Of a stretch of 64,000 nt of DNA, positions 1 to 64,000 are shown one piece after another. The position numbers and the translations under genes are program-made. Within the stretch, counting starts at the first letter, position 1. Each line of letters begins with the position of its first letter. Below the pieces are notes generated by a model that had not been told where the DNA came from, did not search any database, and saw only the letters and a program-made list of their open reading frames with translations. The stretch comes from Georgenia muralis. Its GTDB lineage: Bacteria; Actinomycetota; Actinomycetes; Actinomycetales; Actinomycetaceae. Where the stretch lies: positions 2,852,001 to 2,916,000 of the forward strand of contig NZ_RKRA01000001.1 in assembly GCF_003814705.1 (NCBI RefSeq), written 5' to 3'.

Positions 1-429
1 GACGGTGGAGTTGACGTCGGCGCGCGTGCTCGCCCGCACGACGCACGCCGCGACCCGCTCCTCGCCGTCGCGTCGGCCCGCGACGAGCACGCAGTTGGCC
101 GAGGCGCCGAGCGGGAGGCGGTACGCCTCGGTCATCGCCAGGGTGTCGGCGAGGTCGGGGTCGATCTCCGCGACGCGGACCTCGGCGACGGCGTCGGGCT
201 CGGTCGCCGCCCGGGCGGCCAGCGCCGCGCGGACCGGCTCGGCGAGGAGATCGGGTCGGTCGAGGGCGGGGACCCACAGGAGGGTGCCGAAGGCGACCGA
301 CTCCTCCCCGAGGACAGCCGTGGGCTCGGGCGCGTGCCCGGGCGAGAGCGCCTCGCCCGCGGCGAGGGAGGTCTCCGAGGAGGTGCCGCTCGCCGTGCTC
401 TCACCCGGAGCCGGGACGTCCGTGCTCAC
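1..429 (-). CDS. YbaK/EbsC-type aminoacyl-tRNA deacylase, 3' end beyond window
   Basis: Partial gene read leftwards; 143 codons are visible and the C-terminus lies beyond position 1. After a low-complexity N-terminus of about 40 residues comes a typical YbaK-fold stretch: AEVRVAEIDPDLADT, then ASANCVLVAG, then RASTRADVN at the edge, where the family has the edge of its substrate pocket. Family members hydrolyse mischarged aminoacyl-tRNA (Cys-tRNAPro or similar) in the cytosol; the substrate cannot be told here. The GTG start overlaps the stop of the upstream PEBP gene in a GTGA junction, so the two are probably translationally coupled. Family assignment is fairly sure, substrate is not. Confidence 0.75.
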   Translation of the reverse strand, partial: MSTDVPAPGESTASGTSSETSLAAGEALSPGHAPEPTAVLGEESVAFGTLLWVPALDRPDLLAEPVRAALAARAATEPDAVAEVRVAEIDPDLADTLAMTEAYRLPLGASANCVLVAGRRDGEERVAACVVRASTRADVNSTV

Positions 430-953
430 CGCTGGTAGGTCGCCACGAGGATGCCCCGGGCGAGGGTGTGGAAGACGGTCCGGACCGCGACCTTCGTGGG
501 CGAGTCGTCCTCCTCCAGCTCCATGGTCTCGGTGTCGAGGGCGTGGACGACGAAGTAGTAGCGGTGCTCGCGGTCCCCGGCGGGCGGCGCGGCGCCCGTG
601 TACGTGTGGTCGCCGTCGTCGTTGCGGACGTGGAAGGCGGCCCCGGGCAGCATGAGGTCGGACTCGCCGGCGCCCTGCTCGAGCTCGGTGGTGTCGGTGC
701 CGAGGTCGAGGACGGTCCAGTGCCAGTAGCCCGACGGCGTGGGGGCGTCGGGGTCGAAGCAGGTGACGACGAAGCCGCGGGTCTCCGCCGGGAAGCCGGA
801 CCACGCCAGCTGGGGGGAGACGTTGCCGCCGCCGGCGGCGTGGAGGTCCGCCATCCGCTCGCCGTGCACGAGGTCGGTGGAGGTGACCGTGAAGGACGGC
901 ACGGCGGGCAGCTTGTCGTAGGGGTCCTGGGCGAGGGGGCGGTCGAGGTCCAC
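426..953 (-). CDS. YbhB/YbcL-family PEBP-like protein
   Basis: A 175-residue protein of the phosphatidylethanolamine-binding-protein (Raf kinase inhibitor-like) family. Visible signatures are GGNVSPQLAWSG near residue 40, CFDPDAPTPSGYWHW (the DPDxP ligand-site motif followed by the HW pair), a GAAPPAGDREHRYYF block (the GPxPPxxxHRY motif) and an alpha/beta C-terminus. The start is the GTG at 953 because GGAGG lies about six bases upstream; longer in-frame extensions run into the divergent gene. Bacterial members have no agreed biochemical role. It is followed, with a four-base overlap, by the YbaK-like gene. Confidence 0.85.
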   Translation of the reverse strand: MDLDRPLAQDPYDKLPAVPSFTVTSTDLVHGERMADLHAAGGGNVSPQLAWSGFPAETRGFVVTCFDPDAPTPSGYWHWTVLDLGTDTTELEQGAGESDLMLPGAAFHVRNDDGDHTYTGAAPPAGDREHRYYFVVHALDTETMELEEDDSPTKVAVRTVFHTLARGILVATYQR

Positions 954-1111
954 TTCATCCTCCGGGAGTCGGCGACGGCGTCGCTCACAACCTACGGCCT
1001 GCACGGGCCGGTCCGCTCGACGTGGCGCGATCGGTGCGGCAGGCACCGGACGGCGGGCGTGTCCAGGCAGTAGCGTGTGGCCCGACACCCCTGGGACGTG
1101 GGAGGACAACG

Positions 1112-2899
1112 GTGGCTGAGGTCGATCACGGAGCCGCGCCGGCCGGCTGGTACCCCGACCCCGAGGACGCCGCCTTCCTGCGACGGTGGGACGGGTTCTC
1201 GTGGACCGACGAGCGCCTGCCCGCGACCCGTGCGGCGCGCCGGTCCCTCCGCACCGGTGGCGCCGCCGCGGCGGCGTCGTCGGCCGCCCACGCCCCTGCC
1301 GCCCTCGCTCCGGCCGGTCCGGACCTCGAGCGGCTGCGTGAGGAGGCGCGGGCTGATGCGGAGAGGATCCGGTCGGAGGCGCGGGCCGAGGCCGAGCGGG
1401 TCCGGGCCGAGCTCGCCGAGGCCGAGGAGGAGCTGTCGGCGGTGCGGACCCGGCTCGAGCAGGGCCGGGACCAGCTCGCGGCGAGCAAGGGTGAGCTCGA
1501 GACCCGGCAGGCCCGGCTCGCGTCGCAGCAGGAGGACATCGCGGCCGGGCGCGCCGAGCTCGAACGCCAGCGCGCCGAGCTCGACGCCGGCCGCGCCGAG
1601 ATGGCCGCGATGGAGTCCGAGGCCGCACGCGCGGCCGACCTCTCCCGGACCGAGCTCGCCCGCGAGCTCGACGCGCGGCGGGCGGCCCTGGCGCAGGAGG
1701 AGCAGCGCAGCCGGGCCGAGCTGGCCCGCGAGATCGAGACGGGCCGGGCCGAGCTCGACCGGCAGATCCAGAGCGGCCGGGCCGCGCTGGCCGAGGAGGA
1801 GCGGAGCCGGCTCTCGGCGCTCGGCGAGGAGGAGGAGCGCCGTCGTGCGGGCCTCGAGGAGGAGACGCGTGCGCACCTGACCGAGCTCGCCGACCGGGAT
1901 GCGGCCGCCGCGGCTGCCGTCGCCGCGCGGGAGTCGGAGCTCGCCGCGCGCGAGACCGCCGCGGCGGAGGAGATCGCGGCCGGACGTGCGGACCTCGACG
2001 CGCGCCGGGCCGAGCTCGTCGCCCGGGAGGCGTCCGTCGGCGAGGAGCTCGCCGCACGGGTGGCCCGGGTTCAGGAGCAGGAGGCCGCGGCCGCCCAGGA
2101 GCTGACGCAGCGGCGGGCCGACCTGGCCGAGCTGACCCGCGCGGCGCAGGAGGCCGCCCGGCTGGTCCAGGACCGTGAGAGCGAGATCGCGCGCCTGGAG
2201 GAGGAGAGCCGCCGGCTCGTCGGGGCGCGCGAGGCGGAGCTGGCTCAGCTGGCTGACCGGAGCGAGCGGCTGGGCGCCGAGGTGGAGGCGCGCCGCGCCG
2301 ACCTCGCCGGCCTCGAGGAGCAGATCGCGGCGTCCCGCGAGGCGCTGGTGGACCTCGGCGAGCGGGTCCGGCTGCAGGACACCGGCCTGTTCGACTACCA
2401 CCACCCGGCCGAGGACTCGGTCCGGCTCACCGCCCGCCTGGCGGCGCTGCGCAAGGCCGTCGTCGAGATGCTGCGCGACGGCGCCGCCATCACCGCCACG
2501 AGCTCGTTCAAGGTCGGGCACTCCGCGAGCAAGGGGCGCCAGATCGTCGAGGAGATCACGCAGCTGGGCCTGCGGGCGTACAACGCCGAGGCGGAGAACG
2601 CCCTGCGCACGGCGACGGTCGGGTCGATCGACGGGGCCCTGACGCGACTGCTGCGGGCGCGGGACGCCGTCGCCAAGCACGGTGAGCCGTTCGGGGTGGC
2701 GATCACGGACCAGTACCACGCGCTGCGCGTGCAGGAGGTCGAGCTGGCCGCCGAGCACCGCCGGCACCCGGAGCAGGTCCCGGCGCAGCAGCCGGACGCG
2801 GTCCCGCAGTACCAGCCGTACAACGAGGGGGCGGCGCGCGCCTGGTCGGCCCAGGGCGTGCCCGGCCCGTATCCCCGTGGCGTGGGTGAGCTGTCGTGA
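1112..2899 (+). CDS. DUF2510 - long coiled coil - DUF4041 protein
   Basis: A protein of 595 residues in three parts. Residues 8-40 are a DUF2510 module (AGWYPDP, RRWDGFSWTDE), common in actinobacterial membrane-associated or envelope proteins. Residues about 75-440 are almost uninterrupted heptad-rich coiled coil full of E, R, A and L (repeated RAELA/REL blocks). Residues about 440-570 match a DUF4041-like domain (GLFDYHHPAEDSV, GRQIVEEITQLGLRAYNAEAENAL). In phage-related homologues DUF4041 is followed by a GIY-YIG (T5orf172) nuclease; no nuclease follows here. The GTG start is set by GGAGG at 1101-1105. No transmembrane segment is seen, so it may be a cytoplasmic filament or scaffold. Function unknown. 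Confidence 0.8.
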   Translation: MAEVDHGAAPAGWYPDPEDAAFLRRWDGFSWTDERLPATRAARRSLRTGGAAAAASSAAHAPAALAPAGPDLERLREEARADAERIRSEARAEAERVRAELAEAEEELSAVRTRLEQGRDQLAASKGELETRQARLASQQEDIAAGRAELERQRAELDAGRAEMAAMESEAARAADLSRTELARELDARRAALAQEEQRSRAELAREIETGRAELDRQIQSGRAALAEEERSRLSALGEEEERRRAGLEEETRAHLTELADRDAAAAAAVAARESELAARETAAAEEIAAGRADLDARRAELVAREASVGEELAARVARVQEQEAAAAQELTQRRADLAELTRAAQEAARLVQDRESEIARLEEESRRLVGAREAELAQLADRSERLGAEVEARRADLAGLEEQIAASREALVDLGERVRLQDTGLFDYHHPAEDSVRLTARLAALRKAVVEMLRDGAAITATSSFKVGHSASKGRQIVEEITQLGLRAYNAEAENALRTATVGSIDGALTRLLRARDAVAKHGEPFGVAITDQYHALRVQEVELAAEHRRHPEQVPAQQPDAVPQYQPYNEGAARAWSAQGVPGPYPRGVGELS

Positions 2900-3081
2900 C
2901 GGACCTTCCGCCGCCGTCGCCCCGCGACCGGGTGGACGTGCCCGAGGGGGGATCGGCTCTCCCGCCCCCGGCGACGGCGGACCGTGTGGAGCTGGACACC
3001 TCCGGTTCGCGCGTGCTCCCGTGGCTGGTCGCCTCGGCCCTCCTCGCGCTCGCGGTGCTGGTGTTCCTCCTCCTGGGCTGA
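2896..3081 (+). CDS. small single-pass membrane protein
   Basis: A 61-residue protein whose GTG start overlaps the stop of the DUF2510/DUF4041 gene by four bases (GTGA), so it is probably co-translated with it. The first 40 residues are polar and proline-rich. Residues 41-60 form one hydrophobic helix (VLPWLVASALLALAVLVFLL) ending at the C-terminus, a tail-anchored layout. It may anchor the coiled-coil protein to the membrane; that is inference from the coupling alone. I recognise no family. Confidence 0.6.
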   Translation: MTDLPPPSPRDRVDVPEGGSALPPPATADRVELDTSGSRVLPWLVASALLALAVLVFLLLG

Positions 3082-3190
3082 TCCGGCCCGGGCGGGCCTC
3101 TGGGCTGATCTGGGGCGAGCTCGTCGAGCGCCGCCGCCCGGCTCGGGCTGCTTTCCGTCTGAGGTGCACCACGGCCGCGACGAGTCTGCA

Positions 3191-3313
3191 CATCTGGTCG
3201 TGGATCGCGACCATCTGAGCAATCTCGTCCGGTGGTGAACGGACGGCGCCACGGGCGGAAGCACCGAGTCGCTCATCTGGTCGTGGATCGCGACCATCTG
3301 AGCAATCTCGTCC
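3191..3313 (+). repeat. pair of 40-bp direct repeats
   Basis: The 40 bases at 3191-3230 recur exactly at 3274-3313, 83 bases later. Each copy contains TGGTCG...CGACCA, able to form a six-base stem. The repeats lie in the 404 bases between the small membrane gene and imuA, where I see no gene. They look like a dispersed intergenic repeat. Confidence 0.8.
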
Positions 3314-3450
3314 CGTGAGGAGGGCTCGGAGCCGGTCTGGACCGTCGATGTCGGTGGTGGCGTGAAGACTTCCGGCGCGGGTACGGGGCCGGCGGGGAGA
3401 CATGCCGAGCCGGTTGACAACCGGCTCTCCCCGACCAAGACTTGAACGCG

Positions 3451-3466
3451 TCGAACGCACGTTCGA
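3451..3466. promoter_or_regulatory. LexA (SOS) box of imuA
   Basis: TCGAACGCACGTTCGA is a perfect copy of the actinobacterial LexA box TCGAAC-N4-GTTCGA. It lies 25 bases before the chosen imuA start. This position also argues against the longer in-frame start at 3402, which would place the box inside the gene. Confidence 0.92.
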
Positions 3467-3491
3467 TCAGGCCGTCGAGGAAAGGATGGGC

Positions 3492-4490
3492 ATGGCGACG
3501 ACGATGCTCGCGACCCTCCCCGGCCGAGCCGAGTCCCCGGACCTCGCCGACGATCCCGCTGCCCGTCTGGCCCGGGCGCGGGCGGCCCTGGGTCGTGCGG
3601 AGGCGGCTGCGGGTCTGCGTACCCGGCTGGGAGCCGTGTCGGCCGCGCCGGCCGCCTCCCCCGATGCCCTGACGGGCCCGGCAGCTGCCTCATCTCTCGA
3701 CCGGTCGGTCGGTGTCTCGTCCGAGCCGGTCGCCGGTGCCGCGGCGGGACGGGCGACCGGGGTGTCCGCACCTGTCCTGCCGGACACCCCCGACCGGGCC
3801 GTGGGTCACGTCGGGGGGACGTTCCCCGTGCCCGACGCGCTCGCCCCTCTCTTCCCCGGCGGTGTCCTCTCCCGCGGCAGCGTCGTCCAGGTGGCCGGCT
3901 CCACCTCCCTCGTCCTCGCTCTCGCAGCCGCCGCGAGCCAGGAGGGGGCGTGGTGCGCGCTCGCGGCCCTGCCCCACGTGGGGTGGCGGGCCGCGGCCGG
4001 GGCGGGGCTCGACCTCGACCGCGTCGCGGCGGTCCCGGCTCCCGGTCCTGACGCCGTCTCGGTGGTCGGTGCGCTGGTGGACGGCTTCGACGTCCTCGTC
4101 GTCGGGCGCAGCCCGGCCCTGACCGACCGGGACCGCCGGCTCGTCGCCGCCCGGATCCGGACCCGCGGCGCGGTGCTGCTCAGCACCCACCCGTGGCCCG
4201 GCGCCCACGTCGTGCTGCAGGCGACCCGGCCGGCCTGGCAGGGTCTCGGTCAGGGGTGGGGCCACCTGGTGGAGCAGGAGCTCACCGTGTGCGCCGCCGG
4301 GCGTGCGGGAGCCGCCCGCTCGGGGGAGGTCCGGGTGCGGGTCGGCCCCGACGGGGTCCGGCCACCGGCGGGCGAGCCGCTGGGTCCTGCCCGACCGGTG
4401 GACGCCCGGTCGGCGGACGCCGGGTCGGTGGGCGCCGGGCCGGTGCCCACCGGCGGGCCGCTCGACGTGCCGCTCCTGCGGGCGGTGTGA
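3492..4490 (+). CDS. imuA: ImuA'-type accessory protein of the SOS mutasome
   Basis: A 332-residue protein. The C-terminal two-thirds resemble a degenerate RecA/SulA-like core (GGVLSRGSVVQVAGSTS at the P-loop position, VDGFDVLVVGRSPAL at the Walker B position). The position just before imuB and behind a perfect LexA box is the main evidence. In mycobacteria ImuA' and ImuB form the DNA-damage-induced mutasome with the polymerase DnaE2. The start is uncertain between 3486 and 3492; I prefer 3492, about six bases after AAAGG. The tail (residues about 290-325) has repeated short motifs rich in A, G, S and P. The stop is one base from the imuB start. Confidence 0.8.
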   Translation: MATTMLATLPGRAESPDLADDPAARLARARAALGRAEAAAGLRTRLGAVSAAPAASPDALTGPAAASSLDRSVGVSSEPVAGAAAGRATGVSAPVLPDTPDRAVGHVGGTFPVPDALAPLFPGGVLSRGSVVQVAGSTSLVLALAAAASQEGAWCALAALPHVGWRAAAGAGLDLDRVAAVPAPGPDAVSVVGALVDGFDVLVVGRSPALTDRDRRLVAARIRTRGAVLLSTHPWPGAHVVLQATRPAWQGLGQGWGHLVEQELTVCAAGRAGAARSGEVRVRVGPDGVRPPAGEPLGPARPVDARSADAGSVGAGPVPTGGPLDVPLLRAV

Positions 4491-4491
4491 G

Positions 4492-6168
4492 GTGCCCACC
4501 GCCGCGCGCACCGGAGCCGCCACCACCACCGCGGCGCGCCCCACCGCTTCGGCATCCACCGCCACCACCGCGGCGCGCCGGGTGGTGCTGTGGGTGCCGG
4601 ACTGGCCCGTGGCAGCCGCGGTCGCCGAGGGGCTGGTCGACCCCCAGGTGCCCGTCGCCGTCCACGACGGGCGCGGCGTCCTCGTCGCCTCCGCGTCCGC
4701 CCGCCGGGCCGGGGTGCGGGCTGGCATGCGGCGCCGCAGCGCCCAGCAGCTGTGCCCCGGGCTCGAGCTGCTGCCCGCCGACCCCGTCCGCGACGCCCGC
4801 GCCTTCGAGCCCCTCGTCCAGGCGGTGGAGACCGTCGTCGCCGACGTCGAGGTCGCCCGTCCCGGGATGGTCGTCTTCCTCGCCCGCGGACCGGTGCGCC
4901 ACGTCGGCTCCGAGGACGCCCTCGCCGAGCTGCTCGTGGGCACGGTGGCCGCGGAGACCGGGGCCGAGTGCCAGGTCGGCATCGGCGACGGGCTGCTGGC
5001 CGCCACCCTCGCCGCCCGCGCCGGCGTCCTGGTTCCCGCCGGCCGGGAGACGACCGCCGCCTTCCTCTCCGGTCAGGACGTCGCGGTCCTCGCCCACGCC
5101 GCCGGCACCCGTCAGGCCGTGGCTGAGACCGACGAGCTCGTCGACCTGCTGCGCCGGCTCGGGCTGCGCACCCTGGGTGCCTTCGCGTCCCTGGGGACCG
5201 GCGACGTCGCCGCCCGCTTCGGCACCAGGGGACTGGCGGCCCACCGCCTCGCCCGGGGCGAGGACGCTCGTCCGCCGGTCTCCCGGCGGGTGGAGGACGA
5301 CGTCGTCGCCGCCACCGAGCTCGACCCGCCGGCCGCCCGCTCCGACGTCGCCGCGTTCGCCGCCCGGTCGCTCGCCGAGCAGCTCGCCGAGCGGCTCCTG
5401 CGCCGCGGGGTGGTCTGTGCGCGGCTGGAGGTCCGGGCGCGCACCGAGGACGGTGCCGAGCTCGTCCGCACCTGGAGCATCGACGGGTCGCCCACCGCAG
5501 CCGAGCTGACCGACCGGGTCCGCTGGCAGCTCGAGGGCTGGCTCGCCGGCCGCTCCGGCCGGCCGCCGTCGGCGCCCCTGACCCACCTGGACCTCACCGC
5601 CCAGGAGGTCAGCCCCGCCGGTGCCGTGCAGGACGGGCTGTGGGGGCGCTCCTCGCGTGGGCAGCTCCAGGCCGCCCGGGCCGCTCTGCGCGTCCAGGGC
5701 CTGCTCGGCGCCGAGGGGGTCCTCGTGCCCGTCCTCCAGGGCGGGCGTGACCCCCGCTCGGCCGCCCGGCTGGTGGCCTGGGGGGACGACCCCGCCCCGC
5801 TGCGCCGTACCGACGCCCCGTGGCCGGGTCAGGTGCCCGAGCCCTGGCCCGCCACCGTGCCGGGGGAGCCGGTCGAGGTGCGCCTGCTCGACGACACCGG
5901 CGCCGAGGTCGTCGTCGACGAGCGGGGGAGCGTCAGCGGCCCGCCCGTGCGGGTCGTCGTCCCGCCGCCGGCCGCCGGACGACCGACGCCCGCCGTGGAG
6001 CCCGGCCGGTACCAGGTTCGGGCCTGGGCGGGTCCGTGGCCGGTGCGCGAGCGGTGGTGGTCCGGTGGTCGGCCGCGGGTCTACCTCCAGGTCGTCACCG
6101 ACGACTCGCCCGCCCTGCTGCTCGCCGTCGAGGAGGGGCGGTGGCGGGTCGAGGGGGTCTATGACTGA
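4492..6168 (+). CDS. imuB: ImuB, catalytically inactive Y-family polymerase homologue
   Basis: A 558-residue protein of the DinB/UmuC (Y-family) fold. After about 25 low-complexity residues the palm begins with VVLWVPDWPVAA, where an active polymerase has an acidic-rich MDCFFA-type motif. The second catalytic site, normally SIDE, reads VFLARGP. Both catalytic acidic sites are therefore missing, as expected for ImuB, which acts as an adaptor between the beta clamp and DnaE2 rather than as a polymerase. A GIGDGLLAATLAA helix-hairpin-helix region and a little-finger domain follow. The GTG start at 4492 follows the imuA stop after one base, so the two share one SOS-induced transcript. Confidence 0.88.
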   Translation: MPTAARTGAATTTAARPTASASTATTAARRVVLWVPDWPVAAAVAEGLVDPQVPVAVHDGRGVLVASASARRAGVRAGMRRRSAQQLCPGLELLPADPVRDARAFEPLVQAVETVVADVEVARPGMVVFLARGPVRHVGSEDALAELLVGTVAAETGAECQVGIGDGLLAATLAARAGVLVPAGRETTAAFLSGQDVAVLAHAAGTRQAVAETDELVDLLRRLGLRTLGAFASLGTGDVAARFGTRGLAAHRLARGEDARPPVSRRVEDDVVAATELDPPAARSDVAAFAARSLAEQLAERLLRRGVVCARLEVRARTEDGAELVRTWSIDGSPTAAELTDRVRWQLEGWLAGRSGRPPSAPLTHLDLTAQEVSPAGAVQDGLWGRSSRGQLQAARAALRVQGLLGAEGVLVPVLQGGRDPRSAARLVAWGDDPAPLRRTDAPWPGQVPEPWPATVPGEPVEVRLLDDTGAEVVVDERGSVSGPPVRVVVPPPAAGRPTPAVEPGRYQVRAWAGPWPVRERWWSGGRPRVYLQVVTDDSPALLLAVEEGRWRVEGVYD

Positions 6169-6212
6169 GGAGGCGTACGGCTGCTGCGACTGAGGAGGCG
6201 TACGGCTGCTGG
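6163..6212 (+). repeat. 25-bp tandem duplication over the imuB stop
   Basis: Positions 6163-6187 and 6188-6212 are the same 25-base unit, differing only at the last base. The first unit contains the imuB stop codon, so the duplication lies at the 3' end and leaves the protein unchanged. Confidence 0.85.
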
Positions 6213-6288
6213 CGACTGCGGCACGCCGGCCTCCGCGAGGTCCACGGCCGCGGACTCGTCCGGTGTTGACGGGCCGCGCCTTCCTATG

Positions 6289-6308
6289 TCAATGTGTCAG
6301 CACATTGA
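6289..6308. promoter_or_regulatory. palindromic operator candidate for the GntR regulator
   Basis: TCAATGTG-TCAG-CACATTGA is a perfect eight-base inverted repeat with a four-base spacer. It lies 26 bases before the membrane-protein start and just after a TTGACG hexamer at 6266-6271. Its AT content stands out from the surroundings. The GntR regulator encoded in the same operon is the obvious candidate to bind it. Confidence 0.7.
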
Positions 6309-6334
6309 TTCATTGGTCTGATGGAGGTCGCCCC

Positions 6335-7213
6335 GTGTCCGTCTTCGTGCTCCTCGTGGTGCTCGTCCTCGCCGTCCTGCTCGTCGTGGCCCTTGCCGCG
6401 CTCGCCGCGGCGGCGGTCGTCGTCGCCGGCCGCGGTGCCCCCGCGGCTCCGCCCGTGCCCGCATGGCGCCGGGCGGTGCGCCGTGTCGACACCATCTCGC
6501 TCGTCGCCGCGGCCACGGGGATCGTCGGGGCGCTCGTGGCGGCCACCGTCCTGCCGACGGCGTTCGTCTCTGCCACCGCCACCCCGGGGCTCCTCGCCGC
6601 GCTGGGCCCGGTCCTCGCCGGAGCGGTCTACGTCCTCACCCTCGCCCTCGGCGAGCTGACCTGGCCCCGGCCGCAGGGACAGCGGCGCGAGGCCTTCCTC
6701 GTCCGTCGCCCCGCCCTGGCGCCCGCGGGCCACCTCGCCGCGCGGCTCGTGCTGGTCTGGCTGGCGCTCGGTGCGGTGGTCGTCCTGGTCGCCGGGCTGA
6801 TCGCGGAGCCGGACGGCCGCTCGGTCGGCACCTCGACCGTCGACTCCGGGGGGCAGCTCCTCTCCAGCTCCGCCGCCGGCCCGTTCCCCGGCTGGCCCTA
6901 CGGCGTGCCGGTGCTCGTGGGTATGGTCGCCCTTGTCCTGCTCCACCTGTGGGTGCGCCACCTCATCACCCGCCGGCCCGCCGTCGCCGAGGTCGCCCCC
7001 GAGGAGGACGTGCGCGTGCGGGCCCTGTCCGCCACCCGCGTGGCTCAGGGGGTCCAGCTCGCCCTCGCCGTGACGATCGTCGGTCTCCTGCTTGTCGCCG
7101 CCGGGGCGCTCGCCCGGGTGGACCTCACCGTCGTGGCCTGGGGGGCCGGGCTCCTCGCGGCGGGGATCGCCGTCACCGCCGTGGTGGGGACCGTGCGTCC
7201 GGTGCGACCGTGA
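6335..7213 (+). CDS. multi-pass integral membrane protein
   Basis: A 292-residue protein with about seven hydrophobic segments: the N-terminus (VFVLLVVLVLAVLLVVALAA), around residues 55-75, 85-105, 135-155, 185-205 and a C-terminal pair. The GTG start has GGAGG at 6323-6327. Its stop overlaps the start of the GntR regulator (GTGA). I recognise no family. YtrA-type regulators usually control ABC transporters or membrane proteins encoded next to them, so this protein is probably the regulated product; no ATPase gene is present. Confidence 0.7.
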   Translation: MSVFVLLVVLVLAVLLVVALAALAAAAVVVAGRGAPAAPPVPAWRRAVRRVDTISLVAAATGIVGALVAATVLPTAFVSATATPGLLAALGPVLAGAVYVLTLALGELTWPRPQGQRREAFLVRRPALAPAGHLAARLVLVWLALGAVVVLVAGLIAEPDGRSVGTSTVDSGGQLLSSSAAGPFPGWPYGVPVLVGMVALVLLHLWVRHLITRRPAVAEVAPEEDVRVRALSATRVAQGVQLALAVTIVGLLLVAAGALARVDLTVVAWGAGLLAAGIAVTAVVGTVRPVRP

Positions 7214-7581
7214 GCGTGCGCGTCCGGGTGGACCTCGGCGGCGGCGTCCCGCCGTACGAGCAGATCCGCGCCCAGCTCGCCTCCCTCATCGCCGCCGGCG
7301 CCCTCGCGCCGGGAACCCGGCTGCCGACGGTGCGCGACCTCGCGGCCGACCTCGGCGTCGCCGTCGGGACCGTGACGCGGGCCTACCGCGAGCTCGAGGC
7401 CGTCGGGGCGGTCCACTCCCGGCGGCGCACCGGCACGGTCGTGGCCGAGGGGGCGGGCCGCGGCGACGACGGCCTCCACGACGCCATCCAGCGCGTGGTG
7501 GTCCGGGCCCGGGCCCTGGGCCTGTCCGACGAGGAGCTGCTCGGGCTGGTCCGCGGGGCGCTGCTCTCCTGGGCGCAGTAG
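7210..7581 (+). CDS. GntR-family regulator, YtrA subfamily
   Basis: A 123-residue cytosolic DNA-binding protein. Residues 5-75 are a GntR winged helix-turn-helix (PPYEQIRAQLASLIAAGAL, LPTVRDLAADLGVAVGTVTR, YRELEAVGAVHSRRRTGTVV). The short C-terminal tail of about 45 residues is the length typical of the YtrA subfamily, which lacks a large effector domain. It is coupled by a four-base overlap to the membrane-protein gene. The perfect palindrome at 6289-6308 upstream of that gene suggests autoregulation of the two-gene operon. Confidence 0.85.
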   Translation: MSVRVRVDLGGGVPPYEQIRAQLASLIAAGALAPGTRLPTVRDLAADLGVAVGTVTRAYRELEAVGAVHSRRRTGTVVAEGAGRGDDGLHDAIQRVVVRARALGLSDEELLGLVRGALLSWAQ

Positions 7582-7620
7582 GCGACGCGACCGACCGTCG
7601 GTCGGCACGTCAGGACGACC

Positions 7621-9543
7621 TCAGTCGCCCGCCGGCACCTCGAGCATCTCCCGGGCCACGTGGCCCTCGCCGACGACCATGTCGTACTGCACGAGGCGGT
7701 AGTCCTCGAGGAGCTCCTTGCCCCGAGGGGAGAGGTCCGCCTCGGTGATCTCCTCGCCCTCCGGGTCGAGCATCATCGTCCGCTCCATCGCCGGGACCTC
7801 CCGCGAGAGCTCGTCGAGGAGGGCGTTGTACGGCGTCACGGGGGCGCCGACGGTGGCGAGCATCTGGTTGACGAGGAAGTTCGGCCCCAGCACCGGCGGG
7901 GTCTCGACCTTCTCGGTGGGGAAGTTCGCCCAGACGAACCACGGCGTCTCGTACCGGGTCCGCTCGTCGTTGAGGTCGAGGACCGCCTCGGGCCAGGACG
8001 AGGGCAGGTGGTCGCCGTAGAGCAGCACGACGGTGCGCTCGTCCAGTGCCTCGAGGTCGGCCACGAGGCCGGCGAGGGCGTCGTCGGAGTGGGCCAGCCC
8101 CCGCACGTAGTTGCCCAGCCGCTCGGTCCGGGCGTCGTCGATGGGGCCGACGACGTCGACCGGGTCGTCGTACTTCCCCGACAGCGGCCCGTGGTTCTGC
8201 ATCGTCACGACGTTGGCCAGGAGCGGCTCGTCCGACGCGCGGAGCTCGTCGAGGAGCTCGGTGAACGTCGCGGCGTCCGAGACGTGCGGGTCGCGCTCGA
8301 TGGTGTCGGTGTGGGTCATGTCGTCGCGGAACTCGGCCCGCTCGAAGCCGAGGACCGGGTAGGCGTCGTCGCGCCGGTAGAAGCTCGCCAGGTAGGGGTG
8401 GATCGCGAGGGTGGCCCGGTCCGGCGCACCGAGGCTCCACAGGAACGAGGGGAACTCCGACCGGTGGGGCACGAGCGCCTGGAACGGCGTGTGCACCTGG
8501 GCCTGGAAGTTGTACAGCGCCATGCCGGTCAGGACCTCGAACTCCACGTTCGCCGTCCCCCCGCCGAAGCCGGAGCTGAGCATCGTCCCCGACGTCGTCG
8601 ACGCCATGAGCGAGCGGGTGTAGGGCAAGGGGTCGAGCCCCACCTCCACCCCGTCGAGGTTGAGGGGGTCGGTGAAGGTCTCGGCGAGGACGATGACGAC
8701 GTTGGTCTCCGCCAGGGCCGCCGGGTCCCGGGTGGAGTTCGTCTCGGCAGCGACCGCCCGGTACGTCTCGACGATCTCGGTCATCCGGGCGGCGTCGTAG
8801 CCCTCGGGGCGCTCCATGGCCGGCGCGGGGACGTTGTAGAGGGTGCCGGTGACGAAGCCGTTGCGGGCGTAGTTCTCGGTCTGGTTCCACGGCGCCCAGG
8901 TGGTCCCGGCGTCCTCGTAGATCTCCCGGACGGGGTTGCCGGGCTGGTTGAACCCGGCCGCGGAGACGAGCACGAGCGCGGAGAGGACGCCGGCCACGGC
9001 GCGCAGCGCGTACGCCGGTCGCCGGGCGAGGAGGGGCTCGGGGCGGGGGCGACGGCGGCGCACCAGGCGCACGAGCGCCCACGCCAGGACCGGCAGGGCG
9101 ATCGCGGCGAGCGCGAGCGCAGCCGCGACCGTCGGGCCGACGGTCTCGACGAGGAACCCCGGCTGGAGGAGGTAGATGGTGTCGGAGGGGTAGACCGGCT
9201 CGGTGCGCTGGAGCATCTTCTGGTAGTCGGCGAAGGCGATGACGGTCGCCACCGCCAGCGCGATGCCCGCCGCCGCCCACAGCCGGCCGGTGAGGGAGAA
9301 GAGCAGGACGACGAAGGACCAGACCAGGAAGATCCCGAGCAGCACGAGGTCGGTCGGCAGGCCGGTGAGGCGCTCGGCCGTCGGCACCCACGGGTCGTTG
9401 AGGGCGTGGACGGTCTCCAGACCGATCGTGATGACGGCGGCGACGACGATCGTCAGGGCGAGCTGGAGCGCGGCCAGGGCCAGGCGCCTGGCCGTCGATC
9501 GGCGGCCGGGCCGTCGCGCGGCCCGCTCGGTCTTGAGGAACAT
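7621..9543 (-). CDS. LTA synthase-like membrane sulfatase
   Basis: A 640-residue membrane protein. The N-terminal 180 residues hold about five transmembrane helices; an extracytoplasmic sulfatase domain follows. Recognisable active-site pieces are VIVLAETFTDP (metal-binding Glu), FGGGTANVEFEVLTG (the Thr that becomes glycerophosphorylated in LtaS enzymes) and LLYGDHLPSSW (metal-binding Asp-His). Family members transfer glycerol phosphate to lipoteichoic acid or modify other wall polymers. Actinobacterial substrates are often lipomannan or lipoglycan, so the exact substrate is open. The start is the ATG at 9543, before the helical region; a longer frame to 9792 reads only low-complexity residues. 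Convergent with the GntR operon, about 40 bases away. Confidence 0.82.
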   Translation of the reverse strand: MFLKTERAARRPGRRSTARRLALAALQLALTIVVAAVITIGLETVHALNDPWVPTAERLTGLPTDLVLLGIFLVWSFVVLLFSLTGRLWAAAGIALAVATVIAFADYQKMLQRTEPVYPSDTIYLLQPGFLVETVGPTVAAALALAAIALPVLAWALVRLVRRRRPRPEPLLARRPAYALRAVAGVLSALVLVSAAGFNQPGNPVREIYEDAGTTWAPWNQTENYARNGFVTGTLYNVPAPAMERPEGYDAARMTEIVETYRAVAAETNSTRDPAALAETNVVIVLAETFTDPLNLDGVEVGLDPLPYTRSLMASTTSGTMLSSGFGGGTANVEFEVLTGMALYNFQAQVHTPFQALVPHRSEFPSFLWSLGAPDRATLAIHPYLASFYRRDDAYPVLGFERAEFRDDMTHTDTIERDPHVSDAATFTELLDELRASDEPLLANVVTMQNHGPLSGKYDDPVDVVGPIDDARTERLGNYVRGLAHSDDALAGLVADLEALDERTVVLLYGDHLPSSWPEAVLDLNDERTRYETPWFVWANFPTEKVETPPVLGPNFLVNQMLATVGAPVTPYNALLDELSREVPAMERTMMLDPEGEEITEADLSPRGKELLEDYRLVQYDMVVGEGHVAREMLEVPAGD

Positions 9544-9796
9544 GCCTGCCGTTTCGTGGTGCCGGGCTGCCCCGCGGGTCGGTGCCGGGCGGGGCGAGGG
9601 GAGGAGCGGATAGGAACACGTGGTGGCTGGTCGGTGAACCGACGGTGACCGGTGGAAGAACAACGGTACCCGCCGGTGGCGCCGGGCCGGGTCGGGGAGG
9701 TCGGTGGGGGAGGTCGGTGGGGGTCGCATCGGGGCCGGGAGGGGGTGCGGTCGGGTGGCTGTCCCAGGGGCGGGTTGCCCATCCCCGGCCATCGTG

Positions 9797-9812
9797 TCGA
9801 ACGATTGTTCGA
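9797..9812. promoter_or_regulatory. LexA (SOS) box of dnaE2
   Basis: TCGAACGATTGTTCGA is a second perfect LexA box, only 12 bases before the dnaE2 start and overlapping the promoter region. Apart from this box and short GGGAGGTCGGTGG-type repeats around 9691-9724, I see nothing in the 281 bases between the sulfatase and dnaE2 genes. Confidence 0.92.
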
Positions 9813-9818
9813 TACGAT
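9813..9818 (+). promoter_or_regulatory. -10 element of a leaderless dnaE2 promoter
   Basis: TACGAT directly follows the LexA box and ends six bases before the dnaE2 ATG, which has no ribosome-binding site. Transcription would start at or next to the start codon. Confidence 0.55.
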
Positions 9819-9824
9819 GTCGTG

Positions 9825-12800
9825 ATGGTCGACGCCTATGCCGAGCTGCACGCGCACTCGGCCTTCAGCTTCCTCGACGGGGCCAGCGCGCCCGAGGAGC
9901 TGGCTGCGGAGGCCGCCCGGCTGGGCCTGTCCGGCCTGGCGCTCACCGACCACGACGGGCTCTACGGCGTCGTCCGCCTCGCCGAGGCCGCCCGCGGGCT
10001 GGGCCTGCCCACCGTCCTGGGCGCCGAGCTCGGTCTGGGCACCACCGGTCGCGCCGGGGCCCACGAGGGTCCCGGTGGGGTCCCGGGCCTGTCGGGCCGA
10101 CCCGACCCCGACGGCACCCACCTCCTCGTCCTCGCCCGCGGGCCGGAGGGGTACGCGCGGCTCTCCACCGCGATCGCCGAGGCCCACCTCCACGCCGGCT
10201 CCAAGGGGCGTGCGGACTACGACCTCGAGGACCTCGCGGCCCGCGCCGCCGGGGAGTGGCTGGTCCTGACGGGGTGCCGCAAGGGGTCGGTGCGCCGTGC
10301 CCTGCAGTCGGGCCGTGGCGGGGCGCCGACGGCGGAGGGGGCACGCGCCGCCCGCGCCGAGCTCGACCGCCTCGCTGCGCTGTTCGGCCGGGACAACGTC
10401 GCTGTGGAGATCACCGACCACGGCGCCCCGCTCGACTCCGCCGTCGCCGACGCCCTGGCCGAGCTCGCCGACCGGGCCGGGCTGCCGCTGGTGGCCACCG
10501 GCGGCGTGCACGCCGCCCGGCCGGCGGACCAGCCCCTGGCCGACGTCCTGGCCGCCACCCGGGCGCGGGCCTCCCTGGAGGAGATCGACGGCTGGCTGCC
10601 GGCGTCCCCGTCCCACCTGCGCTCGCCGGCGGAGATGGCCGCGCGGCACCGTCGTCACCCCCGCGCGGTGTCGACGTCGGTCGCGCTCGCGGCCGAGTGC
10701 GCCTTCGACCTCCAGCTCGTCGCCCCCAACCTGCCCCCGCACCCCGTCCCGGCCGGGCACACCGAGGCCACCTGGCTGCGCGAGCTGACCTACCGCGGCG
10801 CCGCCGAGCGGTACGGCCCGCGGGGGGCGGAGCGCGTGCCGGGTGCGTACGCGATGATCGAGCACGAGCTCGAGGTCATCGTCGACCTGGACTTCCCGGG
10901 CTACTTCCTCATCGTCCACGAGATCGTCGACTTCTGCCGGTCCCGGCACATCCTGTGCCAGGGACGCGGCTCCGCCGCGAACTCCGCGGTCTGCTTCGCG
11001 CTGGGGATCACCGCCGTCGACGCCGTCCAGCACCGGCTGCTCTTCGAGCGGTTCCTCTCCCCGGGGCGCTCGGGGCCGCCGGACATCGACCTCGACATCG
11101 AGTCCGGCCGGCGCGAGGAGGTCATCCAGTTCGTCTACGACCGCTACGGGCGCACCCGGGCGGCGCAGGTCGCCAACGTCATCTCCTACCGGCCGCGCTC
11201 GGCGGTGCGTGACGCCGCCCGGGCCCTGGGGTACGACGTCGGGCAGCAGGACGCGTGGTCGAAGTCCATCGAGCGGTGGGGGAGCCTGCGACGGCCCGAC
11301 GACGGGCAGTCCGGGCGCGAGATGCGCACCCGGGACGGGCGGGCCGCCTCACCGGCCGACGACCTCGCCGGGATCCCCGAGCCGGTCATCGACATCGCGG
11401 AGCGCCTTCTGCGTCTTCCACGGCACCTGGGCATCCACTCCGGCGGCATGGTGCTGTGCGACCGGCCGGTCATCGAGGTCTGCCCCGTGGAGTGGGCCAC
11501 GATGCCCGGTCGCACCGTGCTGCAGTGGGACAAGGACGACTGCGCCGACGCCGGCCTGGTCAAGTTCGACCTGCTCGGCCTGGGCATGCTCACCGCCCTG
11601 CGGCTGGCGTTCGACGCCGTCAACGCGCCGGGCTACGCCGCCGACGCCGCCGACGCCGCTGATGACGCCGACGCCGAGCCGGTTGCCGCCGACACGCCGT
11701 CGCCGCTCGGGCTGCACTCCCTGCCCCAGGAGGACCCCGCGGTCTACCACCTGCTGCAGGCGGCGGACACGGTGGGCGTCTTCCAGGTCGAGTCGCGCGC
11801 CCAGATGGCCACGCTGCCGCGCCTGCGGCCGGAGAACTTCTACGACATCGTCGTCGAGGTCGCCCTCATCCGCCCCGGCCCCATCCAGGGCGACTCGGTC
11901 AACCCCTACATCAACCGGCGCCTCGGCCGGGAGAAGGTCACCTACCTCCACCCCCTCCTCGAGCCGGCGCTGTCCAAGACCCTCGGGGTGCCGCTGTTCC
12001 AGGAGCAGCTCATGCAGATCGCGATCGACGTCGCCGGGTTCAGCCCCGCCGAGGCCGACCAGCTCCGCAAGGCCATGGGCTCCAAGCGCTCGACCGAGCG
12101 GATGGAGGCGCTGCACGGCCGGCTCCTCCAGGGCATGGCCGGCAAGGGCGTGAGCGGCCCGGTGGCCGAGGCGATCTACGACAAGCTCAAGGCCTTCGCC
12201 GACTTCGGCTTCCCCGAGTCGCACGCCTTCTCCTTCGCCTACCTCGTCTACGCCAGCGCCTGGCTCAAGGTTCATCACCCCGAGGCCTTCTTCGCCGCGC
12301 TGCTCGCCGCCCAGCCGATGGGCTTCTACTCCCCGCAGTCGCTGGTCGCCGACGCCCGCCGGCACGGTGTGCGCGTGCTGCGGGCGGACGTCGCTGCGTC
12401 TGCGGCACTGGCGGGGGTGGAGCGCGTGGCAGACGCCGGCGGGTCGACGGCCGACGGCGGGTCGACGGTCGACGGCGGTTCTACGTCGGCCGCCGCTGAC
12501 GGTGGCGCTGCGCCGGTCCCCGCCGACGGCGATGACAGGCCGGTCTCCGCCGTCGCCCATCTCGTCCGCCCGCACCCCCACCTGGCGGTGCGGCTCGGCC
12601 TGGCCCCCGTGCGCGGCATCGGGGAGGCGACGGCGGAGCGGATCGTCGCCGAGCGTGAGCGCGGTGGCCCGTTCGCCGATCTGCCCGACCTCGCCCGCCG
12701 GGTCGACCTCAGCGCCGCCCAGCTCGAGGCCCTGGCCACCGCCGGGGCGCTGGGCTGCTTCGGGCTCGAGCGTCGCGAGGCGCTGTGGGCCGCGGGGGTG

Positions 12801-13445
12801 CTCGCGGGGGAGCACGGCACCCGGCACGGGACGAGGCCGCGGCGTGGTCCGGCACAGTCCGGCCGGCCCGGTGCCGCGCAGTCCGGCCGACCGGCAGCCG
12901 CTCGATCCAGCCGTCCCGGTGCCGCACCCCCCGGTCCTCCCAGGGCGCAGCCTGCCGGTGCCCCGTCCGGCTGGTACCAGCCGCCGCTGCCGGGCACCGC
13001 CGTCGGCGCCGACGCCCCCGGGCTCCCGGTCATGGACCCGGTGGAGACCGCCGTCGCCGACGTGTGGGCCACCGGGGTCTCGGTGGACACCTTCCCCACC
13101 CAGTTCCGCCGGGAGGACCTGCGGGCCCAGGGGGTGCTGGCCGTGGGGGAGCTGGACCGGTGCACGCCGGGGGAGCGGCTGCGGGTCGGCGGGGTGGTCA
13201 CGCACCGCCAGCGTCCGGGAACCGCGGGCGGGGTGACGTTCCTGTCGCTGGAGGACGAGACCGGGCTGCTCAACGTGGTGTGCTCGGCGGGGTTGTGGAG
13301 CCGCTACCGCCAGGTGGCCCGGACCTCCGCCGCCCTCGTGGTGCGTGGCACGCTCGAGCGGGCCGACGGCGTCACCAACCTCGTCGCGGACCACCTCGAG
13401 CCGCTGAGCCTCCGGGTGGCTTCGACCTCGCGGGACTTCCACTGA
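9825..13445 (+). CDS. dnaE2: error-prone DNA polymerase III alpha subunit DnaE2 (ImuC)
   Basis: A 1206-residue C-family polymerase. The PHP domain opens with AELHAHSAFSFLDG and has LTDHDGLYGV. The palm carries the catalytic GPPDIDLDIESGRR motif near residue 420, followed by HLGIHSGGMVLC. A helix-hairpin-helix region (LGLAPVRGIGEATAERIV) and a C-terminal OB fold (LLNVVCSAGLWSRYR) follow. Together with ImuA' and ImuB it makes the SOS translesion polymerase. Two low-complexity insertions stand out: residues about 870-905 (GGS/DGG repeats) and about 1005-1045 (QSGRP/AAARSSRP repeats). The ATG at 9825 is chosen because the LexA box ends 12 bases upstream. The gene lies 3.7 kb from imuB rather than directly behind it. 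Confidence 0.93.
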   Translation: MVDAYAELHAHSAFSFLDGASAPEELAAEAARLGLSGLALTDHDGLYGVVRLAEAARGLGLPTVLGAELGLGTTGRAGAHEGPGGVPGLSGRPDPDGTHLLVLARGPEGYARLSTAIAEAHLHAGSKGRADYDLEDLAARAAGEWLVLTGCRKGSVRRALQSGRGGAPTAEGARAARAELDRLAALFGRDNVAVEITDHGAPLDSAVADALAELADRAGLPLVATGGVHAARPADQPLADVLAATRARASLEEIDGWLPASPSHLRSPAEMAARHRRHPRAVSTSVALAAECAFDLQLVAPNLPPHPVPAGHTEATWLRELTYRGAAERYGPRGAERVPGAYAMIEHELEVIVDLDFPGYFLIVHEIVDFCRSRHILCQGRGSAANSAVCFALGITAVDAVQHRLLFERFLSPGRSGPPDIDLDIESGRREEVIQFVYDRYGRTRAAQVANVISYRPRSAVRDAARALGYDVGQQDAWSKSIERWGSLRRPDDGQSGREMRTRDGRAASPADDLAGIPEPVIDIAERLLRLPRHLGIHSGGMVLCDRPVIEVCPVEWATMPGRTVLQWDKDDCADAGLVKFDLLGLGMLTALRLAFDAVNAPGYAADAADAADDADAEPVAADTPSPLGLHSLPQEDPAVYHLLQAADTVGVFQVESRAQMATLPRLRPENFYDIVVEVALIRPGPIQGDSVNPYINRRLGREKVTYLHPLLEPALSKTLGVPLFQEQLMQIAIDVAGFSPAEADQLRKAMGSKRSTERMEALHGRLLQGMAGKGVSGPVAEAIYDKLKAFADFGFPESHAFSFAYLVYASAWLKVHHPEAFFAALLAAQPMGFYSPQSLVADARRHGVRVLRADVAASAALAGVERVADAGGSTADGGSTVDGGSTSAAADGGAAPVPADGDDRPVSAVAHLVRPHPHLAVRLGLAPVRGIGEATAERIVAERERGGPFADLPDLARRVDLSAAQLEALATAGALGCFGLERREALWAAGVLAGEHGTRHGTRPRRGPAQSGRPGAAQSGRPAAARSSRPGAAPPGPPRAQPAGAPSGWYQPPLPGTAVGADAPGLPVMDPVETAVADVWATGVSVDTFPTQFRREDLRAQGVLAVGELDRCTPGERLRVGGVVTHRQRPGTAGGVTFLSLEDETGLLNVVCSAGLWSRYRQVARTSAALVVRGTLERADGVTNLVADHLEPLSLRVASTSRDFH

Positions 13446-13470
13446 AGCCTGCGGCACCACCCGTGCACCC

Positions 13471-13535
13471 CGCGACCCTTTCAGTGCAACGCGCGACCTT
13501 CCCATCAACCCGCGACCCTTCCGCCCCGCGACCTT
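13471..13535 (+). repeat. four short CGCGACC(C)TT repeats
   Basis: CGCGACCTT or CGCGACCCTT occurs at 13471, 13492, 13511 and 13527, spaced 16 to 21 bases apart, between dnaE2 and the next small gene. Confidence 0.65.
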
Positions 13536-13568
13536 CCCGTGAGCTGCGGCCGCGCGTAGGTTGACGGT

Positions 13569-13814
13569 GTGTCCGAGGTCTTCATGATCGTCGAGCCGGG
13601 GCTCCGCCACCTGCTCGAGGAACGGGAGCGCCGCCGTCACGAGGTGCAGATCCCGGGCTCGGCCGCGCCACCGTTCGGGATCGACCTGGACGCGGGTGTG
13701 GCGTACATCGATGTGCCCCCGGCAGACTCCGCCGCCGCTGTCACCGACGCCGCCGACGCTGTCACCGACGCCGCCGACGACGGTGCCCGACCTGGCGCCG
13801 CAACCGACGCTTGA
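13569..13814 (+). CDS. small hypothetical protein (DUF6191-like)
   Basis: An 81-residue protein. The first 50 residues (FMIVEPGLRHLLEERERR, FGIDLDAGVAYIDVP) resemble small actinobacterial DUF6191 proteins of pattern SPGRRHxxEE...PIDLDSG; this is tentative. The tail is a short tandem duplication (AAAVTDAADAVTDAADDG). The GTG start lacks a ribosome-binding site but has TAGGTT six bases upstream, as at a leaderless promoter. Confidence 0.5.
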   Translation: MSEVFMIVEPGLRHLLEERERRRHEVQIPGSAAPPFGIDLDAGVAYIDVPPADSAAAVTDAADAVTDAADDGARPGAATDA

Positions 13815-13916
13815 CGCCCTGATCCGACACCGCGCCAAACGCACGCGTTCTGCGCTCGCAGTGTGGTTTCCTACGGCAAGCACCAACCCCCACGGACCGA
13901 GAGAGAGCACTCGCGC

Positions 13917-14360
13917 ATGCATGAGTCGAACCGCGAGGCCGGGGCCCCGCAGAACCCGTACGCGCAACCCGACCCGGGTGCCCGGCCGGCGCAGCCGCCG
14001 TCGGCCTACCAGCCGCCGACGTTCGGCCAGCAGGCGGGTGTCGCGGCGTACGCACCCGCCAGCAGCGGCGCGGGACTCGCCGCCGAGAAGAGCCGCAAGG
14101 CCGACACGGCCGTCCAGCTCTCGCTCGCCTTCGGCATCATGGCCATGTCCTGGCTTCCGCTGATCTTCGGTCCGCTGGCGATCTGGCAGGGGAACAGGGC
14201 CGAGTCCATGGGGAGGTCGGGGACGGTCGGACGGACCCTCGGCTGGATCGCCACCCTGCTCGGGCTCCTCATGCTCGTCGCGATCGTCGCCTGGGTGTAC
14301 TACCTGCGGACCGGCGGTCTCGAGCGGCTCCTCTCCCAGCTACCCACCACCGGGGTCTGA
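13917..14360 (+). CDS. DUF4190-like small membrane protein
   Basis: A 147-residue protein with a proline/glutamine-rich cytosolic N-terminus (NPYAQPDPGARPAQPPSAYQ) of about 60 residues, then two hydrophobic helices (LSLAFGIMAMSWLPLIFGPL and TLGWIATLLGLLMLVAIVAW) separated by a short basic loop containing GNRAE. This is the usual layout of actinobacterial DUF4190 proteins of unknown function. The ATG at 13917 is preceded by GAGAGAG at a suitable distance. Confidence 0.7.
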   Translation: MHESNREAGAPQNPYAQPDPGARPAQPPSAYQPPTFGQQAGVAAYAPASSGAGLAAEKSRKADTAVQLSLAFGIMAMSWLPLIFGPLAIWQGNRAESMGRSGTVGRTLGWIATLLGLLMLVAIVAWVYYLRTGGLERLLSQLPTTGV

Positions 14361-14367
14361 CGCCGCT

Positions 14368-14408
14368 GACCTGCGAGCGGGCCCACCCCGCAGACCTGCG
14401 AGCGGGCC
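14368..14408 (+). repeat. 16-bp direct repeat between convergent genes
   Basis: GACCTGCGAGCGGGCC occurs at 14368-14383 and 14393-14408, filling the space between the DUF4190-like gene and the AI-2E-family gene. I see no terminator-like stem there. Confidence 0.7.
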
Positions 14409-15749
14409 TCAGGCGCGGACGGGTGCGTCGAGCTCGTCGTCCAGCGGCGGCTCGACCGAGCGCAGGGCCGAGTAGACCGCCCACGTCACGGCGATGAGCG
14501 GGATCGCGATGATCGCGCCGAGCAGGCCGCTGAGGAAGGTTCCCGCCGTGACGCCGAGCGCCACGACCACCGGGTGGAGCGACACCTGCTTGCCCATGAC
14601 GAGCGGCTCGAGGATGTGCCCCTCGATCTGACCGATGAGCGCCACGCCGATCGTCACGATGAGTGCGGCCACGAAGCCCTCGGCAGCCAGGGCCACGACC
14701 GCGGCGACCACCATGGCGATCGGCGCGCCGATGAGCGGGATGAACGCGCCGATGAAGACCAGCACCGACAGCGGCGCGGCGAGCGGCACCCCGACGATGG
14801 TCAGCAGGGTGAACGCCATGAGGGCGTCGGCGAAGGCGACGATCATCGTGCCCCGGGCGTACCCGGAGAACGTGTACCAGCCGGCCGTCGCGGCGACGTT
14901 CGTCCGCTCGCGGTTGCGGGCGGGGAGCTGGGTGAGGAACCAGCGCCACATCACCTCGCCGCGGGCGAGGAAGAAGATCGTGACGAACAGGCTCAGGGCC
15001 AGCACCGTGAAGACCAGCGCGACGGACCCGGCGTTGCTGAGAACCTGACCCACGAGGTCGGTGGCGTTCTCCTGCAGGTAGCTCGTCGCGGCGGCGATCG
15101 CCTCGTTGATGGCGTCGTTGATCTCGGCCTGGCTGAAGTGGAACGGCAGCGGGCCGGTCTCGAAGAACTCCAGGATCGTGTCGATGCCGTCGCTGAAGCG
15201 GGTGGCGAGGGACTCCCACTGCCCGGCCACCGAGGAGATGACGTAGGTCAGCATCCCCGCGACGATCGCGAACGACAGCAGCAGGCTCACCACCGTGGCC
15301 AGCGGTCGTGGCATGTGCCGGGCGAGGGAGGTCACGACCGGGTCGAGGACGGAGGTCACGACCAGCGCCAGGAACACCGCGATGAAGACCGCCTGGATCC
15401 GCGACGTCGCGAACACGACCATCCCGACGACGATGACCACACCGATGAGGAACCACGCGATCGTGCCGTACTTGCGCAGCCACCTCGGCACGCCGTCGTC
15501 GGGGAAGGAGGCGTGGGCGGCGCGTTCGGGCATCCGCCGGACGGACAGCCTGCCCGCCGACGACGGGCGCATGGCCCGGGCGGGCATCGTGAGCGTCAGC
15601 GGCGGCCGGGTGTCGGCGGCGACGTGCGGCTGGGCCACCACCTGGTCGACGGACGACGGGCGTGAGGGCCGGTAGCGCAGGGGCGCGCGGCGGATCTGCC
15701 GGCCCATCTGGCCCAGCAGCCTGCGCGACCGATCACCCATCGATGCCAT
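14409..15749 (-). CDS. AI-2E transporter family permease
   Basis: A 446-residue membrane protein of the PF01594 family. A basic N-terminal cytosolic stretch of about 95 residues is followed by the usual helix pairs (IAWFLIGVVIVVGMVVFATS, VFIAVFLALVVTSVLDPVV), a periplasmic amphipathic region (residues about 170-240) and the C-terminal helices with GAFIPLIGAPIAMV, GQIEGHILEPLVMGKQ and GTFLSGLLGAIIAIPL, which are family hallmarks. Members have been linked to autoinducer-2 export, Na+/H+ exchange or auxin export; the name is historical and the substrate here is unknown. The start at 15749 has no clear ribosome-binding site. Confidence 0.85.
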   Translation of the reverse strand: MASMGDRSRRLLGQMGRQIRRAPLRYRPSRPSSVDQVVAQPHVAADTRPPLTLTMPARAMRPSSAGRLSVRRMPERAAHASFPDDGVPRWLRKYGTIAWFLIGVVIVVGMVVFATSRIQAVFIAVFLALVVTSVLDPVVTSLARHMPRPLATVVSLLLSFAIVAGMLTYVISSVAGQWESLATRFSDGIDTILEFFETGPLPFHFSQAEINDAINEAIAAATSYLQENATDLVGQVLSNAGSVALVFTVLALSLFVTIFFLARGEVMWRWFLTQLPARNRERTNVAATAGWYTFSGYARGTMIVAFADALMAFTLLTIVGVPLAAPLSVLVFIGAFIPLIGAPIAMVVAAVVALAAEGFVAALIVTIGVALIGQIEGHILEPLVMGKQVSLHPVVVALGVTAGTFLSGLLGAIIAIPLIAVTWAVYSALRSVEPPLDDELDAPVRA

Positions 15750-15778
15750 CGCGCTCAGTGTGCCGCACGGGCACCCTC

Positions 15779-16861
15779 TCAGCCTGCGAGACGCGACCAG
15801 ACACGCGCCTGGTCCAGCTCGGCGAGCGCCCCGGTGCGGTCACCGAGCTCGGTCGCCCGCCAGAGGGCGGACTCGCAGGTCCGGGCCAGCGCCCACGCGG
15901 CGACCCGGTCGCGGTCCAGCCCCGTGACGGCGCAGACGAGCCTGGTCCGGGCGCGCAGCTCCGACGCCGGTGACGGCTCACGGAACGGGTCTCCCGTCTG
16001 CGCGAGCAGCGGCCACGGGTCGTAGGCCGGGTCGCCGACGAGCGGCTTGGGGTCGATGGCGACCCACCGGCGTGCGACCCCGTCGTCGTCCGCGATGAGG
16101 TTGCCCGGGTTGAGGTCGCCGTGCAGCAGCGTGGTGCGCGTGGCGCCGCCCGGGAGGTGGTCGAGCAGGTCGGCCGCTGCGGCGAGGAGCCCGGCGTCGG
16201 CTCCCAGGTCGGCGCCGTGCCGCTGCGTCCGTTCACGAAGCCGCGCGGCCAGCTGGGGGGTGACCGCCCCGAGGTCGCGGATGGTGGGGGGACGGTTTCC
16301 CGGGGGGTCTACCTGGAGCCCCGCCAGCACCGACGCGGCCGCCTCGAGGCGGACCTCGACCCGTTCCTCGCGCAGGCGCGGGTCCTCCTCGACCGCGTGG
16401 CCGGGCCGGCACCGCCGGAGGAGGAGCGTCCAGCCGTCGTGGTCGAGGAGCTCGGCCACCGCGGTACCTGCCCACAGCTCGAGCGCGTCCGCCTCGCCGG
16501 CGGCCTCCACGTGCGGGAGCACGATCTTGACGACGGCGTCCTCACCCCGGCGGGTGCGGGCCGGTGCGGTCCAGGCGGTACGTCCTGCCGTGAAGGGGGC
16601 GCCGATGCGCAGGCCCCAGCGGGTCCGCGCCTCGTCCACGAGCCGAGGCAGCTCACGCAGCCACGCCCGGCCCGCGGCGGTGCCGCCGAGCTCGCCCAGC
16701 GCCGCCGGGACCGGCACCGCACCGGTCGGCAGCGATGCGTCGTCACGGGCGTCGCTCAAGACGTCGAGACGCTCGGCGCGATCTCGGTCGGCGACGGCCC
16801 GACCGTCTGACTCGCTGTCGGGCGCCCGTTCACCGTCAGGGAGGGGGGTGTAGGCGGGCAC
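15779..16861 (-). CDS. APH(6)-like aminoglycoside/hydroxyurea phosphotransferase
   Basis: A 360-residue kinase-fold protein of the PF04655 type (streptomycin 6-kinase and hydroxyurea kinase family). Visible motifs are DAVVKIVLPH (ATP-site Lys), LLHGDLNPGNLIADDDG (catalytic loop HGDxxxxN) and WVAIDPKPLVGDPAYDPWPL (metal-binding Asp). Many chromosomal actinobacterial members have no proven resistance role. The first 60 residues are charged and not conserved, so the true start may be further downstream; the GTG at 16861 has GGAG about six bases upstream. Lies 30 bases from the AI-2E-family gene on the same strand. Confidence 0.8.
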   Translation of the reverse strand: MPAYTPLPDGERAPDSESDGRAVADRDRAERLDVLSDARDDASLPTGAVPVPAALGELGGTAAGRAWLRELPRLVDEARTRWGLRIGAPFTAGRTAWTAPARTRRGEDAVVKIVLPHVEAAGEADALELWAGTAVAELLDHDGWTLLLRRCRPGHAVEEDPRLREERVEVRLEAAASVLAGLQVDPPGNRPPTIRDLGAVTPQLAARLRERTQRHGADLGADAGLLAAAADLLDHLPGGATRTTLLHGDLNPGNLIADDDGVARRWVAIDPKPLVGDPAYDPWPLLAQTGDPFREPSPASELRARTRLVCAVTGLDRDRVAAWALARTCESALWRATELGDRTGALAELDQARVWSRLAG

Positions 16862-17056
16862 GGCGGGCTCCGGTCGTCGGTGCGGATGGGCTCGTCCGAG
16901 AGTACGGCGCAGGCGGGTGGGCGCCGACCGGGTGAGCGGGTGGCGGGCCACCGTGGCAGGCTGATGGTCAGGACCGCGGCAGCAGGACCGCGACGGAGTG
17001 AGCGGACGGCATGGCCGGACCGCAGGGCCGGCAGTGCGAGAAGAAGGAGAACGACC

Positions 17057-17518
17057 GTGGCGAAGATCAGCGGGATCATGAAGCTGGCGATGGTGGCCGG
17101 ACCCACCGTGGTGGAGGTCGTGCGCAAGTTCGGCCCGACCCTCACCAAGGCCATGAAGGAGAACCCCGAGGTCTTCCGGGTCGTCCAGACGCAGGTCGAC
17201 CGGATGGCGAAGGCGCGCAGGTCCGGCCACGGGTCCGAAGGGCTGCGCCGCCGCGTCAACATCCTGCGGGACCAGGTCGCCTACCTCCACGCCTCGGCCG
17301 ACGACGCGCGCGAGACCAGGCGCGCCGAGGAGTGGCGTCGTCAGCTCGACAAGATCGACGCCTCGATCTCCGTCCTCGGTGCCATGGGCAAGGAGACCGC
17401 CACCCGCGAGGAGGACCACATCGGCAAGCGGATCGACAAGCTCTCCGGCGAGATCCTCAGCGCCTTCATCGACGAGCAGGAGGAGGACGCGCAGCTCGGT
17501 CGCGGTCCCGCCTACTGA
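17057..17518 (+). CDS. conserved hypothetical alpha-helical protein
   Basis: A 153-residue, highly charged, mostly helical protein with no signal peptide or membrane segment. Notable stretches are PTVVEVVRKFGPTLTKAMKE, EGLRRRVNILRDQVAYLHAS and AEEWRRQLDKIDASISVLGA. GTG start at 17057 with AAGGAGA at 17044-17050. I recognise similar proteins in actinobacterial genomes but no function. Divergent from the APH(6)-like gene. Confidence 0.65.
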   Translation: MAKISGIMKLAMVAGPTVVEVVRKFGPTLTKAMKENPEVFRVVQTQVDRMAKARRSGHGSEGLRRRVNILRDQVAYLHASADDARETRRAEEWRRQLDKIDASISVLGAMGKETATREEDHIGKRIDKLSGEILSAFIDEQEEDAQLGRGPAY

Positions 17519-17609
17519 CGTCGCCGCACGCCGGGGCCCGACATCTGCGCAGCCGACAAGATCGTGCAACAGGTGGTTGGCCGGGGGGAGCGGGTCTAGC
17601 GTCGGCTCC

Positions 17610-18515
17610 ATGACCACCGCGATCACCGTCGATCTCCCGCCCTCCGTCGCCCTCGTCGAGGCGAGCGGCGGGCTGCCCGCCCTCCGGATCTCCACCCCGC
17701 TGGCCGAGGGAGAGGTCTACCTCCACGGAGCCCACGTGACGGGCTGGGTACCTGCCGGCCACGACCCGGTGGTCTGGATGAGCAAGGCGTCCAGGTTCGC
17801 ACCGACGGAGCCCATCCGCGGCGGCGTGCCGATCTGCTTCCCGTGGTTCGGTCCGGGACGCGAGCCGGGGATGAGTCCCGCCCACGGTTTCGCCCGCCTC
17901 GCGGACTGGCGGCTCGTCGGGGCCAGCGACGACGACAGCGTGGTGACGCTGACCTTCCGGCTCGGGCACGAGGACGTCGAGGGGTCGGCGGGTGCCGAGA
18001 AGTGGGCCCACCCGTTCGAGGCGACGTACACGGTGGTCATGGGCAGCGAGCTCACGGTGTACCTCGCCGTGCGGAACCCCGGCGACGAGGAGTACTCCTA
18101 CGAGGAGGCGTTGCACACCTACCTCCACGTGCAGGACGTCACGGCCGTCACCGTCGAGGGTCTCGACGGCGCTCGGTACCTGGACAAGGCCCCGGACGGC
18201 GGTCCCTACCTCAAGACGCAGAGCGGTCCGGTCACCTTCACGGGCGAGACCGACCGCGTCTACCACTCGAGCGGGTCCGCGGTGGTCGTCGACCCGGCGC
18301 GCGCACGCACGATCACGGTGTCGAAGGAGAGCTCGGCCGACACCGTCGTGTGGAACCCGTGGACTGCCAAGGCCGCCGCCATGCCGGACTACGACGATGC
18401 GGAGTGGCCGACCATGGTCTGCGTGGAGACGGCGAACGCCCTGGACAACGCCGTCGTGCTTGCGCCGGGTGCGACCCACACGATGTCCGCGACGTACGCC
18501 GTGAGCCACGCCTGA
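17610..18515 (+). CDS. D-hexose-6-phosphate mutarotase
   Basis: A 301-residue protein of the aldose-1-epimerase superfamily, YeaD type. Diagnostic stretches are GAHVTGWVPAGHDPVVWMS, PIRGGVPICFPWFGPG, PAHGFARLADW (active-site His) and EALHTYLHVQDV (second His), then the C-terminal VVWNPW. It interconverts alpha and beta anomers of glucose 6-phosphate in the cytosol. The ATG has no ribosome-binding site; TAGCGT at 17597-17602 ends seven bases upstream, which suggests a leaderless message. Confidence 0.88.
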   Translation: MTTAITVDLPPSVALVEASGGLPALRISTPLAEGEVYLHGAHVTGWVPAGHDPVVWMSKASRFAPTEPIRGGVPICFPWFGPGREPGMSPAHGFARLADWRLVGASDDDSVVTLTFRLGHEDVEGSAGAEKWAHPFEATYTVVMGSELTVYLAVRNPGDEEYSYEEALHTYLHVQDVTAVTVEGLDGARYLDKAPDGGPYLKTQSGPVTFTGETDRVYHSSGSAVVVDPARARTITVSKESSADTVVWNPWTAKAAAMPDYDDAEWPTMVCVETANALDNAVVLAPGATHTMSATYAVSHA

Positions 18516-18631
18516 GTCGCTGGTGCCTCGCCCGGGCACGGTCCTGTCCGAGGCGCTGCGTCCCTCCGGTTCCAGACCGTCGAGGCGCCGCGCGCCCTAC
18601 CGGTGCATCAGCCCACTCGAGGCGAGCCGCC

Positions 18632-20725
18632 CTAGTAGGCGGGGACGCCGGCGCGGGGCAGTCTGGTGGTGGTGCCGTTGGTCTCGCGCCGGTAGCGGTG
18701 GCCGGACGGCGTGGTCCACTCGAAGATGCCGGGCGAGGGTTGGATGACGGTGAAGAGGCCGTCGGTCTTGAGGACGTGGCCGCCCTCGCACAGGGGTCCG
18801 AGGTCGTCGCGGTCGGTGCGGCCGCCCTGCGACCAGGCCAGGGTGTGGTCGATCTGGCACATCGCGGCGGGCGCTGTGCAGCCGGGGAAGACACAGGTTC
18901 GGTCGCGCGCTCGGATGAACGCAGCCAGCGCCGGCGGCGGACGGTAACGAGTGCGGCCGACGTCGAGCAGTCCTCCGGTGAGGGGATCGGTGACGAGCCT
19001 TCGCCAGACGCCCCCGGTTGCCAGGGCGCGGGCGACATCCGGCGTGATCGGACCGTAGCCACGGAGCTCTGCCACCTGGGCAGGGTCGGGCCAGATGAGC
19101 GGCTCCGGTTCGTCGTCCTCGCCCGGGGTGCCGGCCGCCGGGTCACCGGGTCTGGCCGGTTGTTGCCCGCCCGGCGGCGCGCCCGGGCCAGCCGTGGCTC
19201 CGGTCCTCGAGCTGCGTGTGGCACTCGTGCCCGACGGGGTGGTGCTGGTGGTCCCGGCATCGGCCGCGGCCGGATCCTGCACGAGAAGGGACAGCGGGAT
19301 GGTGACGTCGATCTGGAGCCTGCCTCCGGCGGCCTGGGCAAGGCGCATAGGTCGGGGCGTGGAGGCGAAGGCCCCCTCGATGCGGGGGATGGCCCACCCG
19401 GTGCAACCGGCCGTCCGACTCGACGTGCTCGTGCCGCGGCTCGCGGTTGTGTCCTGCTGGTCGGGCGGTGGTGCGCCGATCCAACCGGTGGCGAGGGCCT
19501 GCTGAGCCATGACCATGGCGGCGTCGTACCGGAGCTGGTCACGGGTACGTCGGTCACCGGCCGCCTTGGCGGCCGCGGCGGCGGCGTCCAGGACGAGGTC
19601 GAACGCGGCGAGCTCGTGGACCGGGCCGGTCAAGGTCGCCGAGGCCATGGCGTCGGGCAGCGGGGCGGGATGGGTGACCCGGCGCTCGCGGGCGGCGCGG
19701 TGGTGGCGGTTGGCGGCGTCGTCCGGGTCGACGGCGATGAGGGTCTTCGTGATCTGGCGCGTGAGCTGGTGCACGGTCGAGCCGGGGGCGTCGCGGAGGA
19801 TCTCGTCCTGGACGAGCCACGCGACCTGCGCCGAGGCGTTCCACAGGTGGGACACGATCGCCTCGGCCTTCGCCACGTCGATCTCCCCGGTGAGGAGCTT
19901 GTCCCCGGTCGGGGCGAAGGTCTCGCTCATCGCCCGACCGAGCCGGACGAGCTTCTGGCCCTGGGTGCGGGTCGTGCCGAGGCGGATCGCGAGCTCCTCG
20001 GGGGTCCCGTTACGGACGGGGCGGGGGTCACCCACCAGCGGTGCCGTGGACATGCCGTCCTTCTCGGCGAGGGCGGCCGCGGCCAGCGCCGCCATGCCGG
20101 CCGCCCAGCTCTCCAGCCGCTTGTACGCCGCGACGATCTCCACCGCCTGGTAGGGGTCGACCTGGGTGACGTCGATGTCCTCCAGAAGCGCCGCCAAGGA
20201 CGCGTCGGGTTCCATCTGCTGCCACGCCGCGGGCCTGATGGACTGACCCAGGGGCGGGTTGACCGGGGGCGGGCCGGTGTAGCGGTCCATCGCCTCGATC
20301 TCGGCCACTGTGGGCTCGTTATCCGGCTCGGGCGACTCTTCCACCCCGCCGCAGTACTCCAGCAGCCAGTCCACCGTGGACTGGTCACCCTCGATCTTCG
20401 CCTCGGTGATCAGCCCCGAGAGTCGTGCCACCTCGGCATCCCACTCCGCACTGCCTTGCGCGACGATCTCGTCCACGTCGCCCGCAAGGTGCTCGCACAC
20501 CCCGCCGACGCGGGCCACGAGGCAGCAGTCTGCAACCCCCGAGCAGTCCCACTCCGGCCAGGTCGGCTCGACGGCTCCGTCGGTGGCAGCGGTGTCGGTG
20601 CCCGTGCGGCAGACGGCACCCTCATCACGGTTCGCGGGCTCGCGGGTCATCTCCGCCACCACATCGACCACCTCATCTCGACGTCGAACCGCTGTACGAG
20701 GAACGCTAGGCCGAGGTACTGACAT
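18632..20725 (-). CDS. 13E12-family HNH endonuclease domain protein
   Basis: A 697-residue protein with the DUF222 (13E12 repeat) region at residues about 180-400 (AVEIVAAYKRLESWAAGMAA, GEIDVAKAEAIVSHLW) and a C-terminal HNH module (RDRTCVFPGCTAPAAMCQID, then HTLAWSQGGRTDRDDLGPLC and GGHVLKT). The usual HH pair after LC is GGH here. Residues about 480-540 are low complexity (T, S, G, P). Such genes are multicopy in many Actinobacteria and seem to spread with mobile DNA, but their biological role is unsettled. The long N-terminal arm before the DUF222 region is unusual, and the start (20725) is uncertain. Confidence 0.85.
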   Translation of the reverse strand: MSVPRPSVPRTAVRRRDEVVDVVAEMTREPANRDEGAVCRTGTDTAATDGAVEPTWPEWDCSGVADCCLVARVGGVCEHLAGDVDEIVAQGSAEWDAEVARLSGLITEAKIEGDQSTVDWLLEYCGGVEESPEPDNEPTVAEIEAMDRYTGPPPVNPPLGQSIRPAAWQQMEPDASLAALLEDIDVTQVDPYQAVEIVAAYKRLESWAAGMAALAAAALAEKDGMSTAPLVGDPRPVRNGTPEELAIRLGTTRTQGQKLVRLGRAMSETFAPTGDKLLTGEIDVAKAEAIVSHLWNASAQVAWLVQDEILRDAPGSTVHQLTRQITKTLIAVDPDDAANRHHRAARERRVTHPAPLPDAMASATLTGPVHELAAFDLVLDAAAAAAKAAGDRRTRDQLRYDAAMVMAQQALATGWIGAPPPDQQDTTASRGTSTSSRTAGCTGWAIPRIEGAFASTPRPMRLAQAAGGRLQIDVTIPLSLLVQDPAAADAGTTSTTPSGTSATRSSRTGATAGPGAPPGGQQPARPGDPAAGTPGEDDEPEPLIWPDPAQVAELRGYGPITPDVARALATGGVWRRLVTDPLTGGLLDVGRTRYRPPPALAAFIRARDRTCVFPGCTAPAAMCQIDHTLAWSQGGRTDRDDLGPLCEGGHVLKTDGLFTVIQPSPGIFEWTTPSGHRYRRETNGTTTRLPRAGVPAY

Positions 20726-20854
20726 CGACCCCGGCGGGTGTGGACCGCGGCTGACACGGAGGTGGAGCCTGCGCCAGACGAGATGCGTCCCGGCTCATGT
20801 CATGAGGCGTCATGGCTGGTCAGTGATGTGTTCCGCGAGCCGACAGGCGCGACC

Positions 20855-20872
20855 TTCAAACTTGAACGGTTC
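20855..20872. promoter_or_regulatory. overlapping inverted repeats, Fur operator candidate
   Basis: TTCAA-AC-TTGAA (20855-20866) overlaps GAAC-G-GTTC (20864-20872) some 25 bases before the fur start. This is an AT-richer island in very GC-rich DNA, and FurA-type regulators of catalase genes bind AT-rich sites at their own promoters. Confidence 0.5.
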
Positions 20873-20896
20873 CAGAAAAGGTGATTGAGTGACGTT

Positions 20897-21322
20897 ATGG
20901 CCGTCACCCATCCGGAATTGCTCCGCTCTGCGGGACTCCGGGTCACGGCGCCACGGGTGGCTGTCCTCGAGCACCTCGAGGGTCACCCCCATGCCGATGC
21001 GGACGCGATCGGGACCGCCGTGCGCGAGCGTCTCGGCGCCGTCTCGACCCAGGCGGTCTACGACGTCCTGCGCGCGTTGACCACGGCCGGTCTCGTCGAG
21101 CGGATCGAGCCGGAGGGTTCGCCAGGACGCTACGAGCTGGCACGCGCGGACAACCACCACCACGTCGTCTGCCGAGGGTGCGGCGCCGTCGCGGACGTGC
21201 CGTGCGCCGTCGGCCACGCACCTTGCCTCACGGCGAGCACGGACCAGGGCTTCGTCATCGACCGGGCCCAGGTCACCTACTGGGGCACGTGCCCCGACTG
21301 TCTCGCCGGGCCCGTCCGCTGA
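20897..21322 (+). CDS. furA: Fur-family regulator, FurA-like
   Basis: A 141-residue Fur-family repressor. The winged helix ([40 protein letters not shown]) precedes a dimerisation domain with the metal-binding [14 protein letters not shown] motif and a final WGTCPDC, the paired cysteines of a structural zinc site. The gene directly upstream of a catalase is the classic arrangement of FurA, which represses the catalase gene in the presence of metal and releases it on oxidation. I chose the ATG at 20897; a TTG at 20885, three bases after an AAAAGG, is the alternative. Confidence 0.85.
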
Positions 21323-21364
21323 CTCCACCGATGCTCCGCCCCGGCGCATCGGTGGAGTCAGCGG
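21316..21364. promoter_or_regulatory. 18-bp perfect hairpin between furA and the catalase gene
   Basis: CCGCTGACTCCACCGATG (21316-21333) and its exact reverse complement (21347-21364) enclose a 13-base loop. The left arm contains the furA stop codon. No T tract follows. It could act as a partial terminator, an mRNA stabiliser or a processing site that sets the ratio of regulator to catalase. Confidence 0.85.
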
Positions 21365-21444
21365 CCAGCCGCGTGGCGGGGGTGCTGCTGCTCCCGGCGC
21401 CCACCACGGTCCGACTTCCCAGCAGTACCGACGAAGGAGAGAAA

Positions 21445-22977
21445 TTGACCTACGACACCGGATCCACCACGGGCGCCGGCGCCCCCGCCGTGAGCGACCG
21501 CAGCTCGCTCTCGGTCGGCAGCAACGGCCCGCTCCTGCTCCACGACGTCCAGCTCGTCGAGACCCTCGCCCACTTCAACCGTGAGCGCGTCCCGGAGCGC
21601 AACCCCCACGCCAAGGGCGCCGGCGCGTTCGGCGTCTTCGAGACCACCGAGGACGTCAGTCGCTACACCAAGGCCGCCCTGTTCCAGCCCGGCGTGCGGA
21701 CCGAGATGCTGGCGCGGTTCTCCACCGTGGCCGGCGAGCAGGGCTCGCCCGACACCTGGCGCGACGTCCGCGGCTTCTCGCTGAAGTTCTACACCGCCGA
21801 GGGCAACCTCGACCTCGTCGGCAACAACACCCCGGTCTTCTTCGTCCGCGACCCCATGAAGTTCCCGCACTTCATCCGCTCGCAGAAGCGCATGCCGGGC
21901 TCCGGCCTGCGCGACAACACCATGCAGTGGGACTTCTGGACGAACAACCCCGAGTCCGCCCACCAGGTCACCTACCTCATGGGTGACCGTGGCCTGCCCA
22001 AGACGTGGCGGCACATGAACGGCTACGGCTCCCACACCTACATGTGGGTCAACGCCGCGGGGGAGCGTTTCTGGGTCAAGTACCACTTCCACTCCCAGCA
22101 GGGGCTGGAGAACCTGCCCAACGACGAGGCCGAGCGCCTCGCCGGGGCCGACGCCGACTTCCACCGGCGCGACCTTCACGCCGCCATCGAGGGCGGGGAC
22201 CACCCGAGCTGGGTCATGTCGGTCCAGGTCATGCCGTACGAGGCGGCCAAGACCTACCGGGTCAACCCCTTCGACCTCACCAAGACCTGGTCGCACGCGG
22301 ACTTCCCGCTCATCAAGGTCGGCACGATGACCCTGAACCGCAACCCCGAGAACTTCTTCGCCGAGGTCGAGCAGGCCGCGTTCGCGCCGTCGAACACCGT
22401 GCCGGGCATCGGGTTCTCCCCGGACAAGATGCTGCTCGGCCGGGTCTTCGCCTACGCGGACGCCCAGCGGGCCCGCATCGGCACCAACTTCCTCCAGCTC
22501 CCCGTCAACAAGCCGAAGGTGGCGACGAACTCCTACACCTTCGACGGCAACATGACCTACGAGCACACCGGCACCGCGCCGGTGTACGCGCCCAACTCCT
22601 TCGGACGCAGCTGGTCGGACGAGACCGGTCCCGTGGTCGAGGGCTGGGAGTCCGACGGCGAGATGGTGCGCAGCGCCTACTCGCTCCACCCCGAGGACGA
22701 CGACTTCACCCAGCCGGGCATCCTCGTCCGCGAGGTCTACGACGACGCCCAGCGTGAGCGGCTCGTGCAGACCGTCGCGGGGCACCTGGCCGGTGGCGTG
22801 GTCGAGCCGGTCCTCTCCCGCGCCTTCGCGTACTGGAAGGCCGTCGACGCCGAGATCGGCGAGCGCATCGAGGCCGCCTACCGGGCGGGCCGGACCGACG
22901 ACAGCCCGGGCGCCGGCTCCGACGAGCCCGAGCGCGCCGAGGCCGCGGTGGCCGACGCCGTCACGCACGCGGGCTGA
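21445..22977 (+). CDS. katA: monofunctional haem catalase
   Basis: A 510-residue small-subunit (clade 3 type) catalase that dismutates H2O2 in the cytosol. Visible residues: the distal His in [14 protein letters not shown], the distal Asn in [15 protein letters not shown], and the proximal haem-ligand Tyr in [17 protein letters not shown]. The start is the TTG at 21445, preceded by AAGGAG at a normal distance; no suitable ATG exists in the N-terminal region. The last 40 residues are acidic, alanine-rich and variable. Preceded by furA and a long hairpin, followed by a terminator-like stem at 22994-23025. Confidence 0.93.
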
Positions 22978-22993
22978 CCCCCGGCGCACACCC

Positions 22994-23025
22994 GGGCCCG
23001 GTGACCCTCGTTGGTCGCCGGGCCC
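22994..23025 (+). terminator. stem-loop downstream of the catalase gene
   Basis: GGGCCCGGTGACC pairs with GGTCGCCGGGCCC (13 pairs, one of them G-U) around a six-base loop, 17 bases after the catalase stop. There is no T run, as is common for actinobacterial terminators. Confidence 0.65.
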
Positions 23026-23158
23026 GGCCCGTGCCGCGTGACGACGACGGCGCCAGGCTGGGCTGGTCTGCACTCCCTGCCGACGGCGGACCGGGTCGCG
23101 GTCAGGACGCCGTCGCTCGCCGAGCACTACGGTCGTGACCGACGCGAGAGGGGTACCC

Positions 23159-23935
23159 ATGAGTAACAACGCCGAGCTCGTCCACCTGCGGGTCGAGGAC
23201 GCCGTCGCCACCATCACGCTCGACTCGCCGCACAACCGCAACGCCCTCTCGGCCCAGGTCCGGCGCGAGCTCGCCGCGCACCTGCGCACCGCGCTCGACG
23301 ACGACGGTGTCCGCGTCGTCGTCCTCACCCACACCGGACCGGTCTTCTGCTCCGGCGCCGACCTCACCGAGGCTCGCGGCGCCGCCCCGCAGGACCAGGG
23401 CGTCACGGAGCTTCCCAGCCTCCTGGTGGCGCTGCTCGGAAGCGCCAAGCCGGTCGTGGCGCGGTTGGCGGGAACGGCACGGGCGGGCGGGCTGGGCCTG
23501 GTCGCCGCGTGCGACCTCGTCGTCGCCTCCGACGACGTCGCCTTCGCGTTCCCCGAGGTGCGGCTCGGCCTGGTCCCCGCGGTGATCACCGTCCCGCTCC
23601 GCCGCCGCGTCCAGGCCCAGGCGCTGCGGGCGCTGCTCCTCACCGGGGAGGTGTTCGACGCCGGACGGGCCGTGGCGGTCGGACTCCTCGACGCCGCCGT
23701 CCCCGCGGAGCGCCTCGACGAGGAGGTCGCTCGTCAGGTGGACATGCTCCTGCGGGGGGCGCCCGGTGCCCTCGCGGCGACGAAGGCGGTGCTCGCCGAC
23801 CCGCCGGAGGACGACGCCGACGAGCTCGCCGTGCTCGGCCGGCTCTCCGCCGCGCACTTCGCCTCGGCCGAGGGGCAGGAGGGCCTGGCGGCGTTCGCCC
23901 AGAAGCGTCCGCCGTCGTGGGTGCCGAGGGGCTGA
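23159..23935 (+). CDS. enoyl-CoA hydratase/isomerase family protein
   Basis: A 258-residue crotonase-fold protein. The oxyanion-hole segments are visible as SPHNRNALS (residues 26-34) with FCSGADL, and as ARAGGLGLVAACDLVVASDD. The second usual catalytic Glu falls in FAFPEVRLGLVPAV. Members hydrate 2-enoyl-CoA; short members next to leucine-catabolism genes often act on 3-methylglutaconyl-CoA. The main carboxylase operon starts 1.6 kb away on the same strand but is separated by two genes of opposite direction, so a role in that pathway is only possible. ATG at 23159 after GAGAGGGG. Confidence 0.82.
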   Translation: MSNNAELVHLRVEDAVATITLDSPHNRNALSAQVRRELAAHLRTALDDDGVRVVVLTHTGPVFCSGADLTEARGAAPQDQGVTELPSLLVALLGSAKPVVARLAGTARAGGLGLVAACDLVVASDDVAFAFPEVRLGLVPAVITVPLRRRVQAQALRALLLTGEVFDAGRAVAVGLLDAAVPAERLDEEVARQVDMLLRGAPGALAATKAVLADPPEDDADELAVLGRLSAAHFASAEGQEGLAAFAQKRPPSWVPRG

Positions 23936-23984
23936 GTCCCGGCAACCCGCGTGGAGCCGGCCGCGGACCCGGGCAGGGCTCACC

Positions 23985-24767
23985 TCACCGCTGCGGGTCC
24001 CCGGGCAGGGTGAGGATCTCGGCGCCGTCGTCGGTGATGGCGATCGTGTGCTCGCTGTGGGCGGTCCGGCAGCCGGTTGCGCTCCGCAGCGTCCAGCCGT
24101 CGTCGTCGACGGCGAGCTCGGCGGTGTCCGCCATGACCCACGGCTCGAGGGCCAGCACGAGCCCGGGTCGCAGGACGTACCCGCGCCCCGGCCGGCCCGC
24201 GTTGGGCACGTGCGGGTCCTGGTGCATGGTCGACCCGACGCCGTGGCCCCCGAACTGGGTGTTGACCGGGTACCCCGCCTCGCTGAGGACCGTGCCGATG
24301 GCGTGCGAGAGGTCGCCGATGCGAGCGCCCGGGCGGGCTGCGGCGATGCCCGCGCTCAGGGCGCGCTCGGTCGCGCTGATCATCGCGAGGCTCTCCGCGG
24401 GCCGGGACTCGCCCACCACGAAGCTGATGGCCGAGTCCGCGACGACCCCGCCCCTGGCGACGGCGAGGTCGAGCGAGAGCAGGTCGCCGTCGGCGAGGAC
24501 GTAGTCGTGCGGCAGCCCGTGGAGCACGGCGTCGTTGACCGACGTGCAGATGTAGTGCCCGAACGGCCCGCGCCCGAAGGACGGCTCGTAGTCGACGTAG
24601 CAGGAGCGCGCCCCGGCCTCGTCGATCATCTCGTGGGCCCAGAGATCGATCTCCAGGAGGTTCGTCCCCGCCGCGGCGCGGCTCTTCAAGCTCTGCAGGA
24701 TGTTGGCGACGACGGCGCCCGTGTCCCGTGCACGCGACAGCTCGGTGGGGTTGAGGATCTCGATCAT
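23985..24767 (-). CDS. map: type I methionine aminopeptidase
   Basis: A 260-residue metallo-aminopeptidase that removes initiator Met. The metal ligands can be followed: Asp in GDLLSLDLAVARGGVVADSA (two Asp residues), His in FGGHGVGSTMHQDPHVPN, Glu in LALEPWVM and Glu in TAHSEHTIAI. The substrate His is in GLPHDYVL. The ATG overlaps the stop of the upstream TetR gene (ATGA), an unusual partner for map. Actinobacteria normally carry further map copies, so this may be a secondary enzyme. Confidence 0.88.
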   Translation of the reverse strand: MIEILNPTELSRARDTGAVVANILQSLKSRAAAGTNLLEIDLWAHEMIDEAGARSCYVDYEPSFGRGPFGHYICTSVNDAVLHGLPHDYVLADGDLLSLDLAVARGGVVADSAISFVVGESRPAESLAMISATERALSAGIAAARPGARIGDLSHAIGTVLSEAGYPVNTQFGGHGVGSTMHQDPHVPNAGRPGRGYVLRPGLVLALEPWVMADTAELAVDDDGWTLRSATGCRTAHSEHTIAITDDGAEILTLPGDPQR

Positions 24768-25504
24768 GCGGTGCCTTCCTTCGCGCTTCCGGCGGGGACC
24801 AGTGTGCACCGCGACGCGGATCGGTGCGGTTCGACGTCCACGGCCCGGAGGGCCTGGAGCGCCATCCGGCGCAGCAGCGCGGCCATCTCGGCCCGGGCCA
24901 GCCGGGCGCTGTGCGGGGTCGAGTTGATGAGCCCGAAGGCCGCGTGCGCGGCCGCTCGCGCGGTGCGCACGTCGACGCCCGGATGCTCCGCCCGCAGGGC
25001 GTCGACCCACACCTCCACGTAGGCGAGCTGGAGACGTCGGACGTGCTCGCGGTCCTCGGGCCCGAGCGCGTCGAGGTCACGCGCCTGGACGGTGATGAGG
25101 TCGGGATGGTCGAGGGCGAACTCGACGTGCCAGTCGACCAGCGCTGCGACGCCGCCGACGTCGGTCTCCTCGCCGACTGTCTCTGTTGCCTCGCCGACGC
25201 CCATCTCCTCGCCGCCGGCGTCTCGCGCGCGACGACGCCCCTCCTCGAGCAGCTCCTCGCTGATCCCGACCAGCAGCTCGCCGAGGATCGCCTCCTTGCG
25301 GGGGAAGTGCCGGTACAGCGCCGGTCCCGAGATCCCCACCGCGGCCCCGATGTCGTCGATGGAGACGCCCCGGAACCCTGAGCGCGCGAAGAGCTCGGCC
25401 GCCGCGTCGAGGATCTGGCGCCGCCGGGGGATCGGGGAGCCGGACGTGCGGGGGCTGGCGGAGCCGGACGTGCGGGGGCTTGCGGAGCCGGGCATGACCG
25501 TCAT
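24764..25504 (-). CDS. TetR-family regulator next to the carboxylase operon
   Basis: A TetR repressor of about 246 residues. The helix-turn-helix is clear: RRRQILDAAAELFARSGFRG, VSIDDIGAAVGISGPALYRH, FPRKEAILGELL. The ligand domain has an acidic insertion (residues about 105-130). The N-terminus carries a duplicated segment GSASPRTS-GSASPRTS encoded by a near-perfect 24-base DNA repeat. It is divergent from the methylcrotonyl-CoA carboxylase operon with a 22-base palindrome between them, so it probably represses that operon and itself in response to a CoA intermediate. Starts at 25513 (GTG), 25504 and 25495 are all possible; none has a ribosome-binding site. Confidence 0.82.
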   Translation of the reverse strand: MTVMPGSASPRTSGSASPRTSGSPIPRRRQILDAAAELFARSGFRGVSIDDIGAAVGISGPALYRHFPRKEAILGELLVGISEELLEEGRRRARDAGGEEMGVGEATETVGEETDVGGVAALVDWHVEFALDHPDLITVQARDLDALGPEDREHVRRLQLAYVEVWVDALRAEHPGVDVRTARAAAHAAFGLINSTPHSARLARAEMAALLRRMALQALRAVDVEPHRSASRCTLVPAGSAKEGTA

Positions 25505-25514
25505 GGTAGACACC

Positions 25515-25536
25515 GAGGTTAACGCTGGCTAACCTC
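25515..25536. promoter_or_regulatory. TetR operator candidate, divergent promoter
   Basis: GAGGTTA-N8-TAACCTC is a perfect seven-base inverted repeat (22 bases in all) between the TetR gene and the carboxylase operon, the expected place and size for a TetR dimer site. Confidence 0.72.
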
Positions 25537-25570
25537 ACCAGCAGCGCTCGCTCACCGAGGAGGAACGCCG

Positions 25571-27133
25571 TTGGCAGTCTCGCCCACGCTTGCCGAGCTC
25601 GCCGCCGAGCTCCGGGAGAGGCTCGCCGTCGTGCGCCAGGGCGGCGACACCCGCTCACGCGACCGGCACACGGCGCGCGGCAAGCTCCTCGTCCGTGACC
25701 GCGTCGACCGCCTCCTCGACCCGGGCTCGCCCTTCCTCGAGCTGTCCCCGCTCGCCGGCCACGGCATGTACGGCGAGGACGTCCCGGCCGCCGGCATCGT
25801 CACCGGCGTCGGCCGGGTCGCGGGACGCGAGTGCGTCGTCGTCGCCAACGACGCCACGGTCAAGGGCGGCACCTACTACCCGGTGACGGTCAAGAAGCAC
25901 CTGCGCGCGCAGGAGATCGCCGCCGAGAACCGGCTCCCGTGCCTGTACCTCGTCGACTCCGGCGGTGCCTATCTCCCGTTGCAGGACGAGGTCTTTCCCG
26001 ACCGCGACCACTTCGGGCGCATCTTCTACAACCAGGCGCAGATGTCCGCCCGCGGCATCCCCCAGCTCGCCGCGGTCATGGGCTCGTGTACGGCGGGCGG
26101 CGCGTACGTCCCGGCGATGTCCGACGAGAGCGTCATCGTGCGCGACCAGGGCACGATCTTCCTCGGCGGTCCGCCCCTGGTGAAGGCGGCGACCGGCGAG
26201 GTCGTCACCGCCGAGGAGCTCGGCGGGGGAGAGGTGCACGCCCGCCGCTCCGGCGTCGTCGACCACCTCGCCGACGACGACGCCCACGCCCTGGAGATCC
26301 TCCGGCGCCTCGTCGCCACGATCGAGCGCACCACGTCCCCGTCGCTGCGCCAGGAACTGTCCGAGGAGCCGGCGGAGGACCCCGCCGGCCTCTACGACGT
26401 CGTCCCGGCGGACCTGCGCACCGGCTACGACGTCCGCGAGGTGGTCCGACGCCTCGTCGACGGCTCACGCCTGCAGGAGTTCAAGGCCCTCTACGGCGAG
26501 ACCCTCGTGTGCGGGTTCGCCCGGATCTGGGGCTACCCGGTGGGGGTCGTCGCGAACAACGGCATCCTCTTCTCCGACTCCGCGCTCAAGGGCGCGCACT
26601 TCATCGAGCTGTGCGACCAGCGGGGCATCCCGCTCGTCTTCCTGCAGAACATCGCCGGCTTCATGGTGGGCAAGGACTACGAGACGGCGGGCATCGCCAA
26701 GGACGGCGCGAAGCTCGTGACCGCCGTCGCGACCGCCGTGGTCCCCAAGCTCACCGTCGTCATCGGCGGGTCGTTCGGCGCGGGGAACTACGGGATGGCC
26801 GGGCGCGCCTACGACCCCCGGTTCCTGTGGATGTGGCCCAACGCCCGGATCTCCGTCATGGGCGGGGAGCAGGCGGCCACGGTCCTCGCGACCGTCCGCC
26901 GGGACCGGATCGAGGCCGACGGCGGAACCTGGTCGGAGGCGGACGAGGAGGAGTTCCGCGCACCGGTGCGTGAGCGCTACGAGCGTCAGGGCTCGCCGTA
27001 CTACGCCACGGCCAGGCTCTGGGACGACGGCGTCATCGACCCGGTCGACACCCGGCGCGTGCTCGGGCTCGCCCTCGCGGCGACGGCGAACGCCCCGATC
27101 CCGCGGCCCCTGCCCGCGCTGTACCGGATGTGA
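25571..27133 (+). CDS. accD1: acyl-CoA carboxylase beta subunit, methylcrotonyl-CoA carboxylase type
   Basis: A 520-residue carboxyltransferase with N- and C-terminal crotonase-like halves. Stretches such as [56 protein letters not shown] and [20 protein letters not shown] are typical of methylcrotonyl-CoA carboxylase beta (AccD1/LiuB), distinct from propionyl-CoA enzymes. It transfers CO2 from carboxybiotin to 3-methylcrotonyl-CoA in leucine breakdown. TTG start at 25571 with a strong GAGGAGG ribosome-binding site. Its stop overlaps the alpha-subunit start (GTGA). Confidence 0.9.
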
Positions 27134-29331
27134 GCGCCGTGGCGAGCGCAGCGACCACCCCGGCCGGGTCCGGGCGGCGGCCGTTCACGACGCTGCTCGT
27201 CGCCAACCGCGGCGAGGTGGCGGTGCGGGTTCTGCGTGCCGCGCGCGCCGCCGGGCTGCGCACCGTCGCGGTGTACTCCGACGCTGATGCCGCCTCACCG
27301 CACGTCCGCCTCGCCGACACCGCCGTCCGGCTCGGGCCGGCGCCCGCCGCGCAGTCCTACCTCGACATCCCCGCGCTCATCGAGGCCGCCCGGCGCACGG
27401 GTGCCGACGCCGTCCACCCCGGCTACGGCTTCCTCTCCGAGAGCGCCGCGTTCGCCCGCGCCTGCGAGGACGCCGGCCTCACGTTCGTCGGACCGCCCTC
27501 GGACGTCATCGCGCTCATGGGACGCAAGGACGCCGCGCGCGCCGTCGCCGTGCGGGCCGGGGTGCCGGTGCTGCCCGCGGTGGTCGACGGCAAGCGGTCG
27601 GGGACCGGCGACGGCGACCAGCAGCACGCGCACGACGTACCCGCGCGCGACGGGGACCTCGCGCAGGTGGATCGTGCGCACGACGACGATCTCGCCCGAC
27701 GAGCCCTCGCCGAGGTGGGACTGCCCCTCCTCGTCAAGGCCGCCGCCGGCGGCGGCGGCAAGGGCATGCGGGTGGTGCGCGACGCCGTCGACCTGCCCGC
27801 CGCCATCGCCGCCGCCCGCCGGGAGGCGACGGCGGCCTTCGGTGACGGCGCCCTCCTCGTCGAGCGGTACGTCGAGGGCGGACGCCACGTCGAGGTGCAG
27901 GTCCTCGCCGACAGCCACGGCACTGTCCTGCACCTGTTCGAGCGGGACTGCTCGGTCCAGCGCCGCCACCAGAAGGTGGTCGAGGAGGCCCCGGCGCCCA
28001 TCATCACCGCGACGCTGCGCGAGGAGCTCACCGGCGCGGCCGTGCGGCTCGCCCGCGAGGTGGGGTACGTCGGTGCCGGCACGGTGGAGTTCCTCGTCGC
28101 CGGCGACGAGGCGTATCTCCTCGAGATGAACACCCGGCTCCAGGTGGAGCACCCCGTCACCGAGGCGGTCACCGGCCTGGACCTCGTGGCCCTCCAGCTC
28201 GCCGTCGCCCGCGGGGACCGGCTGCCCCTGCGTCAGGAGGACGTCGCCGTCACCGGCCACGCGATCGAGGTGCGCGTCTACGCCGAGGGGCCTGACTTCC
28301 TCCCGCAGGCCGGCACGGCGACCACGGTCCGCTGGCCGACGAGGGCGCGCACCGACACGGCCCTCGAGCCCGGGCAGGAGGTGGGCACCTGGTACGACCC
28401 GCTGCTCGCCAAGATCATCGCCCACGGACCCACCCGCGAGTCCGCCCGCGCGGCTCTCGTGCGGGCGCTCGACGACACGGCCGTCCTCGGTGTCACGACG
28501 AACACCGGCTTCCTGCGCCGGCTCGTCGCCTCCGACGACTTCCGTGCCGCGGCCATCGACACCGCCTGGCTCGACACCCACCCCGGTGCCTTCCCCACAC
28601 AGGCCGACGACGTCGCGCTCGTCGCGGGGGCGGTGGCGCTCGCGGACGCGCTCACCGGCGCCCGGCGCGGGCCTGGCGCGACGAACGGTTCCGGCGCTGC
28701 CCACCCGTTCGGTGCCGGCGACGGCTGGCGGCTCGGCGGGCCGCCCGCGCCGGTCGTGCTCACGCTCGCGCACGACGGCGACGTCCATGAGGTGACCGTG
28801 GGCCCTGGCGATTGGCTGTCGCCAGCAGAGGTCAGGGGCCATGACGTGGGCACCGGTGTCCTCGACGTCGTGGTCGATGGGCGCGCACTCGCCATCCGTC
28901 GTCTCCCTGCGGCGGGCACCCAGCACGCGCCCACCCTTCCCGTGCAGCCTGGCCTCGGTGCCGGCCACGAGCTCCGGCTGGAGATCGACGGCCTGGCCCA
29001 CGCCGTCGTCGTCGAGACGGGCCCGGGCCGCGTCGCCGTCTCCCGCCATGGCCAGACCACCGTGCTCACGGTGCCCGACCGGCGCAGCCGCGGCGCCGAG
29101 TCATCCTCGGACGGTGCGGTCGCCGCCCCGATGCCCGGCCTCGTCCGCGACGTCGCCGTCGAGGCGGGGGAGCACGTGGAGGCCGGCGCCCTCCTCGGTG
29201 TCCTCGAGGCGATGAAGATGGAGACCCGCCTCCTCGCACCCCATCCCGGCACCGTGGCCGAGGTCCTCGTCGCACCGGGCGACCAGGTCACGCTCGGCCA
29301 GGCCCTCTTCACCGTCCGGGGGCACGGGTGA
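27130..29331 (+). CDS. accA1: acyl-CoA carboxylase alpha subunit (biotin carboxylase + BCCP)
   Basis: A 733-residue biotin enzyme subunit. Biotin carboxylase domain: [32 protein letters not shown], the glycine-rich ATP loop [14 protein letters not shown], and [18 protein letters not shown]. The C-terminal biotinyl domain carries [10 protein letters not shown] with the biotinylated Lys. Between the pre-ATP-grasp region and the ATP loop (residues about 155-190) there is an acidic insertion of about 30 residues ([20 protein letters not shown]) not usual in the family. Another low-complexity stretch precedes the BCCP linker. Forms the carboxylase with the beta subunit upstream; overlaps both neighbours by four bases. 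Confidence 0.9.
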
Positions 29332-30344
29332 GCGCGCCGCGCGCGGTGCCGCTCGCCGGCCTGCCCGAGCGGGTGACGGTCTACGAGGTCGGTCCCCGGG
29401 ACGGCCTCCAGAACGAGCCGCTCGTCCTGCCCGTCGCCGTCAAGGCCGAGCTGGTCCGCCGGCTGGTGGCCGCCAGCCTGTCCGCGGTCGAGGTCACGAG
29501 CTTCGTCCGGCCGGGGCTCGTGCCGCAGCTCGCCGACGCCGCAGAGCTCATGGCCGCCGTCGACCCCACGACGGGCGTGCGCCATCCCGTGCTCGTCCCC
29601 AACGAGCGCGGGCTCGAGCGCGCCCTGGCCGCCGGCGCGCAGGAGGTGGCGATCTTCGCCAGCGCCACGGAGTCCTTCGCCCAGCGCAACCTCAACCGCT
29701 CAGTGGCCGAGTCGCTCCTCATGATCGCTCCCGTCGTCGCCGGAGCGCGGGAGAGCGGCCTGCCCGTCCGGGGATATCTCTCCATGTGCTTCGGCGACCC
29801 GTGGGAGGGCGACGTCGCGCTCGGCCAGGTGGTCGACGTCGCCGCCCGCCTGGTCGAGCTCGGCTGCACCGAGCTCTCCCTCGGCGACACGATCGGGGTG
29901 GCGACGCCCGGGCACGTGGTCGCGCTCCTCGACGCGCTGGATGCTGTGGGGATCGGCACCGAACGCCTCGCCGTCCACTTCCACGACACGTACGGCCAAG
30001 CCCTCGCCAACACCCTCGCGGCTCTGCAGCACGGCATCACGACCGTCGACGCCGCTGCCGGCGGGCTCGGCGGGTGCCCCTTCGCCGGCAGCGCGACGGG
30101 CAACCTCGCCACCGAGGACCTCGTCTGGATGCTCCACGGCCTGGGCATCGACACCGGCGTCGACCTCGACGCGCTCGTCGCGACGAGCGAGTGGCTGGCC
30201 GGACACCTCGGCCGGCCGAGTCCCTCCCGGGTGGTCCGTGCCCTGAGCCGGCCCGACCACCCCACGGTGGAGGCGCCGTCGTCCACCGGCTCATCCGAGA
30301 CTGCGGCGCCCGCGCCGGACGAACCACCCGCACCCACCCGTTGA
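29328..30344 (+). CDS. hydroxymethylglutaryl-CoA lyase
   Basis: A 338-residue TIM-barrel enzyme of the HMGL-like family. It opens with VTVYEVGPRDGLQNE, has the metal-site HFHDTYGQALAN, and carries the HMG-CoA lyase signature GGLGGCPFAGSATGN with its catalytic Cys. It cleaves HMG-CoA to acetyl-CoA and acetoacetate, the last step of leucine degradation. The GTG start overlaps the accA1 stop by four bases. The final 25 residues are a proline/alanine-rich tail. Confidence 0.9.
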   Translation: MSAPRAVPLAGLPERVTVYEVGPRDGLQNEPLVLPVAVKAELVRRLVAASLSAVEVTSFVRPGLVPQLADAAELMAAVDPTTGVRHPVLVPNERGLERALAAGAQEVAIFASATESFAQRNLNRSVAESLLMIAPVVAGARESGLPVRGYLSMCFGDPWEGDVALGQVVDVAARLVELGCTELSLGDTIGVATPGHVVALLDALDAVGIGTERLAVHFHDTYGQALANTLAALQHGITTVDAAAGGLGGCPFAGSATGNLATEDLVWMLHGLGIDTGVDLDALVATSEWLAGHLGRPSPSRVVRALSRPDHPTVEAPSSTGSSETAAPAPDEPPAPTR

Positions 30345-30371
30345 CCTGCCACGACCCCACCGGAGGAGACC

Positions 30372-31481
30372 ATGCGCACCGCCTTCACCGACCTCGTCGG
30401 GGTGGAGCACCCGCTCGCGGGGTTCAACCGCACCCCGGCCGTCGTCGTCGAGGTCTCCCGCGCGGGCGGGCTCGGCGTGCTCGGCGCCACGATGTACACG
30501 CCGGACCAGCTCGACGCCCAGCTCACCTGGATCGAGGAGCAGCTGGAGGGGCGGCCCTACGCAGTCGACGTGCTCGTGCCCGCGCGGTCCAGGGCCGCGG
30601 TCGGGCCCGACCCTGCCATCCCCGCCGAGCACCGGGCGTTCGTCGATGCCCTCCTGGAGAAGTACGGCATCCCGCCGCTCAGCGAGCCGGTGGACCCGTT
30701 CGGCCGCATCGACGCGAGCCTCGAGACCAACACGTCCGCCGGGCTCGTCGAGGCGCTCCTGGACGTGACGTTCGCGCACCGGCCGGCCCTCGTCGCCAAC
30801 GCCCTGGGCACCCCACCACCGGCCATGCTCGAGCGGGCTCGGGCCGCGGGCGTCCCCGTCGCGGCGCTCGTGGGCAAGCGCGAGCACGCCGAGCGCCAGC
30901 TCGCCGCCGGGGTCGACCTCCTCGTCGCGCAGGGCACGGAGGCCGGCGGGCACACCGGCGGTGTCGCCACGATGGTCCTGACCCCGGAGGTCGTCGCGGT
31001 CGCCGGGGACGTGCCGGTCCTGGCCGCCGGTGGCATCGCGACCGGCCCGCAGCTCGCCGCGGCGCTGGCCCTCGGCGCTGCGGGCGGCTGGGCCGGCTCG
31101 GTCTGGCTCGCCAGCCACGAGGACCTCGCCGGCCGTGCCATCAAGGACAAGCTGCTCGCGGCGTCGAGCTCGGACACGGTCATCTCGACCAGCCGGACGG
31201 GCAAGCCGGCCCGTCAGCTCGCCAGCGCGTGGCTCGCGGAGTGGGCCGCCCCTGGGGCGCCTGCCCCGCTGCCGCTGCCGCTCCAGCCGATGCTCGTGCG
31301 GGAGGCGTGGGAGCGCATCGATGCCGCCGCCGAGCGTGGCGTGGCGACGGCGCGCGACCTCGAGTCGTTCTTCGTCGGCCAGGTGGTGGGGAGCATGACC
31401 GAGCTGCGACCGACGGCGGACATCGTCCGCGACATCGTCACCGGCTGCGAGGCGCGCCTGCGCGAGCTGTGCGGGCGCTGA
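30372..31481 (+). CDS. nitronate monooxygenase family flavoprotein
   Basis: A 369-residue FMN-dependent TIM-barrel protein of the 2-nitropropane dioxygenase family. Visible parts are HPLAGFNRTPAVVVEVSRAG near the N-terminus, DLLVAQGTEAGGHTGGV (the AQGxEAGGH flavin/active-site motif with its catalytic His) and VPVLAAGGIATGPQLAAAL (phosphate-binding loop). The substrate in this operon is not obvious; family members also include enoyl-ACP reductase-like enzymes. CGGAGGAG precedes the ATG; 27 bases behind the HMG-CoA lyase gene, so probably the last gene of the operon. Confidence 0.82.
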   Translation: MRTAFTDLVGVEHPLAGFNRTPAVVVEVSRAGGLGVLGATMYTPDQLDAQLTWIEEQLEGRPYAVDVLVPARSRAAVGPDPAIPAEHRAFVDALLEKYGIPPLSEPVDPFGRIDASLETNTSAGLVEALLDVTFAHRPALVANALGTPPPAMLERARAAGVPVAALVGKREHAERQLAAGVDLLVAQGTEAGGHTGGVATMVLTPEVVAVAGDVPVLAAGGIATGPQLAAALALGAAGGWAGSVWLASHEDLAGRAIKDKLLAASSSDTVISTSRTGKPARQLASAWLAEWAAPGAPAPLPLPLQPMLVREAWERIDAAAERGVATARDLESFFVGQVVGSMTELRPTADIVRDIVTGCEARLRELCGR

Positions 31482-31515
31482 GCCGGCTTAACCGCCGAGT
31501 CCGCGCTGCTGCGGA

Positions 31516-31670
31516 GACCACTCTCACTCGGCGACGAAGGGGTCACTCGGCGATGAAGGGGGGCGTCGGCCGCGAAAGATCCCTCTGTCGCCGAGCGATC
31601 CCCGCAGACCACTCTCACTCGGCAACGAAGGGATCGCTCGGCGACAAGGGGATCGCTCGGCGACGAAGGG
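31516..31670 (+). repeat. cluster of degenerate 18-bp repeats, direct and inverted
   Basis: Five direct copies of a motif close to CACTCGGCGACGAAGGGG start near 31525, 31544, 31616, 31635 and 31653, and one inverted copy (CTGTCGCCGAGCGATCCC) lies near 31584. A longer shared block beginning GACCACTCTCACTCGGC occurs at 31516 and 31608. The 238-base gap between the nitronate monooxygenase and DyP genes holds nothing else I can see. Confidence 0.75.
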
Positions 31671-31719
31671 TCGGAGAGCAGCGTGATGAACCGCCTGCCG
31701 GACGTGGTGCTGAGCAGCC

Positions 31720-32985
31720 TCACCCCTCGAGCAGCCGCTGCGCGAGGTACTCGCCCTCCGTCCGCACGCCGCCGGGGACGGCGAAGACCGCCGAGCCGAT
31801 CGGCGCCGTCCACTCGTTGAGCAGGTCCATCTCGTCCAGGCGCCGCTGCAGCGGGATGAACTGGTGCTCAAGGTCGGCCTGGAACGCCACGAAGATCAGG
31901 CCGGAGCTCGACAGCCGCCCCGGCTTGGGCGGCACGTCGTAGTTGTAGGCGCGCCGCAGGATCCGCTGGGTCGGGTCCGACGTCCTCGAGCGTCGGACGT
32001 GCGACGCGATGTCGATGACTGGGAAGCCGAGCTCGTTCGTCGCCTCGAGGTCGACCTCGTCGTGCTCGGCGCCGCCGGTCAGCGGGGCGCCGGTGTCGAG
32101 GTCGCGGCCGACGACGATCTCGCGTCCGGTCCGGTCGAGCTCGTCCCAGCGGTCCACGTCCATGGCGATGCGGCGGACCACCATCGTCGTCCCGCCCTCG
32201 AGCCAGGCAGGGACGCCGTCGCCGCCCGCCCAGATGAGGGCGTCGTCGGTGCCCGTTCGCGGATTCGTGGTGCCGTCCACCTGGCCGAAGAGGTTGCGCA
32301 TCGTCTGCCCCGACGGCGTCGTGCCCGGTGCGTTGCGGAAGCCCTGCTGGACCCAGCGTACCGACGCGAAGGAACGCGCCTCCTTGGTGAGCAGCCGCAC
32401 CGCGTGCGCGACGGTGATCGGGTCGTCCGCGCAGATCTGCAGCACGAGGTCCCCGCCGGACCAGCGGTCCTCGAGCCGGTCGACGCCGAACGCGGGCAGG
32501 GGGCCGAGCCACGCCGGGCGCTGTGCCTCCAGGTCCGCTGCGGTGAAGAAGCCCGGCCCGAGCCCCAGGGTGACCGTCAGCCGGGCGGGCACCTCGGCCA
32601 GCTCGGGCTCGGTGTCGGACAGGCCGCCGCGCCCGGTGGTGAGCCGGTCGACGTCGTCGGTCCAGACCCGCATGAGGCGGACGAGGGCGTCGCGGTCGAC
32701 GTCGTCGGCGAGGTCCATCGCGAGGAAGGTGCCGAACGCCTGCGGAGCGGTGACGACGCCGGCCTGGTGCTCGCCCCGCCACGGGACCGTCGCGGTGCCG
32801 GCCGCGTCCTCGGGCGTCGGGGCCGGGGCGGCGGGGTCGGCCGCCGCGCGAGTGCCCAGCCACGTGGCCGCGGCGCCGGCGACGGCGCCCGCACCGCCGG
32901 TGAGGAAGGTCCGCCGGCCGACCCCCGGGGCGCCAACGGAGGTCGTCGGCGTCTCCTCCGTCGTACCGGACCGTGCGCGAACCAT
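31720..32985 (-). CDS. efeB: Tat-exported DyP-type haem peroxidase (EfeB-like)
   Basis: A 421-residue DyP peroxidase. Residues 23-50 are a twin-arginine signal (GVGRRTFLTGGAGAVAGAAA) for folded export. The family motif GQVDGTTNPR holds the distal Asp; the proximal haem His is in VIDIASHVRRSR. EfeB-type enzymes work outside the cell on haem or iron. Here the efeU and efeO genes are absent and it is instead the third gene of a copper-handling operon, joined to the PCuAC gene by a TGATG overlap. In Actinobacteria a CopC/PCuAC/DyP neighbourhood is known and may link copper stress with extracellular peroxidase activity. Confidence 0.88.
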   Translation of the reverse strand: MVRARSGTTEETPTTSVGAPGVGRRTFLTGGAGAVAGAAATWLGTRAAADPAAPAPTPEDAAGTATVPWRGEHQAGVVTAPQAFGTFLAMDLADDVDRDALVRLMRVWTDDVDRLTTGRGGLSDTEPELAEVPARLTVTLGLGPGFFTAADLEAQRPAWLGPLPAFGVDRLEDRWSGGDLVLQICADDPITVAHAVRLLTKEARSFASVRWVQQGFRNAPGTTPSGQTMRNLFGQVDGTTNPRTGTDDALIWAGGDGVPAWLEGGTTMVVRRIAMDVDRWDELDRTGREIVVGRDLDTGAPLTGGAEHDEVDLEATNELGFPVIDIASHVRRSRTSDPTQRILRRAYNYDVPPKPGRLSSSGLIFVAFQADLEHQFIPLQRRLDEMDLLNEWTAPIGSAVFAVPGGVRTEGEYLAQRLLEG

Positions 32986-33611
32986 CAGCCGTCGGACCCC
33001 GTCTCCGTGGGCTCCTCGGACCTGCCCACGGACTCCTCGCCCTCGCGCTCCGGGTTCTCCTCGCCGTGCGAGCCGTACTCCTCGTTGGCGCCCGAGAAGG
33101 TTCGGCCCGAGGCCACGAAGGTCACCGTGGCGCCGCCCTCGAGCTCGAGGGTGATCTCGACCTCGTCGCCGGCCTCGAGGTCCTCGGTGAGCTCCATGAG
33201 CATGAGGTGGTCCCCGCCCGGGACGAGCTCGTGCTCCTCACCGGCCTCGACGACGAACCCGTCGGACATCTCCTGCATGACCATCGCCCCGCCGTCGCCG
33301 GCGACCGTCTCGTGCAGCTCGGCGCGCCCGGCGACGGGGGAGGAGATGCCGACGACGTGGACGTCCTGTTCGCCGTCGTTGGTGAGGACGCCGAACGCGC
33401 CCGTCATGCCGTCCTCGACGGTGGCGGCTTTGACCCAGGCGTCGGTGACTCTGAGAGACCCATCCGCCGCCGTGGCGTCGGTCTGCGCGGTCCCCGACGC
33501 ATCGGATGTCGACCCCGACATGGCGCTCGTCGAGTCCGCCGTGCCCGGCGACGAGCACGACGCCAGGGCGGTGACGAGGACGAGGGTGGCTGCGAGCCCG
33601 GGGCGCTTCAT
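32985..33611 (-). CDS. PCuAC-type copper chaperone lipoprotein
   Basis: A 208-residue exported protein. A lipoprotein signal with lipobox (LVTALASCSS) is followed by the PCuAC (DUF461) domain; the Cu(I) site pattern H...M...HxM appears as ELHETVAGDGG, VMQEMSDG and GGDHLMLMEL. Such proteins pass copper to the CuA site of cytochrome oxidase or buffer extracytoplasmic copper. The C-terminal 35 residues form an unusual acidic tail (EEYGSHGEENPEREGEES). ATG overlaps the copC-like stop (ATGA). Confidence 0.87.
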   Translation of the reverse strand: MKRPGLAATLVLVTALASCSSPGTADSTSAMSGSTSDASGTAQTDATAADGSLRVTDAWVKAATVEDGMTGAFGVLTNDGEQDVHVVGISSPVAGRAELHETVAGDGGAMVMQEMSDGFVVEAGEEHELVPGGDHLMLMELTEDLEAGDEVEITLELEGGATVTFVASGRTFSGANEEYGSHGEENPEREGEESVGRSEEPTETGSDG

Positions 33612-34315
33612 GACTCTCCTGGTGGCGAGGTGCTGGTTCGTGCGGTGGCGGCTGGAGCGGGATCGGGCGGTGTGATGGCCTCCGTCGCGGCGCGGGATCG
33701 CATGCTCCCGACGACGACGATTGCCAGCACGGCCAGGAGGGCCAGTCCGCCGAGCACGCCGGCGGCCCAGGCGGGAAATCCGCCGTCTGCCTGCTCTCGG
33801 CCCGGCTCGGCGACGGCGGCCGTCGGGGCGTCGGCGGCGCCTTCGGGCGCTCCGGCGTCGGTGCTGCTGAGCGACGGCGTGCCGACCGAGAAGGCGAACG
33901 CCCCCTGGATCCGGTGCCCGTCCCCGGAGACGACGGACCACGCCACGCGGTACGTGCCCTCCGCCATCGAGGAGGGCATCGGCATGCTCGCGATGGCATC
34001 TCTGATCTCGGGCGTGCCCTCGACGAGCGTCTCGCCGGCGGGGCCGGTGACGATCATCGCGGGGGCGACGCCGAGCAGGGACCTGTTGAAGGTGAGGTCG
34101 ACCGAGGTGGGCGGGACGTCGACGGTCGCGTCGGCCTCGGGGGAGGTGCTCACGAGGTAGTCGTGCGCCACGGCGGGAGCGGTGCCGAGCGCGAGCACCA
34201 GGACGGTCCCCAGCAGGGAGATGACCGTGACGAGAGCCGAGCGAAGGCGTGCCGTTCGGGTTCCGCCGGTGCGGCCGGTGCGGCCGGTGCGGGGGCGCAC
34301 GGCAGAGAACGACAT
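33608..34315 (-). CDS. CopC-domain copper resistance membrane protein
   Basis: A 235-residue protein with a signal peptide ending near APAVAHDYLVSTSP; the His directly after the cleavage site is the usual N-terminal Cu ligand of CopC. The CopC beta-sandwich follows (VDLTFNRSLLGVAPAMIVTG, GTYRVAWSVVSGDGHRIQGA with the second His), then a low-complexity linker and one C-terminal transmembrane helix. The multi-helix CopD part is absent. GGGAGG lies just upstream of the ATG. First gene of the three-gene operon. Confidence 0.87.
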   Translation of the reverse strand: MSFSAVRPRTGRTGRTGGTRTARLRSALVTVISLLGTVLVLALGTAPAVAHDYLVSTSPEADATVDVPPTSVDLTFNRSLLGVAPAMIVTGPAGETLVEGTPEIRDAIASMPMPSSMAEGTYRVAWSVVSGDGHRIQGAFAFSVGTPSLSSTDAGAPEGAADAPTAAVAEPGREQADGGFPAWAAGVLGGLALLAVLAIVVVGSMRSRAATEAITPPDPAPAATARTSTSPPGES

Positions 34316-34363
34316 CCCGACCTCCCTCGTGCGGCAGCGCGTGACCCTAGATGACCAGAGGTC

Positions 34364-34385
34364 AGCATACCCCGGGGGGCATGCT
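34364..34385. promoter_or_regulatory. GC-rich palindrome, possible CsoR-type metal operator
   Basis: AGCATACCCCGGGGGGCATGCT is a near-perfect 22-base palindrome 49 bases upstream of the copC-like gene, between it and the divergent mgtE-like gene. The TACCCC...GGGG core resembles operators of the copper sensor CsoR, which fits the copper-related operon. No csoR gene is in the window. Confidence 0.5.
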
Positions 34386-34502
34386 GCAGTGCTGGTAAGA
34401 AGACTCCACAGCGGCGTGATCTCGCGGTTCAAGGGCCCTTGGGCTCTGTCGTCAGGCCCTGATCCGGAGCATCCTGGGACGAACCGGACCCGGAGGTGCG
34501 GG

Positions 34503-35483
34503 ATGACGGAGCTCGACACGCAACGGGCGACGGAGCTCGGCACGGCTGCGCAGCACGCCTCCCGGAACGTCCCCGTCGCACGGTCGACAGACACCGCCGG
34601 CGAGGTCCTCGCGGCCATGCGCGGACACCGCTACGACAGCGCCGCCGTCGTCGCGCTCGTCGACGGCGACCGGCTCAGTGGCCTCGTCACGCTCGAGCGG
34701 CTCCTCGCCGCGCCGCCGGAGACGATCCTCGACCAGCTCATGGACCCGAACCCGCCCGTCGTCACGCCGTCGACCGCCCAGGAGCGGGCGGCATGGCTCG
34801 CCGTCCAGCACGAGGAACCCACCCTCGTGGTCGTCGACGAGGACGGCCGGTTCGCCGGGCTGGTCCCGCCGACGGCGCTGCTGGAGGTGGTCCTGCAGGA
34901 GCACGACGAGGACATGGTCAGGCTCGGCGGCTTCATGCGCTCGGCCTCTCCCGCGCAGACCACGTCGGTCGAGGCGATCCCTCGCCGCCTCGGGCACCGG
35001 CTGCCCTGGCTGCTCGTGGGGCTCGCGGGGGCGCTGATCGCCGCCGGCGTCGTCGGCAGCTTCGAGGAACAGCTCTCCCAGGAGGTGCTCATCGCGTTCT
35101 TCGTGCCCGGCGTCGTCTACATGGCCGACGCCGTGGGCACGCAGACCGAGGCACTGGTGATCCGGGGCCTGTCCGTCGGGATCGGGGTGCGGCGCATCGC
35201 GGGCCGGGAGGTCCTCACCGGACTGCTCCTGGGGATCGTGCTCGGGCTGCTGTCGCTGCTGCCCGTGGGGCTGATCTGGGGGGACTGGCTCGTGGCGATC
35301 GCGGTGGCTCTGGCGCTCCTGGCGGCGTCGTCGATCGCGACGGTCATCGCCCTGGGGCTGCCGTGGCTGATCCACCGGATGGGGAAGGACCCGGCCTTCG
35401 GGTCGGGCCCACTTGCCACGGTGATCCAGGACCTGCTGACGGTGACGATCTACCTCGTGGTCGCCACGGCGATCGTGCTGTAG
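34503..35483 (+). CDS. MgtE-like divalent cation transporter without the N domain
   Basis: A 326-residue protein: two CBS domains (residues about 15-150; LVDGDRLSGLVTLERLL, VVDEDGRFAGLVPPTALLE) followed by the five-helix MgtE channel domain (RRLGHRLPWLLVGLAGALIA, then MADAVGTQTEALVIRGL with the conserved GTQ and Asp, and helices to the C-terminus). MgtE channels carry Mg2+ down its gradient, gated by Mg2+ bound between N and CBS domains. The N domain is missing here, so gating must differ. GGAGG at 34492-34496 supports the ATG. Confidence 0.83.
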   Translation: MTELDTQRATELGTAAQHASRNVPVARSTDTAGEVLAAMRGHRYDSAAVVALVDGDRLSGLVTLERLLAAPPETILDQLMDPNPPVVTPSTAQERAAWLAVQHEEPTLVVVDEDGRFAGLVPPTALLEVVLQEHDEDMVRLGGFMRSASPAQTTSVEAIPRRLGHRLPWLLVGLAGALIAAGVVGSFEEQLSQEVLIAFFVPGVVYMADAVGTQTEALVIRGLSVGIGVRRIAGREVLTGLLLGIVLGLLSLLPVGLIWGDWLVAIAVALALLAASSIATVIALGLPWLIHRMGKDPAFGSGPLATVIQDLLTVTIYLVVATAIVL

Positions 35484-35565
35484 GTCGGAGCCGTCGTGCT
35501 GTGCCGCGCCGCGGGTGCTCGGCCTGCGTGGCCGTCCGGCAGGCGCAGCGGCTACGTTCGGTTCC

Positions 35566-36066
35566 GTGACCACCACCCGCAGCGCAGAGCTCACCCCTCA
35601 GGACGAGGCACACCTTCGTACGGCACTCCGGGTGGCGGTCGAGGCGAAGGCCGCAGGCAAGCATCCCTTCGGCGCGATCGTCGTGGACGGCGACGGACGC
35701 GTCGTTGCCTCGCGGGGGAACAACGCCCTCCTGCCCGACGGCGATCCCACCCAGCACGCGGAGCTGTTGGCGCTCTCGGACGCCGCCCGGGCGATCGGGC
35801 CGGACGGGATGGGCCACGCGACCCTGTTCACGAGCGCCGAGCCGTGCGTCATGTGCACGGGGGCGGGGTACTGGACGGGAGTCGGGCGGATCGTCTACGC
35901 GCTGTCGGAGGTCCGGCTGCTCGAGCTGACCGGCGCGCACCCCGAGAACCCGACCTTCTCCTTCCCATGCCGGGAGGTGCTGGCGCGCGGCCAGCGCGAG
36001 GTGGCGGTCAGCGGGCCGCACCTGGAGGACGAGGCGGCCGAGCCGCACGTGGGGTTCTGGGTCTGA
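35566..36066 (+). CDS. CMP/dCMP-type nucleoside or guanine deaminase
   Basis: A 166-residue zinc deaminase. The catalytic motifs are TQHAELLALSDAAR (His ligand and proton-shuttle Glu) and SAEPCVMCTGAGYW (the two Cys ligands). Overall it resembles small cytosolic deaminases of the GuaD/TadA group; the C-terminus lacks TadA tRNA-binding features, so a free base or nucleoside is the likelier substrate. The GTG start has no ribosome-binding site; TACGTT seven bases upstream suggests a leaderless message. It is the last chromosomal gene before the IS island. Confidence 0.82.
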   Translation: MTTTRSAELTPQDEAHLRTALRVAVEAKAAGKHPFGAIVVDGDGRVVASRGNNALLPDGDPTQHAELLALSDAARAIGPDGMGHATLFTSAEPCVMCTGAGYWTGVGRIVYALSEVRLLELTGAHPENPTFSFPCREVLARGQREVAVSGPHLEDEAAEPHVGFWV

Positions 36067-36146
36067 GCGTTCGGATCGGTCAGACGGTATGTAGTGCGGC
36101 TGGTGTTGGGTCTCGGGGTCGCGCCGCTGGTTGGTGATTGTGGTGG

Positions 36147-36221
36147 TTGTCGGTGGGGCGTCAAGGCACTTCGTCCCCTGCGGGGCGGGCCTGCGGCCCG
36201 GTCTTGACTCCCCACCGACAA
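36147..36221 (+). ncRNA. bridge RNA candidate of the IS110 element
   Basis: Positions 36147-36165 pair with 36203-36221 (19 pairs, one mismatch), enclosing an internal GC-rich segment with further stems (CCCCTGCGGGG, GGGCCTGCGGCCC). It lies in the non-coding region upstream of the transposase, where IS110-family elements of the IS621 type encode the bridge RNA that pairs with target and donor DNA. The full RNA would extend beyond this hairpin. Confidence 0.55.
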
Positions 36222-36339
36222 ACCACACCTTCGCCTGGAGGCGGCGCTGGTCAGCAGGAGCCCCCGCGGCGCATCGTCGTGAGTTACCACCGGTGACCAA
36301 TCCGGGGCGCCGGTGGATCACAGTCGTCGGGAGGCTCCT

Positions 36340-37440
36340 GTGTTCACCAACATAATCCCTGCCGCTCGTGAGCGGTGGGTCGTGGGTCTAGACGTCCACG
36401 CCCGTTCCATCAGCGCGTCCGCGCTCGACCTGACCACCGGCGAGCTCATCAATGCCCACCTGGCCGCAGAGACCACCGCGGTGCTGCGGTTCCTCACCGG
36501 TCTGAACGGCCCGGCAGCGGTGGCCTACGAGGCCGGCCCGACCGGGTTCGGCCTCGCTAGGGCGTTGGACCAGGCCGGGCTGCGGTGCGTGGTCGCCGCC
36601 CCCTCCAAGATCGCCCGCGCATCGGGCGACCGGGTCAAGACCGACAAACGTGACGCGACTCTGCTGGCCCGGCGCCTGGCAGCCGCGGACCTGACCGCGG
36701 TACGGGTCCCGACCCCGACCGAGGAAGCCGCTCGAGACCTGACCCGCGCCCACGAGGACGCCCGCACCGACCTGATGAGCGCCCGGCACCGCGCCTCCAA
36801 GCTCCTCCTGCGCCACGGCATCGTCTACTCCGGCGGGAGAGCATGGACTCTGGAGCACCACGCCTGGCTGGCGCGGATCCGTCTCCCGCAGCCGGCTTCC
36901 CAGACCGCCTTCGACGACGCCCACCAACACGTCCTGCTGCTGGAGGCCCGCAAGAAGAACCTCGCCCACCAGGTCGCCCTCCTGGCAGCCGAGAGTGAGT
37001 TCACCGGCGTGTTCCACGCCCTGGGCTGCCTACGCGGTATCGCCGGCATCACCGCGATGTCGTTGGCCGTAGAGATCGGTGACTGGGACCGGTTCACCGG
37101 CGCCTCGATCGGCGCCTACCTCGGCCTGACCCCGACCGAGCACTCCTCCGGAGGCACCCGGCGCCTGGGGCCGATCACCAAGGCCGGCAACCCCCACGCC
37201 CGCCGACTGCTCGTCGAAGCGGCCTGGCACCACCGCCCCGGCTACCGGGTCGGGACCATCTTGCAAGCTCGTTTCGATGCCGCCACCCCCACCCAGGCCG
37301 CCCGCGGCCACGAGGGCAACCTGCGCCTGCACCGCCGCTGGGAACACTTCGACACCGAGCACAAACGCACCACGGTCGCGAACATCGCGATCGCCCGAGA
37401 ACTCGCCGGATGGTGCTGGTCCCTGGCCACCACCCGGTGA
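36340..37440 (+). CDS. IS110-family transposase (DEDD recombinase)
   Basis: A 366-residue transposase. The N-terminal RuvC-like DEDD domain shows WVVGLDVHARSISASA, AYEAGPTGFGLARAL and KTDKRDATLLARRLAAAD. The C-terminal domain has LRGIAGITAMSLAVEIGDWD and LTPTEHSSGGTRRLGPITKA, where IS110 enzymes carry the catalytic Ser. The reading frame is intact, so it may be active. GTG at 36340 follows GGGAGG. Confidence 0.9.
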   Translation: MFTNIIPAARERWVVGLDVHARSISASALDLTTGELINAHLAAETTAVLRFLTGLNGPAAVAYEAGPTGFGLARALDQAGLRCVVAAPSKIARASGDRVKTDKRDATLLARRLAAADLTAVRVPTPTEEAARDLTRAHEDARTDLMSARHRASKLLLRHGIVYSGGRAWTLEHHAWLARIRLPQPASQTAFDDAHQHVLLLEARKKNLAHQVALLAAESEFTGVFHALGCLRGIAGITAMSLAVEIGDWDRFTGASIGAYLGLTPTEHSSGGTRRLGPITKAGNPHARRLLVEAAWHHRPGYRVGTILQARFDAATPTQAARGHEGNLRLHRRWEHFDTEHKRTTVANIAIARELAGWCWSLATTR

Positions 37441-37533
37441 ACAAGCCCTGACCCGCCGGCCCTGGGGACTGCTGCACGGATAGGTGACATCTGATCTGTG
37501 GTGCCGAGAGGTGCTGCTGGAAGGATGTGCACC

Positions 37534-37827
37534 GTGCCCAAGCCCTACCCGAAGGAGTTCCGCGACGACGTGGTCCGTGTCGCGAGGAACCGTGAGCCAG
37601 GGGTCCATCTGAAGCAGATCGCTGCCGATTTCGGGATCAGCGAGTCGTGCCTGACGAACTGGTTGAAGACCGCCGACGTCGAGGACGGCACCAAGCCGGG
37701 CACGACCACGGCCGACAACGCCGAGTTGCGCGCGGCGAAGAAGCGGATCCGGCTGCTGGAGCAGGAGAACGAGGTCCTGCGCCGTGCCGCGGCCTATCTC
37801 TCGCAGGCGAACCTGCCGGGAAAATGA
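37534..37827 (+). CDS. IS3-family transposase OrfA
   Basis: A 97-residue DNA-binding part: KPYPKEFRDDVVRVARNREP, a helix-turn-helix (LKQIAADFGISESCLTNWLK) and a leucine-zipper-like coiled coil (LRAAKKRIRLLEQENEVLRR). GTG at 37534 lies nine bases after GGAAGG; an in-frame ATG at 37525 has no room for a ribosome-binding site. Its stop overlaps the orfB ATG in GAAAATGATG, so orfB can be made by re-initiation or -1 slippage on the A run. Confidence 0.85.
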   Translation: MPKPYPKEFRDDVVRVARNREPGVHLKQIAADFGISESCLTNWLKTADVEDGTKPGTTTADNAELRAAKKRIRLLEQENEVLRRAAAYLSQANLPGK

Positions 37828-38729
37828 TGTACCCGCTCGTCCGTGAGCTGGCCGTCGACGGTGTTCCCGTCACGGTGACGTGCCGGGTGCTCAAGATCGC
37901 GCGCCAGCCCTACTACCGCTGGCTCGCTCACCCGGTCACCGACTCCGACCTCGAGCAGGCCTACCGTGCCAACGCCCTGTTCGACGCCCACCGCGAGGAC
38001 CCGGAGTTCGGCTACCGGTTCCTCCTCGATGAGGCACGCGAGGCCGGGGAGGCGATGGCGGTACGGACCGCGTGGCGGATCTGCTCGGCCAATGGGTGGT
38101 GGTCGGCGTTCGGCAAGCCCAAGCGCGGCAAGAACGGCAAGAAGCCGGGCCCGCCGGTCCATGACGACCTGTGCGCCGTGACCGACGACAAGGGCCGGGT
38201 CCGGCACGCGTTCACCGCCGAAAGTCTCAACGAGCTGTGGCTGACCGACATCACCGAGCACTGGACCGGTGAGGGCAAGCTCTACCTGTGTGCGATCAAG
38301 GACGTCTCCTCCAACCGGATCGTGGGGTACTCCATCGACTCGAGGATGAAGTCACGCCTGGCCGTCGCAGCGCTCAACAACGCCGCCGCACGCCGTGGCG
38401 ACGTCGCCGGCTGTGTTGTTCATTCTGACCGTGGATCTCAATTTCGAAGCCGGAAATTCGTCCACGCTCTCAACCGTCACGCCATGGTCGGCTCCATGGG
38501 CCGCGTCGGCGCAGCCGGCGACAACGCCGCAATGGAGTCGTTCTTCTCCCTGCTGCAGAAGAACGTTCTCGACCGCCGAGCCTGGGCCACCCGTGAAGAG
38601 CTACGGATCGAGATCGTGACCTGGATCGAACGGACCTACCACCGCCGCCGACGCCAAGACGCCCTGGGCCGATTGACCCCCATCGAGTACGAGACCATCA
38701 TGACCACGCCAGCCACTCAGGCTGCCTGA
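37824..38729 (+). CDS. IS3-family transposase OrfB (DDE integrase)
   Basis: A 301-residue catalytic part of the IS3 transposase. The DDE residues are visible in LWLTDITEHWTGEGKLYLCA, VVHSDRGSQFRS and AAMESFFSLLQKN. It starts with an HTH_21-like region (FDAHREDPEFGYRFLLDEAR). It lies in the -1 frame relative to orfA, as usual for the family. The frame is intact. Confidence 0.9.
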   Translation: MMYPLVRELAVDGVPVTVTCRVLKIARQPYYRWLAHPVTDSDLEQAYRANALFDAHREDPEFGYRFLLDEAREAGEAMAVRTAWRICSANGWWSAFGKPKRGKNGKKPGPPVHDDLCAVTDDKGRVRHAFTAESLNELWLTDITEHWTGEGKLYLCAIKDVSSNRIVGYSIDSRMKSRLAVAALNNAAARRGDVAGCVVHSDRGSQFRSRKFVHALNRHAMVGSMGRVGAAGDNAAMESFFSLLQKNVLDRRAWATREELRIEIVTWIERTYHRRRRQDALGRLTPIEYETIMTTPATQAA

Positions 38730-40054
38730 CCCAACCTGTCACCCGTTCGTGCAGCAGTCCCCTGCGGCGAGGAAGCAGCGTGAGGGGACGACCCACGAAT
38801 CGGCTGTGAGCCCCCGGACCCTGACCAGGCCGGGCACGCCCGACCTCAGACCGTGCCCTGAGTTGGCTCATTCGCTTAGTGCGTGAGTTGCCCGCTGTGG
38901 ATCGCGTCGAGGATGGCTTGCTGCTCGGTGGGGATGGCGGGGGCGAAGGTCTGGGTGGCGCCGTTGATCGCGATCGTGGCGGAGCGCAGCGGCCGGAGCT
39001 GGCGGATGACGTTGCGGATGGCCAGGCTGGTGCGGGCTTGGACCTCGCGGGAGACCGCCAGTGCGGTGAACACGATGGTCAGGTGGGCCTCGATCGCGTC
39101 GCGGGTGCGGTGGAACATGGGGCGGGCGCGTAGGTCGGTCTTGCTCATCCGGAAGGACTGCTCCACGTGCCACAGGTCGTGGTAGGAGCCGATGACCTCA
39201 CCCGCCGGCATCACTGGCGCGGGGATGTTGGTGACGTAGCCCTTGAGCCCGACCAGTCGCCGGGCCCGTGCCAGGGCGGTCTCGTCCAGGCGGTGCCCGT
39301 CGCCGCTGGTCTTGACGAATCGCGGGGTGCGGGCGGCCTTCTCCCCGGCGATGACCGCGCGGGCCCGGTTCTCCTGGAGGGTGAGCGTCTTGTTGTCCCT
39401 CGCCGCGCGTTTGGCGGAGTAGGCCCAGACCGCCCGCCACGAGCCAGGGTGAAGGTCGCGGTCCCAGACCGGCTCGGCCCGATGAGCCGGGTCGTTCTCG
39501 TTGCGCCGCCCGGTCCTGGGGGTGAGGGTGTCGATGACCTGCCCGTCGGCGAAGGCGTCACCGTGCCAGCGGAAGTGCGAGGCCAGGTCCAGCGGTGCCT
39601 TGGTCACCCGGGAGCCGACGATGAACCGCAGGTTCGCCTCGTCTAGCTCGCGCAGGTTGGTCGCGGAGAGCATGCCGGCGTCGGCGACGACGACCATGTC
39701 CTCGATGTCGTGACGGGTCTGGAACTGCTTGACGATCGGGATGATCGTGGCGGTCTCTGCCTTGTTGCCCTCGTAGCAGCCGATCTCGAGGGGGAAGCCG
39801 TGCCGGTCGACCAGGAGCCCGACGACGATCTGGGGGTCGACGCGGCGTTCCTTGGAGTAGCCGACCTTGCGCAGGTCGTCCTCCTTCTCGGCCTCGAAGT
39901 ACAACGTGGTCACGTCGTAGAGCACCAGGGAGACGTCACCGCTGCTCACGGCGTGCTCGAAGCACAAGGTGGCGATCTGGTCGCGATACGACCCGCCGAC
40001 CGCGGCGCGGGCGAGGGTGCGTTTCATCGTGGCGTAGCTGGCCGGGACCCGGCC

Positions 40055-41586
40055 GGGCGTGTCAAATGCTCTGTGTAAGTGATGGTTCCTAGACGCTGGC
40101 TTCACGCCAGTGTGAGGAGACGATCATGACCACGACGCAGTGGACCTCGCAGGACCTGATGGACGCGGCCGTGCGGGCCGCCGAGACTGAGGACGTGCCC
40201 ACCGACGACCCGCAACCGAGTCGGCCGGAGAAGAGTGCCCGGCAGCTGCGTGAGGAGCTGGTCAGCGACGACCTGATCGAGCGCCTGGTCAAGCAGGCCG
40301 GCGCCGAGGGGGTCGCGCTGACCGGGCAGGGCGGGTTCCTGCCCGAGCTGATCCGCTCGGTCCTCGAACGCGGCCTGGCCGCCGAGCTCGACGACCACCT
40401 CGGCTACGCCAAGGGCGAGCGGGCCGGGCGTGGGAACTCGCGCAACGGGAGCACCCCGAAGACGGTCGAGACCGAGATCGGGCCGGTCCCGCTGGCGACC
40501 CCGCGGGACCGGGACGGCTCGTTCAACCCCCGCCTGGTCCCCAAGGGCCAGCGCCGTCTCGGGGGCCTGGACGAGATGATCATCAGCCTCTACGCCGGCG
40601 GGATGACGGTCCGGGACATCCAGGCCCACCTGGCCCGGACGCTGGGGACTGATCTGTCCCACGAGACGATCGCGAACATCACCGACGCCGTGACCGAGGA
40701 GGTCATCGCCTGGCAGTCCCGCCCGCTGGACCCGGTCTACCCCGTCGTCTTCCTCGACGCCCTGGTCGTCAAGGTCCGCCACGACGCCCACGTGGTCAAC
40801 CGGGCCGCGCACATCGCGGTCGGGATCGACACCGACGGGATCAAGCACGTCCTGGGCATCTGGGTCCAGTCCGGCGAGGGCGCGAAGTTCTGGGCCGGGG
40901 TCTGCGCCCAGCTCGCCAACCGGGGCGTCAAAGACATCCTGATCGCCTGCTGTGACGGCCTGCCGGGCCTGCCCGAGGCGATCGAGGCGACCTGGCCGAA
41001 CACGATCGTCCAGACCTGCGTGGTCCACCTGATCCGGGCCGCGAACCGCTACCTCGCCTACGGCGACCGCAAGGCCTTCTCCGCCGGGCTGCGCCGGGTC
41101 TACACCGCCCCCGACGCCGACGCCGCCGAGACCGCCCTGCTCGAGCTCGCCGAGACCGACCTGGGGCGCAAGTACCCGGCCGCGATCGCGGTGTGGCAAC
41201 GCGCCTGGGAACGCTTCACACCCTTCCTCGCCTTCCCGCCCGAGGTCCGCCGGGTCATCTACACCACCAACACCATCGAGTCGCTCAACTACCAGCTCCG
41301 CAAGATCATCAAGAACCGCGGCCACTTCCCCTCCGACGACGCCGTCATCAAGCTCCTCTGGCTCGCGATCACCGACATCGAGGACAAGCGCGCCCGCCAA
41401 CGCGCCAAAGAAGCCGGCCTACCCGCCAACCGACGCAAAGCCGCCGGCCGACTCGTCGAGGGCGCCACCACCGAAGGCTGGAACGCCGCCCTGAACCAAC
41501 TCGAACTGCTCTACCCCGACCGCCTCGCCGGCCACATCAACCAATAACCGACACCAACCGTCCTACACAGAAAACTTGACAGGCTC
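40055..41586 (+). mobile_element. IS256-family insertion sequence
   Basis: 1532 bp with imperfect terminal inverted repeats of about 25 bases (left GGGCGTGTCAAATGCTCTGT, right end reversed GAGCCTGTCAAGTTTTCTGT). It is flanked by the 8-bp direct repeat ACCCGGCC at 40047-40054 and 41587-41594, the duplication length typical of IS256. It sits inside the IS1634 transposase gene. Confidence 0.92.
40126..41547 (+). CDS. IS256-family (Mutator-type) transposase
   Basis: A 473-residue transposase, complete. DDE positions are visible in PVVFLDALVVKVR, IACCDGLPGLPEAIEATWPN (followed by the C-x2-H QTCVVHLIRAANR motif) and YTTNTIESLNYQLRKII. GAGGAG at 40114-40119 precedes the ATG. The intact frame and clean target duplication suggest a fairly recent insertion. 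Confidence 0.93.
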   Translation: MTTTQWTSQDLMDAAVRAAETEDVPTDDPQPSRPEKSARQLREELVSDDLIERLVKQAGAEGVALTGQGGFLPELIRSVLERGLAAELDDHLGYAKGERAGRGNSRNGSTPKTVETEIGPVPLATPRDRDGSFNPRLVPKGQRRLGGLDEMIISLYAGGMTVRDIQAHLARTLGTDLSHETIANITDAVTEEVIAWQSRPLDPVYPVVFLDALVVKVRHDAHVVNRAAHIAVGIDTDGIKHVLGIWVQSGEGAKFWAGVCAQLANRGVKDILIACCDGLPGLPEAIEATWPNTIVQTCVVHLIRAANRYLAYGDRKAFSAGLRRVYTAPDADAAETALLELAETDLGRKYPAAIAVWQRAWERFTPFLAFPPEVRRVIYTTNTIESLNYQLRKIIKNRGHFPSDDAVIKLLWLAITDIEDKRARQRAKEAGLPANRRKAAGRLVEGATTEGWNAALNQLELLYPDRLAGHINQ

Positions 41587-42299
41587 ACCCGGCCCAGGTC
41601 CGTCAGCACTCGCCCGGTGTCCAGCAGCGAGGTCGGCTCCACGATCCGGGCGATGACCAGGTCGCGGAACACCGCATCGCCGACCGTGTCGAACCCCAGC
41701 GCGGTGAACACCTCGGCAAGGGCGTCGAACAGCAGCCGCGAGTCCGTCGAGATGACCCGGCCCGGGCCGTCCCGGCCCCGGTCCGGCGCCGCCTGCGGCG
41801 CGTGGAACAGCTCGGCCTCGCGAACTGGTGGGGCCAGCGGTGTCACCGGCGGCGTCGGCTCGATCCCGAGATCGAGCACCCCCTGGGCGGGGTTCGCCAG
41901 CAGCTCACGGGCCTGCTCCAGCAGGACACCGAGCTCGGCCTCGGTGTGTGCTGAACCGACATGCCTCACGATGCGCTGACGCCCGTCGGCGTACTCCGCG
42001 ATCTGCACCGCCGTCGCACCCGACGCCGTGCGCACCCGCCTGATAAACGCCACCCCGCGAGGTTAGAGCGCACCCGCTTAGTGCGTGAAACCGCACTAAA
42101 CCAACAACATCGCAGCAGGTCAGGGCCCTACTGCCCCTCGGGACGCCCACCCGTGAGCCAAGTCAGGTCAGACCGTGCCGACCGTCCCCGCCGAAACCAC
42201 CGTCATGCGGCAACCAACCCGCGCATATCAGACTCGACACCGCGTCGAACAGACACGCACCCCACCCAGGACTCACAGGCCAGGAAAAGGGAAAGCCGC

Positions 42300-42329
42300 C
42301 CGATCCGGAGCAACCCAGCCCCGGACCGG
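42300..42329 (-). terminator. possible terminator of the tad operon
   Basis: On the minus strand CCGGTCCGG and CCGGATCGG form a nine-base stem with one mismatch around 12 bases, followed by a pyrimidine-rich stretch with CTTTCCCTTTTCC. It lies 40 to 70 bases after the prepilin peptidase stop. The rest of the 200 bases to the IS1634 element shows no gene. Confidence 0.45.
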
Positions 42330-42367
42330 CGGCCAACCCCTGCCCACTTGACAAACCGCCCTACATA

Positions 42368-42994
42368 TCAGCCGAGCACGAGCGGCTGCCACGCAGCCCC
42401 GACGGCCGCGCCCGCGATCATCCACGGGCCGAATGGGATCTCGCTCTTGCGCCCCACCCGGCGCAGCGCCAGGAGAATGAGAGAGACCACGGCGACAAGC
42501 GCGAAGGCGGCAAGGGTCCCCATGAGCACCTGCGGCCAGCCGAACCACCCGAGGAAGCCGCCGAGCAGACCGGCGAGCTTGACGTCACCGAGACCCAGGC
42601 CCGCCGGGTTGATCCACGCGAGGATGAAGTACGAGACGAGCAGGAGGCCGCCCGCGGCGGCCGCACGGCCGAGCCGAGACCAGTCGTTCTCGAGCGCGGC
42701 CGCCAGGGTGAGGGCACCGAAGAACAGCGGATAGGTCGGCAGGACAATGGCGTCGGGCAGCCGGTACTCGGCAAAGTCAATGACGACGAGGAAGGCTGCG
42801 GCGAGCCCGAGTATCGCGAATGCCAGTGTCTCGGCCCAGGTCCTACCTGCCAGCGCCGCGCCTGCGCCGCAGACTGCTGCCAGAGCGGGCACCAACCAAG
42901 GCTGGCCCGTCCCGGCAGTCGCACTCCGAACCACTCTCTGCCGAGTCGCCAGTGCGACGGCAGACGTCAGGGCGGCCCATAACACCAGCGTCAC
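42368..42994 (-). CDS. tadV: prepilin peptidase (A24, TadV/CpaA type)
   Basis: A 208-residue polytopic membrane aspartic protease. The two catalytic Asp sites are DFAEYRLPDAIVLP and LGLGDVKLAGLLGGFLG (GxGD motif). There is no N-terminal methyltransferase domain with paired CxxC motifs, as usual for Tad-system peptidases. It would cleave the Flp and TadE-type prepilins encoded upstream. GTG start overlaps the tadC stop; last gene of the operon. Confidence 0.87.
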   Translation of the reverse strand: MTLVLWAALTSAVALATRQRVVRSATAGTGQPWLVPALAAVCGAGAALAGRTWAETLAFAILGLAAAFLVVIDFAEYRLPDAIVLPTYPLFFGALTLAAALENDWSRLGRAAAAGGLLLVSYFILAWINPAGLGLGDVKLAGLLGGFLGWFGWPQVLMGTLAAFALVAVVSLILLALRRVGRKSEIPFGPWMIAGAAVGAAWQPLVLG

Positions 42995-43887
42995 AGTTCG
43001 GAGAACGTGGCGACGATGTCGATCGCAGCGGGTCCAAGCACGACGATGAAGAGCACAGGCATGATGCAGAGCAACAGGGGGAAGATCACCTTGACCGGAA
43101 CCTGCATCGCCTTCTCCTCCGCCCGCTGGCGACGCTTGATCCGCATCTCGGCCGCTTGCGTTCGGAGGACGTCGGCAATGGCGATGCCGTACTGGTCGGC
43201 CTGGATGACGGCTCGCACGAATCGGCGGAGGTCCGTGACATCGGTGCGAGCGATCAGAGACTCGAACGCTTGCCGGCGGCCCTGACCGATCTGGATGTCC
43301 TGGAGAGTCCTGGTGAGTTCCTCGGCAAGCGGTCCCTTTCCGTTCTTGGCGGCACGTGCCATGGCGGCGTCGAAGCCGAGGCCTGCCTCGACAGCGATCG
43401 TCATCTGATCGAGGGTGTCGGCGAGCTCGAGCTGAATCTGTTGACTGCGCTCCTGCCCACGGCTGTGGAGAAGGAGTTCCGGTAGGAAGTACGCGACAAC
43501 TGTGACGCCTGCGCCCAGCAGCAGGCTGAGTGCAGAGAACGTGGATTGGATGTAGAGAAACGAGAGAGCAGCCGCAGCTGCCCCGAGGAGGACCTTCGCC
43601 GCTGCGATCCGCTCGGGTGGCCAGGCCGCCGGACGACCGGCGCGGGCCAGCAGCTTGTCGATCCGCCTCCTCGTCACCGGGGAAGTCAAGCGTGCGACCA
43701 AGACCGCGAGAACACCGTCACTGCGTGACGGTCCGGAGGCCACCGCCGAAGATCCCAGGTGTATCCCACGCTGCAAGTTCGCGACGGCTTGTTGTCTCGA
43801 ACGGTCAGCTCCGGCCACGGCGAGAAACGTGACAGTGCCAAGGGCCGCGCTCACCGCCAACACACCCAGAACGAGCACAGTGGGCAT
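42991..43887 (-). CDS. tadC: Tad pilus inner-membrane protein TadC
   Basis: A 298-residue protein with an N-terminal hydrophobic helix, a central pair (LFLYIQ-type helix near residues 105-140) and the T2SSF domain (LELADTLDQMTIAVEAGLGF, RTDVTDLRRFVRAVIQADQY, IADVLRTQAAEMRIKRRQRA) before two C-terminal helices. With TadB it forms the platform that couples the TadA ATPase to Flp pilus assembly. It starts ten bases after the tadB stop. Confidence 0.88.
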   Translation of the reverse strand: MPTVLVLGVLAVSAALGTVTFLAVAGADRSRQQAVANLQRGIHLGSSAVASGPSRSDGVLAVLVARLTSPVTRRRIDKLLARAGRPAAWPPERIAAAKVLLGAAAAALSFLYIQSTFSALSLLLGAGVTVVAYFLPELLLHSRGQERSQQIQLELADTLDQMTIAVEAGLGFDAAMARAAKNGKGPLAEELTRTLQDIQIGQGRRQAFESLIARTDVTDLRRFVRAVIQADQYGIAIADVLRTQAAEMRIKRRQRAEEKAMQVPVKVIFPLLLCIMPVLFIVVLGPAAIDIVATFSEL

Positions 43888-43896
43888 GTTGACTCC

Positions 43897-44840
43897 TCAG
43901 AACTTGATCTGGACGGTCTTGCGCATCCAGATCCCGCCAACGATCAGGAGGACCGCGCCAATCGCAAGCATGCCGTAGCCGAGAAGGCTTTGGGTGAGCC
44001 CGGAGATGTATCCAGGGTTGGTGAAGACGAGGAAGATCGCCACAACGAACGGAAGGCCCATCAAGATGAACGCCGAGAGTTTGCCCTCGGCGCTGAGCGC
44101 CTTGACCTGGCGGCGGATCTGGTTACGTTCCCGGATGGTGTGACCGACACCGTCGAGCACCTCCGCGAGGTTCCCACCGACCTCGCGATTGATCGCAATG
44201 GCTTGAGTCACCCACTCGAAATCTTCCGATCCCATCCGGCGTGCGGTGTCCGTGAGGGAGTCGCCCATGTCGCGACCGACACGCGTTTCGTTGATGATCC
44301 GCGAGAAAGCCTCGGATGTGGGTTCCTCCGCCTCACGGGCTACTGAATTCAGGGCCTGCGGAAGGCTGTGACCGGCACGCAAGCTGCTGGCCATGAGCTG
44401 GAGTGAGTCATCCAACTGGTCGGCGAACTTCCGCCGGCGGCGCGCCGTCAACGAGTCGAGCCTTACCTTGGCGAGGAGGGGCGAGAGGCTACTGAGGAGG
44501 AGTCCCAGAGGCCCCAGGAACAGGACGCCGAAGGCCGCGAGCGCAAGCGCGCCTACCAAAACGAGGAAGGCAAAATCCTGCTGACGCATCTTCACACCGG
44601 CATGCTCGAGCGTTCCGGCAAGGCCTCCGGTGCCCCGGCGTTCCATCGCTGTCCCCACGGCTGCCGTTGCCGCCGAGGACATGGTCGCCAGCGGCCCTGG
44701 CGGGGGAGGTGCACCGGGGCGCCTGCGGCGAAGCTCGACCCGGTTGGACGCTGGCGCGACGGCTATGAAGACGAGGACGGCGATAGCTGTGACCGCGGCC
44801 GCTAGGCCGACCGCAAGTGACGGGGTCTCGGCGATGACGC

Positions 44841-44844
<4 letters not shown>
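43897..44844 (-). CDS. tadB: Tad pilus inner-membrane protein TadB
   Basis: A 315-residue platform protein with N-terminal transmembrane helices and a T2SSF domain: QLDDSLQLMASSLRAGHSLP, FSRIINETRVGRDMGDSLTD and WVTQAIAINREVGGNLAEVL. Two C-terminal helices follow. Overlaps the tadA stop by four bases. Confidence 0.9.
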
Positions 44845-46432
<1,588 letters not shown>

Positions 46433-46436
<4 letters not shown>

Positions 46437-47638
46437 CGGTTTCCTCCGATCAGCCTGTGTCGGCCTCGGTTGGCTGCTTGGGCGTCGGCCTGCGGCACGA
46501 ACCTCTCAACGAGGAGGGCAATCTGACGTGCGGCTGCGTCCCGACGGCTGGATACGAGTATCGGGATTCCCTGGTTGACGGAGAGTGAGACCGCCTTGGA
46601 CCGTGGGATCTCCACATGGACGTCGGTCCCGAGGGTGACGGCCACGTCCTTGATGTCGAGTCCGACGCCCTTCTCCGCGAGGTTGACGACGATGTGGCGC
46701 TCGGCGTCGACCATACTGAGGCGGTCAAGCGTGTCGATCTCCTTGCGAAGGCCGCGAATGCCAGGGACATCCATGCTTGTGACGAGCACGAGGTCGCTGG
46801 TCTCGTCCATGACGGCGAGGTTATGTTCCGTGAGGCCCGGCGCGGTGTCCACCACGACGAACCGAAACTCGTCCGCGAGCGACCGCAGCAGGGCGGAGAC
46901 ATCCGCGGTCGTGATGCCGTCTGCGGCCGCGGGCGAGTCGGCGCCGCAGATCACGAACAGCCCGGAGCTGTGCTGGGTGAGAAAGCTCTTCAGTGCAATG
47001 GTGTCGCCTTGGCCCTGACCGGTTACGACGTCGGGGAGCGTGTAGTCCGGCTCAAGATCGAGCGCGCTGGCGACATCGCCGAACTGAATGTCGAGGTCCA
47101 CCAGAACGGTGGACTGGGCACCGGATTCGGCGAGCCCGATCGCGAGGTTGGTAGCGATCGTCGTCTTCCCCACGCCGCCCTTGGGCGACATCACACTGAT
47201 GACCTTGCCCTGCTGTCCGGGCTCAACACTGGCCGTCGGGGCATGCCCGTGGCTTTCGACCGGTCGTGCGGCGAGGTCGGAGGCACGGTCCAGAACCAGC
47301 CGGATCGCCTCGATGTCGGCCTCCGCGTGCAGGATGTCGACAACGCCGGCGCGCAACGCTTGGAGGCCGAGGTCGGAACCCAGCGGACTGACCAGAACCA
47401 CACTCGCGCCAGGGAGCCTGCGTCGGAAGTCAGCGGCAAGGCCGAGGGCATGTTCTGTCTCGCCATCCGCGTCCAGCATGACGACATCCGGCCGAGGCGC
47501 GCCACCTAGTTTGGTGAAGAAATCCTCGACGTCGACGGGCAGGGCTTCACCGCGAAGCGCGAGGAATGCCCCTCCCGTGGCGTAGTGCATGCGTTCCAGG
47601 AGGTCTGGCGAGCCTGTGGCGAGGACGACGCGGGTCAT
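46433..47638 (-). CDS. tadZ: Tad pilus localisation ATPase TadZ (CpaE)
   Basis: A 401-residue MinD/ParA-like ATPase with an N-terminal receiver-like domain (PDVVMLDADGETEHAL, VVLVSPLGSDLGLQALRAGV) and a deviant Walker A motif (VMSPKGGVGKTTIATNLAIG), then VLVDLDIQFGDVASALDL and FVVVDTAPGLTEHNLAVMDE. It positions the Tad machine, often at a cell pole. ATG overlaps the cpaB stop. Confidence 0.9.
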
Positions 47639-48387
47639 TCGAAGATGTTCTCCCGCGTCACGATCCGGCTGCCGTCCGCCGTCGCGTCGTCCGGCTGCAC
47701 GGAGAGCCAGATTGATCCGCTGACCTGACCGAAGACGATGCGTTCGGCGTCAGGTGCGGTCGTCGCAAGCGTGACGATCACGACCTGGTCCGGCGTGCCC
47801 TGCGTGCTTGCCGGGTCAGCGGCCGACTCGTCGGCGTCCGTGGGCGTTGCGATGCCGCCCTGGACACGGGTGACGAGAACGTGACTCAGGATGAGGCGGG
47901 TCTGCGCGGGGACCTCTGCCTCGCCCGGCATGGACACGAAGATTCCGACCTTGTCGCCGGCGTCGAGATGCCCGCCGATGACACGTTGCGGCTCCAGCTG
48001 GATTGACAACTGCTGAAGACCCGCAGGGACATCGACCTCTGAGGTCGCGAGGCTTGCTGGTTGTGCGAAACGGGCCGCAATAAGTTGCTCGCCGGGGTAC
48101 AGATCGGCCGTGACCACGAGACCGGAGACCTCCTCGAGCGACGTGACGGCGTCCTCAGGTACCGACACGGCAGGAAGTTGAACGGCGCTGACCGAGGCGA
48201 CGATTTCCTCAGCCAAGGCTCCCTTGGGGATGTCCTCGGAGACAACGAGTACGTCCACGGCTTCTTGGCCGGCAAGGGCGCGCTGGTCTGCCCCACGGAC
48301 GTAGCTGATGATGAGGAGCCCACCGACGAGGGCGAGAAGTGCTGCCGAAACGGCGGCGATGACACGGCGCTGCACTGGTTTGCTCAA
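47635..48387 (-). CDS. cpaB: CpaB/RcpC family pilus assembly protein (SAF domain)
   Basis: A 250-residue protein with one N-terminal membrane helix (VIAAVSAALLALVGGLLIIS) and an SAF-like domain (VLVVSEDIPKGALAEEIVAS, ADLYPGEQLIAARF) followed by the RcpC region (PQRVIGGHLDAGDKVGIFVS). It is thought to bind peptidoglycan and guide the pilus. The start is taken as the TTG at 48387, whose TTGA overlap with the upstream stop matches the junction style of this operon; longer in-frame starts would lie deep in the tadG-like gene. Confidence 0.85.
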   Translation of the reverse strand: MSKPVQRRVIAAVSAALLALVGGLLIISYVRGADQRALAGQEAVDVLVVSEDIPKGALAEEIVASVSAVQLPAVSVPEDAVTSLEEVSGLVVTADLYPGEQLIAARFAQPASLATSEVDVPAGLQQLSIQLEPQRVIGGHLDAGDKVGIFVSMPGEAEVPAQTRLILSHVLVTRVQGGIATPTDADESAADPASTQGTPDQVVIVTLATTAPDAERIVFGQVSGSIWLSVQPDDATADGSRIVTRENIFE

Positions 48388-49397
48388 TCCGTCAGTCGAA
48401 CATTGGATGCCCCGGTGTTGGGGGCGGTGGGGGAAGAGGTGCCGGTTCCGTCGGAGATCTTCGTAAACTTCCCGCGGATGCACTGACCATTTCCGGCGTT
48501 GCAGCCGCTGCTGTCACCCAACGCAATTGGCCCGTTTCCCTGCGTCTGAAGGAAGAGGCCTTCAAGGGTAAAGCCCACGTACCCGTAGATGGTGTAAGAG
48601 CCGCCCGATCCAGATCCGCCACTCTCTCCAAAGATGGGAAGAACGACATCGTGCCCGATCAGAGTCTGCAAGTAATCCGCACTGCACTCGCCGGGTCCAG
48701 GGTTCCCGGTGTCACTCGGAACGGGATAGCCGATCGCCGTAAATGCGGTGCAAGCGTCAAGGCCATCGGTGATCCACGAGAATCCTCCTGGGATCTCTGC
48801 CCCGCTCGATGTGGACGTGCAACCGTCGCTTCCGTCCTTGCTCGAACCAGGGTGGTCGAGGTAGATCGTCGTGGTCTGAGTAGAGTTGTACTTGAGCTCC
48901 CAGTTGCCGGAACCGCTTGGCGTCTCTTGAAACGACCCGTCCGTCATGGCGGCAATTTCGCACACGGAGAAGGTCAGCGGCAGTGCCGAGGTGGCGCTGC
49001 CAGCAGGGCCCCAAGCGGCGGTAGCTGCCGCACCGACCTCACTACTGTCCAGGCCGAAGATGGGAGCGAACCAGTGGTCGGTATCTGCCTTCGTTACCAC
49101 TCTGACCTTGCCAGCAGCCGTGTCGAGCTCGACCTCTGCGTTGGCAAGCCTGTCGTTCTTGTTGAGGACAGCGAATTCCTTGGCGGTGTCGGTCGGGTTG
49201 CCGCCGCAGGTCCCAGAGGCGCACTCTTGCGCAATCGCTAGAGCAGCGGCATCGGCTCCATTTTGGAGCTGACGCTTGTCCGACCACATGTTGGCTACAT
49301 CCACGGATACCGCAGCGGTGCCGATGATCGCGACCATGAGCAGTGCGACAACAACGGCAACCGCTCCGCGGTCCCTCTGGCAGTTCAACCGTTGCAT
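48384..49397 (-). CDS. TadG-like pilus assembly protein
   Basis: A 337-residue protein with an N-terminal pseudopilin-like helix (DRGAVAVVVALLMVAIIGTA) and the TadE/G-like motif QLQNGADAAALAIAQECASG. The large exported part is rich in G, S and T with paired cysteines (ECASGTCGG, SDGCTSTSS, CNAGNGQC), as in actinobacterial putative Flp pilus-assembly TadE/G-like proteins. The ATG at 49397 gives the usual short N-terminus and overlaps the tadE end by 13 bases. Confidence 0.82.
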   Translation of the reverse strand: MQRLNCQRDRGAVAVVVALLMVAIIGTAAVSVDVANMWSDKRQLQNGADAAALAIAQECASGTCGGNPTDTAKEFAVLNKNDRLANAEVELDTAAGKVRVVTKADTDHWFAPIFGLDSSEVGAAATAAWGPAGSATSALPLTFSVCEIAAMTDGSFQETPSGSGNWELKYNSTQTTTIYLDHPGSSKDGSDGCTSTSSGAEIPGGFSWITDGLDACTAFTAIGYPVPSDTGNPGPGECSADYLQTLIGHDVVLPIFGESGGSGSGGSYTIYGYVGFTLEGLFLQTQGNGPIALGDSSGCNAGNGQCIRGKFTKISDGTGTSSPTAPNTGASNVRLTD

Positions 49398-49771
49398 CTC
49401 ATTGTCCCCATGCCGGTCAAGGTCAGGCCGTTTCCGAACCAACCTGTTATGAAATCGAAGTCATACGTCACGGTGACAGTCGTGCGTGCATCCCCGCCCG
49501 CAGGTGGGCAGGATGGGTTGGCGGTCACCGTCAACGCACCTTGGTCAAGGGATGCGGCGAAGAATCGCACCGCGTCCTCGGCTGCAGATGCGTCATTGTG
49601 AAGGGCGTACTCGCGCACGCCTTCACGTGCGGCTCCAGAGATGGTGCTCTGGACGTTGTAGGCACGGCCGAACTCCACGATGCCCAGGAGAAGCGCAACG
49701 AGCACCGGAACGAGCAACGCGAACTCGACCGCTGCGGCACCCTTCTCGCACTGGTGACGTATCCCTCTCAC
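49385..49771 (-). CDS. tadE: TadE-like pseudopilin
   Basis: A 128-residue minor pseudopilin. The motif EKGAAAVEFALLVPVLVALL contains the prepilin-peptidase cleavage site (G before AAAVEF with Glu at +5) and the following helix; the TadE region GIVEFGRAYNVQSTISGAAR is clear. GTG start at 49771, preceded by GGCGGAG. Separated from flp by a strong hairpin. Confidence 0.85.
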   Translation of the reverse strand: MRGIRHQCEKGAAAVEFALLVPVLVALLLGIVEFGRAYNVQSTISGAAREGVREYALHNDASAAEDAVRFFAASLDQGALTVTANPSCPPAGGDARTTVTVTYDFDFITGWFGNGLTLTGMGTMRCNG

Positions 49772-49804
49772 ATCTCCGCCTCTCAGCGCACTGGGAGTGG
49801 ACAA

Positions 49805-49834
49805 GCGCGGCGCAGCACAATCGCTGCGCCGCGC
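49805..49834 (-). terminator. 12-bp perfect hairpin between flp and tadE
   Basis: GCGCGGCGCAGC and its exact complement enclose a six-base loop. It lies directly after the flp gene and before tadE, and on the minus strand is followed by TTGTCC rather than a long T run. It is placed to let only part of the transcripts continue into the assembly genes, so that the major pilin is made in excess. Confidence 0.6.
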
Positions 49835-49843
49835 TCGACGAGA

Positions 49844-50059
49844 CTAGGCAGTGACCTTTGGCTTGAGGGCCTCCGTCACGCTCGTGAAGAGGGTGCTGAG
49901 CTGACCGCCGAGGGCAGTGACGACGACGATGATGGCGACGGCGATGAGGGCGACCATCAGGCCGTACTCCACGGCGGTGGCGCCACGGTCCTTGCGGTTC
50001 TCGAAACGGTCGCCGACGAGGGTGAACATGGTCATGACAAATGCGGCTGCACGGTTCAT
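49844..50059 (-). CDS. flp: Flp/Fap-type major pilin
   Basis: A 71-residue prepilin. After a 29-residue leader (ending FENRKDRG) the mature sequence starts ATAVEYGLMVALIAVAIIVV, with cleavage after Gly and Glu at +5, the type IVb/Flp signature; the rest is short and polar. First gene of the nine-gene tad operon read leftwards. ATG at 50059 with GAGAG upstream. Confidence 0.9.
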   Translation of the reverse strand: MNRAAAFVMTMFTLVGDRFENRKDRGATAVEYGLMVALIAVAIIVVVTALGGQLSTLFTSVTEALKPKVTA

Positions 50060-50167
50060 GGTGGGGACTCTCTGTGAGTGGGGCTCTCCGGCCGGGCCGA
50101 AGCGGTGTGTGCACGCCGACTTGCAGGGGGTGAAAATCGGCCATGCATCGCTGACCTTGGCAGAACT

Positions 50168-50269
50168 TTGCGGGTCCCGCAAGCAGTTTGGTGTGGCGAA
50201 CTTGCGTTGAAGCGAAGTTGTGATAGTCCGAGTCGGCCGGCAAGGGGCTCTGGACGCTTCGCGAAGCGT
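50168..50269. promoter_or_regulatory. two perfect palindromes in the tad/tetR intergenic region
   Basis: TTGCGGG-T-CCCGCAA (50168-50182) and ACGCTTCGCGAAGCGT (50254-50269) are perfect inverted repeats in the 427-base gap between flp and the TetR-family gene. The first lies about 110 bases upstream of flp. A small CCCCAG...CTGGGG hairpin sits at 50431-50448 before the TetR gene. I see no coding sequence in this gap. Confidence 0.5.
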
Positions 50270-50486
50270 TCTCGCAGGTGGGACCTTCGACCCATGCCCG
50301 GTGCCAGATCTCATGACATTGGGCCGCTTTGGGGCTAGCCTTGTTGATAGCGGGACCCGCCTGGGGGCGGAGCCGGCAGGAGCGCAGAACCTGAGCAGGT
50401 GTCCGTCGTTCTCGGGGGAGAGGCGACCATCCCCAGCACCATCTGGGGGTTTGCCGAACTAGCAACCACGCGCGTGAGGAACGGGC

Positions 50487-51128
50487 ATGGACTCCCCTGA
50501 CATGGGCTTGCGAGAGCTCAAGAAGCTGATGACGCGAGAGACGATCGCCGATGCCGCCCTCAAGCTGGCGCTGGAGCACGGCATGGACAACCTGACGATC
50601 GACGAGATCGCAAGGATGGCCTTCGTCTCGCCGCGGACGTTCTCGAACTACTTCGCCTCCAAGGAGGAGGCGGTGGTCGCCGCTGACGCCCCCCGCTGGG
50701 CGGGCTTCGTCGACGGCGCCGTGCAGCGGCCGACCGACGAGCCGCCACTGGAGGTCTTGCGCCAGGCGGTGGTCGGGTCGACCAAAGCGTGGAGTCTCGA
50801 ACAGGTGCGCTCCTTCGTCCGCCATCTCGAGCTCGACGAGCAGTTCGTGAGCCTGCGCCCGTACCGCCTCGCGCAGTACGACGCGCTGGAAGCGGACCTT
50901 CGGGCCGTCATCGCCGATCGCACCGGGGCCGACCCGGACGCTGACGCCTACCCCGGCCTTGTCAGCGCCGCCGCGGTAGCGACCATCCGAAGCACCATCG
51001 GCCTGTGGATGCGCTCCGGGTCCGCCGCCCGGCGACTGCCCGCCATGCTCGACGAGGCGTTCGCCCAGCTCGCCTCGGGACTGACCGGATCGAACCACCA
51101 TCGCAGATCCCGTCGCCGCGGCGCGTGA
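50487..51128 (+). CDS. TetR-family regulator
   Basis: A 213-residue regulator with the N-terminal helix-turn-helix TRETIADAALKLALEHGMDN, LTIDEIARMAFVSPRTFSNY, FASKEEAVVAAD. The C-terminal domain has conserved Trp residues but no recognisable ligand site. Divergent from the tad operon, with palindromes in between, so it may control the pilus genes or only itself. ATG at 50487 after GAGGAA; ATG at 50502 is an alternative. A strong terminator follows. Confidence 0.8.
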   Translation: MDSPDMGLRELKKLMTRETIADAALKLALEHGMDNLTIDEIARMAFVSPRTFSNYFASKEEAVVAADAPRWAGFVDGAVQRPTDEPPLEVLRQAVVGSTKAWSLEQVRSFVRHLELDEQFVSLRPYRLAQYDALEADLRAVIADRTGADPDADAYPGLVSAAAVATIRSTIGLWMRSGSAARRLPAMLDEAFAQLASGLTGSNHHRRSRRRGA

Positions 51129-51196
51129 GGCCGCCAGGGCGGCCGGAGCGAGCCGGGATTGGTAGAGGTAGTGCGTGCGAGCGTGAGAACCTGACA

Positions 51197-51236
51197 ACGA
51201 CGAAGGCCCCCGACCGAGGTCGGGGGCCTTCGTCGT
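51197..51236. terminator. strong bidirectional terminator
   Basis: ACGACGAAGGCCCCCGAC (51197-51214) and its exact reverse complement (51219-51236) form an 18-pair stem with a four-base loop between the TetR gene and the convergent tRNA-Leu gene. It can serve both directions. Confidence 0.88.
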
Positions 51237-51251
51237 CGCTGTCTCAACGAG

Positions 51252-51337
51252 TGTCCGGAGGGGGACTTGAACCCCCACGCCCGATAAAGGGCACTAGCAC
51301 CTCAAGCTAGCGCGTCTGCCTATTCCGCCACCCGGAC
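51252..51337 (-). tRNA. tRNA-Leu (GAG anticodon)
   Basis: On the minus strand a class II tRNA can be folded: acceptor GTCCGGG with TCCGGAC, D-arm GGCGGAATAGGC, anticodon stem CTAGC/GCTAG with loop TTGAGGT (anticodon GAG), a long variable arm (TGCCCTTTATCGGGCG) and T-arm GGGGGTTCAAGTCCCCC. Discriminator base A; CCA is not encoded. No integrase or duplicated tRNA end is seen nearby. Confidence 0.93.
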
Positions 51338-51525
51338 AGGTGGTGTTTCCCGGCTTCTCGTCCGGCACCTGAGCACCGTCCGCCCTGCTGGGCAACGCCA
51401 GAAAAGATAGCACGCGGCCGGCGGCACCTCCGAACCGCGAGGCACCCCGACGGCCACTCGTGACGGACACCACACCTCCCGCCGCTTCGTGCGTGAGCGG
51501 AGGGGCGACGGCACGGTTGTCGCCG

Positions 51526-51553
51526 TTGTACGACCCGCGCCACCCGGTAGCGT
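51526..51553 (+). promoter_or_regulatory. leaderless promoter of the GNAT-MazG gene
   Basis: TTGTAC (51526-51531) and TAGCGT (51548-51553) are separated by 16 bases, and the ATG at 51562 lies eight bases after the -10 element with no ribosome-binding site between. Confidence 0.55.
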
Positions 51554-51561
51554 CCTGCGCC

Positions 51562-52653
51562 ATGGAGACCTTCGAGCTGCGCTCGCCGGACGGCGCCCTG
51601 GTGCTCACCGCCCCAACCGCCGACGACGTCGACCGCATCACCGACGTCTGCCAGGAACCGGACATCCAGTTCTGGACCACCATGCCGAGCCCGTACCGGC
51701 GCTCCGACGCCGAGAACTTCGTCACCAGTGTCGTCCCCGCGAGCTGGACGGACGGCTCGCCGGTCTGGGCGATCCGCGACGAGGGCGGTGCGCGGCTCGT
51801 CGGCATGATCGGCCTCCACGGCGCCCAGGACGGCAAGGCGGAGATCGGCTACTGGCTCGCCTCCGAGGCGCGTGGCCACGGCGTCATGTCCACCGCCGTC
51901 GGGCTCGTCCTCGACGCCGGTTTCGACCGGCTGGGCCTGCACACGATCGCCTGGCGCGCCGACGCCGGCAACTGGGCCTCCTGGCGAGCGGTCTGGCGCC
52001 ACGGTTTCCGCAAGGAAGGAACGGTGCGCTCGCTCAACCACTCCCGCGGGGAGTGGAAGGACGGCTGGATCGGCACCCTACTCAGGGATGACCCGCGCAC
52101 CCCCGTGGCGCCGTGGGACGGGCCGGACCGCGCCGCCGCGACGGGCAACCCGGACGGCACCGCCGTGGGAGCCCAGCCCGCCGCGCCGTCGCCCCGCGAC
52201 CCCGACGCTCTCGTCCGGCAGTTCCACGAGACCTACCACCTGCCCGTCGTCGCCGACGCCCCCAGCGTCGACCGAGACCGGGTCCACATGCGCATGGCTC
52301 TCGTCGCCGAGGAGCTGGCCGAGCTCGTCGAGGCCGTCTACGGCGAGTCCGCCGGGGCCGAGGTCTCGGCCGCCTTCACCCGTGCCGTCGCGGCCGACGA
52401 CGGCACCCGGGACACCGTCGAGGCCGCCGACGCCCTCGGAGACCTCATCTACGTCATCTACGGGATGGCGCTCGAGTGCGGGATCCCGCTGGACGAGGTC
52501 CTCGCCGAGATCCAGGCCTCCAACCTCTCCAAGCTCGGCGAGGACGGGAGGCCCATCTACCGCGAGGACGGGAAGGTGCTCAAGGGGCCCGGGTTCTTCC
52601 CGCCGGACATCGCCAGCGTCCTCGCGCGCCACGGTTTCCGTCCGAAAATGTGA
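51562..52653 (+). CDS. GNAT acetyltransferase fused to a MazG-like pyrophosphohydrolase
   Basis: A 363-residue two-domain protein. Residues 1-175 are a GNAT domain of the RimJ/RimL type (DIQFWTTMPSPYRRSDAENF, EIGYWLASEARGHGVMSTAV, GNWASWRAVWRHGFRKEGTV). A linker (about 175-215) leads to an all-alpha NTP-PPase domain of the MazG/HisE-like superfamily: VRQFHETYHLPV, ALVAEELAELVEAVYGES (ExxE metal site) and DTVEAADALGDLIYVIYGMA (ExxxD metal site), ending FPPDIASVLARHGF. The first part would acetylate an N-terminus or small amine; the second removes pyrophosphate from nucleotides. Separately encoded forms are common; this fusion is unusual to me. The frame is continuous with no sign of an error. 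Confidence 0.85.
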   Translation: METFELRSPDGALVLTAPTADDVDRITDVCQEPDIQFWTTMPSPYRRSDAENFVTSVVPASWTDGSPVWAIRDEGGARLVGMIGLHGAQDGKAEIGYWLASEARGHGVMSTAVGLVLDAGFDRLGLHTIAWRADAGNWASWRAVWRHGFRKEGTVRSLNHSRGEWKDGWIGTLLRDDPRTPVAPWDGPDRAAATGNPDGTAVGAQPAAPSPRDPDALVRQFHETYHLPVVADAPSVDRDRVHMRMALVAEELAELVEAVYGESAGAEVSAAFTRAVAADDGTRDTVEAADALGDLIYVIYGMALECGIPLDEVLAEIQASNLSKLGEDGRPIYREDGKVLKGPGFFPPDIASVLARHGFRPKM

Positions 52654-52707
52654 CGCGCGGCTGTGCATCTGGTCCGCATTGCCGGTGACGCACGGCACAA
52701 TAGCCCG

Positions 52708-54828
52708 ATGCCCGATCTCGCCACCGCACCGGAGGTCACGGCGCTACCCGCCGACAACCCCTTCGCCGCACCCTCCACGCTGCCCTACGGCCTGCCCGAC
52801 TTCGCCGCGGTCCGTCTGGAGCACTTCCGCCCGGCAGTGCTGGCCGGCATGGCCGCCCAGCGGGCCGAGTGGGAGGCGATCGCCACCGACCAGGACCTGC
52901 CCGACGTCGCCAACACCCTCGAGGCGCTCGAGTGCTCGGGCGAGATCCTGCGCCGGACCATGGTGGTCCTGCACACCCTTGCCGGCTCGGTCGGCGGGGA
53001 CGACCTCCACGCCCTCGAGTCCGAGATCGCCCCGCTGCTCGCCGCACACGGCGACGCGCTCTACCTCGACCGGCGCATCTACAACCGCCTCGAGTCCGTC
53101 GCCAACGCGGCCCCCCTTCTCGACCTCGACGACGAGACCGCCTGGCTCCTCGAGCAGTACCGCAAGACCTTCGTGCGTGCCGGCATCCGCCTGACCGAGC
53201 CCGAGCAGGAGCAGCTCCGGGCACTCAACGCACGCATCGTCACCCTGGAGACCGAGTTCTCCCAGCGCGCCGTCCGCAGCCTCGAGGCCGGGGCCCTCCC
53301 CGTGCACGACCCCGCCCGCCTCGCCGGGCTCGACGAGGGCACCGTCGCGGCCCTCGCCCGCAACGCCGCCGACCGATCCGACGACGCCGCCGGCGCGGGC
53401 CACCTCATCACCCTCCAGCTGCCCACCCAGCAGCCCCTCCTCGCGCGCCTGACCGACCGCGAGCTCCGCACCGCTCTCCTCGAGGCGTCCCGCACCCGCG
53501 GGAGCGGGGTCGACGCCGACTCGGACACCCGCGTCGTCCTCCTCGAGCTCGCCAGGCTGCGGGCCGAGCGTGCCCGGCTGCTCGGCTACGAGCACCACGC
53601 CGCCTACATCGCCGAGGACGGGACGGCCCTGACGGCCGAGGCGGTCCGCGCCATGCTCGAGCGGCTCGCCGCCCCGGCGGCCCGCAACGCCCGCCTCGAG
53701 GCGGCCGAGCTCCAGGCCATGCTCGACGCCGACCACGACGGCGAGACGCTCACCGCCGCCGACTGGGGCTACTACTCCGAGCGGCTCCGCAAGGAGCGCT
53801 TCGACCTCGACGACGACGTCCTGCGCCCCTACCTCGAGCTCGACCGCGTCCTCACCGACGGCGTCTTCCACGCCGCGACCGCCCTGTTCGGCATCACCTT
53901 CCACGAGCGGCCCGACCTCGCCGGCTACACCGACGGCGTCCGGGTGTGGGAGGTCAAGGAGGAGGACGGCAGCGGTCTGGGCCTCTTCGTGGGCGACTTC
54001 TACGCGCGCGCCGGCAAGCGCGGCGGCGCCTGGATGCACTCCTTCGTCCGGCAGTCCCACCTCCTCGGCCGCAAGCCGGTCGTCGTCAACAACCTCAACA
54101 TCACCGCCCCGCCGCCGGGGGAGCCGACGCTGCTCACCTGGGACGAGGTGCGCACCTGCTTCCACGAGTTCGGCCACGCCCTGCACGGGCTGTTCTCGAA
54201 CGTGCACTACCCGACCCTGTCCGGGACCTCGGTGCCGCGTGACTTCGTCGAGTACCCCTCACAGGTCAACGAGATGTGGATGACCGACGCCGCCGTCGTC
54301 GGCCGGTTCGCCCGACACCACAGCACCGGGGAGCCGCTCCCGCAGCACCTGCTCGAGAAGCTGCTCGCGGTGGGCGCCTACGGGGAGGGCTTCGCCACCA
54401 CCGAGTACCTCGGCGCCGCCCTGCTCGACCAGGCCTGGCACCGGCTCACCCCGGAGGAGGTGCCCACCGCCCCGGAGGACGTCGAGGAGTTCGAGCGCGC
54501 CGCGCTCGACGCCGCCGGTGTGGGTCTTGACCTCGTCCCGCCCCGGTACCGCTCCACCTACTTCAACCACTCCTTCGGCGGCGGCTACGACGCCGCGTAC
54601 TACTCCTACATCTGGTCCGAGGTGCTCGACGCCGAGACCGTGGAGTGGTTCCATCACGAGGCGGCACAAGGTGGCGACGGCGGCCTCAACCGGGCCGCCG
54701 GGCAGCGCTTCCGTGAGGAGCTGCTCTCCCGCGGGTTCTCCCGCGACCCGCTCGGCTCGTTCCGGGCGCTGCGGGGGCGCGACGCCGACATCGCCCCCCT
54801 GCTGGCGCGGCGCGGACTCGCGGAGTGA
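52708..54828 (+). CDS. dcp: M3-family peptidyl-dipeptidase (Dcp-like)
   Basis: A 706-residue zinc metallopeptidase of family M3. The zinc site is TCFHEFGHALHGLFSNVHYP (HEFGH) with the third ligand Glu in the following PSQVNEMWMTD stretch. Family features include FNHSFGGGYDAAYYSYIWSE near the C-terminus. It removes dipeptides from peptide C-termini, in the cytosol since no signal is present. The ATG lacks a ribosome-binding site. Starts 54 bases after the GNAT-MazG stop. Confidence 0.92.
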   Translation: MPDLATAPEVTALPADNPFAAPSTLPYGLPDFAAVRLEHFRPAVLAGMAAQRAEWEAIATDQDLPDVANTLEALECSGEILRRTMVVLHTLAGSVGGDDLHALESEIAPLLAAHGDALYLDRRIYNRLESVANAAPLLDLDDETAWLLEQYRKTFVRAGIRLTEPEQEQLRALNARIVTLETEFSQRAVRSLEAGALPVHDPARLAGLDEGTVAALARNAADRSDDAAGAGHLITLQLPTQQPLLARLTDRELRTALLEASRTRGSGVDADSDTRVVLLELARLRAERARLLGYEHHAAYIAEDGTALTAEAVRAMLERLAAPAARNARLEAAELQAMLDADHDGETLTAADWGYYSERLRKERFDLDDDVLRPYLELDRVLTDGVFHAATALFGITFHERPDLAGYTDGVRVWEVKEEDGSGLGLFVGDFYARAGKRGGAWMHSFVRQSHLLGRKPVVVNNLNITAPPPGEPTLLTWDEVRTCFHEFGHALHGLFSNVHYPTLSGTSVPRDFVEYPSQVNEMWMTDAAVVGRFARHHSTGEPLPQHLLEKLLAVGAYGEGFATTEYLGAALLDQAWHRLTPEEVPTAPEDVEEFERAALDAAGVGLDLVPPRYRSTYFNHSFGGGYDAAYYSYIWSEVLDAETVEWFHHEAAQGGDGGLNRAAGQRFREELLSRGFSRDPLGSFRALRGRDADIAPLLARRGLAE

Positions 54829-54895
54829 CGGGGCTCGCCGAGCGGTCAGGTTCTCAGGTGGCGGACCCCACGGCTACGGCAGATAGCCTGCCGAG

Positions 54896-56221
54896 GTGAC
54901 CAACGCCGAGACCCCCATCCGCCCGGAGGACGAGGTCGTCCAGATCTGCTGCGACCTCATCCGCATCGACACCTCCAACTACGGGGACGGCTCAGGGCCG
55001 GGGGAGCGGGTCGCGGCCGAGCTCGTCATGGCGCTGCTCACCGAGGTCGGGTTCGCCCCCGAGCTCATCGAGTCCGTGCCCGGCCGGTCGAGCGTCGTCC
55101 TGCGCATCCCCGGCACCGACTCCACCCGCCCCGCGCTGGTCCTGCACGGGCACACCGACGTCGTGCCGGCCGAGGCCGCCGACTGGTCGGTCGACCCCTT
55201 CGCCGCCGAGATCCGCGACGGCCTCGTCTGGGGCCGCGGCGCCGTCGACATGAAGGACATGGACGCGATGATCCTGGCGGTCGTGCGCGACATGGGCCGC
55301 ACCGGCTGGCGCCCCCCGCGCGACCTCATCGTGGCGATGTTCGCCGACGAGGAGGCCGGCGGGAAGATGGGCGCCCAGTGGCTCGTGCGCCACCGGCCCG
55401 ACCTCTTCGAGGGCGCCGACGAGGCCGTGAGCGAGGTGGGCGGCTACTCCACCGAGGTCGACGGCCGGCGCGTCTACCTCCTCCAGACGGCGGAGAAGGG
55501 CCTGGCGTGGCTGCGGCTCGTGGCGGGCGGCACGGCCGGGCACGGCTCCCAGGTCAACACCGACAACGCCGTCACCCGCCTCGCCGGCGCCATCCACCGC
55601 ATCGGCGAGCACTCCTGGCCGATACACCTCACCGGCACCGTCCGTCAGCTCCTCACCGGTGTCGCGGACCTCACCGGCACCACGTTCGACCCGGAGGACC
55701 CCGAGGGCATCGACCGCCTCGTCGACGCCCTCGGCCCGGCGAGGAAGTTCGTCGCCGCGACGCTGCGCACCGGCTCCAACCCCTCCCAGCTCGAGGCCGG
55801 GTACAAGGCCAACGTCATCCCCGGCCAGGCGAGCGGCGTCGTCGACGTCCGGTCCATCCCGGGCGACGAGGAGGAGGTCTTCGCGACCATCAAGCGCCTC
55901 GCCGGCCCCGGCATCGAGATCGAGCCGGTGCACCAGGACGTCGGGCTCGAGGTGCCCTTCGCCGGGAACCTGGTGGACGCCATGGTCGCGGCCATCGACG
56001 CCGAGGACCCCGGCGCCGTCGTCCTGCCCTACATGCTCTCCGGCGGCACGGACAACAAGTCCTTGTCCCGCCTGGGGATCACCGGGTACGGCTTCGCGCC
56101 GCTGCAGCTCCCGCCGGACCTGGACTTCCCCGGCATGTTCCACGGCGTCGACGAGCGCGTGCCGGTCGAGGCGCTGAAGTTCGGCTGCCGGGTGCTCGAG
56201 CGGATGCTGCGGACCTGCTGA
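54896..56221 (+). CDS. M20-family peptidase (ArgE/DapE-like)
   Basis: A 441-residue dinuclear zinc hydrolase. Metal ligands are visible in LVLHGHTDVVPAEAADW, WGRGAVDMKDMDAMILA and MFADEEAGGKMGAQWL; the lid domain has GTAGHGSQVNTDNAV. Actinobacterial members are usually called M20/M25/M40 hydrolases with unknown peptide substrate. GTG start at 54896, six bases after TAGCCT with no real ribosome-binding site, so probably leaderless. The stop is only 21 bases from the left end of the composite transposon; the gene is undamaged. Confidence 0.9.
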   Translation: MTNAETPIRPEDEVVQICCDLIRIDTSNYGDGSGPGERVAAELVMALLTEVGFAPELIESVPGRSSVVLRIPGTDSTRPALVLHGHTDVVPAEAADWSVDPFAAEIRDGLVWGRGAVDMKDMDAMILAVVRDMGRTGWRPPRDLIVAMFADEEAGGKMGAQWLVRHRPDLFEGADEAVSEVGGYSTEVDGRRVYLLQTAEKGLAWLRLVAGGTAGHGSQVNTDNAVTRLAGAIHRIGEHSWPIHLTGTVRQLLTGVADLTGTTFDPEDPEGIDRLVDALGPARKFVAATLRTGSNPSQLEAGYKANVIPGQASGVVDVRSIPGDEEEVFATIKRLAGPGIEIEPVHQDVGLEVPFAGNLVDAMVAAIDAEDPGAVVLPYMLSGGTDNKSLSRLGITGYGFAPLQLPPDLDFPGMFHGVDERVPVEALKFGCRVLERMLRTC

Positions 56222-56291
56222 GCGGACCGGCCGGGGGGCCTAGGCCGTGTTGCTAAATGTGGGTGTGGAGCCTTCGGGTGATTCTTGAGTC

Positions 56292-56681
56292 GTGTCGCGA
56301 GATGTCATCACGGACGAGGTCTGGGAGCTGATCCGGGACGTGTTCCCGCCGGCGAGGACACGGGGCCGTCCTCCGGTGGATCGGCGCACAGTGGTCGAGG
56401 CGACCGCGTGGCGGTTCCGCACGGGATCGGCGTGGCGAGACCTCCCCGATCGGTTCGGGAGCTGGAACACGATCTACAAGAACTTCCGCCGGTGGGCGAG
56501 CGACGGCGTCTGGGAGGACCTGCTCACCCACGTGCAGAAGCGGGCGTCGCTCGCTGACGAGATCGACTGGGTCGTGTCGGTGGATTCCTCGATCGCGCGT
56601 GTCCATCAGCATGGCGCGACCTTGCCCCGGGTCACAGGGGGATCCGTCGAACTACAAGAAGTCCGGTCCAGAGCCTCCTGA
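56292..56681 (+). CDS. IS427-type transposase OrfA
   Basis: The 129-residue N-terminal part of an IS5-family transposase: DEVWELIRDVFPPARTRGRP, RFRTGSAWRDLPDRFGSWNT and the first catalytic Asp in VSVDSSIARVHQHGA. The remaining part lies in another frame (OrfB). GTG start. Confidence 0.85.
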   Translation: MSRDVITDEVWELIRDVFPPARTRGRPPVDRRTVVEATAWRFRTGSAWRDLPDRFGSWNTIYKNFRRWASDGVWEDLLTHVQKRASLADEIDWVVSVDSSIARVHQHGATLPRVTGGSVELQEVRSRAS

Positions 56682-57156
56682 CCACGCGATCGGCCGGTCA
56701 CGGGGTGGTTTGACGACGAAGATCCATCTCGTCTGCGACGGGAAGGCCCGGGCGCTGGCGTTCGTCCTCACTGGCGGGCAGGTCGCAGACACGAGCATGT
56801 TCACCTGCGTACTCGACGAGATCCACATCCCCGGCCGAGGGCCCGCGCGCACGAGACCGGACCGGGTGCTCGCGGACAAGGGCTACCCGTCGAAGAAGAA
56901 CCGGGCCTGGCTGCGCGAGCGCGGCGTCAAGGCCACGATCCCCGAACGCGACGACCAGATCGCGCACCGTCGCAAGCGGCCGGGCCGTCCGATCGACTTC
57001 GGCGATGACCAACGGGAGCGCTACAAGGGCCGCAACGTCGTCGAGCGGTGCTTCAACTTCGTGAAGCAGTGGCGCGGACTCGCTTCCCGCTACGACAAGA
57101 CCGCCCGGTCATACGCGGCAGGGATCTGCCTCTCCGCCGCTCTGCAATGGATTTAG
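56599..57156 (+). CDS. IS427-type transposase OrfB (catalytic part)
   Basis: This frame continues the transposase after OrfA: RSRGGLTTKIHLVCDGKARA, the second Asp region DRVLADKGYPSKKNRAWLRE and the Glu region NVVERCFNFVKQWRGLASRY. It is in the +1 frame relative to OrfA; the switch would fit at the G run near 56637-56641. The true N-terminus therefore comes from frameshifting, and the coordinates are only those of the open frame. Its stop lies inside the right terminal repeat. Confidence 0.8.
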   Translation: MSISMARPCPGSQGDPSNYKKSGPEPPDHAIGRSRGGLTTKIHLVCDGKARALAFVLTGGQVADTSMFTCVLDEIHIPGRGPARTRPDRVLADKGYPSKKNRAWLRERGVKATIPERDDQIAHRRKRPGRPIDFGDDQRERYKGRNVVERCFNFVKQWRGLASRYDKTARSYAAGICLSAALQWI

Positions 57157-57203
57157 CAACACGTCCTAGTGCCGCGGGCGGACCGGACGTAGTGAGCGAC
57201 GCG

Positions 57204-57229
57204 GAGTACACTCATTATTGAGGCTACTC
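57204..57229. promoter_or_regulatory. nested palindrome, operator candidate of the cargo TetR
   Basis: GAGTA...TACTC (57204-57208 and 57225-57229) encloses a second inverted repeat CTCA-TTAT-TGAG (57211-57222), just 15 bases before the TetR start. The AT-rich centre contrasts with the surrounding DNA. Confidence 0.65.
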
Positions 57230-57243
57230 AGGGAGGTTGCAGC

Positions 57244-57879
57244 ATGACGATGGCAGTCGCGGCAGCGAGCAGGCGCGACCGCAATATGCGCGACAAGCGC
57301 GACCGGATCTTCCGCGCCGCCGCCGAGTTGTTCGCGGAGCGAGGCTTCGCGGCGGTGACCACGCAGGAGGTCTCCGATCGGGCCGATGTGGCCGCCGGGA
57401 CGCTCTTCCGCTATGCGGCCACCAAGAGCGAGCTGCTGCTCATGATCTACAACGAAGAGTTCCGCGCGGCGATTGACGAGGGCGAACGACGTGCGGCGCC
57501 TATCGCCGAGCCCGCGGCTGCGATCAACGCGCTCGTGGTCCCGACGATCGAGCGCAGCGTCCGCACGCCGGAGAATTCCATGGCGTACCAGCGGGAGCTG
57601 TTGTTCGGCCTCGCGGCAGAACCTTATCGGGCCGAGGGTGTGGAGCTCGTCTATCGACTGGAAGGCCTGATCTCGGCCCGGTTGCAAGCGCATGCGCGCG
57701 AACGTGGCCTGTCCGTCGATTCCGCCTCCGTCCGCCTGGCGGGCGAGACCGTGTTCGGCATCATCAATCTCACCATCGCGCGCCTCTCGGACGCGCCGGT
57801 CGAGCTGTCAGACATCGAGCGAAACCTTCGGGTCCAGATCAAGCAGGTCGTGGATGGCCTGCTCACAGAAAAGGAATGA
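57244..57879 (+). CDS. TetR-family regulator of the oleate hydratase cargo
   Basis: A 211-residue repressor. The helix-turn-helix is RDRIFRAAAELFAERGFAAV, TTQEVSDRADVAAGTLFRYA, ATKSELLLMIYNEE. The C-terminal domain (NSMAYQRELLFGLAAEPYRA, RLAGETVFGIINLTIARLSD) is of the fatty-acid/drug-sensing TetR type but gives no ligand. GGAGG precedes the ATG. First gene of a three-gene operon and preceded by a nested palindrome, so probably autoregulated and responsive to a fatty acid or acyl-CoA. Confidence 0.85.
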   Translation: MTMAVAAASRRDRNMRDKRDRIFRAAAELFAERGFAAVTTQEVSDRADVAAGTLFRYAATKSELLLMIYNEEFRAAIDEGERRAAPIAEPAAAINALVVPTIERSVRTPENSMAYQRELLFGLAAEPYRAEGVELVYRLEGLISARLQAHARERGLSVDSASVRLAGETVFGIINLTIARLSDAPVELSDIERNLRVQIKQVVDGLLTEKE

Positions 57880-57880
57880 C

Positions 57881-58741
57881 ATGTCAAACATCAAGAACGT
57901 GACGGTGCTCGGCACAGGGGTGCTCGGGTCCCAGATCGCCTACCAGACCGCGTTCAGCGGATTCAAGGTGACCGCGTACGACATCAGCGACGAGATCCTG
58001 GCGAAGGCGAAGGAGCGCTTCGAAGGACTCGCGTCGACCTATCAGGCCGACGGTGTCGCCGGTGCCGCCGAAGGCAAGGCGGATGCGGCGCTCACGCACA
58101 TCACGTATTCCTCCGAGCTCGCGGCCGCTGTCGCGGATGCCGATCTCGTCATCGAGGCGATCCCGGAAGTGCTCGCGCTGAAGCAACAGACTTATGAGCA
58201 GCTCGGCAAGGTGGCCCCCGCGAAGACCATTTTCGCGACGAACTCGTCGACGCTGCTGCCGAGCGATCTGAAGGACTTCACCGGCCGCCCCGCACGGTTC
58301 CTCGCGCTGCACTTCGCGAACCAGGTGTGGAAGTTCAACACCGCCGAGGTGATGGGCACCGCCGACACCGACCCCGCCGTGTTCGACGAGGTTGTCGCCT
58401 TCGCGGGCGAGATCGGCATGGTGGCGATCCCGATCCACAAGGAGAAGGCGGGCTATGTGCTCAATTCGCTGCTGGTCCCCTTCCTCAACGCAGGCTACGC
58501 GCTCGCCGCGGGCGGCTATGCCGACCCGAAGGATATCGACAACGTGTGGCGCATCGCCACGGGGGCACCGATGGGACCCTTCCAGATCACCGACATCATC
58601 GGCCTCACAACGCCGTACAACATCCTGTCCCAGTCCGGCGAGGGCAAACAGCTGGGGCAGTGGCTGAAGGAGAACTACATCGATAAGGGCAAGCTCGGCG
58701 TGGCCACCGGCGAGGGCTTCTACACCTACGACGCCAAATAA
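57881..58741 (+). CDS. 3-hydroxyacyl-CoA dehydrogenase
   Basis: A 286-residue NAD-dependent enzyme. The N-terminal Rossmann fold has VTVLGTGVLGSQIAYQTAFS and DLVIEAIPEVLALKQQTY; the catalytic His lies in ARFLALHFANQVWKFNTAEV, then the C-terminal helical domain GYVLNSLLVPFLNAGYALAA, GAPMGPFQITDIIGL. The active-site block departs from the common HFFNPxxxMxLxEV form, so this is a distinct subfamily. It starts one base after the TetR stop. It could oxidise the 3-hydroxyacyl-CoA formed as hydroxy fatty acids are beta-oxidised; that is inference from the neighbour. Confidence 0.85.
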   Translation: MSNIKNVTVLGTGVLGSQIAYQTAFSGFKVTAYDISDEILAKAKERFEGLASTYQADGVAGAAEGKADAALTHITYSSELAAAVADADLVIEAIPEVLALKQQTYEQLGKVAPAKTIFATNSSTLLPSDLKDFTGRPARFLALHFANQVWKFNTAEVMGTADTDPAVFDEVVAFAGEIGMVAIPIHKEKAGYVLNSLLVPFLNAGYALAAGGYADPKDIDNVWRIATGAPMGPFQITDIIGLTTPYNILSQSGEGKQLGQWLKENYIDKGKLGVATGEGFYTYDAK

Positions 58742-58784
58742 CCATCCACCTCATCACGACACGACAAGAAGCAGGAGCACACTC

Positions 58785-60566
58785 ATGCGTTACACCGCGG
58801 GCAATTACGAGGCATTCGCGCGTCCCCGCAAGCCGCAAGGCGTCGATGGCAAGTCGGCGTGGTTCGTGGGAGCGGGGCTCGCCTCGCTGGCCGGCGCCGC
58901 CTTCCTCATCCGCGACGGGCAGATGCCCGGCAACAAGATCACCATCCTCGAAGAGCTCAAGCTGCCCGGCGGTGCGTTGGACGGCATCAAGGAACCGAAG
59001 AAGGGCTTCGTGATCCGCGGCGGACGGGAGATGGAGGACCACTTCGAGACCCTCTGGGACCTCTTCCGTTCGATCCCCTCGCTGGAGATCGAGGGCGCGA
59101 GTGTGCTCGACGAGTTCTACTGGCTCAACCGCGACGACCCTAACTACTCGCTGCAGCGCGCGACCGTGAACCGGGGTGAAGACGCGCGCACCGACGGGCT
59201 GTTCACGCTCTCGGAGAAGGCGCAAAAGGAGATCGTCAAGGTCTTCCTCGCCACCCGCGGGGAGATGGAGAACAAGCGCATCAACGAGGTGTTTTCCGAG
59301 GAGTTCCTGAAGAGCAACTTCTGGATGTACTGGCGCACCATGTTCGCCTTCGAGGAATGGCACTCCGCGCTGGAGATGAAGCTCTATCTGCACCGCTTCA
59401 TCCACCACATCGGCGGCCTGCCCGACTTCTCGGCGCTGAAGTTCACCAAATACAACCAGTACGAATCGCTCGTGCTGCCCCTCTACACGTGGCTGCTGGA
59501 CCAAGGCGTGGTCTTCCACTTCTCCACCACCGTGAACGATGTCGACTTCGACATCGACGAGGAGACCGGCCGGAAGCAGGCCACGCACATCCACTGGACC
59601 TCCCGCGAAAACGGAGCCCCGGGCGACGGTGTCGATCTCTCCGAGAACGATCTGGTGTTCATGACGATCGGCTCCCTGACCGAGAACTCCGACGAGGGCG
59701 ATCAGCAGACCCCCGCGAAACTCGACGACGGACCGGCGCCAGCATGGGACCTGTGGCGGAACGTGGCGGCGAAGCACCCCTCGTTCGGACGTCCTGGCGT
59801 CTTCGCCGACCACATCCCGGAGACGAAATGGGAGTCGGCGACCGTCACCACCTTGGATGCGCGCATCCCCGCCTATATCGAGAAGATCGCCAAGCGCGAC
59901 CCGCTTAGCGGCAAGGTCGTCACCGGCGGCATCGTGACCGCCACCGACTCAAGCTGGCTGCTGTCGTGGACGGTGAACCGCCAGCCGCATTTCAAGCAAC
60001 AGAAGCCCAACGAGGTCGTGATCTGGGTCTACGCGCTCTTCACCGACGTTCCCGGCGACTACACCGGCAAGACGATCCAGGAGTCCACGGGCGAGGAGAT
60101 CGCTCGCGAATGGCTGTACCACCTCGGCGTGCCGATCGACCAGATCGACGAGCTCGCAGCGAACGCCGCGAAGACCGTGCCGGTGATGATGCCCTACGTG
60201 ACGGCGTTCTTCATGCCCCGCCAAGCCGGCGACCGCCCCGACGTCGTCCCCGCAGGCTCGGTGAACTTCGCGTTCATCGGCCAGTTCTCCGAATCGGCCG
60301 AACGCGACTGCATCTTCACCACCGAGTACTCCGTCCGCACACCCATGGAGGCCGTCTACACGCTGCTCGATATCGAACGCGGCGTGCCCGAGGTGTTCAA
60401 CTCCACCTACGACATCCGCAAGCTCCTGGCCGCCACCAGTCGCCTGCGCGACGGCGAGGAACTGAAGATCCCAGGAGGCTCCCTCACCCGGAAGCTGTTG
60501 ATGAAGCGGATCGACGACACCGAGATCGGCGAGCTCCTCAACGAGTTCCACCTGCTCGGCGAGTGA
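58785..60566 (+). CDS. ohyA: oleate hydratase (MCRA family flavoprotein)
   Basis: A 593-residue FAD enzyme that adds water to the cis-9 double bond of oleic and linoleic acid to give 10-hydroxy fatty acids. The FAD-binding GAGLASLAGAAFLIRDG, the loop RGGREMEDHFETLWDLFRSI (containing the catalytic Glu position of the family) and WMYWRTMFAFEEWHSALEMK are close to the family consensus, as are TDSSWLLSWTVNRQPHFKQQ and the C-terminus VFNSTYDIRKLLAA. Length is normal. AGGAG precedes the ATG. Known roles are detoxifying host or environmental unsaturated fatty acids. Here it is the cargo of a composite transposon. Confidence 0.93.
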   Translation: MRYTAGNYEAFARPRKPQGVDGKSAWFVGAGLASLAGAAFLIRDGQMPGNKITILEELKLPGGALDGIKEPKKGFVIRGGREMEDHFETLWDLFRSIPSLEIEGASVLDEFYWLNRDDPNYSLQRATVNRGEDARTDGLFTLSEKAQKEIVKVFLATRGEMENKRINEVFSEEFLKSNFWMYWRTMFAFEEWHSALEMKLYLHRFIHHIGGLPDFSALKFTKYNQYESLVLPLYTWLLDQGVVFHFSTTVNDVDFDIDEETGRKQATHIHWTSRENGAPGDGVDLSENDLVFMTIGSLTENSDEGDQQTPAKLDDGPAPAWDLWRNVAAKHPSFGRPGVFADHIPETKWESATVTTLDARIPAYIEKIAKRDPLSGKVVTGGIVTATDSSWLLSWTVNRQPHFKQQKPNEVVIWVYALFTDVPGDYTGKTIQESTGEEIAREWLYHLGVPIDQIDELAANAAKTVPVMMPYVTAFFMPRQAGDRPDVVPAGSVNFAFIGQFSESAERDCIFTTEYSVRTPMEAVYTLLDIERGVPEVFNSTYDIRKLLAATSRLRDGEELKIPGGSLTRKLLMKRIDDTEIGELLNEFHLLGE

Positions 60567-61357
60567 CCACAAGACGCCCGCGGTCGGCATCCGAGTCCGT
60601 CGCCGCCTGCTTCTTGTCTTCGCACCACGAAGCAAAGGTTTGAACCTTGTGCATCGACCGGTGCACCTAGGCCGTGTTGCTAAATGTGGGTGTGGAGCCT
60701 TCGGGTGATTCTTGAGTCGTGTCGCGAGATGTCATCACGGACGAGGTCTGGGAGCTGATCCGGGACGTGTTCCCGCCGGCGAGGACACGGGGCCGTCCTC
60801 CGGTGGATCGGCGCACAGTGGTCGAGGCGACCGCGTGGCGGTTCCGCACGGGATCGGCGTGGCGAGACCTCCCCGATCGGTTCGGGAGCTGGAACACGAT
60901 CTACAAGAACTTCCGCCGGTGGGCGAGCGACGGCGTCTGGGAGGACCTGCTCACCCACGTGCAGAAGCGGGCGTCGCTCGCTGACGAGATCGACTGGGTC
61001 GTGTCGGTGGATTCCTCGATCGCGCGTGTCCATCAGCATGGCGCGACCTTGCCCCGGGTCACAGGGGGATCCGTCGAACTACAAGAAGTCCGGTCCAGAG
61101 CCTCCTGACCACGCGATCGGCCGGTCACGGGGTGGTTTGACGACGAAGATCCATCTCGTCTGCGACGGGAAGGCCCGGGCGCTGGCGTTCGTCCTCACTG
61201 GCGGGCAGGTCGCAGACACGAGCATGTTCACCTGCGTACTCGACGAGATCCACATCCCCGGCCGAGGGCCCGCGCGCACGAGACCGGACCGGGTGCTCGC
61301 GGACAAGGGCTACCCGTCGAAGAAGAACCGGGCCTGGCTGCGCGAGCGCGGCGTCAA

Positions 61358-62994
61358 CCCGACTTCCACAGGTGGTGGCGGGCTGAGCGGTGTTTGTGCT
61401 GGTCAGGGCTCTGTGGTGGGTTGATTTGGGGCACTAAGTTGGCGGGTATTCTCAGGATGTGTCGCCCTACATCCGCAAGGTGAAGACCGCCTCTGGGGCG
61501 ACCGCGGTACAGATCGCGGAGAAGCGCGGTGGGGTGCGCCGGATCGTGGAGCATCTGGGCTCTGCCCGTGACGAGCTCGAGCTGGCGGTGCTGGTCCAGG
61601 CCGCCCGAGAGCGTCTCAACGCCGGCCAGGACGAACTCGACCTGGGCCTGGACACCCCGGCCGTGTCTTCTGCGGTGCGTGCCCATGTGGTCGGGACCTC
61701 GAGCCGGGTGCTGTGGGAGGTCCTCTCCGACGCCTACCGGGTCCTGGGGTTCGAGTCGTTGAAGGACGAGGCGTTCGCCGCGGTGGTCCTGGCCCGGCTC
61801 GTCGAGCCGACGTCCAAGGCCGACACGGTGCGGGTGCTGGAGGAGATCGGGGTCAGCGCCCCGCACCTGAACACGCTCTACGCGGCCCTGCGACGGGCGC
61901 AGGGCAGGGACTACCGCGACCGGCTCGCCAAGGCGTGCCTGGCCCATTCCGCCCGCACCAGCGGCACGGCCGCGTTGGTGATGTACGACGTGACCACCCT
62001 GCACTTCGAGAACGAGGACGAGGACGACCTGCGCAAGGTCGGGATGAGCAAGGAGCACCGGGTCGACCCCCAGGTCCAGGTCGGGCTCTTGGTCGACCCG
62101 GGTGGCTTCCCCCTCGAGGTCCACCTGTTCGAGGGCAACAAGGCCGAGACCACGACGATCGTGCCGGTCCTGCGGGCCTTCCAGGAACGCCACGGCGTGA
62201 TGGACATGGTCGTCGTCGCTGACGCCGGCATGCTCTCCGCGGCCAATCTCAACGCCCTGGAGGACGCGGGGTTCTCCTTCATCGTCGGCTCGCGGCTGAC
62301 CAAGGCACCCTACGACCTGGCCGAACACTTCGAACGCAACGGCAACTACTTCGACGACGGGCAGATCCTGGAGTCGACCCGGGTGATGGGCACCGGGACG
62401 AATGCCCGGGAGCGGCGGGTGGTCTACCAGTGGTCGTTCAAGCGGAACAAGCGCGATGACCGGGACATCAACTTGATGATCGCCAAGGCGGAGAAGATCG
62501 CCGCCGGCACAGCCCCGCTGAGGAAAACCCGGTTCCTAAAGGTCTCCGGCGCCACCAAGGAGCTCGACCAGGCCACCATCGACCGGGCCCGTCAGCTCGC
62601 CGGGCTGAAGGGGTATGTGACCAACCTGCCCGTCGAGACGATGACCGGCGCGGCGGTCATCAGCGCATATCACGACCTGTGGCGGGTCGAGCAGTCCTTC
62701 CGCATGACCAAGTCCGACCTGCGCGCCCGCCCGGTCTTCCACCACCAACGCGAAGCCATCGAGGCCCACCTCACGGTCGTCTTCGCTGCTCTCGCCATCA
62801 GCCGCTACCTCACCACCGCGACCGGCAAATCCTTGAAGAAGATCGTCAACACCCTGCGGCCCCTGCGCTCGGCGACCATCAGCATCAACGGCCACCACAT
62901 CACCGCAGACCCCGCCATCACCCCCGACGCCCGCGAGATCCTCGACCACCTACCGGCCATCACCACGACGGGGCACTAACCCTGTGGAACTCAG
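61358..62994 (+). mobile_element. IS1634-family insertion sequence, intact
   Basis: 1637 bp. Start-side end CCCGACTTCCACAGG, stop-side end reversed CTGAGTTCCACAGG. Flanked by the 5-base direct repeat GTCAA. It lies in the right IS427-type copy. Confidence 0.88.
61459..62979 (+). CDS. IS1634-family transposase
   Basis: A 506-residue IS4-like DDE transposase, intact. Visible blocks are VKTASGATAVQIAEKRGGVR, MYDVTTLHFENEDEDDLRKV (first Asp), GFPLEVHLFEGNKAETTTIV, MVVVADAGMLSAANLNALED (second Asp) and LWRVEQSFRMTKSDLRARPV (Glu). GTG start at 61459. It parallels the split transposase at 38876-42053 throughout. Confidence 0.92.
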   Translation: MSPYIRKVKTASGATAVQIAEKRGGVRRIVEHLGSARDELELAVLVQAARERLNAGQDELDLGLDTPAVSSAVRAHVVGTSSRVLWEVLSDAYRVLGFESLKDEAFAAVVLARLVEPTSKADTVRVLEEIGVSAPHLNTLYAALRRAQGRDYRDRLAKACLAHSARTSGTAALVMYDVTTLHFENEDEDDLRKVGMSKEHRVDPQVQVGLLVDPGGFPLEVHLFEGNKAETTTIVPVLRAFQERHGVMDMVVVADAGMLSAANLNALEDAGFSFIVGSRLTKAPYDLAEHFERNGNYFDDGQILESTRVMGTGTNARERRVVYQWSFKRNKRDDRDINLMIAKAEKIAAGTAPLRKTRFLKVSGATKELDQATIDRARQLAGLKGYVTNLPVETMTGAAVISAYHDLWRVEQSFRMTKSDLRARPVFHHQREAIEAHLTVVFAALAISRYLTTATGKSLKKIVNTLRPLRSATISINGHHITADPAITPDAREILDHLPAITTTGH

Positions 62995-63239
62995 GTCAAG
63001 GCCACGATCCCCGAACGCGACGACCAGATCGCGCACCGTCGCAAGCGGCCGGGCCGTCCGATCGACTTCGGCGATGACCAACGGGAGCGCTACAAGGGCC
63101 GCAACGTCGTCGAGCGGTGCTTCAACTTCGTGAAGCAGTGGCGCGGACTCGCTTCCCGCTACGACAAGACCGCCCGGTCATACGCGGCAGGGATCTGCCT
63201 CTCCGCCGCTCTGCAATGGATTTAGCAACACGTCCTAGG

Positions 63240-63485
63240 TCAGAGGGTGCTCGGCACCCGCATGGCCTTGCGGCGCAACCACACGCGTCGCGACCCACCC
63301 AGGTACAGCCGTGTGCGGGCCAGCTCCCAGCGGCCGTACTCGGCCTCGTCGGTGAGCAGACGGCGCACGTCACCGTTGCTCACGGACCCGGGCAGGCTCA
63401 GCGTCCGGTACTCGTAGTAGGTGCCCGGGGTGGCCGCACGCCGGCGGGCGGCGGCGGTCCGGTTCTTCTCCGTCGGCATGTCCAC
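63240..63485 (-). CDS. DUF5703 family small protein
   Basis: An 81-residue basic protein. The core TYYEYRTLSLPGSVSNGDVR and LLTDEAEYGRWELARTRLYL then RRVWLRRKAMRV matches the small actinobacterial DUF5703 family of unknown function. GTG at 63485 with GGGAGAG close upstream; ATG at 63479 is an alternative. Its stop codon begins four bases after the end of the right-hand IS, so the transposon landed just outside the gene. The gene is convergent with the M20 peptidase on the other side of the transposon. Confidence 0.75.
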   Translation of the reverse strand: MDMPTEKNRTAAARRRAATPGTYYEYRTLSLPGSVSNGDVRRLLTDEAEYGRWELARTRLYLGGSRRVWLRRKAMRVPSTL

Positions 63486-63582
63486 ATGCTCTCCCGCGGT
63501 CCGCTGGATCCGGAAATCACAGCGTATCCACGGTGCTTTGGCAACGGGTGAATCGCCTCGCCGGGGACGCTACGCTCAGGCC

Positions 63583-63864
63583 ATGGCAAACGACCCCCGG
63601 GCTGCGCTCGACCGACTCATCGCCGCGTTCGAGGCGCACTACGACGCCGTCGCGGCGTCGCAGGACGGTGACGCCCCGGCCGTGGTCGCCGCAGCGAACA
63701 CCCTCATGGACGCCTTCGACACCTACGACGACGCGCTCTTCACCGGCTTCGGGGTGGACACGCCCTTCGACATCTACACCGAAGAGGACGACGACGAGGA
63801 CGACTTCGACGACGACGAGGATGAAGACGACGACGAGGACGGCGACGAGGACGACGAGTCCTGA
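63583..63864 (+). CDS. small acidic-tailed hypothetical protein
   Basis: A 93-residue protein. The first 60 residues are helical (RAALDRLIAAFEAHYDAVAA, DAPAVVAAANTLMDAFDTYD, DALFTGFGVDTPFDIY); the last 30 are almost only Asp and Glu. Similar actinobacterial proteins are sometimes labelled primosomal protein without evidence. The ATG has no ribosome-binding site; TACGCT ends six bases upstream, so the message is probably leaderless. Confidence 0.65.
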   Translation: MANDPRAALDRLIAAFEAHYDAVAASQDGDAPAVVAAANTLMDAFDTYDDALFTGFGVDTPFDIYTEEDDDEDDFDDDEDEDDDEDGDEDDES

Positions 63865-63866
63865 GC

Positions 63867-64000
63867 TCAGAAGCGCTCGGGGTAGCCCAGCTCGGGGGCG
63901 GTGACCTCGTCCAGCACGGCCCGGATGGGCGCGGGCAGCGCGAGGTCCGACGCCGCGAGCACCCCGCGCAGCTGACCCGCCGTCCGCGCGCCGGTGATGG
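63867..64000 (-). CDS. aldo/keto reductase, C-terminal end only
   Basis: Only the last 44 codons are in the window. Their translation ITGARTAGQLRGVLAASDLA followed by LPAPIRAVLDEVTAPELGYP-ERF matches the C-terminal NADP-binding and tail region of aldo/keto reductases (GARTxxQL). The start lies beyond the right edge. Convergent with the acidic-tail gene, two bases apart. Confidence 0.75.
   Translation of the reverse strand, partial: ITGARTAGQLRGVLAASDLALPAPIRAVLDEVTAPELGYPERF

Follow-up and report, generated by a model that had tools for sequence, protein, structure and literature searches.

Composite transposons bounded by IS5-family elements are a known general kind of mobile unit, and the locus described here shares with them paired insertion sequences (IS), intact outer ends, passenger genes and an intergenic CTAG-type site. 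It departs from the general kind in its passenger, a fatty-acid hydration operon with predicted autoregulation, and in the IS1634-family element that disrupts its right IS.

Work on oleate hydratase (OhyA) concerns the tolerance of antimicrobial fatty acids and the production of hydroxy and keto fatty acids. In the excerpts available for Micrococcus luteus and Nocardia cholesterolicum, oleate is converted to 10-hydroxystearate and then to 10-ketostearate by a hydratase and an NAD+ secondary alcohol dehydrogenase (PMC7101164, PMC7411827), the same route that we predict for the operon analysed here; unlike here, however, the N. cholesterolicum hydratase and dehydrogenase carry far-apart locus numbers (PMC7101164). 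Excerpts on carriage of the gene argue against horizontal transfer for staphylococcal oleate hydratase while mentioning one ohyA on a Staphylococcus plasmid (PMC11669549), and suggest horizontal transfer, gene loss or both for the ohyA of lactobacilli, where a tetR gene adjoins farE (PMC11429459). In the part of the literature sampled on its transposons, insertion sequences and horizontal transfer, no composite transposon carrying an oleate hydratase gene was found. In the present locus, an actinomycete carries a complete ohyA operon, with its predicted regulation, inside a unit bounded by IS.

Anatomy of the IS-bounded unit

The window (the whole 64,000-nucleotide stretch of Georgenia muralis DNA that was analysed) holds a 6999-bp unit at positions 56240-63238, in which a tetR–dehydrogenase–oleate hydratase operon lies between two IS. 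Its features and chromosomal neighbours are as follows.

54896..56221, + strand, M20 peptidase gene, left chromosomal neighbour, intact, stop at 56221
56240..57169, + strand, left IS (copy A), IS5 family (NCBIfam transpos_IS5_3), 930 bp with the CTAG of both ends included
56292..56681, + strand, copy A transposase ORF A, DUF4096 part (ORF, domain match)
56599..57156, + strand, copy A transposase ORF B, DDE part, in the +1 frame relative to ORF A
57202..57230, no strand assigned, predicted TetR operator, palindromic, 29 bp, CGGAGTACACTCATTATTGAGGCTACTCA (sequence conservation)
57244..57879, + strand, TetR-family regulator, 211 aa (ORF, domain match)
57881..58741, + strand, 3HCDH-family NAD dehydrogenase, 286 aa, PRK08293 type (ORF, domain match)
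58785..60566, + strand, oleate hydratase (OhyA) of 593 aa, with intact FAD motifs GxGLASx21E and RGGREM
60667..63238, + strand, right IS (copy B), same IS as copy A with the same CTAG ends, interrupted
61358..62994, + strand, IS1634-family element nested in copy B, 1637 bp, transposase at 61459-62979
63240..63479, - strand, DUF5703 gene, right chromosomal neighbour, intact, stop at 63240-63242

The two IS copies lie on the same strand and are identical at 930 of 930 bases when copy B is taken as its two parts joined; CTAG was read at all four IS junctions, and the window has 16 further CTAG sites. An earlier note on this DNA had described just such a direct, identical pair with CTAG beside each copy, although it overlooked the 1637-bp interruption of the right copy. 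Its account of a self-contained three-gene operon between convergent, undamaged genes also agrees with what we found: the three cargo genes are all open reading frames of the + strand, separated by 1 bp (tetR/dehydrogenase) and 43 bp (dehydrogenase/ohyA), and both neighbours are intact. It also gave the TetR regulator a palindrome of its own; the cargo has a predicted palindromic operator at 57202-57230.

Copy A has the inverted ends CTAGGCCGTGTTGCTAAAT / CTAGGACGTGTTGCTAAAT, and both of its transposase ORFs score above the curated cut-off of 110 bits on the IS5-family profile NF033580 (ORF A, 112.7 bits; ORF B, 140.9 bits); the element may belong to the IS427 subgroup. The +1 offset of the two ORFs recurs in relatives of the IS at other loci (L136, L160, both copies at L161, and L137, which is 99.5% identical), with both transposase parts in a single frame at L162, and programmed frameshifting between ORFs A and B is likely. 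The nested element is bordered by a 5-bp duplication, GTCAA (61353-61357 and 62995-62999), and its transposase scores 405 bits on NF033559 (IS1634 family; cut-off, 100). Beyond copies A and B, the only match to the bounding IS in the host genome is a 69% relative. In another genus of the family, an IS identical at 925 of 930 bases (99.5%) has CTAG on both sides and a TrwC relaxase ORF at a distance of 3.6 kb. Three relatives at 76-77% identity also have CTAG at the left junction, so the CTAG could belong to the element itself.

Empty site and arrival of the unit

Matches to the M20 and DUF5703 genes lie 0-268 bp apart in all eight congeners examined. OhyA and the operon are absent from all eight, no match to the IS was found at E<=1e-50 when the two best candidates of each genome were scored, and none has a solo IS between the two genes; the same genes in the same place without IS, named in the earlier note as evidence against a mobile unit, were thus seen in no congener. 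An empty site, with the flanking genes adjoining and no operon, was thus recovered in 8/8 congeners; the closest of them (98-99% identical over the two flanks) reads CTCG at the junction rather than a single CTAG. Since the unit has CTAG at both outer ends whereas the closest empty site has CTCG and a diverged short spacer, target duplication or insertion at a pre-existing CTAG is unproven.

We consider that 56240-63238 is probably a composite transposon of the IS5 family, or else a comparable unit bounded by IS, with a self-contained operon for the response to fatty acids as its cargo; the whole seems to have reached the chromosome recently. The unit would have inserted in one piece, by transposition, between the two convergent genes. 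The IS1634-family element would have disrupted the copy B transposase in the donor or once the unit was in its present place. Both outer ends were spared, so copy A may still be able to mobilise the unit.

The same final anatomy, with direct and identical IS copies, would be expected if the site had first been occupied by a solo IS, and a circle or plasmid with one IS and the operon had then integrated there by homologous recombination between the IS. The relaxase ORF 3.6 kb from the IS of a relative and the presence of related operons on plasmids (see below) fit such a history, which we nevertheless regard as distinctly unlikely: it requires two events instead of one, a solo IS occupies the site in 0/8 congeners, and no plasmid backbone genes were found between the IS copies in the window sequence and its ORFs. 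Alternatively, two independent IS insertions could have flanked a resident operon that has since been lost from all sampled relatives. Other actinobacteria do have operons of this type on the chromosome or on long contigs, yet this account is very improbable, as it needs two insertions plus repeated loss, the M20 and DUF5703 genes lie next to each other in every congener examined, and the host genome contains no further match to the IS bar the 69% relative.

Composition is weak evidence of cargo transfer. The cargo has a G+C content of 63.9%, against 71.8 ± 3.7% (minimum, 63.8%) for 211 overlapping windows of 3497 bp on the left side, which is low yet just within the local range, and six related operons elsewhere have 64.5-67.0%, so the low value is partly intrinsic to the genes. 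The codon-use distance between the cargo and two neighbouring host genes is 0.246, compared with 0.186 between those two genes. The lower G+C and different codon use claimed previously therefore hold in that the cargo lies below, and does not equal, the local mean, but it stays inside the local range and the codon difference is slight.

The operon and its predicted regulation

The predicted function of the operon is a fatty-acid-induced conversion of oleate to 10-hydroxystearate and 10-ketostearate. TetR would repress from a single operator before tetR and would be released by an unsaturated long-chain fatty acid or the corresponding acyl-CoA; OhyA would then hydrate oleate to 10-hydroxystearate, which the dehydrogenase would presumably oxidise to 10-ketostearate. 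For the host, the conversion would serve detoxification of the fatty acid, and beta-oxidation may draw on it. The assignment of OhyA is to an equivalog family (oleate hydratase, MCRA; NF010584, 870 bits; cut-off, 567). Among solved structures, the closest relative of TetR by sequence is 3ang, with KstR chains next, and 3whb, a fatty acid metabolism regulator, matches most of its length. KstR, a regulator of cholesterol catabolism, is also the top NCBIfam match (48.9 bits, far under the cut-off of 280); given this match and its second place among solved relatives, the ligand proposed above is tentative.

The conserved palindromic site before tetR is the predicted operator through which TetR would repress ohyA. 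An exact CTCA-N4-TGAG core stands 5' of tetR in 24 of 36 tetR loci, where chance would give a mean of 0.07 loci in mononucleotide shuffles or about 0.5 at the loci-wide rate; the remaining 12 are without the exact core. On a matrix built from the 24 loci with the exact core, nine of these 12 score 26-42 bits, two score 14 and one scores -15. When the matrix is built without the window, the window site scores 41.3 bits and the next + strand site in the 64 kb scores -2.3. The extended motif GAGTA-N2-YTCA-N4-TGAG occurs at 26 sites in 25 of 92 oleate-hydratase loci, always within 2.5 kb upstream of ohyA, and is missing from the other 67; in the host, GAGTA-N2-CTCA-N4-TGAG is found by exact match at the window site only. 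No description of ohyA regulation in actinobacteria was found in the partly sampled regulation literature, and the conserved site offers a concrete regulator-DNA pair for ohyA that is open to testing.

The enzyme annotated as 3-hydroxyacyl-CoA dehydrogenase may be an NAD+ secondary alcohol dehydrogenase for 10-hydroxystearate. Against this, its best solved relative is a diketoreductase. It carries the Pfam domains 3HCDH_N and 3HCDH and retains an H-x11-E pair that we take to be the catalytic dyad. The domains and this pair would also suit a true beta-oxidation enzyme, in a cassette for catabolism of hydroxy fatty acids and not for detoxification, and the host has other beta-oxidation genes, so degradation of the products is possible. 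We think this rather doubtful: a 727-aa open frame of the host already provides a further 3HCDH domain, the dehydrogenase is paired with ohyA in 24/36 tetR loci, and the Nocardia and Micrococcus enzymes, in the excerpts available, act on 10-hydroxystearate, that of Nocardia having been annotated as 3-hydroxybutyryl-CoA dehydrogenase (PMC7101164). The comparison with the Nocardia enzyme was made through the segments covered by its seven published primers: four, with 3, 5, 8 and 10 mismatches, are collinear and put the gene start at 57881, whereas the remaining three put it elsewhere.

A transposable, fully self-regulated fatty-acid-defence cassette, made up of one regulator, one operator unique in the host by exact match and two enzymes, is quite possible, if slightly short of an even prospect. 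Such a cassette would parallel resistance transposons on the metabolic side, and would be one among a number of independent vehicles (a composite transposon here, plasmids elsewhere) spreading OhyA-based handling of unsaturated fatty acids between bacteria.

Related operons in other genomes and on plasmids

The search of genomes and plasmids proposed in the earlier note was run. Cargo matches were obtained in 36 genomes, host included, of a 396-genome sample of the order (E<=1e-100, two best candidates per genome); the best match outside the host is 79%, to ohyA alone. Parts of the unit are matched by 20 of 72,556 plasmid records, none of which covers 80% of the 6999 bp at megablast sensitivity, and a second copy of the IS-bounded unit was found in neither the genome sample nor the plasmid records.

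OhyA occurs in 6 of 98 relatives at 71% identity at best, versus 92% in Nakamurella aerolata, where tetR, dehydrogenase and ohyA are collinear with the window at 88% DNA identity; the bounding IS were not found in that 17.8-kb locus. The three genes stand in identical order at many Nocardia and Mycolicibacterium loci as well, and the operator motif precedes tetR, as in the window, in N. aerolata and most of the other 35 tetR loci. Unlike the window, none of the other 84 loci has paired flanking repeats that read as IS (84 of 87 oleate-hydratase loci tested, 14 with <3 kb on one side; pairs of at least 200 bp and at least 80% identity). The only one with a pair (L051) was rejected because its repeat is protein-coding, presumably OsmC-like as judged by eye.

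On plasmids, related operons cross orders, and their presence there suggests that the trait moves repeatedly. No relative of the window TetR was found in the two alphaproteobacterial plasmid loci tested (L125 and L126). Alphaproteobacterial plasmid cassettes (Novosphingobium, Agrobacterium pusense, Shinella, Sphingobium and Roseomonas) combine a regulator, a 3HCDH dehydrogenase and OhyA as here but, unlike the window, have an acyl-CoA thioesterase gene that separates the regulator from the dehydrogenase, as well as adjacent genes for catalase and Dyp-peroxidase.

Structure and insertion site of the unit

The best reading of the sequence at 56240-63238 is a transposable unit bounded by IS copies, with a self-contained fatty-acid response operon as its cargo; such units are a known kind, and the new part is a cargo with its own predicted operator. 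The unit presumably arrived by transposition. Sequence comparison delimited the two bounding IS5-family copies, and the features are as follows.

IS elements of the unit
56240-57169, same strand as copy B: left IS copy A, with the CTAG at each end counted in
60667-63238, same strand as copy A: right IS copy B, interrupted by the nested element
61358-62994, inside copy B: nested IS1634-family element, 1637 bp (405 bits against a cut-off of 100)

The two same-strand IS copies of the earlier note are present as described, and copy B's two parts, once joined, equal copy A at 930/930 bases; the insert at 61358-62994 in copy B had gone unreported. GTCAA is duplicated at the edges of this insert, which has one full copy in the host genome; eight other matches (E ≤ 1e-20) are partial and 71-77% identical. 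Partial relatives of it (71% and 76%) lie at window positions 38906-39927 (G000:C1:2890906-2891927).

The M20 peptidase gene on the left stops 18 bp ahead of the unit and the DUF5703 gene on the right stops just past it; both are intact and convergent, in agreement with the earlier note. Matches to these two flanks lie 0-268 bp apart in all eight congeners, in which the cargo gave short chance-like matches only (at most 71 bases) and a search with its oleate hydratase (OhyA) gave no match. In the closest congener, G005, the flanks are 98% and 99% identical and a short spacer separates the two neighbouring genes. With CTCG in this spacer in place of the host's CTAG, the presence of CTAG as the target before insertion is no more than likely.

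Distribution of the bounding IS

The host genome holds copies A and B plus one 69% relative (40 of 145 candidates scored). With two candidates scored per genome, matches at E ≤ 1e-50 were found in 3 of 200 family genomes: the host, G015 of another genus (925/930 identical, CTAG on both sides) and G040 (74%). Some 3.6 kb separate the G015 copy (locus L137, 8187-9116, 99.5% identical) from a TrwC-relaxase ORF (12677-16231), an arrangement that suggests the IS is carried by conjugative DNA. The IS is matched by 202 plasmid records, five of them in the 80-90% identity band; in the 25 plasmid matches listed, which do not include these five, identity does not exceed 77% where coverage of the IS is 84% or more. 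CTAG stands at the left junction in three of four 74-77% relatives inspected; in the fourth (L136) the end was not found. The transposase parts are at a +1 offset in the window IS and in relatives in loci L136, L160, L161 and L137, and a relative at L162 1501-2371 has both parts in a single frame.

The cargo operon and its predicted operator

The cargo genes proposed in the earlier note were borne out: a TetR regulator (PF00440), a 3HCDH-family dehydrogenase of PRK08293 type (412 bits against a cut-off of 312), named 3-hydroxyacyl-CoA dehydrogenase from homology, and an oleate hydratase (PRK13977, 870 bits against 567). We compared 92 loci (the best 80 of an OhyA scan, seven from six relatives, two of these overlapping, and five from plasmids), 36 of which have a same-strand TetR relative upstream of OhyA. 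The dehydrogenase lies between tetR and ohyA in 24 of the 36; this order is conserved.

In the cargo, CTCA-N4-TGAG stands 33 bp ahead of the tetR start. The same palindrome is upstream of tetR in 24/36 loci, against a chance expectation of 0.07 loci (mean of 200 mononucleotide shuffles) or about 0.5 (loci-wide rate), and 25 of its 32 occurrences in 600 kb of tetR loci are in these upstream stretches. A matrix built from 20 distinct sites, the window site left out, scored the window operator (57202-57230) at 41.3 bits and 35.4 on the other strand; elsewhere in the 64 kb scores were at most -2.3. Of the 12 tetR loci without the exact core, nine score 26-42 bits (the 26-bit line was set only after scores were known), two Gordonia plasmids 14 and one -15. 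Across 1.4 Mb there are 26 copies of an extended, YTCA-containing pattern; they belong to 25 of the 92 loci, and every one lies upstream of ohyA at a distance of no more than 2.5 kb. The other 67 loci lack this pattern. With CTCA, the window palindrome is its sole exact match in the host genome, where 18 further sites have two mismatches (the reversed control pattern had 10 matches in total), which argues that the predicted operator arrived together with the cargo.

We infer repression by the cargo TetR, its inducer and the substrate of the second enzyme, the dehydrogenase. Most of the TetR sequence aligns with 3ang and with 3whb, the latter a fatty acid metabolism regulator; both are acyl-CoA-binding proteins. 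KstR chains rank second among solved relatives, the match being confined to the first 146 residues, and KstR is the top NCBIfam match, far below cut-off. The best solved relative of the dehydrogenase is the diketoreductase 4dyd. In PMC7101164, a Nocardia enzyme oxidising 10-hydroxystearate to 10-ketostearate was annotated 3-hydroxybutyryl-CoA dehydrogenase; OhyA retains the motifs quoted there for Nocardia enzymes, and of the seven published primers for that Nocardia dehydrogenase, four (3, 5, 8 and 10 mismatches) put the gene start exactly at 57881 and three elsewhere (1-kb stretch). The cargo could serve detoxification as well as catabolism, because the host has other beta-oxidation genes (four acyl-CoA dehydrogenase matches, two thiolase matches and one other 3HCDH).

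Relatives of the cargo

Besides the host, OhyA was found in 6/98 relatives with a top identity of 71%, so the history of the gene differs from that of the host. Over cargo bases 105-3379 the nearest operon, in Nakamurella aerolata (L014), shows 88% identity, and a search of that 17.8-kb locus found neither IS. Two ORFs about 2.5 kb downstream of it (L014 12258-14481) are IS21-type istA/istB-like by eye.

The cargo is matched by 78 of 72,556 plasmid records, and two of these matches extend over 80% of its length. Among the eight regions inspected (H1-H5, H7, H8 and H10), annotation, in an incomplete gene table, placed no like IS pair directly flanking the operon. The five alphaproteobacterial regions among these eight (L125, L126, L174, L175 and L176) share the order Dyp-peroxidase, catalase, TetR, acyl-CoA thioesterase, dehydrogenase and OhyA. 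The dehydrogenase WP_046407406.1 is common to Shinella and Sphingobium records and the OhyA WP_035219816.1 to Agrobacterium and Shinella records; the same accessions in Rhizobiaceae and Sphingomonadaceae argue that this block moves between orders. On the Roseomonas mucosa plasmid (L175 1-3 and 9429-10207), IS66-type genes lie either side of the operon, a few kb off.
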